This document shows, in pieces, positions 1 to 34,183 of a stretch of DNA of 34,183 nucleotides. The notes beneath the pieces are model-generated. The model searched no databases. It was not told the origin of the DNA and saw only the letters and a program-made list of their open reading frames with translations. Position 1 is the stretch's first letter. The number at the start of each line of letters is the position of its first letter. The position numbers were made by a program, and so were the translations under genes. The stretch comes from a virus, in the IMG/VR virus record IMGVR_UViG_3300011116_001261, positions 1 through 34,183 of that record; one strand, given 5' to 3'.

Positions 1-2
1 GT

Positions 3-194
3 GGAGGAAGAACAAACACCACTAACGGTGCCTTCGCATCCAACTGGGCATATTATCTTGGGTCAGGCGGATATTCTGGTGATAACAGATCATATCAAGG
101 CAGGATAGCCTTGATGTGCCTCTATAGTAGAGTATTGTCTTCTTCAGAACAACTACAAAACTATGGTGCTCTACGCTCCAGATTTGGTCTATAA
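3..194 (+). CDS. C-terminal end of a LamG/concanavalin-like phage appendage protein (5' truncated by window edge)
   Basis: The third frame is open from the window edge to a TAA at 192-194 and encodes about 63 residues. The end of the protein has the pattern Y-x-G-R-I-A ... Y-S-R-V-L-S-S-S-E ... Q-N-Y-x-A-L-x-S-R-F-G-L, which is the closing strand and helix of LamG/concanavalin-like jelly-roll domains on phage tail-fibre or structural proteins. Such domains typically bind glycans or pack fibre tips. It lies just upstream of another appendage-like gene on the same strand, consistent with a structural module. The start and total size lie outside the window. Family assignment is from the C-terminal motif only. 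Confidence 0.7.
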   Translation, partial: GGRTNTTNGAFASNWAYYLGSGGYSGDNRSYQGRIALMCLYSRVLSSSEQLQNYGALRSRFGL

Positions 195-211
195 TAAAGA
201 AAGAAATACAA

Positions 212-343
212 ATGGCGGTTTTATCAAGAGTAAATTTCTCTGCTGTTAGCACTGCCGTGACCACAGCCAACGGTCAAGCCACAGCGATAAGATACGGCGC
301 AAATAGGCTAACAATCATGGTAGACGAAATAGAATATTACTAG
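212..343 (+). CDS. small 43-residue protein, unrecognised
   Basis: An ATG at 212 follows a purine-rich AAAGAAAG ribosome-binding stretch and lies 17 bases after the stop of the LamG protein. The ORF ends at TAG 341-343. The product (begins MAVLSRVNFS, ends DEIEYY) is rich in Ala, Thr and Val, has no membrane segment or Cys, and matches nothing I know. Position between two structural genes suggests a small virion or assembly protein, but that is only context. Start and stop are clean, so I think it is a real gene. Confidence 0.5.
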   Translation: MAVLSRVNFSAVSTAVTTANGQATAIRYGANRLTIMVDEIEYY

Positions 344-418
344 TTGTCAATAACAATTTTGAGATTGTTAATTAATAAATTAAAAAATCACTTTTTTTGT
401 GTTTGTTGATTTTTTGTT

Positions 419-452
419 GACGAAATTTACTTCAACTTGAGAAAATTTCGTC
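419..452. repeat. 10-bp inverted repeat in the AT-rich leader of the fibre gene
   Basis: GACGAAATTT (419-428) is repeated inverted at 443-452 with a 14-base loop. It lies in an AT-rich 172-base gap between the 43-residue gene and the fibre-like gene, upstream of a second hairpin. It has no U-tract, so an operator, or processing site is more likely than a terminator. Confidence 0.5.
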
Positions 453-475
453 GATGAATTAATACTTAATAGCAA

Positions 476-495
476 GCTGAGCAATTATGCTCAGC
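476..495 (+). promoter_or_regulatory. perfect 8-bp hairpin just upstream of the fibre gene ribosome-binding site
   Basis: GCTGAGCA (476-483) pairs with TGCTCAGC (488-495) across a 4-base loop. It ends some 20 bases before the ATG at 516, directly upstream of the AAAAAGGA ribosome-binding site. A 5' UTR stem of this kind can stabilise an abundant late mRNA or mark an RNase processing site. The function is inferred. Confidence 0.5.
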
Positions 496-515
496 GTTCA
501 AAAAGGACAAACACA

Positions 516-2834
516 ATGGCTATTACACGTATACAACAATCTCAGATTAGCGGTTCGTTAAGCTACTCTCTTCCAGGTTCTTTAGGCTCAGGTCTAATGA
601 ACAAGGGATCTTTAGCACAAGACCTCGACGCACTTCGCGCCCTCGTGAAGGACATCAAGGGATCTGCACAATGGTACGATGCATCTTCTCAAGATCTCGC
701 CAAGATCTACGCAGCAATGCGCGCAACTGGTGACTTCGCAGCTTTCCAAGGTGGAATTTCCACAGCGGGAAATGCAGGCATCGGCGGAAATCTCTCAGTT
801 GATTTAAACTCAACACTCAGCGGAATTCTCACAGTCGGCGGAGAGGCTCGCCTCAACGGTGGACTCACCATGGACAGCGGAAAGTTTACAGTTGCTGATG
901 GATCTGGCAACGTTCACACCGACGGAGCCCTGGACGTTTCAGGCGCAGGTACCTTCGCTAGCACCCTTGCGGTGTCCGGTCAAGGTAGCTTCTCCAGCGG
1001 ATTGGACGTCGCACAAGGATTCACCTCAAGCTACGCAAGCATCGGTGGTGGTTATGGCTCCTCAGGCGTCTCAATGACAGCTGCTGGTGATGTGAAGGCC
1101 AATGGCGCACTCACAGTCGACGGCGCAGCATACCTTTCTGGTTCAGTTGCAGCAGCTTCACTCGCGGTTGTAGGCAACGAAACAGTTGGTGGAACACTCA
1201 GCGTCACCGGCGCAGCTTCAGTTGGTGGAACACTCGGTGTCACAGGCGCAGCTACATTCTCTAGCACACTTCAAGCTGCAAGCATTGCTTCAAACGGAGC
1301 AATGTCTTCTGTTGGAAACTTCTCTGTCAACTCTAACAAGTTCACAGTTAACTCCGCCTCAGGCGCAGCTGTTGTTTCAGGATCTCTCCAGGCAGCATCT
1401 CTTGCTATTACAGGACCTGCCGTTCTGAACAGCACACTCGGCGTTACAGGCGCAGCTACATTCTCTAGCTCTGCCTCCGTCGCCGGTGCACTCAGCGTCA
1501 GCGGACAAATCAATGCAAGCGGTGGAATCTCTGCAGCAAACGTTGTTTCTGCAGGATCAGGTTCTTTCGCAGGCGCCCTCTCTGCTGCTTCACTCTCTGC
1601 TGCTTCAGCAGCAATCAGCGGCAATGAGACAGTCGGCGGCACCCTCGGAGTGACTGGCGCAGCTACCTTCGGTGGCGGCATCACAGTTAACTCTGCAGTT
1701 GCTGACTTCAACGCTGGCGTGACAGCAAACTCCATCAAGATCGACGGCGATATCGAGGGTTACCTCTACAGAGTTGCTTCTGACGGTTCAATCAAGGATG
1801 AAGGAAACCTCTTCTACAGCGGTGCCGGACTCCAGATCACCGGTTCTCTCGACGTATCTTCCGGGCTGAAGGCTGTTTCTTCAAACATCAGCGGAAACGA
1901 GTCCGTCGGTGGAACACTCTCAGTCGCACAATCAATCTCTGCTGGAACATCTCTCTCATCTGTAACTTTCACCTCTTCCGGAGCAGCTTCAGTTGGTGGA
2001 CAACTCACAGTCAGCGGTCTCTCTTCGCTTCAAGCTCTCGAAGCAGGAGCTTCTACACTCTCGAGCCTCACCGTAACAGGAAATGCTCAGGTCAATGGAG
2101 ATCTCCTCGTCAAGGGTTCAACAACCTACATCCAAACAGACAACATGATCGTGAAGGATGCATTCATCCACCTCGCGACAGGATCTGCAGGATCTGACGA
2201 CTCCGGTATCGTTCTCCACAAGGGCGATGGTTCTTCCGACCTCATCATCGGACAGAACGGCGGCGTTGGAGAGCTCATCTTCGCTTCTAAGAGCGTCGAT
2301 GCGGCGGTCGACAGCAGCAATGCAATCGATCTCGCAGCAGCTTCTCTAGTCCCAGCTTGGATGTCTCAAGCAAAGATCGGTGCAGCACAAGGATCCATGG
2401 TCGGTTCTATCAGCAAGTCTGGTTCCGACTTCCTCGTTGCAGCAGAATCCGGATCCGAGCTCAAGCTCCAGTCTGCTGGAAACGCTGCAGTTTCCTTCGC
2501 AGCAGCTTCTCAGGTCCCAGCAGGCTTCTCAGCATCAACCGTCGTCGGCATGTTGAACGAGCTTCGTTCAGGACTCACCGCAGCAAACGCAGGTGGAAAC
2601 CTCTCCAAGGCAGCTTACTCTGGAAGTGTTGTTTCTGGCGGCGTCCTCAGCTTCGCAGCTCAGGGCACCCTCGCTTCAGCAAGCCACAAGCTTGTTGACG
2701 TGTTCCTCAACGGTGTTCTTCTCGCACCAGGATACGATCTCACAGGCATCTCTTCAACTTCTGTAACAATGTCTTCCGACATTGCTTCAGCACTCATTGC
2801 AGACGACGTCTTCACAATTGTTATCCGTGGTTGA
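516..2834 (+). CDS. repeat-rich tail-fibre / virion structural protein
   Basis: The 772-residue protein is almost entirely Ala, Gly, Ser, Thr and Val. It contains many degenerate copies of a unit of about 12 residues of the form V-G-G-T-L-S-V-T-G-A-A-S/T, which predicts a long beta-helical or beta-solenoid shaft. The first 70 residues are different and more helical. Near residues 525-600 there is a segment beginning VNGDLLVKGSTT with I-V-K-D ... G-I-V-L-H-K-G-D-G, a block I recognise from structural proteins of marine T4-like phages. The C-terminus (F-L-N-G-V-L-L-A-P-G-Y-D-L) resembles the end of the same class. The start is fixed by AAAAAGGA upstream of ATG 516, and a strong terminator follows the stop. 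Codon use is richer in C than the neighbouring genes, as expected for an abundant product. The receptor-binding role is inferred. Confidence 0.75.
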   Translation: MAITRIQQSQISGSLSYSLPGSLGSGLMNKGSLAQDLDALRALVKDIKGSAQWYDASSQDLAKIYAAMRATGDFAAFQGGISTAGNAGIGGNLSVDLNSTLSGILTVGGEARLNGGLTMDSGKFTVADGSGNVHTDGALDVSGAGTFASTLAVSGQGSFSSGLDVAQGFTSSYASIGGGYGSSGVSMTAAGDVKANGALTVDGAAYLSGSVAAASLAVVGNETVGGTLSVTGAASVGGTLGVTGAATFSSTLQAASIASNGAMSSVGNFSVNSNKFTVNSASGAAVVSGSLQAASLAITGPAVLNSTLGVTGAATFSSSASVAGALSVSGQINASGGISAANVVSAGSGSFAGALSAASLSAASAAISGNETVGGTLGVTGAATFGGGITVNSAVADFNAGVTANSIKIDGDIEGYLYRVASDGSIKDEGNLFYSGAGLQITGSLDVSSGLKAVSSNISGNESVGGTLSVAQSISAGTSLSSVTFTSSGAASVGGQLTVSGLSSLQALEAGASTLSSLTVTGNAQVNGDLLVKGSTTYIQTDNMIVKDAFIHLATGSAGSDDSGIVLHKGDGSSDLIIGQNGGVGELIFASKSVDAAVDSSNAIDLAAASLVPAWMSQAKIGAAQGSMVGSISKSGSDFLVAAESGSELKLQSAGNAAVSFAAASQVPAGFSASTVVGMLNELRSGLTAANAGGNLSKAAYSGSVVSGGVLSFAAQGTLASASHKLVDVFLNGVLLAPGYDLTGISSTSVTMSSDIASALIADDVFTIVIRG

Positions 2835-2858
2835 TTGTAGCCAGATTGGCACAGTGAC

Positions 2859-2878
2859 GCGGTTGACTAACTAACCGC
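2859..2878 (+). repeat. 6-bp hairpin after the fibre gene
   Basis: GCGGTT (2859-2864) pairs with AACCGC (2873-2878) across an 8-base loop, 25 bases after the stop and immediately before the main terminator stem. It may help protect the 3' end of the transcript. Confidence 0.45.
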
Positions 2879-2879
2879 A

Positions 2880-2915
2880 AGGCCCAGAGGGAAACTTCTG
2901 GGCCTTTTAATTTTT
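2880..2915 (+). terminator. Rho-independent terminator of the fibre gene
   Basis: AGGCCCAGA (2880-2888) pairs perfectly with TCTGGGCCT (2897-2905) across an 8-base loop and is followed by TTTTAATTTTT. It lies 46 bases after the stop of the 772-residue structural gene on the same strand. Confidence 0.9.
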
Positions 2916-3005
2916 ATTCAATTAATTCGATATTGTTTTAATCAATGTATTTACTCGAATTAATTCTATGATTACCTTTTGCGTGTTTATCATCAAGGGA
3001 AATCT

Positions 3006-3557
3006 ATGTCTGAAGACCTAAAAACAAAATTAAGTTTATTAAACGATCTTATTGAGAGCAAGACAAACGCTGTTAATGCTCATATTGAAAATTTAAAGAA
3101 GCTAGAAGGATATTCTTTTGCAGGTCGAGAGATCACTGCAAAATTTAATTCTTACTTGACTCAGCAGGCCTCAGAAATTCAGGCTCTTGCAGCTTCTCAA
3201 AAGATTTCTCAAGAGATTGCTAGCGTTGCATTGACGATCTTAGAGAATTTTAAAAAGATCGTCAAAGAAACCGAAGAAGAATCAATGAAAATCTTTTTCG
3301 TAAAGCAGGGAGAGACGCTAGCAGAAAATCAAGACTTGACAAATTTATTGTCTATAAAGAAGACCCTGCACGATGAGATCGAAAAATCTGCGCTACAACC
3401 TGTAGTTACACAAGCAGTAGAAGCTATTGTTGAAGGCGAAGTCAAAGAGACAAAAAAGAAAAGGGTCAGACCCGATAAAGATCTGACCACAAGAGTTGGA
3501 AGAGCTGCTCTTGATCTAGCAGAAAGACGAAAGAAGCACAAGAAGACTTCTGCCTGA
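3006..3557 (+). CDS. 183-residue charged coiled-coil protein with basic tail, unrecognised
   Basis: I chose ATG 3006 because AAGGGA sits 5 bases upstream; an in-frame TTG at 2979 lacks such a site. The product is mostly helical, with heptad-like Leu/Ile spacing and many Lys, Glu and Gln residues in the first 140 residues. It ends in a strongly basic tail (KKKRVRPDK, RRKKHKK) that could contact nucleic acid or a capsid interior. No conserved domain is recognisable. It is the last plus-strand gene before a long minus-strand block, and the two converge with only 2 bases between their stops. A scaffold, DNA-binding or virion-internal role is possible, but nothing here decides it. Confidence 0.7.
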   Translation: MSEDLKTKLSLLNDLIESKTNAVNAHIENLKKLEGYSFAGREITAKFNSYLTQQASEIQALAASQKISQEIASVALTILENFKKIVKETEEESMKIFFVKQGETLAENQDLTNLLSIKKTLHDEIEKSALQPVVTQAVEAIVEGEVKETKKKRVRPDKDLTTRVGRAALDLAERRKKHKKTSA

Positions 3558-3559
3558 TT

Positions 3560-4867
3560 TCAACGCCACGAGCCCTTTGAAGCAGTACCGCTGTCTTGCA
3601 TTGAGATAATCAATTCACTCGTATTGAAGTGAAGTTTACAGCCTTTTCCAAGGACCCATCCGCGCTTTACACGCGATGGAACCGGGCTGCTACATTCTCC
3701 GTCAGTCATGATGAGCATTCCATCCCAACGACCTCGGTTCTTGACGTTGTTTAGAACCGAGGTGGGTGCATTAAAGTCAGTTCCGCCGGCACGAACTCGC
3801 TTTGCAGGAACGTTCGAACCACGACGCCACTCAAAGATATCTTTTTCATTTGCATCGCAGTCGAAGGGCAAGACGTCGATCGTCACTTTCTTCGTAAGTG
3901 ATCCAAGCTCGGCAAAGAACTCGACAAGCATTTCGTTGGAAACAGATCCGGACTGATCAATCGCGACGAGGAGCTTAGCTTCATAACCTCGCTTCGTGCC
4001 TGGGTGAATATATGGGTACCGCTTGTTGATCCGCTTCATCGTATTAGTTCGTCCACCGCGAACAAGTTGCCCAACGAACTGACGAAGCACATTTCGCCAA
4101 TTAATCACACTTGTCACTGATCGACGAATAGCATCAGCAACGTCAGCGGGAATGTTTCCCCAACCGTTGGCTTGTGAATCTGCGGTTTTAACTGCTTTTT
4201 CAACGACGGACTTGACTTTTCCTTCAACGTATTCTTTCATTTCGTCAGGAATTTTTTCCCATCCTTCGTGGTCGTCCATCGAAGAAATTCCTTCGATTTG
4301 TGACTGAAAATCCGGATCGTCTTTGGTCTTCTCGTAGATCTTCTCGAAGTACCACTCGGAAGCTTGCATAGTCGGAAGTTCCGCAATAATCGTTGCAAGC
4401 TTCATCGATTCTTTTTCTTCAGGAGTGAACTCACGTCCTTCGGGATGCTTCGGCATTCGACCTGGGACAAGTGCGAAGTCAGGCAAGAGACTGTCTCCGT
4501 CGAGATGTGAAGTGTTATTAGACCGGTTTGGGTCAAGAATGATCGAATTAATCGCAAGATCAGTTGCAATGTTCCAGAGCTGCGCAGGATTCTTCTTTCG
4601 TCCGTACAAGTGTCCAAATACGAGATGATAAAATTCGTGAATGAGAACACCGCGAACCTCACGCTGCGTGAGCGACTCAAAGAACTTCGGGTTCCAGTAC
4701 AGAACGATGTCGTCGCTTTTCATGTCGTAACCGACAGCAGCCGTTGGCATATCTTCGGTCGGAACCTTAGTGATGTGACGAGAAAGTTCTGCAAAGAACG
4801 GAGAGTCTTGCAGGAAAGAGATGAGATGACGGTCCAGATTGAATTCGGTTTGACAAGCCTTAAACAT
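3560..4867 (-). CDS. putative metallopeptidase fused to a von Willebrand A-like domain (DUF2201 type)
   Basis: The 435-residue protein has a zinc-metallopeptidase motif HEFYH at residues 77-81 with a further His at 86, followed after a charged linker by a vWA-like domain. The latter starts LLVAIDQSGS (299-308), with the D-x-S-x-S metal-ion-adhesion motif, and later has G-G-T-D-F and M-T-D-G-E. This pairing is the DUF2201 family (N-terminal peptidase-like part plus vWA part), which in bacteria is often found with MoxR-type ATPases; related genes occur in large phages. Substrate is unknown; capsid or host-protein processing are guesses. An AAGG site lies 7 bases before the ATG at 4867. It converges on the upstream coiled-coil gene. 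No MoxR gene is visible in this window. Confidence 0.85.
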   Translation of the reverse strand: MFKACQTEFNLDRHLISFLQDSPFFAELSRHITKVPTEDMPTAAVGYDMKSDDIVLYWNPKFFESLTQREVRGVLIHEFYHLVFGHLYGRKKNPAQLWNIATDLAINSIILDPNRSNNTSHLDGDSLLPDFALVPGRMPKHPEGREFTPEEKESMKLATIIAELPTMQASEWYFEKIYEKTKDDPDFQSQIEGISSMDDHEGWEKIPDEMKEYVEGKVKSVVEKAVKTADSQANGWGNIPADVADAIRRSVTSVINWRNVLRQFVGQLVRGGRTNTMKRINKRYPYIHPGTKRGYEAKLLVAIDQSGSVSNEMLVEFFAELGSLTKKVTIDVLPFDCDANEKDIFEWRRGSNVPAKRVRAGGTDFNAPTSVLNNVKNRGRWDGMLIMTDGECSSPVPSRVKRGWVLGKGCKLHFNTSELIISMQDSGTASKGSWR

Positions 4868-4938
4868 GTTTATACCTTATCACGACGCTTCGCACATTTG
4901 TACGACTATTTTCTTTATAAAAGACGCAATATGAATCT

Positions 4939-4958
4939 GAATATTGTTTTCAATATTC
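4939..4958. repeat. 8-bp hairpin in the gap upstream of the metallopeptidase gene
   Basis: GAATATTG (4939-4946) pairs with CAATATTC (4951-4958) across TTTT. It sits in an AT-rich 147-base gap between the ligase stop and the peptidase start, with a further AT-rich near-palindrome around 4979-5000. It has no long U-tract on the minus strand, so a weak terminator or an operator are both possible. Confidence 0.45.
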
Positions 4959-5014
4959 GTAAGATTGAATTATTGGAATTTAATTAAAGAATTAATTAAA
5001 CCAAGCTACATAGG

Positions 5015-6349
5015 TCAGTTTGCACGATAAGCAGCTTCTGCATCAAGGACTTTTCTGTCGACGTCGGTCCGGGATCGAAAACGAACAAATACAGGAAAAC
5101 GTACTTTTCCGTCTCGAGTAAATCCGTCGTGTGTGAGGGGATCAGGTTGACCTTCAACCTCTACGACTTTTCCGATATAAGAGTCAGGATCAACTCCAAT
5201 TTCAGCTCGAAGGATATCAGTATAACCACCTCCAACACGAGTCACAATTCCATTTGGCATGACAACACTAAATCCTCCCCACAGACCTTCTCGTTTGGAA
5301 CCAATGTTTCCTTGGTAATGTCCGACGATCACGCCTTCGTAAGTCGCAACAGGTTTCATCTTTTTAACAGCATCAGATCGTTTAAATGCGTACTTTGCAT
5401 TCAAGTCTTTCAACATGATGCCTTCGTAACCCTTCTCCATGCAGTCATTGTAAAACTCAAGTAGCTCATTCAAGTTTTGAACAGTTTTACCTGGCACTGG
5501 AACTACAGCAGAATTTGATACTTTTGAGGCAAGATCATTCACCAATTCCACTCTTTCTGAAAGTCTGAGAGAAGAATTTTGGGAGTGCCAATCAGAAAAT
5601 TGCATTGCGTCAAAAACATGAAGAATCATGCTTGAATCATCTTTTCCTCGCTTGTACGACATAGCAACAGATGCTGTTTCATTCCAATCTGCACCCATCA
5701 CCTCTGCGTCTAGCACAAATTCTTCCCACGGAGCTTGTTCTAGGATTTTCTTGATGTTAGGCAATGTCTCCAGTACAGATCCGCTGCGAGTGTACATAGT
5801 GACTTCACCGTTGTGTTTTACGACAACACAGCGAAGACCATCGAGTTTTGGCTCAATTCGAACAGGATAGCACACTTCATCTTCAATAATAATTCCTCGT
5901 CCTGACTCGTGACGTGTAGTCAACGATTCTGCAAGCTGAACCGAGAAACCGACAATAGACCCAGGCCAAATTTTATTTACAGTAGAAGTAGAAACACCAC
6001 AGCGAAGATTCTTCAGAAGAATTCGCATGCACCATTTCTGCTGAGAAACAGTCATCTGTCCAAAGATGTAATGGACGAAATCTTTCGCGGCATTTCCGGT
6101 CTTCTTCCGGGTGGAAAGGTTATCATAAATTTCGTCAAGGAACTGTTCGATAATGACATCATCTTCGCCCAGACCTAGTGCCGGAGGCATCTTAAATTTT
6201 GTAATAAAGAAATTTATATAAGGATCACCCACAGCGACAAAAATTCGCTTAAGAAGCTTATTGTCGCTGTGGGTCTCGAGAATCTCTTCTTTAAAGAGAC
6301 GTGAATTGTTTGACTCGAGTTGCTCTAGAATTTGAATTACTGACAGCAT
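5015..6349 (-). CDS. ATP-dependent DNA ligase
   Basis: This 444-residue protein seals nicks in DNA using ATP. Nucleotidyltransferase motif I is EPKLDGLR at residues 166-173, with Lys168 as the adenylated residue. Motif IV (EGIMLKD) and motif V (SDAVKKMKP) follow in order, then an OB-fold with V-V-E-V-E-G near the C-terminus. The N-terminal 160 residues form a helical domain. Size and motifs fit phage ligases of the T4/T7 superfamily; NAD-dependent features (BRCT, zinc finger) are absent. It would work in replication and repair. The ATG at 6349 is the only sensible start. It lies 35 bases downstream of a run of overlapping genes on the same strand. Confidence 0.95.
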   Translation of the reverse strand: MLSVIQILEQLESNNSRLFKEEILETHSDNKLLKRIFVAVGDPYINFFITKFKMPPALGLGEDDVIIEQFLDEIYDNLSTRKKTGNAAKDFVHYIFGQMTVSQQKWCMRILLKNLRCGVSTSTVNKIWPGSIVGFSVQLAESLTTRHESGRGIIIEDEVCYPVRIEPKLDGLRCVVVKHNGEVTMYTRSGSVLETLPNIKKILEQAPWEEFVLDAEVMGADWNETASVAMSYKRGKDDSSMILHVFDAMQFSDWHSQNSSLRLSERVELVNDLASKVSNSAVVPVPGKTVQNLNELLEFYNDCMEKGYEGIMLKDLNAKYAFKRSDAVKKMKPVATYEGVIVGHYQGNIGSKREGLWGGFSVVMPNGIVTRVGGGYTDILRAEIGVDPDSYIGKVVEVEGQPDPLTHDGFTRDGKVRFPVFVRFRSRTDVDRKVLDAEAAYRAN

Positions 6350-6384
6350 GTCATTAGCTTACAATAATCTGTCGCAAATTTGAA

Positions 6385-6798
6385 CTAGTTTTTCTTTTTC
6401 TTTTTCTTAGAAGATTCTTCTTGACTATTTTGAGAGACTGCTTCTTGAATTTCTACATCTGACTCTTGAACATCAGATTCTTCAGACTCTTGATCAGACG
6501 TAGTGCTTAAATCAAAAGATTCACCTGTATTTTCTTTTACAAGATCAGGTGGTTCTAGGACTATCAGACCTTCGGCAGGAGAAGAAACAGTTCGTGGAAG
6601 ATCAGCGGACTCAACGCCAGACGCTTTTAAAAAGTCATCTTCTTCGGGAGGAATTACACCCATTGAGTCACAACGAGTCTTTAAAAGTTCGTAAGTGACA
6701 ATACCCGTTTCTTGAAGAAATTTTTTCAAACTTGATTTACGCCTTCTTAGAACATTAAGAAGCGTAACTTTAGAAATGCTTCGTTGGTGTAGTCTCAT
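6385..6798 (-). CDS. 137-residue acidic protein with Lys-rich end, unrecognised
   Basis: I chose the ATG at 6796-6798, which overlaps the TGA of the upstream gene (ATGA); an in-frame ATG 63 bases further upstream would overlap that gene heavily. The first 60 residues are basic and helical (RLHQRSISKVTLL, LRRRKSSLKKFLQ), and the second half is acidic and Ser-rich (ESEESDVQESDVEI), ending in seven Lys and one Asn. This layout, a folded basic head with a disordered acidic tail, is common in phage regulators and scaffolds but is not diagnostic. Translational coupling places it in the sigma-factor operon. Confidence 0.7.
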   Translation of the reverse strand: MRLHQRSISKVTLLNVLRRRKSSLKKFLQETGIVTYELLKTRCDSMGVIPPEEDDFLKASGVESADLPRTVSSPAEGLIVLEPPDLVKENTGESFDLSTTSDQESEESDVQESDVEIQEAVSQNSQEESSKKKKKKN

Positions 6799-7118
6799 TG
6801 GATCAAACTTTCTTTTGTTTCTAGCTTTCTTGTAGCTTCGATCTCTTGAAGTAAATCGCAAATTCCTTCTTGAAATTTAGGCTCTTTAATGATCGTCTCG
6901 ACCATCTCGTCTGTGACATCAATTCCCCAATTTTCAGTAATTGCATACGCAAATTTCTTCATGATCCGTAGAATATAATTCCTTGCCGAAGAATGATTCA
7001 TTTTATAGCCAATTAATGTCATCATATCAGCTATTTCTCTATAGTTAGTTCCTTCTTCAGCTACAGTGGCATACTGCACCTTTTCCATCTTATTTTGATT
7101 TGTATTCAAGTTAATCAT
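6795..7118 (-). CDS. 107-residue helix-turn-helix-like protein encoded beside the sigma factor
   Basis: The central part (residues about 25-60) reads N-Y-R-E-I-A-D-M-M ... S-S-A-R-N-Y-I-L-R-I-M-K-K-F-A. It resembles the two helices of a sigma-70 region 4.2 helix-turn-helix (compare L-x-E-I-G-x-x-F ... S-R-E-R-V-R-Q-I-x-x-x-A-L). The rest is helical and acidic. It is coupled by ATGA overlaps to the genes on both sides and lies two genes downstream of a sigma factor that ends just before its own recognition helix. A DNA-binding partner for that sigma factor is an attractive reading, but it is my inference. It could equally be an independent small regulator. Confidence 0.7.
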   Translation of the reverse strand: MINLNTNQNKMEKVQYATVAEEGTNYREIADMMTLIGYKMNHSSARNYILRIMKKFAYAITENWGIDVTDEMVETIIKEPKFQEGICDLLQEIEATRKLETKESLIQ

Positions 7119-7339
7119 CCTCGCTTATTTGTGAAAGAAGAAAATCTAACGTTTTGAACTTCATCCAGTTTAGTCATTAAAACACGTCTATGATCTAACT
7201 GATTAATTTTGTCTTCGACGATATCCTGAATCTGATCTTCTACTGAAATCAGGTGATTCACAATTTTTGACAATAGAAAGATAATAAAACAATTTGCAAT
7301 TAAAATTGCTAATGCAACTACTGTGAAGATATTCGACAT
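7115..7339 (-). CDS. 74-residue protein with one N-terminal membrane segment
   Basis: Residues about 4-28 form a hydrophobic helix (FTVVALAILIANCFIIFLL) followed by a charged, probably coiled-coil region. The topology is that of a small single-pass inner-membrane protein with a cytoplasmic tail. The ATG overlaps the TAA of the sigma gene by one base, and its own TGA overlaps the next ATG, so it is translationally coupled within the sigma operon. No family recognised. Confidence 0.75.
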   Translation of the reverse strand: MSNIFTVVALAILIANCFIIFLLSKIVNHLISVEDQIQDIVEDKINQLDHRRVLMTKLDEVQNVRFSSFTNKRG

Positions 7340-8118
7340 TATACACCTACAAAAGACGCAGCTTCTTCATCAGTCATTTCGTACTCTGATCTATCGAGAT
7401 TGTCGTCAAAGAGACCGAACCGAAGTCGAAGAATTGCTGATTCTTTTTCAGACAAAGTCTCGAGAACGTTCTGAACAATTCCAAGAAGCTCTTTGGAAGA
7501 AGCAACTTGAAATGGATTCACATTCTCGTTTTCATCTTCAATTTTACTGTCAATTGTCCCAGAGTCTGGATCTGACGACAGCGTCTGATTTAGAGAAATT
7601 GTATTCTTTCCAGAAGCAATAGTAGCTTTAACTACAGTTTCTGATGCATCAATTAACTCTAACAGTTCGTCATTTGATGGGTCACATCCCATCATTGCAC
7701 GATATTCGTCTGCAGCCTGTACAATTTTCTTTTGGACAGAAGCAGCATGCGCAGGCAGTCTAATCATTCTCTTGCGCTTCAATACATGCTGAGTAATTGC
7801 CTGTTTAATCCACCAAGTTGCGTATGTTGAGAATTTAAACCCGCGCTTGTAATCAAATCGATCGATTGCCTTCAAGAGACCAAGATTCCCTTCTTGAATC
7901 AAATCTTCGAGGGGAATATTGTGCCCTTTGTGCTTCTTTGCAATTGAAATAACAAGTCGAAGATTGCTTTCAACCAACTTTTTCTTTGCTTTTTGGGACT
8001 TTTCTCCTGAACCTTCAGAAAAGTCTTTAAACAAAGCTACGACTTCTGGATGCTTGAGAAGCGAAAAAGATTTTAGATCTCGTAGATAATCGTGTATGAT
8101 ATCTTGCATATTATGCAT
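7339..8118 (-). CDS. sigma-70 family RNA polymerase sigma factor lacking the region 4.2 recognition helix
   Basis: The 259-residue protein has region 2 (NLRLVISIAKKHKG, then DLIQEGNLGLLKAIDRFDY and GFKFSTYATWWIKQAI, residues about 52-107). These are the core-polymerase-binding and -10 recognition elements. Region 3 follows (RMIRLPAHA, 117-125), then region 4.1 (VLETLSEKESAILRLRFGL, 218-236). The protein stops at E-E-A-A-S-F-V-G-V, exactly where the turn of the region 4.2 helix-turn-helix should be, so the -35 recognition helix is missing. The other frames downstream do not supply it. A phage sigma redirects host RNA polymerase, here perhaps to promoters without a normal -35. Starts at residue 1 or 4 are both possible. 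Confidence 0.9.
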   Translation of the reverse strand: MHNMQDIIHDYLRDLKSFSLLKHPEVVALFKDFSEGSGEKSQKAKKKLVESNLRLVISIAKKHKGHNIPLEDLIQEGNLGLLKAIDRFDYKRGFKFSTYATWWIKQAITQHVLKRKRMIRLPAHAASVQKKIVQAADEYRAMMGCDPSNDELLELIDASETVVKATIASGKNTISLNQTLSSDPDSGTIDSKIEDENENVNPFQVASSKELLGIVQNVLETLSEKESAILRLRFGLFDDNLDRSEYEMTDEEAASFVGV

Positions 8119-8120
8119 TC

Positions 8121-8423
8121 TCAGTTCAGCACTTCGTCGTTCTGATGAGTTTCTCTCTGACGAAGGTCTAGGTCTGTAAGACCATGTTTCCTAAGATATT
8201 CGAAATGCGCTGCTCGACGATCATCACGGATTCCAAGTTCCCGCTGAACATAGCAAAGCGCAATTTCTGTTTGATGCGGGTCAAATCCTTCACGTTCAGC
8301 CGACGCGCGCTCCTTACGAAGAGAATCTTGCATATTTCGAAGATCGTCGTCAAGAGTGTAGCAAAGATCGTCGATAGAAATCATTTCGCTGCTGTAAAAG
8401 TTGTTTTTCTTCTTGTTAGACAT
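8121..8423 (-). CDS. 100-residue charged protein upstream of the sigma gene, unrecognised
   Basis: I chose ATG 8423 (MSNKKKNNF) because AAGGAAA sits about 5 bases upstream; an in-frame start 12 codons earlier lacks this. The protein is polar and helical, rich in Arg, Asp and Glu, with no membrane segment or Cys motif. Its stop lies 2 bases before the sigma-factor ATG, so the two are almost certainly co-transcribed. A sigma-modulating role is possible from position alone. Confidence 0.7.
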   Translation of the reverse strand: MSNKKKNNFYSSEMISIDDLCYTLDDDLRNMQDSLRKERASAEREGFDPHQTEIALCYVQRELGIRDDRRAAHFEYLRKHGLTDLDLRQRETHQNDEVLN

Positions 8424-8513
8424 GTTTTGTTTCCTTGTAGTTGAGTGTACGATAATCACAATTTGAACGGAATGTAATCTCTTACCAGAGTCTTACAATA
8501 AACTGTTGTCGCG

Positions 8514-8747
8514 CTAATTTGTAGAGTCAATCATCACTTCTTCGAATGCTTTAGAAACGTCTGACATAAATTTGACAGATTCGATAAAATCGAGATTCAC
8601 AGAAGGAATAGCTTCTCGATTTTTAAAAACAATTTTTAGATTACCTCTGCTTGACACTACAATATCGAATTCAGACTGCGGCGATGTATAAACCTTCTTC
8701 CAGCGCTCGAGCCTGTCAGCTAGAGAAATAATGTTGTCTTTAGACAT
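8514..8747 (-). CDS. 77-residue protein, unrecognised
   Basis: The ATG at 8745-8747 (MSKDNIISLADRLERW) overlaps the end of the receiver-domain gene by 8 bases; longer in-frame starts would lie inside that gene. The product mixes helical ends with a central strand-rich part (FDIVVSSRGNLKIVF). No motif recognised. Translational coupling to the receiver-domain gene suggests a shared function. Confidence 0.65.
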   Translation of the reverse strand: MSKDNIISLADRLERWKKVYTSPQSEFDIVVSSRGNLKIVFKNREAIPSVNLDFIESVKFMSDVSKAFEEVMIDSTN

Positions 8748-9135
8748 CAAGTTCACCGTAGTAGTCATTGAAAGGACGAAGAATTGAATTAAATCCTGAT
8801 TGAAATAGTTCTTCTTGCATTTTTTGACCGCCGATCGGATTAACTGAATGAACAATCACTTTTTTTGTAAGGTTTTTAACAGGATAATCAATCATCCATT
8901 TAACGACATCCAGTCCCGTAAGAAGTCTTTGAGATCCCCAGCTATCTATTAGCGTATCTGCATCATTTACTTCTTCTCCAAGATCATGGTCGAGATGAAC
9001 GATATCCCATCCACCTTTTTTTAACTCTTGAATGCAGTCAGAGTAGTAGTAAACATGAGTTACTTTATGACCAAGATAGAATTGTTTAAAAATCTTGTGC
9101 CTTTCTGAATTATCGTCAAGAATTAGTATTCTCAT
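8740..9135 (-). CDS. cyclic-phosphate-processing receiver-like (cREC) domain protein
   Basis: The 131-residue protein starts MRILILDDNSERHKIF and contains LDHDLGE (48-54) and VIVHSVNP (93-100). These are hallmarks of the cREC branch of the response-regulator receiver fold, which replaces normal phospho-relay features with a His/Asp pocket. The family is predicted, from comparative genomics, to process cyclic phosphates on nucleotides or RNA ends. It is often found in phages. No kinase or output domain is present, so classical two-component signalling is unlikely. It sits in a tightly overlapping cluster with a deaminase and two small unknown proteins. Confidence 0.8.
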   Translation of the reverse strand: MRILILDDNSERHKIFKQFYLGHKVTHVYYYSDCIQELKKGGWDIVHLDHDLGEEVNDADTLIDSWGSQRLLTGLDVVKWMIDYPVKNLTKKVIVHSVNPIGGQKMQEELFQSGFNSILRPFNDYYGELDV

Positions 9136-9325
9136 TGGGACCTTCTCTTAAAGATTCAATCAAGCTATCAAGATGCTGAATGATAAATGTAAGATGATAA
9201 TTGAATTCAGAAATATCTGACCACGATTTGTCTACTACGATGTTCTTCTTTTTTAGATCACGAATTAAAGACAAATTTTGTGTTAAGCTTTTTAAGATAT
9301 CTTTTGCATTTTCTACGGATAACAT
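9116..9325 (-). CDS. 69-residue helical protein, unrecognised
   Basis: I chose the ATG at 9323-9325, which forms a TGATG junction with the deaminase stop. It overlaps the receiver-domain gene by 20 bases at its other end. The sequence is amphipathic and helical throughout (AKDILKSLTQNLSLIRDL, FIIQHLDSLIESL), suggesting a helical hairpin or oligomer. No family recognised. Confidence 0.65.
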   Translation of the reverse strand: MLSVENAKDILKSLTQNLSLIRDLKKKNIVVDKSWSDISEFNYHLTFIIQHLDSLIESLREGPNENTNS

Positions 9326-9693
9326 CAAATTTCTCCCAAATCTAAAACTCCCCATTCATTTATATCAATAGTGTAAACTACACGAGTCACACCAGCAACT
9401 CTCAGTTTTAGTTGACAACTCGAACAGGGTTTAGCCATAGCCCACTCTCCATTTTTACGGACTCGAGCCACCCAAACTTCAGAATTAGGAGTTAATTTTC
9501 TTGAGAGACGTGCTTCTGCATGATGACTAAGTGCTACATCTCGAGAAGCTACGTTTCTAGAAGCTACAATAACGCCATCGTTTCTAAGACCAACTGCTCC
9601 TAGAAAAAAAGTTCTAATATCATCTCCTCGAGATGCACCTTGAAGAGCAGCCGCAGCAGCAGCTTTCAACATTTTTTTATCGGCAGCAGACAT
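9325..9693 (-). CDS. cytidine/deoxycytidylate deaminase-fold protein
   Basis: The 122-residue protein carries the zinc and catalytic motifs of the CDA superfamily: HAE at residues 58-60 (His zinc ligand, Glu proton shuttle) and PCSSC at 89-93 (two Cys zinc ligands). A short Ala-rich helix precedes the domain. Small free-standing members act on (d)C, dCMP, tRNA or related bases; the substrate cannot be told here. In a phage, dCMP or cytidine salvage for dTTP synthesis is the common role. It is the first gene of the minus-strand cluster that runs to the sigma operon and diverges from the lysozyme gene. Confidence 0.85.
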   Translation of the reverse strand: MSAADKKMLKAAAAAALQGASRGDDIRTFFLGAVGLRNDGVIVASRNVASRDVALSHHAEARLSRKLTPNSEVWVARVRKNGEWAMAKPCSSCQLKLRVAGVTRVVYTIDINEWGVLDLGEI

Positions 9694-9755
9694 ATAAACG
9701 TTAAATTAACAATACGCAAGTTAGACGTTATTTTGTTGTTGAATAATTAAATTAC

Positions 9756-10445
9756 ATGAATAACGATCTCAAAACTTCTAAATCGGGTTTAGAATTTATC
9801 ACAAAGTGGGAAGGCTGCATCCTAAAACCATATAAAGATATCGCTGGACTTAGAACAATTGGTGTAGGTCATTTAATAAAACCTGGAGAAAAATTCCCAG
9901 ACGGCGTAGAAATTTCCAAAGAAAAAGCTCTTGAAATTCTTTCAAACGATGTATCTCTCTGTGAAAATTCCATAAAGCTGAGAATTAAAGTTCCTCTTAA
10001 TCAAAATCAATTTGATGCACTTGTATCTTTTGGATTTAACTGTGGAACAGGTGTTTATATTTTATCAGATGCTTGTAAAGCACTCAATGAAGGAAAATAC
10101 GAAGAAGTTCCTTCGAGACTTCTAGTTTGGAGTAAAACAAAAATCAATGGTGTTCTACAAGTTAATCAAGGACTATATAATCGAAGAAAATCTGAAGGTG
10201 AGTTATTTTTAAAACCTGTTTCAGGTTCACAAAAAACATCAATAAATCCTTGGACAAAAGAAGATCTTGAAAAAGCACAGATGATCTTAAAAAAGATGTC
10301 TCTATATGATGGAAAAATTGATGGAATCTACGGGCCTAAAACAGAATCTTCAATTCAAAAATTTGCTGAAAGTAAAAATCTGTGTTTAGCAAATATATCT
10401 GCTGGATTACCTTCAGACTTTAAGTCTCTACTTTTTTCCTGTTAG
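9756..10445 (+). CDS. T4-type lysozyme (GH24 endolysin) with C-terminal peptidoglycan-binding domain
   Basis: The protein of 229 residues has the GH24 triad Glu19, Asp28, Thr34 in the spacing E-x8-D-x5-T within WEGCILKPYKDIAG and the following TIGVGH. It also has the downstream F-D-A-L-V-S-F-G-F-N block. This hydrolyses the MurNAc-GlcNAc bond. After a linker, residues about 165-215 fit a PG_binding_1 domain (AQMILKKMSLYDGKIDG, YGPKTESSIQKFA). There is no signal peptide, so a holin or other export route would be needed for lysis; alternatively it works in the virion. It is a single plus-strand gene between minus-strand blocks and abuts the tRNA. Confidence 0.93.
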   Translation: MNNDLKTSKSGLEFITKWEGCILKPYKDIAGLRTIGVGHLIKPGEKFPDGVEISKEKALEILSNDVSLCENSIKLRIKVPLNQNQFDALVSFGFNCGTGVYILSDACKALNEGKYEEVPSRLLVWSKTKINGVLQVNQGLYNRRKSEGELFLKPVSGSQKTSINPWTKEDLEKAQMILKKMSLYDGKIDGIYGPKTESSIQKFAESKNLCLANISAGLPSDFKSLLFSC

Positions 10446-10517
10446 TCCGCCTGCCTGGAGTTGAACCAGGCGCCGGAGCTTTATAAGAACTCCTGGGGCT
10501 ACCGGCCCCACAGGCGG
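10446..10517 (-). tRNA. tRNA, probably tRNA-Ile with anticodon UAU
   Basis: On the minus strand a 7-bp acceptor stem (CCGCCTG with CAGGCGG), a T-arm CCTGG-TTCAACT-CCAGG with the standard loop, and an anticodon arm GAGTT-CTTATAA-AGCTC (one G-U pair) can be drawn. The loop gives anticodon TAT, reading AUA. The D-arm is short but contains the GG pair. CCA is not encoded. The 72-base gene directly abuts the lysozyme stop on the other strand and lies downstream of the FmdB-type gene. AUA is rare in GC-rich hosts, which would explain why an AT-rich phage carries it. Confidence 0.85.
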
Positions 10518-10565
10518 AAGTAATTGATACTCTATTATGTTAAGAAAACCAAATACAATTTAATT

Positions 10566-10760
10566 TTACTTTTTAGTTGATGAGTAATTATCAGCAGCCC
10601 AGCCCGAACCCTTTAAAGTAAAATTAGTACCTTTTGAGATCAAGCGATTAAAGCAAAAAATTTTGCAATTTGGACATTCAGCGCCCTTTTCATCTTTAAT
10701 AGATTGCTGAACTTCAAACTCATTGTCACAAACTAGACATCCATATTCGTATGTTGGCAT
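10566..10760 (-). CDS. FmdB-type small zinc-ribbon protein
   Basis: The 64-residue protein begins MPTYEYGCLVCDNEFE and has two Cys-x2-Cys pairs (C8/C11 and C29/C32), as in the FmdB/CxxC zinc-ribbon family. The C-terminal GSGWAADNY resembles the G-S-G-W-Y end typical of that family. These proteins are widespread in bacteria and phages and are thought to be regulatory, though the function is unproven. It sits 7 bases after the next upstream minus-strand gene. Confidence 0.85.
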   Translation of the reverse strand: MPTYEYGCLVCDNEFEVQQSIKDEKGAECPNCKIFCFNRLISKGTNFTLKGSGWAADNYSSTKK

Positions 10761-10767
10761 AAATTTC

Positions 10768-11538
10768 TCAAGGTGTAATTGTCACTGGAAATAAAACTTG
10801 TTGTCCTGTAATCTGTGGGACACCCGATTGTCTATCATTCTTCAACGGTCCATTTGCTGTAACAAACTGACATAGTGCTGGATCTTTGATCAAATCAGAA
10901 AACCTGTGTTCAACATCATCGATCCAACACTGCTGAGAAACCAATTGACAAATTTGAGAATAATCCGTGTGTTGCGGATCATGTGCTGTTGCATTGGGTT
11001 GAATTACCTTCGCACCCTTCCCGCAATACAACGTTGCAGCTGGAAATCCTGTAATTCCGTTAAATGAAGCACCGGTAAAATGCCAGCCATAATTGCATGC
11101 CTTACCACGAGCATATTCTAACTTCTTGTCTAGAATCCAGTGCTTTCCTACCGGAGAAATAATCCCGCCTGAATAAACGCCAAGAAGCTTATCGATACGT
11201 TGACTGTGAGCCAACATTGACTGGGCTGAAGATGAAATTGGTTGAGGTGACGGAGCAAGACGATGGGTTGCGTTTGCGTACATCAAATCAGCAACTTGCG
11301 CCGTCAAAAGAGAAGCGTCAAACACATCTGCAAGTTGTTGCTGAAGTGTTGCAGTCACATTGACACGAACCCCGCCAATCTTGAGTGCATCTGACATGAC
11401 GTTAAGCTTTACTTTCTTTCCAGAAACGTCATATTCAAGAGGAACCCAAGTTGCGTCGAAGTTTCCTGCGATCACCTGATCAAAGATGAACTTTTGACGA
11501 TTAGGAATGTTCTCTGGGAATATTATGGCTGTAAGCAT
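10768..11538 (-). CDS. 256-residue conserved-looking protein, function unknown
   Basis: A soluble protein with an N-terminal strand-rich part (residues 1-65) and a distinctive C-terminal half. The latter has N-A-T-H-R-L-A-P-S-P, G-K-H-W-I-L-D, C-N-Y-G-W-H-F, G-I-T-G-F-P-A-A and A-H-D-P-Q-H-T-D-Y-S-Q. The clustered His, Asp, Tyr and Cys residues look like an active or binding site, and the sequence feels like a known conserved hypothetical family, but I cannot name one. No signal peptide or membrane helix. It lies upstream of the FmdB-type gene (7-base gap), so the pair may form an operand of one transcript; a 205-base non-coding stretch separates it from the next plus-strand ORF. Confidence 0.75.
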   Translation of the reverse strand: MLTAIIFPENIPNRQKFIFDQVIAGNFDATWVPLEYDVSGKKVKLNVMSDALKIGGVRVNVTATLQQQLADVFDASLLTAQVADLMYANATHRLAPSPQPISSSAQSMLAHSQRIDKLLGVYSGGIISPVGKHWILDKKLEYARGKACNYGWHFTGASFNGITGFPAATLYCGKGAKVIQPNATAHDPQHTDYSQICQLVSQQCWIDDVEHRFSDLIKDPALCQFVTANGPLKNDRQSGVPQITGQQVLFPVTITP

Positions 11539-11699
11539 TTATGATAAAATTGGTTACTTTTAGATGCATCATCTCTAATTTCACCTTCTATTTATAATAT
11601 TTGAAAGACTGGATATGTGCATCCACTCGAGTCTATAGTTTAGATCTGTGTGTCTTATAACTAAACATTACCATGTTATATCGTAAGATTACACGCTCA

Positions 11700-11715
11700 G
11701 AAAATTTAAATTTTC
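11700..11715. repeat. 16-bp perfect palindrome in an AT-rich intergenic region
   Basis: GAAAATTTAAATTTTC is perfectly self-complementary and lies 29 bases upstream of a 32-codon plus-strand ORF, in the 205-base gap 11539-11743. Apart from this I see no further structure there. A dimeric regulator site is the simplest reading. Confidence 0.5.
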
Positions 11716-11743
11716 AATTTAAACTCAATAAATAAAGATTCGT

Positions 11744-11842
11744 ATGCAAACTTACATTTTCGGTCCAATTATTGTCGCAGTGGCATTTTCAATTTTTTTC
11801 TGTACGTTAAGGATTAATACGACTACTTCTTTGTCAAAATAA
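11744..11842 (+). CDS. possible 32-residue single-pass membrane peptide
   Basis: ATG 11744 opens a short ORF with a strongly hydrophobic core (IFGPIIVAVAFSIFF) followed by a polar tail, ending at TAA 11840-11842. Its end overlaps the convergent EamA-like gene by 20 bases. The upstream TAAAGA is a weak ribosome-binding site. The hydrophobic pattern matches other tiny membrane proteins of this genome, but the evidence is thin. Confidence 0.35.
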   Translation: MQTYIFGPIIVAVAFSIFFCTLRINTTTSLSK

Positions 11843-12257
11843 ATGCACCGACAGCAATGCACGCGCTCCCAATTATCTGTTGCAAAGTTGGAACTTCGGA
11901 TAAAAAAATAAAAGCAAGCATCATCGTAATCATCGGCGACGAGCTAGTGAGAGATGCAACTATTGCTGTATCTTTTCCGCCTTTCATAGATTCCATGAAA
12001 GCAATTGATCCGATGAGTTGAACAAAAAAAGTAATTATCCCCCAGATAATTCCCTGGTAAGTAAAGACTTTTTCTGATTCATCTACTTTGTATGCTTGCC
12101 AAATGAGAGGCAAAACTGCTGCGTAAGAAAATCCAGCAATAATCTGAAACTGTAATGTAGTAAGTTGGCTTAAAGAAATTTTTCTTAATAACGTAGCAAT
12201 GCTAAATGACAACGTGGCTAAACCTATGTTTAACAATCGTTGCTTCTCGATGTTCAT
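11823..12257 (-). CDS. single-domain EamA/DMT-like membrane transporter
   Basis: The 144-residue protein has four or five hydrophobic segments (about residues 10-25, 35-52, 70-88, 97-118 and 124-141). The end has the typical EamA pattern L-T-S-S-S-P-M-I-T-M-M-L-A-F-I-F-L-S-E and I-G-S-A-C-I-A-V-G-A-F-I-L. It carries one EamA repeat, whereas most drug/metabolite transporters have two, so it probably dimerises like small multidrug proteins. Substrate unknown. A transporter is unusual for phages and may be an auxiliary metabolic gene. Confidence 0.8.
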   Translation of the reverse strand: MNIEKQRLLNIGLATLSFSIATLLRKISLSQLTTLQFQIIAGFSYAAVLPLIWQAYKVDESEKVFTYQGIIWGIITFFVQLIGSIAFMESMKGGKDTAIVASLTSSSPMITMMLAFIFLSEVPTLQQIIGSACIAVGAFILTKK

Positions 12258-12327
12258 AATAATTGTTATAAATAACGCATATTAAAAACATTAAGTAATT
12301 TAAGACTAATTTTTTATCAACAACTGA

Positions 12328-12894
12328 TCACATCACGATTTCATCTACGCAGCCCCATTTAAGGGCATCCTTGGCATCCATGTACCAATCTTGCTTCTTC
12401 TTATAGACCTTGTCCAGTTTATCCTTGGTGATCTTTGTTGTCTCTAGGGTCATTTCCTCAATCACCTTTTGGAGCCTCTTGGCCTCAAGGATATCCTCCT
12501 CAACGTCCGCAACCTTACCCCGAGCACCAGTGCTTACCTGGTGATACATGAGAGTTGCATGTTTGTGAGCAGTTCTGTGATTTCCGTGAATTGCAATCAT
12601 GAATCCACATGACATTGCACAACCGGTTACGATTGTGTTCACTGGAGTTCCCTTATCCTTCATGATCGAAAGTAGACCGAAGCACTGATATACCGCACCA
12701 CCGTATGAATCAATGTAGATTACGATGGGTTGTGGATCATACTTCAAGTGATAAAGAGCATAGAGTTTCTTTAGATACTCATCGTGCTCTCTGATTTCCA
12801 CAATTGCTCGTGAAAGGTGATTCATTGAATCCTGATCAACTTGCTGAGCAAGAAATAGTTTACGAGGTGCGGGTTTTTCTAGACTTAATGCCAT
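12328..12894 (-). CDS. ClpP-like serine protease
   Basis: The 188-residue protein has the Clp/crotonase protease fold. I-D-S-Y-G-G (61-66) forms the oxyanion strand. Ser95 lies in GCAMSCG (the nucleophile position of G-x-A-x-S), His118 in LMYHQV, and Asp169 in KKQDWYMDA. The end (ALKWGCVDEI) matches the ClpP C-terminal helix. All three catalytic residues are therefore present. In phages such proteases serve as prohead maturation proteases or act on host proteins; the absence of nearby capsid genes leaves the role open. No Clp ATPase is seen here. It is a lone minus-strand gene with gaps of 45-70 bases on each side. Confidence 0.9.
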   Translation of the reverse strand: MALSLEKPAPRKLFLAQQVDQDSMNHLSRAIVEIREHDEYLKKLYALYHLKYDPQPIVIYIDSYGGAVYQCFGLLSIMKDKGTPVNTIVTGCAMSCGFMIAIHGNHRTAHKHATLMYHQVSTGARGKVADVEEDILEAKRLQKVIEEMTLETTKITKDKLDKVYKKKQDWYMDAKDALKWGCVDEIVM

Positions 12895-12939
12895 ATCAAC
12901 AGATTAAACAGTAATATTTCAAAGAGTATAACTTTTAAG

Positions 12940-13131
12940 TTAATCTTTTGTTTCGTTGTAATCTTTGTCTTTGTCTAATCCGTCAAGCTCTAGAATTAGA
13001 TCTGTCATTAATTTTGTTAGTCTTGCTTTTTCTTTCAAGACTTCTTTTTTTCTTCCCAATCTACGAAGACGAATAAGCTCTTTATTCAGATCTTCGATCT
13101 GTTTAGAAATCTCGTCTTTACGGGATGACAT
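12940..13131 (-). CDS. 63-residue coiled-coil protein
   Basis: A short, highly charged protein predicted to be one long helix (IEDLNKELIRLRRLGRKKE, KLMTDLILELDGLDK). A purine-rich GGAAGA lies upstream of ATG 13131. A TATACTTAAG stretch upstream (about 13145-13155 on the minus strand) could be a -10 region. No family recognised. Confidence 0.6.
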   Translation of the reverse strand: MSSRKDEISKQIEDLNKELIRLRRLGRKKEVLKEKARLTKLMTDLILELDGLDKDKDYNETKD

Positions 13132-13209
13132 GTCAAAGTCTTCCGAGCCTTAAGTATAGGACAAATTTACAAAGTAAAATTAATAATGATTTTAACTTTT
13201 AGCAATTAA

Positions 13210-13545
13210 TCACTTTTTTTCTAAATCAATCTGCTGATAATTAATACCTTCATTATAAGATTTTTCAGTGTCCATTGAAGGGTCACAAACATTGTCAACA
13301 AGTTGATCAACGCATTCTCTTGGGACAATGAAATATTGTTTTTTTCCATCAAGATCTTCAATAGAAATTTTTTCAAATCCACAATTAAATTTAATATCTT
13401 CTGGTCCTCTATCTTTGCTTGTTTCAGAAATTTCTTTGACTTCGTTGTTCTCATCTTTCTCAGGAACAGCAGTTCCTAATTGAGTAATACAAGACCCAGA
13501 GATAAAAAGAAAAAGGACTACTGTCAAAAGATTATTAATTTTCAT
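13210..13545 (-). CDS. putative lipoprotein, 111 residues
   Basis: The N-terminus has two Lys/Asn, a hydrophobic stretch (LLTVVLFLFIS) and a lipobox-like FISGSC with Cys19. This predicts lipid attachment after signal-peptidase II cleavage. The mature part is acidic and has three further Cys residues. It lies 4 bases downstream of the isocitrate lyase stop, so it is in the same transcript. No family recognised. Phage lipoproteins often act in superinfection exclusion, but that is only a possibility here. Confidence 0.7.
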   Translation of the reverse strand: MKINNLLTVVLFLFISGSCITQLGTAVPEKDENNEVKEISETSKDRGPEDIKFNCGFEKISIEDLDGKKQYFIVPRECVDQLVDNVCDPSMDTEKSYNEGINYQQIDLEKK

Positions 13546-13549
13546 ATTA

Positions 13550-14797
13550 TTACTTATTAAACTGTTGTGCTTCTGTGGAATTTTCTAAAGCTAATGTTGA
13601 AGAAGATCTTTCAGCAATAACCTTAGATACTTCATCAAAATATCCTGTACCAACTTCACGTTGATGCCGGGTAGCCGTGTACCCGTGCTGTTCAGAATCA
13701 AATTCAGCTTGTTGAAGTTCAGAGTATGCCGCCATGCCACGATCTCTATAATTACGTGCCAATTCAAACATTCCATGATTTAGCGAATGAAATCCAGCCA
13801 ATGTCACGAATTGGAATTTGTAACCCATTGCTCCAAGTTCACGTTGAAACTTTGCAATAGTTTCTTGATCAAGCTTCTTCTTCCAATTGAATGAAGGAGA
13901 ACAGTTGTATGCTAATAGCTTTCCTGGGAATTGTTTGTGAATTCCTTCAGCAAACTTGCGAGCCTGTTCAAGGTCTGGCGTTGAAGTTTCCATCCATATC
14001 ATGTCCGCAAAGGGGGCGTATGCCAAGCCACGAGCGATGCAACGCTCAAGATCGTCTCCTTTGAGGTGATAATAACCTTCTGCAGTTCGGCCGGCTTCAT
14101 GATCGATGAATTCATGATCTCTTTGATCAACATCGGAAGTGATCAATCTAGCGGACTCTGCATCAGTCCTAGCGATGATCACGGTTGGAACGTCACAGAC
14201 GTCAGCTGCAAGTCGAGCTGCTGTAAGAGTACGAATGAACTGTGAAGTTGGAACCAGAACCTTTCCACCTAGATGACCGCACTTCTTTTCTGACGCAAGT
14301 TGGTCTTCCCAATGGACCGCCGCGGCACCGGATTCAATCATGGCCTTCATCAATTCATATGCGTTTAGAGGTCCACCAAAGCCTGCCTCTGCATCTGCAA
14401 CGATTGGTGCCATCCAATGTTTATCGTTGTCTGGATTTTCTGCGTGATCGATTTGTTCTGAACGTAGAAGAGCATTATTAATCCTACGAACGATGGCAGG
14501 AACGCTATTTGCAGGATATAGGCTCTGATCAGGATATGTGTTACCAGATAGATTTGCATCAGCTGCTACCTGCCAGCCTGAAAGGTAGATTGCTTCTAGT
14601 CCAGCCTTAACCTGCTGCACTGCCATAGCACCAGTAGATGCACCAAGTGCATGCACATAAGGACGTTCATTGATTAATCTCCAAAATCTTTCGGATCCAA
14701 TCTTAGCTAGAGTATGCTCAATCCTTGTCTTGCCTCTTAGCTTTTCAACGTCTGCATCAGAATAAAGTCTCTTAATATTTTCAAATCTATCGCTCAT
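13550..14797 (-). CDS. aceA: isocitrate lyase
   Basis: This enzyme splits isocitrate into glyoxylate and succinate, the first step of the glyoxylate bypass. The 415-residue protein is full length (E. coli AceA is 434) and keeps the signature [10 protein letters not shown] at residues 171-180 with catalytic Cys173. It also keeps the metal-binding region [10 protein letters not shown] (133-142), the substrate loop NCSPSFNW (298-305) and W-E-D-Q-L. No frameshift or missing residue is apparent. AAGG lies 9 bases before the ATG. It is embedded among small phage genes on the same strand with phage-like base composition. A malate synthase lies about 9 kb away on the same strand. Methylisocitrate lyase is a relative, but KKCGH and the length favour isocitrate lyase. 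Confidence 0.95.
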
Positions 14798-14867
14798 AAA
14801 TTTCTACCTTAAACTTGATCTTTTCAAATATAACTTGTGTTAAAAATTTTTCTTTTTTGACAAAAAA

Positions 14868-15077
14868 TTATTCAACGGGATACTCGACGACCATTACATA
14901 GATGCCCGCACCATTTTCCCATTTGTCTTTCCACCCTAAAACAGGATGCCACTCACTTCGAGTATATGTGTTCTGTTCTAAACATTTTTTGATGGCATTA
15001 TTTCGATCTGCAAAAATTCCAAGCACATCTTTGCCACCTGTCTGCGTATATCCCAGGGAAACATAAACATTTTTCAT
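14868..15077 (-). CDS. 69-residue protein, unrecognised
   Basis: A small soluble protein with several Trp and Tyr residues (SEWHPVLGWKDKW, GIYVMVVEYPVE) that suggest a compact beta-rich fold. It starts at ATG 15077, 13 bases after the stop of an SH3-like gene, in a run of short minus-strand genes upstream of aceA. No family recognised. Confidence 0.6.
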   Translation of the reverse strand: MKNVYVSLGYTQTGGKDVLGIFADRNNAIKKCLEQNTYTRSEWHPVLGWKDKWENGAGIYVMVVEYPVE

Positions 15078-15090
15078 GAATTTTATTTGA

Positions 15091-15366
15091 TTAAACTAAA
15101 CGAAGCCACCTAGAAGGAACCCAGCACGTGCCTTTTGGCAAAATAATCTGCGCAAATGTTGTTGTGTACAAAGAATCTGGGGTTGACACTATAGAAATTA
15201 CAATTCCAATATCACCTCGATAAAGAGTAATTTCACAGGGTATCTCTTTATAGATGGGAACTCTTGTGTAAGTCATCATGTAGTCATTATCAAAATCGCT
15301 CGTTACCAGATCACCTACGACTAAATTCTTTCCTCGCGGTGAAGTAGCTAGCGTCGACTTAGACAT
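15091..15366 (-). CDS. SH3-barrel/KOW-like small protein, 91 residues
   Basis: The protein has the layout V-V-G-D-L-V-T ... Y-R-G-D-I-G-I-V-I-S-I ... W-V-P-S-R-W-L-R-L-V. This matches a five-stranded SH3-like barrel and is shared with five other small genes at 21.1-22.7 kb. The first 15 residues are an extra polar extension. Function of these phage barrels is unknown; they may bind nucleic acid or RNA polymerase. Confidence 0.65.
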   Translation of the reverse strand: MSKSTLATSPRGKNLVVGDLVTSDFDNDYMMTYTRVPIYKEIPCEITLYRGDIGIVISIVSTPDSLYTTTFAQIILPKGTCWVPSRWLRLV

Positions 15367-15375
15367 GAGACTTAA

Positions 15376-15483
15376 TTACAATTTTATTATTAAAATCCAA
15401 ATAAAAATAGCAACACAACAAATATAGATCATAAGCTCAGCAATTTCAGAAGAATGAAGTGACTTTTTTTGAATAAATCTCAT
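15376..15483 (-). CDS. 35-residue single-pass membrane protein
   Basis: The ATG at 15481-15483 overlaps the TAA of the upstream gene (TAATG), a clear coupling signal. After a short basic N-terminus (MRFIQKKSLHSSEIAEL) a hydrophobic helix runs to the end (MIYICCVAIFIWILIIKL). It fills what would otherwise be an empty stretch. No family recognised. Confidence 0.6.
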   Translation of the reverse strand: MRFIQKKSLHSSEIAELMIYICCVAIFIWILIIKL

Positions 15484-15692
15484 TATTCTTCATCATCAAA
15501 TTTAAGAATTTGACACAAGTCATTCATAATGGCTGTATGAATTTCATTCAGCACATGTTGTTGTTCTGGATTATCAATGTGCTTGTGTGCTCGATTCCAT
15601 CCAAGCTTAATTGAAGTTTCAATTGTGTCGCTAATAATTTTATAAGCATCTAAACGAACTGACACTTCTAAATTAACTGTGTTGCTATTCAT
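15483..15692 (-). CDS. 69-residue protein, unrecognised
   Basis: A small, mostly helical, acidic protein (VSVRLDAYKIISDTIETSI, LNEIHTAIMNDLCQILKF). It starts at ATG 15692, 7 bases after the stop of the preceding gene, and is coupled to the tiny membrane protein that follows. No family recognised. Confidence 0.65.
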   Translation of the reverse strand: MNSNTVNLEVSVRLDAYKIISDTIETSIKLGWNRAHKHIDNPEQQHVLNEIHTAIMNDLCQILKFDDEE

Positions 15693-15699
15693 CTTAGAT

Positions 15700-15996
15700 T
15701 TACTTTTTTAGTCGACTTCCAAGATAAACTTGGTTGCTTTCAACTCTGCCTTTTTTAGGACACCACACAATATCAATTGTCCCTTGATGAACTGCTTGAT
15801 GCCAAAATAAAAAATCGGAATATCCGTCTTCAAAGCTCCAGTATGCTACGTCTGTTTCTTCGTTAGACAAAACTGAAAGATTTTGAGAAGATTCGACAAT
15901 ACAAGACTTTCCTTCTTTAATAAAGACAGTTCCTTCTTCTGGATAAAATCCACTTGAAACAGCTTCGTCTGATTTCGACTTCTTCTTTACAAGCAT
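15700..15996 (-). CDS. 98-residue protein, unrecognised
   Basis: I chose ATG 15996 (MLVKKKSKSD) because AAGGA lies 7 bases upstream; a longer in-frame start overlapping the previous gene has no ribosome-binding site. The sequence is strand-rich with several Trp residues (YWSFEDGYSDFLFWHQAV, TIDIVWCPKKGRV) and resembles a small beta domain. It follows the preceding gene after 4 bases. No family recognised. Confidence 0.65.
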   Translation of the reverse strand: MLVKKKSKSDEAVSSGFYPEEGTVFIKEGKSCIVESSQNLSVLSNEETDVAYWSFEDGYSDFLFWHQAVHQGTIDIVWCPKKGRVESNQVYLGSRLKK

Positions 15997-16000
15997 ACTA

Positions 16001-16222
16001 TCATCCTTGTTCTGACTCATCAAATTGTGGTGCAAAAAGCTCCATCTTTGATAATTCTTCGCGAGACAAATTCATCATGTCTTCAAGAGATGACTTTTGT
16101 TCTTCAACAAATCTACGAAATGCCTGAAGAAGCGCGCCCTCGACATCAACAACTCGACAAAGAAGATCCTGTCTCGCCGCTAGATTCTCTGTAACTGCAT
16201 CTGTGATCTGATCGTTGGTCAT
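16001..16222 (-). CDS. 73-residue helical protein, unrecognised
   Basis: An acidic helical protein (ALLQAFRRFVEEQKSSLEDMMN) without Cys motif or membrane segment. It is the first gene of a short run of closely spaced minus-strand genes. Upstream (16243-16257) lies a 6-bp inverted repeat that could be its operator. No family recognised. Confidence 0.6.
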   Translation of the reverse strand: MTNDQITDAVTENLAARQDLLCRVVDVEGALLQAFRRFVEEQKSSLEDMMNLSREELSKMELFAPQFDESEQG

Positions 16223-16242
16223 TTTTAAACTTTCTATTAAAT

Positions 16243-16257
16243 CAGTCTATGAGACTG
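16243..16257. repeat. 6-bp inverted repeat upstream of a small operon
   Basis: CAGTCT (16243-16248) and AGACTG (16252-16257) are perfectly complementary with a 3-base loop. They lie 21 bases upstream of the ATG at 16222, in an 84-base gap that should hold the promoter. An operator-like site is the simplest reading. Confidence 0.4.
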
Positions 16258-16306
16258 AAACAATAATATAACACAATGGCTTATCGTTCATAATTAAAAA
16301 TCTAAA

Positions 16307-16579
16307 CTAATTTTTGCTTTCACACACAGACCACGTTCCATTGACACATTCTTGAATACCCACGTAACAACTTAAAACATTTTCGTGAGAGCCTAAGATT
16401 ATATGACACAATCTCTTTTCACCATTCATACAATCAAATGCACCACCACTACCAGCAATGCTAGAAGATGTTACAACTTCTTCAAATGTCGGAACGAGAT
16501 CTGAATCATCGCTCTTTGAATTGTTGCATGCGCAGAACATTAATGTGACAGCCAGACCAAGAAAAATAATCTTAATCAT
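16307..16579 (-). CDS. Cys-patterned lipoprotein, 90 residues
   Basis: Signal peptide MIKIIFLGLAVTLMFCAC with a lipobox at MFCAC gives a lipid-modified Cys. The mature C-terminal half shows the spacing C-x-x-G-x-x-R-x-C ... G-x-x-x-x-V-x-x-C-x-x-G-x-Q-x-C-x-x-G-T-W-S-x-C. I associate this pattern with secreted and outer-membrane proteins of Myxococcota. This suggests capture from, or adaptation to, such a host. Function unknown. The ATG comes 5 bases after the terminator of the preceding lipoprotein gene. Confidence 0.75.
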   Translation of the reverse strand: MIKIIFLGLAVTLMFCACNNSKSDDSDLVPTFEEVVTSSSIAGSGGAFDCMNGEKRLCHIILGSHENVLSCYVGIQECVNGTWSVCESKN

Positions 16580-16583
16580 AAAT

Positions 16584-16612
16584 TAAAAAAGCCTCGGTAA
16601 AAACCAAGGCTT
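16584..16612 (-). terminator. Rho-independent terminator of the Gly-rich lipoprotein gene
   Basis: On the minus strand AAGCCTTGG pairs with CCGAGGCTT (one G-U pair, 6-base loop) and runs into six T's. It lies 25 bases after the lipoprotein stop and just before the next ATG. Confidence 0.8.
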
Positions 16613-16636
16613 GATTTTTCAAGATTTATCTGAGCG

Positions 16637-16909
16637 TCACATGCCGCCGCCGGCACCACCTGTGCCTGCCTGGCCACCTGCTGTTGCGGTCGACCCACCA
16701 GTGCCTTGAGCACCACCGGCTGAAGCAACAGATCCACCAACGCCGCCTGACTCAACACCGCTTGTTGCTGCGGCCCCGCCACCTGAGGATGAGCTGGATG
16801 CCACGACTGTTGAAGTCGAAGATGCCGCAGTGGCTTCAGTCGACTCTTCCTTGTCCTTACAAGCGACGAGAGCGAGAACACAAACAATTCCAAATAGATT
16901 CTTTGACAT
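16637..16909 (-). CDS. Gly/Ala/Thr/Ser-rich low-complexity lipoprotein, 90 residues
   Basis: I chose ATG 16909 (MSKNLFGIVCVLALVAC), preceded by AAAGG 8 bases upstream; a longer in-frame start lacks a signal peptide at its end. The lipobox ALVAC puts the lipid on Cys17. After a short KDKEE stretch the rest is low-complexity Ser/Ala/Gly/Thr/Val (SSSSSGGGAAATSG, then AGTGGAGGGM). Such GTGG/GGAG-rich linkers are frequent in Myxococcota lipoproteins. It has no folded domain, so it may be a surface spacer, a decoy or a fragment of a larger protein. A clean terminator follows. Confidence 0.75.
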   Translation of the reverse strand: MSKNLFGIVCVLALVACKDKEESTEATAASSTSTVVASSSSSGGGAAATSGVESGGVGGSVASAGGAQGTGGSTATAGGQAGTGGAGGGM

Positions 16910-16984
16910 TTTGATTACCTTTCGTATCACATTATTCCTGTGATTGTAATTGCAGTATACTACAGACTTTCGCAAATTTATAAA

Positions 16985-17377
16985 TCAAAGATTTGGAAAG
17001 AATCTTTCCACAACATTCAAGTTGTAAGTCTCAACTCCGAGAAGATCTTTAATGATTTTTACAGCTTTGGCACTGTCGAAGTCCTTGCAAGAGAACACGT
17101 CAATGGAAAAACACTTGCGGATTGGCCAGCAGTGGATGGACATGTGGGACGTCGAGATGACACACATACCTGTGATTCCACCTTCATCTTGGAACACGTC
17201 GGACTGAAGTTTCGTTGGGTCTAGTTCGACCTCTAGGAAGTCCGGGCCCATGATGATCTTCATCTCCAGAGATTCTGCGAGTTTTTCAAAGATATTCTTT
17301 AATGAATCGCTGTTAAACACGACCGAATCGCTAACGTAACCATCTAATATGACGTGAAGGCCTGCGCTTTTTGACAT
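16985..17377 (-). CDS. speD: S-adenosylmethionine decarboxylase proenzyme (SpeD, class 1B type)
   Basis: The enzyme decarboxylates S-adenosylmethionine, supplying the aminopropyl donor for spermidine. The 130-residue length fits the bacterial/archaeal class 1B. The core block ISTSHMSIHCWP and SIDVFSC keeps Ser77 (self-cleavage, giving the pyruvoyl group), His82 and Cys97. The residue before the cleavage Ser is Thr rather than the usual Glu. GGAGAG lies upstream of ATG 17377, and a promoter is seen at 17414-17442. Known in cyanophages and Bacillus phages as an auxiliary gene. It may be a divergent, possibly specialised or inactive, copy because of the Thr. Confidence 0.88.
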   Translation of the reverse strand: MSKSAGLHVILDGYVSDSVVFNSDSLKNIFEKLAESLEMKIIMGPDFLEVELDPTKLQSDVFQDEGGITGMCVISTSHMSIHCWPIRKCFSIDVFSCKDFDSAKAVKIIKDLLGVETYNLNVVERFFPNL

Positions 17378-17413
17378 TTTTGCTTATTTCTCTCCTGCAA
17401 TTTGAGGATCTTA

Positions 17414-17442
17414 AGTATAGTTTTTCAGAGAGAAATTTGACA
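17414..17442 (-). promoter_or_regulatory. sigma-70-type promoter of speD
   Basis: On the minus strand TGTCAA (-35) and TATACT (-10) are separated by exactly 17 bases. The -10 ends 36 bases before the speD ATG, leaving a leader with GGAGAG as ribosome-binding site. Confidence 0.6.
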
Positions 17443-17471
17443 TTATTCGGGCGCAAAAGATAAATATACCC

Positions 17472-18086
17472 ATGCAGATCTCAGAAGAAAGCCTTCGAAA
17501 GTTAATTAGAGAAGAAATTTTAAAATCAGTTGATACTGTCAATGAATCACCTTCGCTTTCAGAAGGAATTAGATGGCACTTAGAAGAGGGAGTTTCTTTT
17601 GATCAACCGATCTACAGAGCAGGATCAGAAAAATATTTCGCGCTAATTCGAGAAGCAAGATTTCTGTATCAAATTGGGTCTTATTCTGCAAAGAACGAAT
17701 TTGAAAAAGATATGCTCGAGTCCAATCTAGGCGAATGGGACATGTTTGAAAATGACATGGTTCCTCTTGACTTTCCTATGCTTGAAGAAGATTTGGACGA
17801 AGCCAAATACAAGGGACGAGAAGTCACACTCGGCGCGAAGGGAGCAAAACGATCTGGCGGGAGAGCCCACGTTTATGTTCGAAATCCCAAAACGGGCAAA
17901 GTGAAAAAAGTTTCTTTCGGATCGGGAATGCCTGATCCAATGGGCGATTCTCCAAAACACAGAGCAAGAAGAAAATCTTTCGCAGCACGACACAGATGTT
18001 CAAAAAATAAAGACAGAACATCAGCCAGCTATTGGGCCTGCAGAGCAACGAAGATGTTTGGAAGAAACGTTCCTGGCTGGTGGTGA
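17472..18086 (+). CDS. 204-residue phage protein with LRxLIREE N-terminal motif and Cys/Arg-rich C-terminal domain
   Basis: The N-terminus MQISEESLRKLIREEIL is a helical motif found at the start of many large-phage proteins, and related N-termini occur here at 25376 and 26151. The middle is acidic. The last 70 residues (VSFGSGMPDPMGDSPKHR, then RRKSFAARHRC and SASYWACRATKMFG) form a basic domain with conserved Cys, Arg and Trp. I recognise it from T4-like marine phages as a widespread unassigned structural-type domain. The two Cys may bind metal. It overlaps the following cupin gene at TGATG. A virion-internal or head-assembly role is inferred. Confidence 0.75.
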   Translation: MQISEESLRKLIREEILKSVDTVNESPSLSEGIRWHLEEGVSFDQPIYRAGSEKYFALIREARFLYQIGSYSAKNEFEKDMLESNLGEWDMFENDMVPLDFPMLEEDLDEAKYKGREVTLGAKGAKRSGGRAHVYVRNPKTGKVKKVSFGSGMPDPMGDSPKHRARRKSFAARHRCSKNKDRTSASYWACRATKMFGRNVPGWW

Positions 18087-18358
18087 TGTTTCCCTTCGAA
18101 GAAAAATATGTCGACAAGCAAGTCAAAATTAGAACTTTTAAATCTTCGACAGATAACGAAGAACTAATCTGGCACCGAGATGCAGAAGATCGTTCTGTTC
18201 GAGTACTTCAAGGTGAAGGCTGGTACTTTCAACGTGAAGATGAATTGCCCGTGAAATTAAATCCGGGAGATGTTCATGCAATAAAAAAATGCACGTGGCA
18301 CAGAATCATAAGAAAAAGAGTCTGCAGTGATCTAGTTGTTGAAGTGACGCGTCTCTAA
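18086..18358 (+). CDS. small cupin-fold protein, 90 residues
   Basis: The ATG overlaps the preceding stop (TGATG), so I start here rather than at an upstream in-frame ATG inside the previous gene. The sequence has a cupin layout: LIWHRDAEDRSVRVLQGEGW (His/Asp in cupin motif 1), then KLNPGDVHAIKKCTWHRI (cupin motif 2, P-G-D-x-H ... W-H). The His residues could bind a metal. Substrate unknown. It is convergent with a second, different cupin 4 bases away. Confidence 0.7.
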   Translation: MFPFEEKYVDKQVKIRTFKSSTDNEELIWHRDAEDRSVRVLQGEGWYFQREDELPVKLNPGDVHAIKKCTWHRIIRKRVCSDLVVEVTRL

Positions 18359-18362
18359 ACAA

Positions 18363-18704
18363 TCAAACTCTTCCGTAATTGTCAGCTAGTCTAACAACAT
18401 CATTGAGCTCTGGTGTTGAAACTTCAATCACGTCAACAGGTCCTTCGACTGCTGACATTCTGTGTATAGTGCCAGGAGAAATATGAAACGATTCTCCTGC
18501 CTTCATCTTAAAACTACGTGAAGAATAATCTTGACCTGTTTGCATCGTTAAAATACCCGATTGAACCATCACAGTTTCGTCTTTGACAACATGATACTGC
18601 AAAGATAAGCTAAAGCCCTTCTCGATATGCAGAATCTTTCCCACATAACGATCAGTTTCGGCCCAAATAATCTCGTATCCCCATGGCTTTTCAATTTTTC
18701 TCAT
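18363..18704 (-). CDS. cupin of the mannose-6-phosphate isomerase type II class
   Basis: The 113-residue protein begins KPWGYEIIW and continues Y-V-G-K-I-L-H-I ... L-S-L-Q-Y-H-V-V-K-D-E-T, then ISPGTIHRM. These are the characteristic strands of the cupin domain in phosphomannose isomerase/GDP-mannose pyrophosphorylase enzymes. The metal ligands H (QYH), E/D (DET) and H (TIH) are present. Stand-alone versions act on sugar phosphates or are uncharacterised. A sugar-modifying role, for instance of host surface glycans or modified DNA bases, is only a possibility. GAGG lies 8 bases before the ATG. Confidence 0.85.
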   Translation of the reverse strand: MRKIEKPWGYEIIWAETDRYVGKILHIEKGFSLSLQYHVVKDETVMVQSGILTMQTGQDYSSRSFKMKAGESFHISPGTIHRMSAVEGPVDVIEVSTPELNDVVRLADNYGRV

Positions 18705-18739
18705 AAAGATATCCTCACAAATAAATATTCTGAGGATCT

Positions 18740-19732
18740 CTAGATGCTCTGAGGATTGTCACTCCAGTGAACAGTGATATCTGAATCCAAATGCGTCAGA
18801 ATATAATGCTTCATAGAGAACTCGGAGTTCAATGTGACCCTCTGACCGAGATGGTAGAGACACCATGTATTTAATTCACGCAAAATATCCATCTTCGAAA
18901 CAACGAGATCAGTAACACCATTGATTCTACACGCTTTCACCAAATTATCAATGTCCAACCAATTACACTGCCGCGGTCTACCTGTGGTTGCCCCATACTC
19001 ATTACCAAGCTCTCGAATCTTTTCAAAAACAAGATCATCAGGCTCAAACTTCTTCGTACCAACATATGTCTCATAGATCTTGGCGGCCCCATAAACCTTG
19101 CGGATCTTCTGCGGCGGAACACCATTCATCACAGCAGAACCCACGGTACAGTGGGACGAAGTGACATAAGGATAATCTCCCCAATCAACATCCAAATAGA
19201 ATCCCTGTGCTCCTTCGAACAACACAGAACAACCCTGCTTACCATGAAACTCCTCATAAACATCGATCAAATAGGGTTGCAGCTCATGAACCTCTGATGC
19301 CCTAATTCCCTTACGATCATACTTGTCTCTATAGGCAGGACCGTTGCCTCGCTTTGTGGTTCCAATCTTGGTGTCACGGCCGTCCTCTTCAAGGTGAGAA
19401 CTAGTGATGATGTGGGTGTTGGTGGCGATATAGACCAACCCATCAGGATTGATTCCTGCGGACCTGATGTCCTCTAACTCACTGAAGAAATGATCAACAT
19501 TTACTACACAACCAGGACCGATGATGCTCTTGACACCGTGAAGAACTCCGGCTGGAATGCTGTGGGTCACAATCTTCTTACCATCCTTGTAGATGGTGTG
19601 ACCAGCATTGTTGGATCCATTGAACCGGACCGAGTGAGTATATTCACCGGATTGAACAAGGGCATTTGAAATTTTCCCTTTTCCGCTGTCGCCTTGTTGC
19701 AAATCTAATATAACATCGGCAAATTTGATCAT
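18740..19732 (-). CDS. short adenylosuccinate synthetase homologue, candidate PurZ (2-aminoadenylosuccinate synthetase)
   Basis: PurA joins IMP and aspartate using GTP; the phage paralogue PurZ uses dGMP to start 2,6-diaminopurine (base Z) synthesis. This 330-residue protein has the PurA core: a P-loop, NNAGHT at 41-46 with His45, then GTTKRGNGPAYRDK, LFEGAQGFYLDVDWG, GNEYGATTGRPRQ and SKMDIL. Two points favour PurZ. The P-loop reads GDSGKGK (14-20), with Ser where PurA has Glu in GDEGKGK. The length is about 100 residues shorter than bacterial PurA and close to archaeal PurA and PurZ, and the usual C-terminal GTP-binding end is missing. AAAGG lies 8 bases before the ATG. A MazG-like gene lies 2.3 kb away. 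PurA activity cannot be excluded. Confidence 0.9.
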   Translation of the reverse strand: MIKFADVILDLQQGDSGKGKISNALVQSGEYTHSVRFNGSNNAGHTIYKDGKKIVTHSIPAGVLHGVKSIIGPGCVVNVDHFFSELEDIRSAGINPDGLVYIATNTHIITSSHLEEDGRDTKIGTTKRGNGPAYRDKYDRKGIRASEVHELQPYLIDVYEEFHGKQGCSVLFEGAQGFYLDVDWGDYPYVTSSHCTVGSAVMNGVPPQKIRKVYGAAKIYETYVGTKKFEPDDLVFEKIRELGNEYGATTGRPRQCNWLDIDNLVKACRINGVTDLVVSKMDILRELNTWCLYHLGQRVTLNSEFSMKHYILTHLDSDITVHWSDNPQSI

Positions 19733-19750
19733 GTTTTAACCTTTTCTAAT

Positions 19751-19987
19751 TTATGTCAAGACTCTAAGATACCCACAATTACGAGGGTCGCCCAAAATAA
19801 TTTCAACGTCATAAAGCTTCAAGACTCGTGAAACAAGATTCGTCATCTTTACAGAATGACCGGTGATGATATGCAGCTCTCTATCAGAACCCCAGTGAAA
19901 ATTGACGAATTCGTGACACAAAGATTCAACATCTTCGTGTGCGACGCCGTGCAAATCCAGAGTTGGAATTTTAGAATTCTTCGCCAC
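19751..19987 (-). CDS. Smr-domain protein, 78 residues
   Basis: A minimal Smr (small MutS-related) domain: LDLHG at residues 10-14, hydrophobic strands, IITGHS at 41-45 in place of the usual I-x-T-G-x-G, and C-G-Y-L-R-V near the end. Smr domains nick or bind branched DNA, or cleave RNA on stalled ribosomes. The LDLH residues important for activity are present. It lies 18 bases upstream of the PurZ-like gene on the same strand and is probably co-transcribed with it. Confidence 0.85.
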   Translation of the reverse strand: MAKNSKIPTLDLHGVAHEDVESLCHEFVNFHWGSDRELHIITGHSVKMTNLVSRVLKLYDVEIILGDPRNCGYLRVLT

Positions 19988-20004
19988 AAATTTTCAACCA
20001 AAAC

Positions 20005-20235
20005 TTATTTCTTTTCAGAGTAGCTCACCCACCTGAATAGTGGTCCTGCCCCGATGTCTTTTATAGGCCAATTCCTTGGCCATACTTTTCTACCCCACAA
20101 CCAAAAGCTTGGCTTTAAAAATAAATGAAAAGACCATACAGCGCCGCTGATAGGATGCTCCCACCATAGATTAAAAAAAGCTCTGCGAAAAAATGAAATT
20201 TTTAGTCTCGTTCCAGGAATCTTGAATTCTTTCAC
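20005..20235 (-). CDS. 76-residue aromatic-rich basic protein, unrecognised
   Basis: Unusually rich in Trp and Phe (LWWEHPISGAVWSFHLF, SFWLWGRKVWPRNW) with many basic residues. It may associate peripherally with membrane. It sits 17 bases before the Smr gene in the same direction. No family recognised; the start at ATG 20235 has a weak ribosome-binding site. Confidence 0.5.
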   Translation of the reverse strand: MKEFKIPGTRLKISFFRRAFFNLWWEHPISGAVWSFHLFLKPSFWLWGRKVWPRNWPIKDIGAGPLFRWVSYSEKK

Positions 20236-20289
20236 GATTCAATAATTAAATTGTTTTTAATCTTTGTGAATATTTCCAAGCAAATATTT

Positions 20290-20577
20290 TCAAGATTTAT
20301 TCTTGGTGGCAAGGATGATTGCAGGATACCTGTCTCCTTCAAACTCGTTCACAACAGCAATCGTCTCAATCACTTCCCACAGCGGTGAGACAGCTATCCG
20401 ATTGTCTTCGAGATCTCTCAAGTGATCTTTCAATTCAGCCAACTTACTCCAAGATTTTCCACTCTTCGACCACTTTGGTGAAGGAGAAATAATGCTCTTA
20501 TTAAAACCCCCATCTTGATAAAGTCCCGTACTCATGTCACGAACTCGATACTTGATCTTTTTCTTTTCTTCAGACAT
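20290..20577 (-). CDS. 95-residue protein, unrecognised
   Basis: I chose ATG 20577 (MSEEKKKIKYRVRD), just downstream of GGTGAT; a TTG three codons upstream is less likely. The product looks like a small alpha/beta fold: a short strand, a K-S-G-K-S-W-S-K-L linker, one helix (AELKDHLRDLEDN) and two strands (LWEVIETIAVV). No family recognised. Confidence 0.6.
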   Translation of the reverse strand: MSEEKKKIKYRVRDMSTGLYQDGGFNKSIISPSPKWSKSGKSWSKLAELKDHLRDLEDNRIAVSPLWEVIETIAVVNEFEGDRYPAIILATKNKS

Positions 20578-20607
20578 AATCACCAATTTACACTCAATGT
20601 TTTATTT

Positions 20608-21111
20608 TTACACGTCGTCGAGCGCAAGACTAATCCAAGCTATCTCGACCCGCTTTCTCACTTTGAAAGAAAATCCGCTATTTAAAAATAGCTCTCTCTC
20701 AGTCGGAACAACAATCAAATCAGATTCAATAAATTTCTTGTTAGAAGAATGCTCGTCCTTCGTGATCAACACGGTCAAATCATTCTTCGTGTAAAAATCC
20801 CACCACACAGAAAAAGTTCGAACATCTCCTTCAAGAATCTCAATCGTTCGATCAAATCGATCCATGCGGTCTCCCAAAACTCCATGAGCTCGCTGCACGT
20901 TGTTCTTACAACCTTTTAAAATTTCTCTCGCAGCTGCTGGAGAGATGTGAGAAGGCCGCCAATTTTTTGATCCTAAAAATCCACTAATTGCTTCTTCAAA
21001 AGACCTCTGCACGCACATCTGAGGAACTAACCCAGACTGCAGCAGTTGCCGCGCGGCAATATAAAAATCATGTAGAATCTTCTGGTGACCCTCTGTAACT
21101 TCTTCTTCCAT
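20608..21111 (-). CDS. 167-residue phage protein, function unknown
   Basis: The N-terminal half is helical. The C-terminal half contains V-L-G-D-R-M-D-R-F-D-R-T-I-E-I-L, F-Y-T-K-N-D-L-T-V-L-I-T-K-D-E-H and S-G-F-S-F-K-V-R-K-R-V-E-I. It gives the impression of a conserved large-phage family that I cannot name. The ATG is preceded by TATACT after exactly 6 bases, with TGTAAA 17 bases further upstream. This is the same promoter arrangement as the gene array at 26.8-34 kb, so the mRNA may be leaderless. The stop lies 30 bases before the next gene. Confidence 0.7.
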   Translation of the reverse strand: MEEEVTEGHQKILHDFYIAARQLLQSGLVPQMCVQRSFEEAISGFLGSKNWRPSHISPAAAREILKGCKNNVQRAHGVLGDRMDRFDRTIEILEGDVRTFSVWWDFYTKNDLTVLITKDEHSSNKKFIESDLIVVPTERELFLNSGFSFKVRKRVEIAWISLALDDV

Positions 21112-21117
21112 AATACC

Positions 21118-21147
21118 AGTATATCACTAGGACTTTTAACTTTACAC
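21118..21147 (-). promoter_or_regulatory. early-type promoter (TGTAAA-17-TATACT), leaderless spacing
   Basis: Minus strand: TGTAAA at 21146-21141, 17-base spacer, TATACT at 21123-21118, then 6 bases to the ATG at 21111. Same layout as the promoters at 27-34 kb, here upstream of the main GC-rich block. Confidence 0.7.
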
Positions 21148-21374
21148 TACGTCTCAATTTCAACGAGCTCGTCCCAAAAACAAACTCCCACGACGCCACC
21201 CGGAATTAAAATCACAACAAGATACTCGTTCTCTTCGCCCGGAATCACGATTCCCAATTCTCCCACTTTCCATTCGGGCCAAATCTTGTTCTTCGAGCCC
21301 TTCAAAGGAGTCAAACACACATAATCTTTGCTGGCGCCCGCCGGCGAGGGTGTCACCAGTGCACCAAGCTTCAC
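21147..21374 (-). CDS. SH3-barrel-like paralogue A, 75 residues
   Basis: Starts MKLGALVTP and contains V-G-E-L-G-I-V-I-P-G-E-E-N-E-Y-L-V-V-I-L-I-P-G-G and an aromatic end (VCFWDELVEI). It fits the pattern of the small-barrel family in this phage, and is closest to the gene at 21819-22067, with which it shares the L-T-P-L segment and the P-E-W block. Its ATG overlaps the TGA of the upstream paralogue (ATGA). Function unknown. Confidence 0.75.
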   Translation of the reverse strand: MKLGALVTPSPAGASKDYVCLTPLKGSKNKIWPEWKVGELGIVIPGEENEYLVVILIPGGVVGVCFWDELVEIET

Positions 21375-21583
21375 GGGAAATCCTTTCTGTCTATTCGAAA
21401 GTTTTCACAGCTCTGCAAAAGTTCTAATTCACTTTCGATCCTCTCAACAAATCCGACATCAGTCAACACCGTGTGCATCGGGGATGCCCACCCATACCGA
21501 TACCCAACATAAATCCCAATCCGCGGCAAGGTTTCTCCGGAACCAAAAGCATCATACACAATCACAAGATCACCCGGAATCAC
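21371..21583 (-). CDS. SH3-barrel-like paralogue B, 70 residues
   Basis: Starts MIPGDLVIVYDAFGSG, then R-I-G-I-Y-V-G-Y-R-Y-G-W and V-L-T-D-V-G-F-V-E-R-I-E. It shows the small-barrel layout with a strand-turn-strand start at residues 1-8. ATGA overlaps link it to the genes on both sides. It is the most divergent of the family. Confidence 0.65.
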   Translation of the reverse strand: MIPGDLVIVYDAFGSGETLPRIGIYVGYRYGWASPMHTVLTDVGFVERIESELELLQSCENFRIDRKDFP

Positions 21584-21822
21584 TTCAAAACCTTCAGCTC
21601 AGAAACATTCGCCCACCACAGCTTAGTTCCAGTCATCAGCTTCACACGAGCGCTATTTCCCATTTGAATCTCTATGACCAATCCAGTCTCGCCGCGGTGG
21701 AACCACCCTATGTCACCTAGGTATCCATAATAAATGCTTTCTGGATCAATAGAAAATTCTACGGACTCGCTAATCAGACCGACACTATCTCCTATGGGAA
21801 CCACGATGTCTCCCGGCTTCAT
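21580..21822 (-). CDS. SH3-barrel-like paralogue C, 80 residues
   Basis: Starts MKPGDIVVPIGDSVG, then H-R-G-E-T-G-L-V-I-E-I-Q and V-K-L-M-T-G-T-K-L-W-W-A-N-V-S-E-L. This is a clear SH3/KOW-like barrel pattern (G-D-I-V, G-L-V-I-E-I, W-W-A ... L). It is coupled by ATGA overlaps to paralogues on both sides, so the four genes are translated as a block. Confidence 0.75.
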   Translation of the reverse strand: MKPGDIVVPIGDSVGLISESVEFSIDPESIYYGYLGDIGWFHRGETGLVIEIQMGNSARVKLMTGTKLWWANVSELKVLK

Positions 21823-22067
21823 CGGATTTCCTTCACTTCATCATGAAAACACAGCCCAACACCACCAGGTATCATCACCAACACCCCAACTTGACCCACT
21901 ACGGCCGGCAAAACAATCCCAACCTCATCGGGATGCCACTCAGGCCACTCACTTCCCTCCGGGTCATTCAACGGTGTGAGCCTCACAACACCATTCAAAT
22001 GAGAAGGATAACGGGAAACAGATCTCACCAATGTCCCAGGTTTCATCGCGCCCGAAAGAGACGACAT
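21819..22067 (-). CDS. SH3-barrel-like paralogue D, 82 residues
   Basis: Two starts are possible: ATG 22067 (MSSLSGAM) and ATG 22046 (MKPGTLVRS), the latter aligned with the family. I keep the longer one because a TATTTA -10-like box lies 5 bases upstream, but MKPGTLV is equally plausible. The middle has W-P-E-W-H-P-D-E-V-G-I-V-L-P and V-L-V-M-I-P-G-G-V-G-L-C-F-H-D-E-V, close to paralogue A. It follows the MazG-like gene after 11 bases. Confidence 0.7.
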   Translation of the reverse strand: MSSLSGAMKPGTLVRSVSRYPSHLNGVVRLTPLNDPEGSEWPEWHPDEVGIVLPAVVGQVGVLVMIPGGVGLCFHDEVKEIR

Positions 22068-22078
22068 GTGCTTAAATA

Positions 22079-22417
22079 TCAGTCAAAGTCTTCTACGTGC
22101 TCGAGCCAGACGTGACCGCTAAAAGACCCACGATCAGCTCTCTTCTTCTTTGCAGCTGACTGAAGATCAGCATCCACAAATCCCGCCTCGTTCACAGCTG
22201 TGAGGAGAACTTCGTAAACATCTGCTGCCTCTTCCAAAAATTGCTCTCTCGACTTTGCTCGACCCAGCTCTTCGACTTCTTCTCGAAGCTTTTGAATCAA
22301 CGCATTTCTCCACTCTTTTCCCTCGACTGTCCGAATCACGGGAACAGACCCAGACTCCCGAATAATCTCGGGAACCCTTCCTCGAACGAGCTTACGAAAT
22401 TCACGAACTTTCTTCAT
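22079..22417 (-). CDS. MazG-like nucleotide pyrophosphohydrolase
   Basis: The 112-residue protein matches the all-alpha NTP pyrophosphohydrolase (MazG superfamily) type that starts with K-L-V-R-x-x-V/I-P-E-I-I (residues 9-19). The metal-binding pattern EEVEE at 47-51 and EEAAD at 62-66 follows, then K-K-K-R-A-D-R-G-S-F. Such enzymes remove pyrophosphate from (d)NTPs and clear non-canonical nucleotides. In diaminopurine-DNA phages a MazG relative (MazZ) makes dGMP for PurZ, so this gene is of interest beside the PurZ-like one, but the subfamily needs checking. ATG 22417 is preceded by TATAAT after 6 bases; a longer TTG start would include that promoter box. Confidence 0.85.
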   Translation of the reverse strand: MKKVREFRKLVRGRVPEIIRESGSVPVIRTVEGKEWRNALIQKLREEVEELGRAKSREQFLEEAADVYEVLLTAVNEAGFVDADLQSAAKKKRADRGSFSGHVWLEHVEDFD

Positions 22418-22423
22418 GTCTAC

Positions 22424-22429
22424 ATTATA
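22424..22429 (-). promoter_or_regulatory. -10 box (TATAAT) 6 bases before the MazG-like ATG
   Basis: Minus strand TATAAT followed by GTAGAC and then ATG. The spacing equals that in the 27-34 kb array. The -35 hexamer 17 bases upstream (GACAAT) is poor. A leaderless start is likely if the box is used. Confidence 0.5.
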
Positions 22430-22462
22430 CAACAGCAGATCGAAGAATTGTCGACGTTTTAA

Positions 22463-22732
22463 TCATTCACAAATTTCCAAATTTGCTCTCTTCGAGAGCA
22501 ACTCGACCTTGTCAGCCATGCACCAACCCGTCTCGCCAGAAGTCAAAACTTTAATCCACAGCGTTTGCATCACGTCAGACGGCAGCAGCGACGGATGCAA
22601 AATCTCAATAATCGTCCCAGAACTATTCTGGTGCCACGTAGACAAGTTGTCTCTCGCCCACTCCATCTTATTCAAGTGCGGAAATAAAGTTATAAAACAA
22701 AACTTAGGACGAACCAAATCTCCCGTTCTCAA
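22463..22732 (-). CDS. SH3-barrel-like paralogue E, 89 residues
   Basis: I chose the TTG at 22732, giving MRTGDLVRP, which aligns with the other family starts (MKPGDIVVP, MIPGDLVIV). A GGAGA site lies 11 bases upstream. A GTG at 22771 would sit on the expected transcription start of the TATAAT box at 22777-22782. The protein has N-S-S-G-T-I-I-E-I and W-I-K-V-L-T-S-G-E-T-G-W-C-M-A-D-K-V-E-L-L, the clearest barrel ending of the family. Function unknown. Confidence 0.65.
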   Translation of the reverse strand: MRTGDLVRPKFCFITLFPHLNKMEWARDNLSTWHQNSSGTIIEILHPSLLPSDVMQTLWIKVLTSGETGWCMADKVELLSKRANLEICE

Positions 22733-22776
22733 ATCTGTATAATTCTCCACGCAAATACGAATCGAGGGCACGTAAA

Positions 22777-22782
22777 ATTATA
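22777..22782 (-). promoter_or_regulatory. -10 box (TATAAT) upstream of paralogue E
   Basis: Minus strand TATAAT within GTATCGTATAATTTTACG. No good -35 at 17 bases; TCTAAA lies 19 bases upstream. It leaves a leader of about 37 bases before the TTG start. Confidence 0.45.
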
Positions 22783-22822
22783 CGATACCCTCTCTCCGTC
22801 GTTTAGACTAAAACTATTTAAT

Positions 22823-23536
22823 TCACTTCACGTCAATCTTTTTCACGTCGTTAATCGCCCGAAACTTACCATCAGGCGAATCCTTCACAATGACTAAACC
22901 AACTCTCTTCGAGAGACGCTCCTCGAGCCGCGTCTTCTGTCTTGCAGAATCTTCAACAAGCCTCTGCTCAGTCTTCACTAAAAGCGACTTGTAAAACGCA
23001 AACCGTCCAGCAACTCCCGGCCAATCGCAACTATTCGCGCCACCGTAAATCGCCATCGCGCCATAAATCGTGCTGCACCGATTCATTCCCATCGACAAAT
23101 ATCTCACTGCGACGTTCGCAGAAATCGTCGTCGACTCAAGAGACGCAGTCTTCATCTTCGAATACTCGTCAGCACCAACCAAACCCGTCCGCTGAATCTG
23201 CCACGGCGAACGAGCCAAATGCACAATATTTCCACGCACAATTATCGAATCACACTGCTGCGGCATACACTTGCCCTCGTGCACATTCTTCGCAAATCCA
23301 GACTCCCAAAATCCCTTCGTCACCAAAAGAAGCCCAAGATCACGCTTACTCCCATTCCACACCTTCTTGCACTCAGGCACAGCATACGCGTCAGAACACG
23401 TCGCCTTAGAAGATGCATCATCAATCGCTTGTGCTACTATTTCCATACGCCCAGTCCTCTCAACCCACGTCTCATTATCAGAATACGATGGCTGAAGACT
23501 CAACAAAACTAGTGTTATATATTGAATAAAAGTCAT
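22823..23536 (-). CDS. secreted lysozyme-like / lytic transglycosylase-like protein
   Basis: I chose ATG 23536 (MTFIQYITLVLLSLQPSYS), which gives a signal peptide. The 237-residue protein has W-N-G-S ... L-L-L-V-T-K-G-F-W-E-S-G-F (Glu78 as candidate catalytic acid) and H-E-G-K-C-M-P-Q-Q-C-D. Next come A-R-S-P-W-Q-I-Q-R-T and Y-G-G-A-N-S-C-D-W-P-G-V. The E-S-x-F ... W-Q-I/L-Q arrangement is that of lysozyme-like peptidoglycan-cleaving folds, and I recall very similar Cys-containing proteins in Myxococcota. It probably acts on peptidoglycan in the periplasm. The last 50 residues are a charged helix. The promoter at 23547-23575 lies directly upstream. Confidence 0.7.
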   Translation of the reverse strand: MTFIQYITLVLLSLQPSYSDNETWVERTGRMEIVAQAIDDASSKATCSDAYAVPECKKVWNGSKRDLGLLLVTKGFWESGFAKNVHEGKCMPQQCDSIIVRGNIVHLARSPWQIQRTGLVGADEYSKMKTASLESTTISANVAVRYLSMGMNRCSTIYGAMAIYGGANSCDWPGVAGRFAFYKSLLVKTEQRLVEDSARQKTRLEERLSKRVGLVIVKDSPDGKFRAINDVKKIDVK

Positions 23537-23546
23537 AGCGAGTCTA

Positions 23547-23575
23547 CATATACCACATTGTGGGCAATTGTACAA
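23547..23575 (-). promoter_or_regulatory. promoter with embedded imperfect palindrome, upstream of the lysozyme-like gene
   Basis: Minus strand TTGTAC (-35) and TATATG (-10) are 17 bases apart. The spacer holds CCACATTGTGG (23553-23563, imperfect palindrome) and the -35 overlaps ATTGTACAAT. This could be an operator. The -10 ends 10 bases before the ATG. Confidence 0.5.
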
Positions 23576-23620
23576 TCAAGTCCGTCATTTTTTTGAGTTC
23601 ATCGATGATTTTTTAAAAAA

Positions 23621-23660
23621 TTGCCAAAGGCGAAACTCTCAAGCAACCGCCGCATGGCGG
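23621..23660 (-). terminator. possible terminator region of malate synthase
   Basis: The 183-base gap 23576-23758 contains a GC hairpin (CCGCC 23647-23651 with GGCGG 23656-23660). On the minus strand it is followed by a small GCC-TTT-GGC stem running into AATTTTTT. I regard this as a weak composite terminator. Nothing else is seen in the gap. Confidence 0.45.
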
Positions 23661-23758
23661 CGGGCGAGAGGCCCTCACAATACAATTCAAATCAACAGAA
23701 TCCTCGCTGGATTAATTCTCTTAATTCGAAAAACCAATCATCCGGTCGAATTAATCTA

Positions 23759-25306
23759 TTAAAACTTCGGCTTAGACAAGATCCCGTACGCATCACCAAT
23801 CATAAACTCTGAAATAGCTGGACTTATCACCGATCTGACGAGCAGATCAACAGCTTCGGGTCGGGGCGCCCAGCCCTCGGCGACTAGCGCCGCGGTCTCG
23901 CCCCGAACGACAGCATCAATCAAATCAACTGTCACCACCCGACCATCATCCAACACGGCACGCCTCGCCACCCACTGCCACAACATCGACCTCGACACCT
24001 CGGCCGTCGCAGCATCCTCCATCTTCCCGTCTATCGCAACGCAACCGTTCCCGTCCAACCACGACGACACGTACTTCAACGACGACCGCACGAGCTCCCG
24101 CAAACCCTCTTCCGTCCGCGGCCCCACCGGCGCGGTCGAGACGACGCTCAAATCCAACACGTCGCCCGGCGGCACGTTCCACAACTGCTCGACGCGCAAA
24201 CCCAACCTCGACTCCCACGCCTCCATCGCCACGGGCACGAGATCAGGATGCGCAACCCAAGTTCCATCGTGCCCCACAGCCACCTCCCGATCCTTGTCCC
24301 GCCTCACAGCCTCAACAGCAGCAGCAGCCGCAACGGGATCCTTTCGACTCGGCACGTGCGCAGCCATGCCACCAATCGCGTGAGCACCACGAGTGTGACA
24401 CACCCGAACAACCCACCGAGAATACTCAGACAACGCCGGCGAATCCATCGTCACGCTAGACCGATCAGGCAGGACGTACCCGCCCTCTCTAGACAACGTC
24501 TTCACGCAAGAAAAAATGTAGTCCCACCGACCCACGTTCAACCCCGTCGCCCGCGTCCGCAACGTCCATAAGATGTTCTCGGCACGAATAAGTCCAGGCA
24601 ACGTCTCGATCAACGCAGTGCAACGAATCACACCCTCATTCAACCTCAAACGACCCTCCACCCAATCCAACACGATATTCCACCACCGCGCCTCCAACTC
24701 GGTCTCCATCTTCGGAAGATACAGGTAGGGCCCAGAACCCACATCCAACAACTCCCGAGCATTCCACCACAAAAAGAGTCCAACATCCACGAGACAAGCA
24801 GGGGCGGGCTCTCCATCAACCTCCCAGTGCTTCTCCAACAAGTGCAACCCTCGAGGCCGAAAATGCAGAACAGCAACTCGACTGTTCAACGGAACATCGC
24901 CACCAATCCCGCCTCGACCCAACGTCCGCCGAGAAATTCCCGTCAAAGTCGACTGCGTCCGAAGAACATTGTCCCACGTCGGCGACAACGCATCCTCACC
25001 ATCGACCATGTACCCAGAAGCTCCGCTGTTCAACGCTCGCGCAGCCATCCGAGGATCCACAGCGGGTCCCGTGATCTCCACACGACGATCCAACAAGTCC
25101 CGAGGAGCTCGCGGCACCCTCCACCCACGATCAAACACCTCAAGAGGACTCGGAAGAGCGGCGACAGCCGCGAGATGCCCACGCGGATCACGTCGTAGCT
25201 CCTCGCGCCGACGCAGGAGACTAGCCCAGTCGCGCCGAAACGCACGAACAAGATCATCAACAAAATTCGTCGACCACGGATCAATAATTGAACTACTAGA
25301 AAGCAT
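23759..25306 (-). CDS. aceB: malate synthase A
   Basis: Condenses glyoxylate with acetyl-CoA to malate, the second step of the glyoxylate bypass. At 515 residues it is full length (E. coli AceB is about 530). Motifs in order: VDGEDALSPTW (101-111), HFRPRG (148-153), LIETLPG (232-238, metal-binding Glu234), GRWDYIFS (259-266, Asp262), IGGMAA (311-316), GHDGTWVAHP (345-354) and MEDAATAE (429-436, catalytic Asp431). All catalytic residues are present. I start at ATG 25306 because GGGAG lies 5 bases upstream; an in-frame TTG 12 bases earlier overlaps that site. It is much more GC- and Arg-rich than aceA, so the two may have separate origins. It diverges from the next plus-strand gene by 69 bases. 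Confidence 0.95.
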   Translation of the reverse strand: MLSSSSIIDPWSTNFVDDLVRAFRRDWASLLRRREELRRDPRGHLAAVAALPSPLEVFDRGWRVPRAPRDLLDRRVEITGPAVDPRMAARALNSGASGYMVDGEDALSPTWDNVLRTQSTLTGISRRTLGRGGIGGDVPLNSRVAVLHFRPRGLHLLEKHWEVDGEPAPACLVDVGLFLWWNARELLDVGSGPYLYLPKMETELEARWWNIVLDWVEGRLRLNEGVIRCTALIETLPGLIRAENILWTLRTRATGLNVGRWDYIFSCVKTLSREGGYVLPDRSSVTMDSPALSEYSRWVVRVCHTRGAHAIGGMAAHVPSRKDPVAAAAAVEAVRRDKDREVAVGHDGTWVAHPDLVPVAMEAWESRLGLRVEQLWNVPPGDVLDLSVVSTAPVGPRTEEGLRELVRSSLKYVSSWLDGNGCVAIDGKMEDAATAEVSRSMLWQWVARRAVLDDGRVVTVDLIDAVVRGETAALVAEGWAPRPEAVDLLVRSVISPAISEFMIGDAYGILSKPKF

Positions 25307-25375
25307 AACGTCTCCCAACCATTATAATTACTTCGACCACGAGATGTACACCCTCGCGTCAAAGAATTTACTCAG

Positions 25376-25852
25376 ATGAAACACACACAAAATCAACTCC
25401 GACAGTTCGTGAGAGAAACACTCGAAGAAATGCGGAGAAAGAACCGCCCGAGGCGCCGCAGGACAGCCACAGAATTAGAAGGAAACCTCGACGCCGCGTG
25501 GTCGCCCTCGCCCCTCGCGGAACCTCGAGGAAACAACATCAGAGAGACGGACTCTGCAGGACCGGGCGTCAACACAGACCCAACAACGTCCAAGGTCCCC
25601 TACGAAGACTACAAGATCCAAAGAGGCGTCGACATCCACAGCTACTGGTACGCGTCTCCCGGAGACAAAGCGACTGGAGGGGACCCGGGCAGACCAGACG
25701 ATCCAGCTGCCTACATCGGAATGAAAGCGCCCAGCGGAGAAGCCCCCGAGGGGAAACCCGCCACGGAATCACAAGAAACCAGAAACCTCCCAACCCTCGA
25801 AGAAGACGACCCCCAAAATGAATGGGGCGGCGCGCACCACAGACCCACCTGA
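25376..25852 (+). CDS. 158-residue disordered phage protein with N-terminal LRxFVRE motif
   Basis: Starts MKHTQNQLRQFVRETLEEM, related to the N-terminus of the 17472 gene, then an Arg-rich patch (KNRPRRRR). The rest is polar, Pro/Gly/Asp/Glu-rich and probably disordered, with a few aromatic anchors (YEDYKIQRG, IHSYWYASPG, AAYIGM). Such proteins in large phages are often packaged or scaffold-associated. It is the only plus-strand gene after 18.4 kb and diverges from aceB. Confidence 0.65.
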   Translation: MKHTQNQLRQFVRETLEEMRRKNRPRRRRTATELEGNLDAAWSPSPLAEPRGNNIRETDSAGPGVNTDPTTSKVPYEDYKIQRGVDIHSYWYASPGDKATGGDPGRPDDPAAYIGMKAPSGEAPEGKPATESQETRNLPTLEEDDPQNEWGGAHHRPT

Positions 25853-25854
25853 CG

Positions 25855-25884
25855 CAAAAAAGAAAGGGCCTCGACGAGAGACCC
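25855..25884 (-). terminator. Rho-independent terminator for the 25918-26151 gene
   Basis: Minus strand: GGGTCTC pairs with GAGGCCC (one G-U pair, loop TCGTC) and is followed by TTTCTTTTTT. It lies between the converging genes, 33 bases after the minus-strand stop. Confidence 0.8.
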
Positions 25885-25917
25885 TCTCACCACACAACCA
25901 CTGAGCGCCTGCGGACG

Positions 25918-26151
25918 TCAGCTGACAACTTGATCAAATTCTTCGAGATCACCCTCGTCGAGAGGCGCACCACTCGTCGGCGACGGCTCGGTCGGGACAC
26001 AAATCTCCTCGTCGAGAAGAAGAAGCGGCGCGGGATCCGGCGGCACCACCACGACCCGAAGCTTTCGGAGAGCTGTCTTCAGCTCTCTCCGAACAGCAGC
26101 TCGAACTTCTTCTCGAATGTAGCGCCGCGTCGTCGCGTCGATGGGTCTCAT
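25918..26151 (-). CDS. 77-residue protein with N-terminal xRRYIREEV motif
   Basis: Begins MRPIDATTRRYIREEVRAAV followed by a basic helix (RRELKTALRKLR), then a Pro-rich and acidic tail. The N-terminal helix is related to those of the genes at 17472 and 25376. The ATG is preceded by TATTTA after 6 bases, again the leaderless layout. A shifted frame in the same region (25949-26158) is less likely because this frame carries the shared motif. It is followed by a clean terminator. Confidence 0.6.
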   Translation of the reverse strand: MRPIDATTRRYIREEVRAAVRRELKTALRKLRVVVVPPDPAPLLLLDEEICVPTEPSPTSGAPLDEGDLEEFDQVVS

Positions 26152-26223
26152 GACTCATAAATATCTCAACAATCTAGAAGTGCTGCAGTTTTGGACCACA
26201 AAGTCGAGCCCGAGCATTTTCTG

Positions 26224-26250
26224 ACCAAAAATTTCCCGGGAATTTTTTGC
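26224..26250. repeat. AT/GC palindrome copy 1 (around CCCGGG)
   Basis: AAAAATTTCCCGGGAATTTT centred near 26237 is self-complementary but for one base. A second copy lies at 26651-26677; the two flank the gene 26293-26631. Confidence 0.6.
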
Positions 26251-26292
26251 AACCGAGAGACCAAGGAACGAAATCCTGCGCCAGGAAACGAG

Positions 26293-26631
26293 TCACGGGG
26301 TCACGCGGAAGCCACCGTGGAGCTCAATCACAACAGCAACGAGATCGATCGGCACGTACAGATACACCGTGTCTGTCCACGAACCAGGAGATTCTGCGTA
26401 CTCGAAAAGAAGCGGCTCGATCACGTTAGGATACCCAACCTCTACTGAGTCCCACGGGCCCGTGCTGTTCTTCGGGAGACAAAAATGCATCTCCGACGCC
26501 TGGACAGACATAGTAAAACCATCAGCGCAGACAACTCTCGTAACGAACGCCGGTCCCGTGGTGCTCCGGCTCGTCAAATGACGCATGAGCGCTTCTTTGT
26601 GAATCGCGTGTGTGGGCTCGCTTGAGTTCAT
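26293..26631 (-). CDS. 112-residue conserved-looking phage protein, function unknown
   Basis: I start at ATG 26631 (MNSSEPTHAIHKEALMRHL), since the reading frame upstream runs through the palindromic region. The body has V-C-A-D-G-F-T-M-S-V-Q-A-S-E-M-H-F-C, V-E-V-G-Y-P-N-V-I-E-P-L-L and T-V-Y-L-Y-V-P-I-D-L-V-A-V-V-I-E-L-H-G-G. I recall this combination from proteins common in many tailed phages, never given a function. Two Cys and a His may bind a metal. It has no obvious ribosome-binding site and no array-type promoter, and sits between two copies of a palindrome. Confidence 0.7.
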   Translation of the reverse strand: MNSSEPTHAIHKEALMRHLTSRSTTGPAFVTRVVCADGFTMSVQASEMHFCLPKNSTGPWDSVEVGYPNVIEPLLFEYAESPGSWTDTVYLYVPIDLVAVVIELHGGFRVTP

Positions 26632-26650
26632 CTTGAGGGACTTTTCTGTT

Positions 26651-26677
26651 GGGAAATTTTCCCGGGAAATTTTTGTG
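26651..26677. repeat. AT/GC palindrome copy 2 (around CCCGGG)
   Basis: GGGAAATTTTCCCGGGAAAT and following TTTTG repeat the element at 26224-26250. On the minus strand this copy lies about 20 bases upstream of the ATG at 26631. Confidence 0.6.
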
Positions 26678-26720
26678 TGGCCATAGCCCGACCCCGCGCC
26701 GCATTGTTCTACACACCTTG

Positions 26721-26815
26721 TACGGGGGCGGGGGGCGCCCCCTCTGCAGAGGCCCTTTTTAGGGGGCTCTAAGGGGGCCCTTCGAGGCTCTCCCGGAGGG
26801 GGCCCCGCGGGTCTC
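26721..26815. repeat. cluster of GC-rich palindromes between the two architectural halves
   Basis: In about 95 bases there are two overlapping perfect 12-bp palindromes (GGGGGCGCCCCC at 26731-26742 and CCTCTGCAGAGG at 26741-26752). There are also AAGGGGGCCCTT (26771-26782) and further G-run/C-run pairs up to GGGGCCCCGCGGG. Runs of five to six G alternate with C runs. It sits in a 193-base gene-free gap just where the promoter-per-gene array starts. A replication origin, packaging or terminator role is possible; I cannot choose. Confidence 0.6.
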
Positions 26816-26824
26816 TTTTTGAGC

Positions 26825-27025
26825 TTAGGCCGGCCGCTTGAAGACCTCATCCACCACGAAGTGGTCGGTCTCTCCCGTCTCCAGCCAGGTGTTGATGTCC
26901 CATCGGGCCGTGGTCTCCCCAAACCGCCGAGCGTCGTTGGGGTAGAACACGTGTTCTGCGTCGTTCCACTCGATGCGGAGTTCGGCGGAGAGGTATTCGA
27001 TGGGCTCGTTGGTGTCGTTGGTCAT
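26825..27025 (-). CDS. 66-residue early protein with C-terminal DIxxWLETG motif
   Basis: Acidic small protein whose end reads A-R-W-D-I-N-T-W-L-E-T-G-E-T-D-H-F-V-V. It shares this with the gene at 27892-28062 and, more loosely, 31644-31850. The first 35 residues look beta-rich (YLSAELRIEWNDAEHVFY). The array promoter directly precedes ATG 27025. Function unknown. Confidence 0.75.
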   Translation of the reverse strand: MTNDTNEPIEYLSAELRIEWNDAEHVFYPNDARRFGETTARWDINTWLETGETDHFVVDEVFKRPA

Positions 27026-27030
27026 GGTTT

Positions 27031-27060
27031 ATACTAACCTTTCTCCGCCGAACTTTGCAC
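27031..27060 (-). promoter_or_regulatory. array promoter (TGCAAA-17-TAGTAT)
   Basis: Minus strand TGCAAA, 17-base spacer ending GAAAGGT, TAGTAT, then 5 bases to ATG 27025. Confidence 0.75.
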
Positions 27061-27065
27061 TGGGT

Positions 27066-27097
27066 CCCGCCGGTTTGAGCGTGATCTCCCCGGTGGG
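27066..27097 (-). repeat. intergenic stem-loop, CCCACCGG family, copy 1
   Basis: Inverted repeat around the shared loop AGATCACGCTCAAA; stem CCACCGG/CCGGCGG with a G-U pair. It lies between the preceding stop and the next array promoter. No U-tract follows. Confidence 0.6.
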
Positions 27098-27109
27098 TTG
27101 GTGGTGGAG

Positions 27110-27421
27110 TCAGAAGAACAGACGACGAGGAATCTCCCGGATGCATTCCCCACCCGTGAGGAGGATGTCCATCATGAAGACCTTGGCATCATTGCTCATC
27201 GGGATGCCTCGGGACCCGACGATGATGAGGACGTCCCGGTACAGACCCGCACGGACCGTGTAACCCGGGTTCTCATCCTTGGACTTCAGGGGCTTCCAGG
27301 TCTTGATCATATCCAGGTACCCATCCACCTCCTTGGCGGACTTGCACTTCTTGAGACCTTTGCGGACCGTGTCACGGAGTTCTTGCGTGGTCATCGACTT
27401 GGTGTCCTTGATCTTTGCCAT
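27110..27421 (-). CDS. 103-residue basic early protein, unrecognised
   Basis: Starts MAKIKDTKSMTTQELRDTV; the first half is helical and Lys-rich (KKCKSAKEVDGYLDMIKTW). The second half has strands (VLIIVGSRGIPM) and a hydrophobic helix. ATG 27421 follows an array promoter after 6 bases. Reading through the promoter would add 12 meaningless residues, so I use the inner ATG. No family recognised. Confidence 0.75.
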   Translation of the reverse strand: MAKIKDTKSMTTQELRDTVRKGLKKCKSAKEVDGYLDMIKTWKPLKSKDENPGYTVRAGLYRDVLIIVGSRGIPMSNDAKVFMMDILLTGGECIREIPRRLFF

Positions 27422-27427
27422 GGTCTT

Positions 27428-27457
27428 ACTATAACCTTTTGAGTCGCGAGTTTGCAC
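27428..27457 (-). promoter_or_regulatory. array promoter (TGCAAA-17-TATAGT)
   Basis: Minus strand TGCAAA, spacer ending AAAAGGT, TATAGT, AAGACC, then ATG 27421. Confidence 0.8.
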
Positions 27458-27462
27458 TGGGT

Positions 27463-27494
27463 CCCACCGGTTTGAGCGTGATCTCCCCGGTGGG
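27463..27494 (-). repeat. intergenic stem-loop, CCCACCGG family, copy 2
   Basis: Perfect 8-bp stem CCCACCGG (27463-27470) with CCGGTGGG (27487-27494), 16-base loop nearly identical to copy 1. It lies directly beyond an array promoter. Confidence 0.7.
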
Positions 27495-27502
27495 TTGGTG
27501 GG

Positions 27503-27850
27503 TCACTCGGCCGAGAGGGCCTTGGTGAAGTCCCTGAAGCCGTTGGGGCCTAGGGTCAGGCGGAGGAGGTTGGCGAGGTGGGCTTTGTGGACCTCGAGCT
27601 TGGCGATGTTGACCTCCAGGTCCCGGAGGGTGGACCAACCCATGGGGGACCAACCGTCGCCGAGGTTGGACATTTCGTTGGCGAAGTTGGTGAACTTCCG
27701 TGCCATCGACTCCGAGTCGCGGATGATGACGTCCGTGAGGTAGTCGATCGTGTTGGACACGGTGAGGAGTTCGATGTGACCGGGGTTCCACTCCTTGGGG
27801 TCGGCGGGGATGAGGGTCATGAGAGCCGTTTCGTACTTGCCTTTTGCCAT
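27503..27850 (-). CDS. 115-residue helical early protein, unrecognised
   Basis: Mostly helical (ELLTVSNTIDYLTDVIIRD, VNIAKLEVHKAHLANLLRL) with a Gly/Trp loop (GDGWSPMGW). No Cys, signal or membrane segment. ATG 27850 is 6 bases after the -10 of an array promoter. No family recognised. Confidence 0.75.
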   Translation of the reverse strand: MAKGKYETALMTLIPADPKEWNPGHIELLTVSNTIDYLTDVIIRDSESMARKFTNFANEMSNLGDGWSPMGWSTLRDLEVNIAKLEVHKAHLANLLRLTLGPNGFRDFTKALSAE

Positions 27851-27856
27851 GGTCTT

Positions 27857-27886
27857 ACTATACCCCTTTCATCGGTGACTTTGCAC
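27857..27886 (-). promoter_or_regulatory. array promoter (TGCAAA-17-TATAGT)
   Basis: Minus strand TGCAAA, spacer ending GAAAGGGG, TATAGT, AAGACC, then ATG 27850. Confidence 0.8.
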
Positions 27887-27891
27887 CGCGA

Positions 27892-28062
27892 TCAGCGTTG
27901 AACAGTGACGATGGCCGGGACCGCGAAGTGGTCCGTGCGTCCGGTCTCCAGCCAGCGGTCGATGTCGTACTTGGCCATATAGTCCTCATCTGCCCGGATC
28001 TCGCCGGGGAAGATCGCGAGAGCGCAGTCGAAGAGGGCGTCGGGGTCGATGATGTTTTCCAT
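27892..28062 (-). CDS. 56-residue early protein with C-terminal DIDxWLETG motif
   Basis: Starts MENIIDPDALFDCALAIFPG and ends K-Y-D-I-D-R-W-L-E-T-G-R-T-D-H-F-A-V, matching the end of the 26825-27025 product. It is thus a second member of this small family. ATG 28062 lies 6 bases after an array promoter. Function unknown. Confidence 0.75.
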   Translation of the reverse strand: MENIIDPDALFDCALAIFPGEIRADEDYMAKYDIDRWLETGRTDHFAVPAIVTVQR

Positions 28063-28068
28063 GGTCTT

Positions 28069-28098
28069 AGTATAACCTTTCTCCGCCGAACTTTGCAC
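28069..28098 (-). promoter_or_regulatory. array promoter (TGCAAA-17-TATACT)
   Basis: Minus strand TGCAAA, spacer ending GAAAGGT, TATACT, AAGACC, then ATG 28062. Confidence 0.8.
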
Positions 28099-28106
28099 CG
28101 CGGGGG

Positions 28107-28382
28107 TCACTTTGCCTCAAAGCCGTTGACGGCACCCCGCCAGACGTGGAAGGGGATGTCGGTCCCAACCGGACGGGCCCAGTAGCGGCGCTTGCGGTCC
28201 GTCTTGAACTCGAGGTCGTCCCAGGTGCAGTTTTCAAATCCGGCCGGGATGTGGCTCGGATAGTGTTGCTTGTGGAAGGTCCAGTCGCCCTGGAAGATAT
28301 CCCAGACGTCCCCGATATCGGGGGTGGTCGGAATCCGCATGACTTTTTTCCAGTTTTCGAAACCCTTCGAGGTGTTTTCCAT
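28107..28382 (-). CDS. 91-residue Trp-rich early protein, unrecognised
   Basis: Contains six Trp residues and many charged ones (DIGDVWDIFQGDWTFHKQHY, RKRRYWARPVG), suggesting a compact beta fold. ATG 28382 follows an array promoter after 6 bases. No family recognised. Confidence 0.75.
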   Translation of the reverse strand: MENTSKGFENWKKVMRIPTTPDIGDVWDIFQGDWTFHKQHYPSHIPAGFENCTWDDLEFKTDRKRRYWARPVGTDIPFHVWRGAVNGFEAK

Positions 28383-28388
28383 GGTCTC

Positions 28389-28417
28389 AGTATAACCTTT
28401 TCGCCCGCGACTTTGCT
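28389..28417 (-). promoter_or_regulatory. array promoter variant (AGCAAA-17-TATACT)
   Basis: Minus strand AGCAAA, spacer ending AAAAGGT, TATACT, GAGACC (one change), then ATG 28382. Confidence 0.75.
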
Positions 28418-28421
28418 TGGA

Positions 28422-28452
28422 CCCGCCGGTTTGAAGTCATCGCCCCGGCGGG
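28422..28452 (-). repeat. intergenic stem-loop, CCCACCGG family, copy 3
   Basis: Perfect 8-bp stem CCCGCCGG (28422-28429) with CCGGCGGG (28445-28452). Both arms changed from A-T to G-C relative to copy 2, a compensatory change that supports selection for the stem. Confidence 0.7.
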
Positions 28453-28464
28453 TTAGTTAGACTG

Positions 28465-28758
28465 TCACTCGTATTCGCCGGCCCACACCGACTCGACCTG
28501 GTCATCGAGGTCTAGGTCGTTGACCGGGGTCCCTTGGTCTCTATTGATTCGGGCGATCAATTCCCTGAGGTCTTTCTTGGTCGTTTCGATTCGGACGGTC
28601 CACTGTTCCTCGTCCTCGTCATCGTTGTATTCCAGGGTGATGAGGCCTGCCTTCACCTTGGTGCCCTTGGCCAGGGTACCGACGAAGAAGGTGCTGATGG
28701 CGGCCCTGTCGTGGAAAGCTTCGCAGTTGTAACCGGTGCGGAGGTTGATGATTGCCAT
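28465..28758 (-). CDS. 97-residue acidic early protein, unrecognised
   Basis: Strand-rich N-terminal part (ISTFFVGTLAKGTKVKAGL, QWTVRIETTKKDL) and a very acidic C-terminus (NDLDLDDQVESVWAGEYE). A highly acidic surface can mimic DNA, but there is no direct evidence for that here. ATG 28758 follows a variant array promoter. Confidence 0.75.
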   Translation of the reverse strand: MAIINLRTGYNCEAFHDRAAISTFFVGTLAKGTKVKAGLITLEYNDDEDEEQWTVRIETTKKDLRELIARINRDQGTPVNDLDLDDQVESVWAGEYE

Positions 28759-28764
28759 GATTAG

Positions 28765-28794
28765 ATATTAACCTTTCTAGACCGAACTTTGTAC
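28765..28794 (-). promoter_or_regulatory. array promoter variant (TACAAA-17-TAATAT)
   Basis: Minus strand TACAAA, spacer ending GAAAGGT, TAATAT, then CTAATC and ATG 28758. Confidence 0.7.
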
Positions 28795-28837
28795 TGGGTG
28801 GAGAAACTTTTTCAGATGCCGATCTTGGCTGATGTCA

Positions 28838-28936
28838 TCACGAGTTGACCCACTGTTGAAACTTGGACCCGATGCTCGCCGCACCGATGATGGCGAGGGT
28901 GAAGTAGATGAACTGAGGAAGGGTTTCAATCTCCAT
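28838..28936 (-). CDS. 32-residue single-pass membrane peptide
   Basis: The ATG at 28936 sits 6 bases after an array promoter, which is the best evidence that this tiny ORF is real. A hydrophobic helix (FIYFTLAIIGAASIG) follows a short acidic start, and the polar end is KFQQWVNS. Small early membrane peptides can alter host membrane proteins; the role is unknown. Confidence 0.65.
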   Translation of the reverse strand: MEIETLPQFIYFTLAIIGAASIGSKFQQWVNS

Positions 28937-28942
28937 GGTCTT

Positions 28943-28972
28943 AATATACCCCTTTCGTCTGCGACTTTGCAC
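28943..28972 (-). promoter_or_regulatory. array promoter (TGCAAA-17-TATATT)
   Basis: Minus strand TGCAAA, spacer ending GAAAGGGG, TATATT, AAGACC, then ATG 28936. Confidence 0.8.
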
Positions 28973-28981
28973 TGCCGGCGT

Positions 28982-29395
28982 TTAATGAGCGAAGTCCGTA
29001 CCGTAGTAATCCAACTCTGCGTATTTGCCCGTCTTTTCGTCGGAAACGTACCTATAGACGCGGTGGTCGTAGCTCTTACCATAGATGCGAACAATAGGCT
29101 TCAGCCAGCCCGTCGAGCCGAGCACGTGTTTGTACCACTGCACGACCTTGTTCGAATCCTTCTTCTTGAGGGGTTTGTCCATGCACTTCTCGGCCTGCTT
29201 AGACGTGACGGCTTCGAGCTCTTCGAAGAAGCGATGGTAGTCGGGAGGCATCATTTCGTAGTGTGGGCCACTGGGGCTTGGTCCACCGAAACCGTGGCCA
29301 AAGAAGTCATCACTCGAGCCGGCGAAGTAGGCGGTCCGGACCAACTTTGGGGGTGGACCAAAACGTGAGGAGACTTTCTTCTTAATGTCCTTCAT
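28982..29395 (-). CDS. 137-residue early protein, unrecognised
   Basis: A Gly/Phe/Pro-rich N-terminal third (FAGSSDDFFGHGFGGPSPSG) is followed by a helical charged middle and a Tyr-rich end (VYRYVSDEKTGKYAELDYYG). ATG 29395 lies 6 bases after an array promoter; upstream in-frame residues come from the promoter itself. No family recognised. Confidence 0.75.
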   Translation of the reverse strand: MKDIKKKVSSRFGPPPKLVRTAYFAGSSDDFFGHGFGGPSPSGPHYEMMPPDYHRFFEELEAVTSKQAEKCMDKPLKKKDSNKVVQWYKHVLGSTGWLKPIVRIYGKSYDHRVYRYVSDEKTGKYAELDYYGTDFAH

Positions 29396-29401
29396 GGTCT
29401 T

Positions 29402-29431
29402 ACTATAACCTTTCTTGGTGGAACTTTGCAC
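29402..29431 (-). promoter_or_regulatory. array promoter (TGCAAA-17-TATAGT)
   Basis: Minus strand TGCAAA, spacer ending GAAAGGT, TATAGT, AAGACC, then ATG 29395. Confidence 0.8.
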
Positions 29432-29437
29432 TGGGTC

Positions 29438-29566
29438 TCAGCGGTTGAGGAGATAAACCACACCCGAGCTTACCAGGGTGGTGGTGACGGCCACGGTTCC
29501 TCCCAGGACCCACAGGTACACGAGGGCCCCGAGCTCGGTGTCGATGAACTTCTTTTTGCTTTCCAT
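29438..29566 (-). CDS. 42-residue single-pass membrane peptide
   Basis: Starts MESKKKFIDTELGAL and continues as a long hydrophobic segment (VYLWVLGGTVAVTTTLV, then VVYLL) with an NR end. The Lys-rich N-terminus predicts a cytoplasmic start. The array promoter at 29573-29602 supports expression. Function unknown. Confidence 0.65.
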   Translation of the reverse strand: MESKKKFIDTELGALVYLWVLGGTVAVTTTLVSSGVVYLLNR

Positions 29567-29572
29567 GGTTCT

Positions 29573-29602
29573 AGTATATCACTTCAAGGAGGAACTTTGC
29601 AC
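29573..29602 (-). promoter_or_regulatory. array promoter (TGCAAA-17-TATACT)
   Basis: Minus strand TGCAAA, spacer ending GAAGTGA, TATACT, AGAACC, then ATG 29566. Confidence 0.75.
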
Positions 29603-29797
29603 TCAGCTGACAATAAGTTTATCACGTTCCAGGCTTCGAACAACGTCTGTCAGGATACCGTTCATGACGGCGTTGAGGATGATGGTACCATCACAGTTGA
29701 TTGTGTACTGGTAGATGTACTTACCCAGCATAGGGTCAAGTTCAGCACGGAGTTGGGGAAGCTTGCCTGGGACCGGAGTAACTTTGGTGCTTGCCAT
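29603..29797 (-). CDS. 64-residue early protein, unrecognised
   Basis: Small alpha/beta-looking protein (GKYIYQYTINCDGTIILNAV, ILTDVVRSLERDKLIV). Its stop abuts the next array promoter. ATG 29797 has the same 6-base distance to a weaker -10 box. No family recognised. Confidence 0.7.
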   Translation of the reverse strand: MASTKVTPVPGKLPQLRAELDPMLGKYIYQYTINCDGTIILNAVMNGILTDVVRSLERDKLIVS

Positions 29798-29803
29798 GGT
29801 TCT

Positions 29804-29833
29804 ACCTTACCTCGTTCAGGGGTGACTTTGCAC
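29804..29833 (-). promoter_or_regulatory. array promoter, weak -10 (TGCAAA-17-TAAGGT)
   Basis: Minus strand TGCAAA, 17-base spacer, TAAGGT, AGAACC, then ATG 29797. The -10 departs most from consensus, so expression may be lower. Confidence 0.65.
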
Positions 29834-30070
29834 TCAGGCCGACTTTTTCTCGAAGAAAGCCATCGGCTCGACTTTGTGACGGAGGGAATTGGCCTCTTTC
29901 TCCATGGCCGAGAGGTGGACCGCCATGAAGTAGAAGTCTCCGTGGTGGGGCTCGTCCGCCCGGGCCTCGTTCTCGTTGAGTTCGTCCAGGAAGACCCGAA
30001 TCGTGATCAGGGCATCCTGAATCTCTTTGAGCTTCGCGAGCTTGGCCTTGTAGCTGAACTTGGTTTCCAT
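29834..30070 (-). CDS. 78-residue helical early protein, unrecognised
   Basis: Two charged helices (KAKLAKLKEIQDALITIRVF, MEKEANSLRHKVEPMAFF) joined by an acidic/His linker (DEPHHGDFYFM). ATG 30070 lies 6 bases after an array promoter. No family recognised. Confidence 0.7.
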   Translation of the reverse strand: METKFSYKAKLAKLKEIQDALITIRVFLDELNENEARADEPHHGDFYFMAVHLSAMEKEANSLRHKVEPMAFFEKKSA

Positions 30071-30076
30071 GGTTCT

Positions 30077-30106
30077 AATATAACCTTTCCCCGCCGAACT
30101 TTGCAC
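30077..30106 (-). promoter_or_regulatory. array promoter (TGCAAA-17-TATATT)
   Basis: Minus strand TGCAAA, spacer ending GAAAGGT, TATATT, AGAACC, then ATG 30070. Confidence 0.8.
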
Positions 30107-30139
30107 CCATCCAGCGTCTTTTTACCCGGTCACCAGAAT

Positions 30140-30153
30140 GCCCTTAAAAGGGC
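30140..30153 (-). repeat. small hairpin GCCCTT-AA-AAGGGC
   Basis: Perfect 6-bp stem with a 2-base loop in the 155-base gap 30071-30225, downstream (minus strand) of the 241-residue gene. A longer imperfect inverted repeat lies near 30205-30226. On the minus strand the nearby sequence TAAAAAGACG gives no clear U-tract, so a terminator is uncertain. Confidence 0.4.
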
Positions 30154-30225
30154 CCAGGAATGTCCGGCCTTGGTTACCCTACCCCAATTTGCCGGAGCAT
30201 CTCCTGGACCAACCTGGAGGCCTGG

Positions 30226-30951
30226 TCAGAACTTCTCGGCAGGGACCCAGACCACCTCGCCCTTGCCATTCTTCACACCGGCTCGGGCAGACCAGGATCC
30301 ACGGTACTTCGTGGCACCGGTCCAGAACACCTTCCCGGTGAACCCATCCACGGTCACCTCGGTTCCCTTGGCCGGAATCCGGGCCAGAAGGCCTTCAGCC
30401 GCGGCCTTAAGAACGACATCCTTGGCTTCTTGCTTGGCCTTGCGAGCCGCCACCTTAGCCTGGTAGGCAGCCTCCTCAGCACGACGAGCCTCCTGCTCCT
30501 TGCGGAGCTCCTCGGCGCGCTTCTCAGCAGCAGCCTTGCGGTAGGCTTCCCAGGCAGCCAGATTGGCCCACATGAGGGGCTCGCCGAACATACCGTACTC
30601 ACCGTCCACCTCGGCCTTGAGGGCATACCCATTACGGTCCACAAACATGTTGGTGCAGTCGATCCAGGCGAACTGCTCGTGGAACTCGAGGTCCCGAGGC
30701 TCGTCCCAGGAGGCCGGTACCGCATATGTCATCGGCCGGCCGTGCCACGAACGGGGAGGAACACCATGGGTGCCCAACCACACCAGGGCGTAGGTGGCCG
30801 TGACCGACCGCATGTCCGTGTAGTCGAGGGTGTCCGACCAGTTACGGGTCTCGGCCAGCTGTTCGATCCGAACGACGCGATCCGCGAAGAGGACGTCCAC
30901 GGAGTCCAGGTTGCCACTGTTGACCTTGTAGTTCGTCTTGGTGATTGCCAT
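30226..30951 (-). CDS. 241-residue early protein with long charged helix and a barrel-like C-terminus
   Basis: The first 130 residues are globular with many Trp and Tyr (YALVWLGTHG, FHEQFAWIDC). Residues about 137-185 are a continuous Ala/Glu/Lys/Arg helix (AEKRAEELRKEQEARRAEEA). The last 50 read K-G-T-E-V-T-V-D-G-F-T-G-K-V-F-W ... G-E-V-V-W-V-P-A. This resembles the K-G-T-x-V-x-V ... G-x-V-F-W domain of small-barrel phage proteins, and is distantly like the barrel family at 21-22 kb. It is the second largest early gene in the array, and its ATG 30951 follows an array promoter. Confidence 0.8.
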   Translation of the reverse strand: MAITKTNYKVNSGNLDSVDVLFADRVVRIEQLAETRNWSDTLDYTDMRSVTATYALVWLGTHGVPPRSWHGRPMTYAVPASWDEPRDLEFHEQFAWIDCTNMFVDRNGYALKAEVDGEYGMFGEPLMWANLAAWEAYRKAAAEKRAEELRKEQEARRAEEAAYQAKVAARKAKQEAKDVVLKAAAEGLLARIPAKGTEVTVDGFTGKVFWTGATKYRGSWSARAGVKNGKGEVVWVPAEKF

Positions 30952-30957
30952 GGTCTT

Positions 30958-30986
30958 AATATACCAGGTTCGTCTGCGACTTTGCT
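30958..30986 (-). promoter_or_regulatory. array promoter variant (AGCAAA-17-TATATT)
   Basis: Minus strand AGCAAA, 17-base spacer, TATATT, AAGACC, then ATG 30951. Confidence 0.75.
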
Positions 30987-30991
30987 TGGAA

Positions 30992-31020
30992 CCGCCGGTT
31001 TTCCAGCCTTCGCGCGGCGG
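30992..31020 (-). repeat. intergenic stem-loop, CCCACCGG family, copy 4 (degenerate)
   Basis: CCGCCG pairs with CGGCGG around a changed loop. Same position relative to the promoter as the other copies. Confidence 0.5.
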
Positions 31021-31032
31021 GAGGTTGGGCAC

Positions 31033-31293
31033 TCAGAAGGGGATGTGTTCGCCACCAGGAGACGGTTCGACCCAGACGTAGGGCTCCGCTGCCGGACGAG
31101 CCGTGATGCGGTCGGCCACTTTGAGGAGGTGCTGCTCTGCGGCTGCAGCCGTTTCGAACTGACCGCCAATGCCACGTGTCAAGTACGACGTGGCTCGCCA
31201 CATGGTGTAGGTGTTGAGTCCCGAGCCGCAAATCCACTGCACGACTTCGCCGACCGAGACGTTGTTCTTGTAGACTTCGTATGTGATAACCAT
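31033..31293 (-). CDS. 86-residue early protein, unrecognised
   Basis: Begins with strands (MVITYEVYKNNVSVGEVVQW), has a Ser/Gly/Thr middle and a helix (AAAAEQHLLKVADRIT), ending E-P-S-P-G-G-E-H-I-P-F. ATG 31293 is 6 bases after an array promoter. No family recognised. Confidence 0.7.
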   Translation of the reverse strand: MVITYEVYKNNVSVGEVVQWICGSGLNTYTMWRATSYLTRGIGGQFETAAAAEQHLLKVADRITARPAAEPYVWVEPSPGGEHIPF

Positions 31294-31299
31294 GGTCTT

Positions 31300-31329
31300 A
31301 CTATACCCTTTTCACCCGCGACTTTGCAC
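31300..31329 (-). promoter_or_regulatory. array promoter (TGCAAA-17-TATAGT)
   Basis: Minus strand TGCAAA, spacer ending AAAAGGG, TATAGT, AAGACC, then ATG 31293. Confidence 0.8.
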
Positions 31330-31419
31330 TCACTGGCGCTGAATAATGTAGATCAACAGGTTCAGGATCGTTAGGGTGACAGTGGCACCGGTACAGATGG
31401 GAACAATGGTTTCAATCAC
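31330..31419 (-). CDS. possible 29-residue membrane peptide (GTG start)
   Basis: A GTG at 31419 with GGGAG about 8 bases upstream opens an almost entirely hydrophobic peptide (IETIVPICTGATVTLTILNL, then LIYIIQRQ). It has no array promoter, so it may be co-transcribed with the 44-residue gene upstream. Its stop abuts the next promoter, as for other genes here, which supports it. Confidence 0.5.
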   Translation of the reverse strand: MIETIVPICTGATVTLTILNLLIYIIQRQ

Positions 31420-31472
31420 GAACTTATCTCCCGGGTGGGCATACCTCTTCCGCACAGGGGTATACGAGAAGT

Positions 31473-31607
31473 TCACCGTGCCACACGGAGGGATGAAGAT
31501 AGGTACCCGATGACATCGACAAGTTGATCACGACTGATCTTCCCCTTTAGATACTCAACTGCCAATCGGGAGGTCAACTCTTGCTTCACTCGTTCTTCCG
31601 TCTTCAT
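31473..31607 (-). CDS. 44-residue helical early protein
   Basis: ATG 31607 is preceded by TATACT after 6 bases. The product is a charged helix (MKTEERVKQELTSRLAVEYL) then K-G-K-I-S-R-D-Q-L-V-D-V-I-G-Y-L. No family recognised. The array position supports a real gene in spite of its size. Confidence 0.6.
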   Translation of the reverse strand: MKTEERVKQELTSRLAVEYLKGKISRDQLVDVIGYLSSSLRVAR

Positions 31608-31613
31608 GGTCCT

Positions 31614-31642
31614 AGTATAACCTTTCTGGGGTGATCTCTTCG
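31614..31642 (-). promoter_or_regulatory. array promoter lacking the TGCAAA box
   Basis: Minus strand GAAAGGT-TATACT followed by AGGACC and ATG 31607. The -35 position reads CGAAGA, so this copy is degenerate or uses only the -10 region. Confidence 0.55.
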
Positions 31643-31643
31643 G

Positions 31644-31850
31644 TCAGCGGCCAAAGGCGTAGGTCGATCCACCTTGAAGCCAGGAGTCGATATCCCGGCG
31701 AGCGACACGGTCATGTTCCTTCGGAGCGCATGCCTTGCACTGGGTGAGCACCGGGGCACCGTTGTTGTAGTGCATCACGGTGGGACCGGCCGATCCGCAG
31801 ACGTCGCACTCGGAGTTTGAGAAGTGGGTTTCGTCGTGGCTGTATTCCAT
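31644..31850 (-). CDS. 68-residue zinc-ribbon-like early protein with DIDxWL motif
   Basis: Two Cys-x2-Cys pairs (CDVC near residue 15 and CKAC near residue 39) suggest a zinc ribbon. The end R-R-D-I-D-S-W-L-Q-G-G-S-T is related to the D-I-D-x-W-L-E-T-G end of the genes at 26825 and 27892. ATG 31850 follows an array promoter. Function unknown. Confidence 0.75.
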   Translation of the reverse strand: MEYSHDETHFSNSECDVCGSAGPTVMHYNNGAPVLTQCKACAPKEHDRVARRDIDSWLQGGSTYAFGR

Positions 31851-31856
31851 GGTTCT

Positions 31857-31886
31857 AGTATATCCTTTCGAGGAGGAACTTTGCAC
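31857..31886 (-). promoter_or_regulatory. array promoter (TGCAAA-17-TATACT)
   Basis: Minus strand TGCAAA, 17-base spacer, TATACT, AGAACC, then ATG 31850. Confidence 0.8.
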
Positions 31887-31913
31887 TGGGTGATGCAACG
31901 AGTTTCACTTGGA

Positions 31914-31945
31914 CCCACCGGTTTGATAGTAATCTCCCCGGTGGG
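31914..31945 (-). repeat. intergenic stem-loop, CCCACCGG family, copy 5
   Basis: Perfect 8-bp stem CCCACCGG (31914-31921) with CCGGTGGG (31938-31945). The loop AGATTACTATCAAA differs from copies 1-2 while the stem is kept. Confidence 0.7.
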
Positions 31946-31956
31946 TGAGCTGGGGT

Positions 31957-32718
31957 TCAGCCGCCGAAGGAGTAGCTGCCCTTCTCGTAGAGACCGGTGC
32001 GGTTCATGCCGAGGATGTACGACTTTCCGCTGCAGCCGAAGCGGTTCTTGGTGATCTCGAAGATGCGCTCGCCGTAGGTCTCAGACTTCTTCTCTTCGTC
32101 GATGAAGATGCGGCCGCGGACGTCGACAGCGTGAAGGATCGTCTGCTTGCCAGCGAAGTCGCCCGACTTGGTGACCTGACCGATGAAGATGACGATGCCG
32201 TAGTTGGACTTGGCCCAGTCGGTGAGCATCTCGGTGGCTCGGACCGTCGACATGGAGTTGGTGCCGTCCTTCCATTTGCCGTCGTCGAGAGTCTGGAGCG
32301 AGTCCTGGAGGATGAAGATCTGCTTGCCCGGATTGGCTGCACGGAGCTCATCGGCGTGCTCGAGCAGATCACCCACCAGAGAGTCCTGTCCGACGACGAA
32401 GCCGTTGCGAAGACCGAGGCGCTCGGCCACCATCTTGACTTGGTAGAGAGACTCCTCGCCGGTGTTGTAGAGGCAGATGTGGCCGGCCGCCGTGATGGCG
32501 TTGGCCAGCTGGAGGAGCATCGTGGTCTTGCCGGCACCGGGCGTACCGGTGAGCATCATGACTGAGGAGGGAACGAAGCCATCGCCACCGAGGGCGTCGT
32601 CGAACCACGAGAGACCCGTCTTCTTTCGTACACGCAGAGCTTCGGGCACCGAGATCTCTGCAATGTTCGTGCCGCGCTTCAGGTTTCGGATGCCAACGTT
32701 GAGATTCATCTTGCTCAT
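31957..32718 (-). CDS. RadA-like RecA-superfamily ATPase
   Basis: The 253-residue protein has Walker A GTPGAGKTT (58-66), then Y-N-T-G-E-E-S and a Walker-B-like I-F-I-L-Q-D-S-L-Q-T-L. Next come Q-V-T-K-S-G-D-F-A-G and I-L-H-A-V-D-V-R-G, matching the RadA/Sms ATPase core with its K-N-R-F-G motif (KNRFGCSG). The N-terminal zinc finger and C-terminal Lon-like domain of bacterial RadA are missing, so this is a core-only form. It would act on branched DNA or as a helicase-like motor in recombination. Unlike its neighbours it has a normal leader with AAAGG before ATG 32718, and is driven by the promoter at 32761-32790. Confidence 0.88.
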   Translation of the reverse strand: MSKMNLNVGIRNLKRGTNIAEISVPEALRVRKKTGLSWFDDALGGDGFVPSSVMMLTGTPGAGKTTMLLQLANAITAAGHICLYNTGEESLYQVKMVAERLGLRNGFVVGQDSLVGDLLEHADELRAANPGKQIFILQDSLQTLDDGKWKDGTNSMSTVRATEMLTDWAKSNYGIVIFIGQVTKSGDFAGKQTILHAVDVRGRIFIDEEKKSETYGERIFEITKNRFGCSGKSYILGMNRTGLYEKGSYSFGG

Positions 32719-32760
32719 TGCTTTACCTTTAACTGAATTGAACGTTTAGAACGTGTCTAT

Positions 32761-32790
32761 ATTCTACCACTTGCGTCTGCGATTTTGCAC
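32761..32790 (-). promoter_or_regulatory. array-type promoter with a normal 5' leader (TGCAAA-17-TAGAAT)
   Basis: Minus strand TGCAAA at 32789-32784, 17-base spacer, TAGAAT at 32766-32761. The -10 lies 42 bases before the ATG, so a leader of about 36 bases with AAAGG is made. This copy shows that the conserved boxes form a promoter, independent of start-codon spacing. Confidence 0.75.
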
Positions 32791-32792
32791 GA

Positions 32793-32879
32793 TCACGGCA
32801 CAAAAAGCAGCACGTAGATAGCGAAGCCGACCGCACCGACCAGAATCAACTCCTGGTACTTGAGGAGTAAGTCACTCAT
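32793..32879 (-). CDS. 28-residue membrane peptide
   Basis: ATG 32879 overlaps the end of the upstream gene by 8 bases, with GAGG directly upstream inside that gene. The peptide is a single hydrophobic helix after a short polar start (MSDLLLKYQELILVGAVGFA, then IYVLLFVP). Overlap plus hydrophobic pattern suggest a coupled pair with the acidic 57-residue protein. Confidence 0.6.
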   Translation of the reverse strand: MSDLLLKYQELILVGAVGFAIYVLLFVP

Positions 32880-33045
32880 CCTCTTCTTCCTCTTCCTCGA
32901 GGATCAGCTCGTCGCGGTGAGCCATGTCGGCCACATCGGCCTCCGACATGTAACTGAGGCATGCTGCCATGACCACCCGAGGGTCCAGGATTCCGTCCTC
33001 TACCAACTGGAGCAACTGATTCGTAACCTTTCGTGTGCTCTTCAT
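32872..33045 (-). CDS. 57-residue early protein with acidic tail
   Basis: Helical start (MKSTRKVTNQLLQLVEDGIL) and middle, ending in a run of Glu and Asp (LILEEEEEEDE). The ATG at 33045 follows an array promoter. The same stretch encoding the acidic run also forms the purine-rich ribosome-binding site of the tiny membrane gene that follows. No family recognised. Confidence 0.7.
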   Translation of the reverse strand: MKSTRKVTNQLLQLVEDGILDPRVVMAACLSYMSEADVADMAHRDELILEEEEEEDE

Positions 33046-33051
33046 GGTCTT

Positions 33052-33081
33052 ACTATACCCTTTTCACTCGCGACTTTGCAC
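33052..33081 (-). promoter_or_regulatory. array promoter (TGCAAA-17-TATAGT)
   Basis: Minus strand TGCAAA, spacer ending AAAAGGG, TATAGT, AAGACC, then ATG 33045. Confidence 0.8.
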
Positions 33082-33351
33082 TCACCAGTCACCGTGACAA
33101 GGGGGATCCTCGCCCGCTCCACGCCACGCCGCCACGTTGACCCGTCGGGTTCGTGCTGACATGGAAGCGTGGGAGGAAAAGAAGTTCCCAACAGGTTCCT
33201 CTTCCCCATCCAGCATCTTACCGATTCGGTCCCGAAGTTCCATGAGAGCCCGGACTTCAGCTCGAGGTGGGCCGGCAAAGTTCAGTTGGTACTCCAGGGC
33301 CGCGTACAACCGGTTGAGGTCAACTTCATCAAGTTCCAGTTTGTTTTCCAT
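33082..33351 (-). CDS. 89-residue early protein, unrecognised
   Basis: Helical first half (ELDEVDLNRLYAALEYQL, EVRALMELRDRIGKMLDGEE), then a basic and flexible tail. ATG 33351 follows a variant array promoter, and its stop abuts the next promoter. No family recognised. Confidence 0.7.
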   Translation of the reverse strand: MENKLELDEVDLNRLYAALEYQLNFAGPPRAEVRALMELRDRIGKMLDGEEEPVGNFFSSHASMSARTRRVNVAAWRGAGEDPPCHGDW

Positions 33352-33357
33352 GGTCCA

Positions 33358-33387
33358 ATCCTATCACTTCCCCGCAGAACTTTGCAC
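33358..33387 (-). promoter_or_regulatory. array promoter variant (TGCAAA-17-TAGGAT)
   Basis: Minus strand TGCAAA, spacer ending GAAGTGA, TAGGAT, TGGACC, then ATG 33351. Confidence 0.7.
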
Positions 33388-33753
33388 TCATTCGACCTCA
33401 AAACCTCCAGTCACCGGAGGGGAACAGGACCCGGGCCGGCAGAACACCACCTTTACGGTCCCACTGTTCTCTGGGGATTCTACGTACCAGACCAACTCCC
33501 GGGCTGCCGTTCCATCACGGCTCAGGTTCATGAACATCCCTTCACCCAGGCTCAAGGATTCGGTACCCATGGTCACCCGGGCCCAATACCCGGTACTGAT
33601 ACCCCATCCCTCCACGGCCCGGACCTTGACCTGAACCACGGTGTCTCTCCGCAAGGTGGTCACCCCACCGTAGGGTCCCAAACCCTCACCAGACCTCACC
33701 TGGGATGACCATGTCACCCCCACGGCCATGACGGCCAATAACACCCCTTTCAT
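33388..33753 (-). CDS. 121-residue exported protein, unrecognised
   Basis: N-terminal signal peptide (MKGVLLAVMAVGVTWSSQVRS), then a beta-rich domain (VVQVKVRAVEGWGISTGYWA, ELVWYVESPENSGTVKVVFC) with two Cys near the end that could form a disulphide. It probably acts in the periplasm. Its ATG overlaps the stop of the next upstream gene (ATGA), so it has no promoter of its own and is translated from that transcript. Confidence 0.7.
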   Translation of the reverse strand: MKGVLLAVMAVGVTWSSQVRSGEGLGPYGGVTTLRRDTVVQVKVRAVEGWGISTGYWARVTMGTESLSLGEGMFMNLSRDGTAARELVWYVESPENSGTVKVVFCRPGSCSPPVTGGFEVE

Positions 33754-33938
33754 ACCTTTTCAAACTGTTGTGGGATGGCCTTCCGGAGGATCTCGAGGAT
33801 CCCATCATAGTTTCCCAGATCTTCATCATCCAGGTCACTCAAGGCGGCTCGGATCCTCTTGGCCTCGCTGAGGGTCATGTGGATACCAACGGCATCTTGT
33901 TCACGGTCAAAGGTGATCTGGGCTCGTGAGATCTTCAT
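33750..33938 (-). CDS. 62-residue early protein, unrecognised
   Basis: Begins MKISRAQITFDREQDAVGI, with two strands followed by two helices (LSEAKRIRAALSDLDDEDLG, YDGILEILRKAIPQQF). The ATG at 33938 follows an array promoter. It is coupled to the exported protein gene by a 4-base overlap. No family recognised. Confidence 0.7.
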   Translation of the reverse strand: MKISRAQITFDREQDAVGIHMTLSEAKRIRAALSDLDDEDLGNYDGILEILRKAIPQQFEKV

Positions 33939-33944
33939 AGTCTT

Positions 33945-33974
33945 ACTATACCCTTTCCCCGCCGAACTTTGCAC
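33945..33974 (-). promoter_or_regulatory. array promoter (TGCAAA-17-TATAGT)
   Basis: Minus strand TGCAAA, spacer ending GAAAGGG, TATAGT, AAGACT, then ATG 33938. Confidence 0.8.
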
Positions 33975-34183
33975 TCAGTCTCCGATGGAATGGGTGCCCG
34001 TCTCCACCACCACGGTCAGGGTCTCTTCAGTTCCATCCAAGGCATTCGGGTTCGAGTAATAGACGTTCTTCCGGCCGGGGAACAGATCCAGGAACCCCTG
34101 GACAACCTGCCGACCCTTGCTCTGCACATGATCCTGATGCTTGTACAAGGGATGCAACCGAAGCTTTAGAAAGAAGCCCGTGT
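33975..34183 (-). CDS. C-terminal part of an early protein (5' end beyond the window)
   Basis: The frame stays open from the stop at 33975-33977 to the right edge of the window (about 68 residues). The visible part has V-V-Q-G-F-L-D-L-F-P-G-R-K-N-V-Y-Y and a strand-rich end (EETLTVVVETGTHSIGD). A TTG at 34157 could be a start, but there is no array promoter before it, so I treat the gene as continuing. No family recognised. Confidence 0.6.
   Translation of the reverse strand, partial: TGFFLKLRLHPLYKHQDHVQSKGRQVVQGFLDLFPGRKNVYYSNPNALDGTEETLTVVVETGTHSIGD

Follow-up and report, generated by a model that had tools for sequence, protein, structure and literature searches.

A conserved array of near-identical promoters with predicted leaderless start spacing before small genes of a large uncultured phage

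The window, the whole 34,183-nt stretch of viral DNA analysed here (IMG/VR record IMGVR_UViG_3300011116_001261), carries a series of near-identical promoters in front of small minus-strand genes (Table 1). Eighteen minus-strand sites at 27.0-34.0 kb fit TGCAAAGT-N14-n-TANNNT, where about none are expected by chance. A PWM built from the window sites gave 18 hits at 27059-33973, every one of them on the minus strand, vs 0.0 in shuffled windows. TGCAAA lies 17 nt from TANNNT in 18 of 18. The gap from the -10 box to the ATG is 6 nt at 16 sites, 5 nt at one (27059) and 42 nt at one (32789). The original prediction of at least 17 minus-strand genes with a TGCAAA-(17)-TATAGT-like box 5-6 nt before the ATG was thus borne out, by 17 of the 18 PWM sites. 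At a nineteenth start, ATG 31607, the extended -10 stands without TGCAAA. A motif search beyond the array, proposed with that prediction, found more sites, both in related contigs and at 21146, an isolated site of the predicted leaderless type outside the GC-rich island. Scanning the array region for standard TTGACA/TATAAT sequences gave 0 promoters, so the array -35, TGCAAAG(T), is non-standard.

None of the small array proteins tested matched a Pfam or PHROG family, and Rfam gave no match. The 66-aa gene at ATG 27025 is a paralogue of the gene at 28062 (E 2e-9). Terminator-like sites are not commoner in the array region than in shuffles.

Table 1. Promoters and other features located in the window
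Feature	Positions	Strand	Evidence or details
Promoter, ATG 33938 (62-aa gene 33938-33750)	33939..33973	-	PWM 33.7 bits; TATAGT, gap 6 nt
Promoter, ATG 33351 (89-aa gene)	33352..33386	-	PWM 31.5; TAGGAT box
Promoter, ATG 33045 (57-aa gene)	33046..33080	-	PWM 30.7
Leadered promoter, RadA/KaiC-like ATPase gene 32718-31957	32761..32789	-	PWM 23.2; gap 42 nt, AAAGG before ATG
Promoter, ATG 31850 (68-aa gene)	31851..31885	-	PWM 36.0
Extended -10 alone (AGAAAGGTTATACT), without TGCAAA, ATG 31607	31608..31627	-	Sequence
Promoter, ATG 31293 (86-aa gene)	31294..31328	-	PWM 30.8
Promoter, ATG 30951 (241-aa gene 30951-30226)	30952..30986	-	Orthologue comparison
Promoter, ATG 30070 (78-aa gene)	30071..30105	-	PWM 28.5
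Promoter, ATG 29797 (64-aa gene)	29798..29832	-	PWM 33.0
Promoter, ATG 29566 (42-aa hydrophobic protein)	29567..29601	-	PWM 34.0
Promoter, ATG 29395 (137-aa gene)	29396..29430	-	PWM 32.3
Promoter, ATG 28936 (32-aa hydrophobic protein)	28937..28971	-	PWM 30.0; G005 orthologue also +6
Promoter, ATG 28758 (97-aa gene)	28759..28793	-	PWM 15.0, array minimum
Promoter, ATG 28382 (91-aa gene)	28383..28417	-	PWM 20.6
Promoter, ATG 28062 (56-aa gene)	28063..28097	-	PWM 28.9
Promoter, ATG 27850 (115-aa gene)	27851..27885	-	PWM 32.5; +6 in 5 relatives
Promoter, ATG 27421 (103-aa gene)	27422..27456	-	PWM 24.5
Promoter, TAGTAT box, ATG 27025 (66-aa gene)	27026..27059	-	PWM 25.2; gap 5 nt
Isolated family promoter, ATG 21111 (167-aa gene)	21112..21146	-	PWM 21.3
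Phage sigma factor	7339..8118	-	Pfam: region 2, weak region 3, first part of region 4

The same promoter is present in 22 related contigs of up to 309 kb, from large uncultured phages, with 418 unique sites in 23 contigs vs 4 in shuffles. Across the family sites T-12, A-11 and T-7 are conserved at 96-100%, G-14 at 93% and T-15 at 49% (76% in leadered sites). TANNNT with G at -14, the hallmark of an extended -10 promoter, is found across the family. The -35 reads TGCAAA rather than a TTGACA-like sequence, though its 17-nt spacing falls within 16-18. Promoters with an extended -10 can do without a -35. The non-TTGACA -35 limits the label to an element that probably works like a sigma-70-type extended -10 promoter. 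Named phages gave no near DNA match and only distant protein matches. We rejected the low-GC left part of the window as a sign of a chimera because relatives share both that part and the array part; G001, for instance, encodes isocitrate lyase and PurA-like genes and has the promoter array.

At 302 of the 329 family sites near an ATG, the ATG begins exactly 6 nt after TANNNT. Six nt past the -10 box is the most favoured start-site position, and the box would put +1 on the start codon, as in TANNNT-type leaderless genes. Among sites scoring >22, 241 have ATG and 2 have GTG at +6. The predicted +1 is a purine in 58 of 60 leadered sites. A pyrimidine precedes it at 217 of 219 leaderless vs 28 of 45 leadered sites (p 6e-13; promoter sites are related by descent, so this and the p-values below overstate independence). 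A broad Shine-Dalgarno (SD) energy measure is confounded by the purines of the promoter itself, and spacing-aware tests were used. A strong SD core (GGAG/GAGG, spacing 4-10) was found before 0 of 302 abutting vs 18 of 51 leadered genes (p 4e-17). The SDs of the leadered genes are modest (18 of 51 strong, 45 of 60 loose), which counts against a leaderless reading.

Genes that use the promoter at a distance, and orthologues of those that abut it, favour the leaderless reading. In 16 of 18 orthologous loci the RadA/KaiC-like ATPase gene keeps the promoter 24-74 nt before its ATG, and in four cases the promoter stands 10-12 nt upstream of a tRNA gene. Among orthologues of the predicted leaderless genes the spacing is preserved, and several of those that have lost the adjacent promoter carry an SD. 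For the gene at 33938, orthologues in other contigs keep +6 and four start at aligned residue 1. The gene at 30951 has the +6 arrangement in 8 relatives and is leadered with an SD in G022, G007 and G027. For the gene at 33045, no abutting promoter is present in the G004, G007 and G022 orthologues; an AAGGAG-type sequence or AGGTAGGAA takes its place. Some orthologues without an abutting promoter have no clear SD, which counts against the leaderless reading. Given the start geometry, the purine at the leadered +1, the tRNA promoters, the missing strong SD core and the orthologues with an SD, leaderless mRNAs beginning on the A of the ATG are very probably the right reading of the array. The predicted leaderless spacing is strongly supported by this comparative evidence.

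Were transcription to start farther upstream, the purine block (GAAAGG, or AGGA/AAGG in the box) would serve as an SD, and the boxes would be a translation-start repeat rather than promoters. Consistent with this, 139 of 302 abutting sites have a loose 4-base SD match, mostly TAGGAT/TAAGGT or at spacing 12, and AGG/GGA is found at 150 of 219 abutting vs 12 of 45 leadered sites. GAAAGG is not invariant, as had been claimed: it occurs exactly and in register at 7 of 17 window sites and only 54 of 302 family sites, and what is conserved at that place is G-14 of the extended -10. Such leadered transcripts are highly improbable given also the lack of any properly spaced strong SD core, boxes that stand off from leadered genes and tRNA genes, the fixed 17-nt spacing, and TANNNT and G-14 conserved in both classes. 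It is unlikely as well that leaderless starts are combined with SD-assisted starts on polycistronic read-through RNA, with read-through dominant. Weak AGG/GGA motifs do occur at 175 of 217 following vs 20 of 44 first promoters (p 5e-6), a difference that is weaker but kept under score cut-offs. The lack of a terminator excess also favours this combination, as do the many promoters that abut or run into the stop codon of the gene before. A count of stop-codon overlaps proved unreliable, since it took in stops within the -10 box. However, the motifs within the promoters are weak or lie at unsuitable distances, promoter strength compensation can explain part of the TG/GG pattern, and the exact 6-nt spacing and -1 pyrimidine are hard to explain without selection for initiation at A.

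In the leaderless reading, each promoter, with its -35 TGCAAAG(T), 17-nt spacing, G at -14 and TANNNT, would be placed for transcription to start at the A of the ATG that follows and give each small gene its own leaderless mRNA. Leader users such as the RadA-like ATPase gene would have it set back and, in most cases, an SD-like sequence as well. As the promoters stand in series and terminators are few or absent, downstream genes are probably also carried on read-through RNA. GAAAGG would, as predicted, be left out of RNA from its own promoter; the enrichment of weak SD-like motifs at following promoters suggests that it may be put to use on read-through RNA, with the promoter perhaps serving there as a ribosome site too. 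It counts against the leaderless reading that purine stretches weakly resembling an SD (AAAGG, TAGGAT, TAAGGT) are commoner in the leaderless class, so that translation might need them in longer transcripts. Tentatively, the whole could be a combined start module, leaderless promoter and read-through ribosome site in one, copied as a cassette open to exchange in front of dozens of unrelated small genes and possibly aided by IF1. Of 12 contigs, 7 encode a phage IF1, well away from the array promoters; IF2 and IF3 were not found among the phage contigs searched.

The promoters would be read by the host RNA polymerase, since the phage sigma factor appears to have an incomplete -35-reading helix-turn-helix: region 4 is represented by its first part only, and 8 homologues stop at the same point. 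An early, host-takeover role is plausible from the small ORFans, individual promoters and separate GC-rich island. It is possible, if somewhat doubtful, that a phage factor rather than the host holoenzyme recognizes TGCAAAG(T) and that the promoters are middle, not early; this is about what reads the promoters rather than the leaderless start position, and can be compatible with leaderless mRNAs. The -35 unlike TTGACA, which counts against host reading, and the sigma factor encoded by these phages favour it. So do the 41 genomes around a Ca. Aquidulcis MAG, where sites are found only in the phage-like contig of that MAG and in none of its 40 relatives. Against it stand the partial region 4 in all homologues and a separate element, ATA[CG]TTAT, that precedes some genes beyond the island and lacks an obvious -35. 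Assigning a host from MAG contigs was rejected, as the bins (Ca. Aquidulcis, Proteobacteria, Gammaproteobacteria and Ignavibacteriales) are inconsistent.

In bacterial leaderless genes, TANNNT lies roughly 12 bp upstream of the start codon (PMC3160421). Like these, the phage genes have the first T 12 nt before an ATG and no strong SD, but they add a conserved -35 and extended -10 repeated as an array. Thermus phage phiYS40 makes leaderless middle and late transcripts while host IF2 goes up and IF3 down (PMC3594737). It too is a large phage with many leaderless mRNAs (predicted here) and a link to initiation factors, here a possible one through the phage IF1, but its sequences and probably its host differ, and here individual promoters precede small genes in one island. 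Cluster O mycobacteriophages have three predicted leaderless promoters per genome, PL1, PL2 and PR2, with a SigA-like -35 (PMC4351075), whereas the phages here have dozens. The start-associated sequences of cluster K mycobacteriophages, with AGGAG in the ribosome-site position and a proposed role in translation (PMC3203893), are also near-identical repeats directly before many small genes; unlike them, the array has promoter hexamers and no strong SD. The jumbo phages AR9 and phiKZ likewise have dozens of individual promoters, of the early class, which are AT-rich and read by a virion RNA polymerase, with AR9 leaders of 26-491 nt (PMC5312081). In contrast, the RNA polymerase beta subunit (PF00562) was not found in 12 partial contigs of the phages here, with 14 of 14 controls positive.

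The array is a dozens-strong, conserved set in one phage region, and leadered genes on the same promoter provide an internal control, making it a natural experiment on why genes adopt leaderless initiation. Leaderless genes are known as single cases in phages and broadly in some bacteria. Gene finders could rely on the promoter to mark the starts of hundreds of ORFan genes. If the leaderless reading is true, AUG-first translation is the mode to which this phage group has committed the small genes that have promoters of their own.

The right end of this linear fragment of 34,183 bases, the entire IMG/VR record, is GC-rich (0.54-0.60 over 26.8-34.2 kb) and carries roughly 23 small genes, every one on the minus strand. 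Eighteen sites in this region match TGCAAAGT-N14-n-TANNNT, all with a constant 17-nt spacer between TGCAAA and TANNNT. The ATG lies 5-6 nt past the -10 box in 17 of them, in agreement with the original observation of at least 17 minus-strand genes with TGCAAA-(17)-TATAGT-like boxes at that distance. Array genes without their own site mostly overlap the gene before them (33753, 32877, 31476). With the A of the ATG as +1, TGCAAAG(T) spans -35 to -28, a G occupies -14 (93%), and TANNNT covers -12 to -7. The -35 element differs from TTGACA, and a consensus promoter scan of the array region gave no match. GAAAGG, earlier described as invariant, is one variant, with GAAGTG, AAAAGG, AACGAG and more at that place.

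Features on the window, by position
Feature	Position	Strand	Basis
Isocitrate lyase	13550-14797	-	737 bits, above NCBIfam cut-off
Adenylosuccinate synthase-like protein	18740-19732	-	under cut-offs of PurA and phage PurZ models
Lone promoter-family member, away from array	21146	-	PWM match
Malate synthase-like protein, full-length	23759-25318	-	
Inverted repeat copies	about 27105-27065, 27500-27460, 28452-28418, 31945-31911	-	sequence
Tiny conserved ORF ending KIGI*	28838-28812	-	
Very small hydrophobic protein, single-helix membrane-like, 32 aa	28936-28838	-	
The same, 42 aa	29566-29438	-	
Extended -10 without -35	start 31607	-	sequence
The same protein type, about 28 aa	32877-32791	-	

A position weight matrix (PWM) of the window promoters matched 18 times in the window versus 0.0 in shuffles. 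Relatives were found by DNA-pattern and protein scans of IMG/VR. Once refined on 23 contigs (1.98 Mb), the PWM found 418 unique sites in them versus 4 in second-order Markov sequences. Weak isolated matches are less certain, since array promoters served to train the matrix. The same promoters occur in IMG/VR contigs of 211, 213, 278, 298, and 309 kb and in a few MAG contigs. In AT-rich relatives the sites cluster in a GC-rich island, those of contig G017 being divergent around 59-60 kb; contig G009 has a uniform GC of about 55%. Genes from the left part of the window are also present in relatives, ruling out a chimeric record. About 49 tRNA genes are found in G009 and about 39, in one cluster, in contig G014.

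Where an ATG follows the -10 box by 3-9 nt, the gap is exactly 6 nt in 302 of 329 sites, placing the A of the ATG at the seventh base, in keeping with a predicted start at the ATG. At strong sites, +6 holds an ATG codon 241 times and a GTG codon twice. The geometry agrees with that of TANNNT-led genes in the literature (PMC3160421). Leadered sites, with the promoter set back from the ATG, have a purine at the equivalent position (58/60) and T at +2 (34/45), so an initiator exists independently of the ATG. A pyrimidine occupies -1 in 217/219 leaderless versus 28/45 leadered sites, and both -2 and -1 are pyrimidines in 188/219 versus 21/45. We interpret these flanking pyrimidines as leaving the A as the sole good start. 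Four promoter sites lie 10-12 nt upstream of tRNA genes.

None of the 302 abutting genes has a GGAG/GAGG core at spacing 4-10, versus 18/51 leadered ones. The RadA/KaiC-like gene has this same promoter plus a leader in 16 of 18 loci. The 241-aa gene (30951) is leaderless in eight relatives; in contigs G022, G007, and G027 its promoter is set back or absent, with AGGTAGGAA, CGGAG, or TAGGAG before the ATG. Orthologues of 33045 show the same pattern, and some of 31850 have neither an abutting promoter nor a Shine-Dalgarno (SD) sequence. The KIGI* ORF has counterparts in G017 (69956) and contigs G016 (210460), G012 (19594), G013 (382), and G020 (2157). In relatives it reads METIKIGI directly at a leaderless start; in most cases a leader containing an SD comes next, and the ORF is possibly a leader peptide.

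Window spacers group into families (14 pairs at ≥7/8 identity, 0.9 expected) although the proteins encoded behind them are not related to one another, apart from 28062/27025 and, weakly, 31850; the promoters thus seem to have been copied or exchanged as cassettes. Between genes, upstream of promoters, an inverted repeat without a T tract recurs: CCCACCGG...CAAACCGGTGGG (in one case CCCGCCGG/CCGGCGGG), with one copy in contig G005.

The array region shows no excess of terminator-like sites over shuffles, so read-through between promoters is likely. AGG/GGA occurs in 175/217 sites at most 1.2 kb behind another promoter versus 20/44 first sites, and at scores above 25 bits in 156/187 versus 5/11 (p 0.007). 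Such weak motifs may act as ribosome sites on read-through RNA. Alternatively, TG compensating for weak -10 boxes may account for part of the pattern. GG is at -15/-14 in 67/219 leaderless versus 3/45 leadered sites and within the -10 box in 69/219 versus 7/45, and in leaderless sites the two tend toward mutual exclusion.

Phage phiYS40 has leaderless middle and late mRNAs (PMC3594737), and three leaderless promoters have been predicted in cluster O mycobacteriophages (PMC4351075). In cluster K phages, a start sequence containing an SD is repeated (PMC3203893); the early promoters of AR9 are individual and followed by leaders (PMC5312081). No phage in the literature searched, which lay mostly outside subscription journals, was found to have leaderless promoters in a systematic array.

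Both glyoxylate shunt enzymes are on one phage contig, and G001, G016, and G017 carry orthologues of the isocitrate lyase. IF1 (infA, 81 bits), already known from huge phages (PMC7162821), is encoded in seven of 12 contigs; IF2 and IF3 were not found in them. In vitro, IF1 and IF2 reportedly stimulate leaderless translation and excess IF3 inhibits it (PMC9031893). A link between phage IF1 and the array is only a suggestion.

A phage sigma factor, ending inside region 4 in every homologue, is encoded in eight of 12 contigs, and no RNA polymerase beta subunit was detected in the phage contigs. Outside the island, a second short element, ATA[CG]TTAT, is enriched 8-80 nt ahead of some genes in G017, G007, G001, G009, and other relatives, about half with an SD; it is absent from the window and is a candidate late promoter. 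We infer, with low certainty, that the host polymerase reads the array and the phage sigma factor the ATA[CG]TTAT element.
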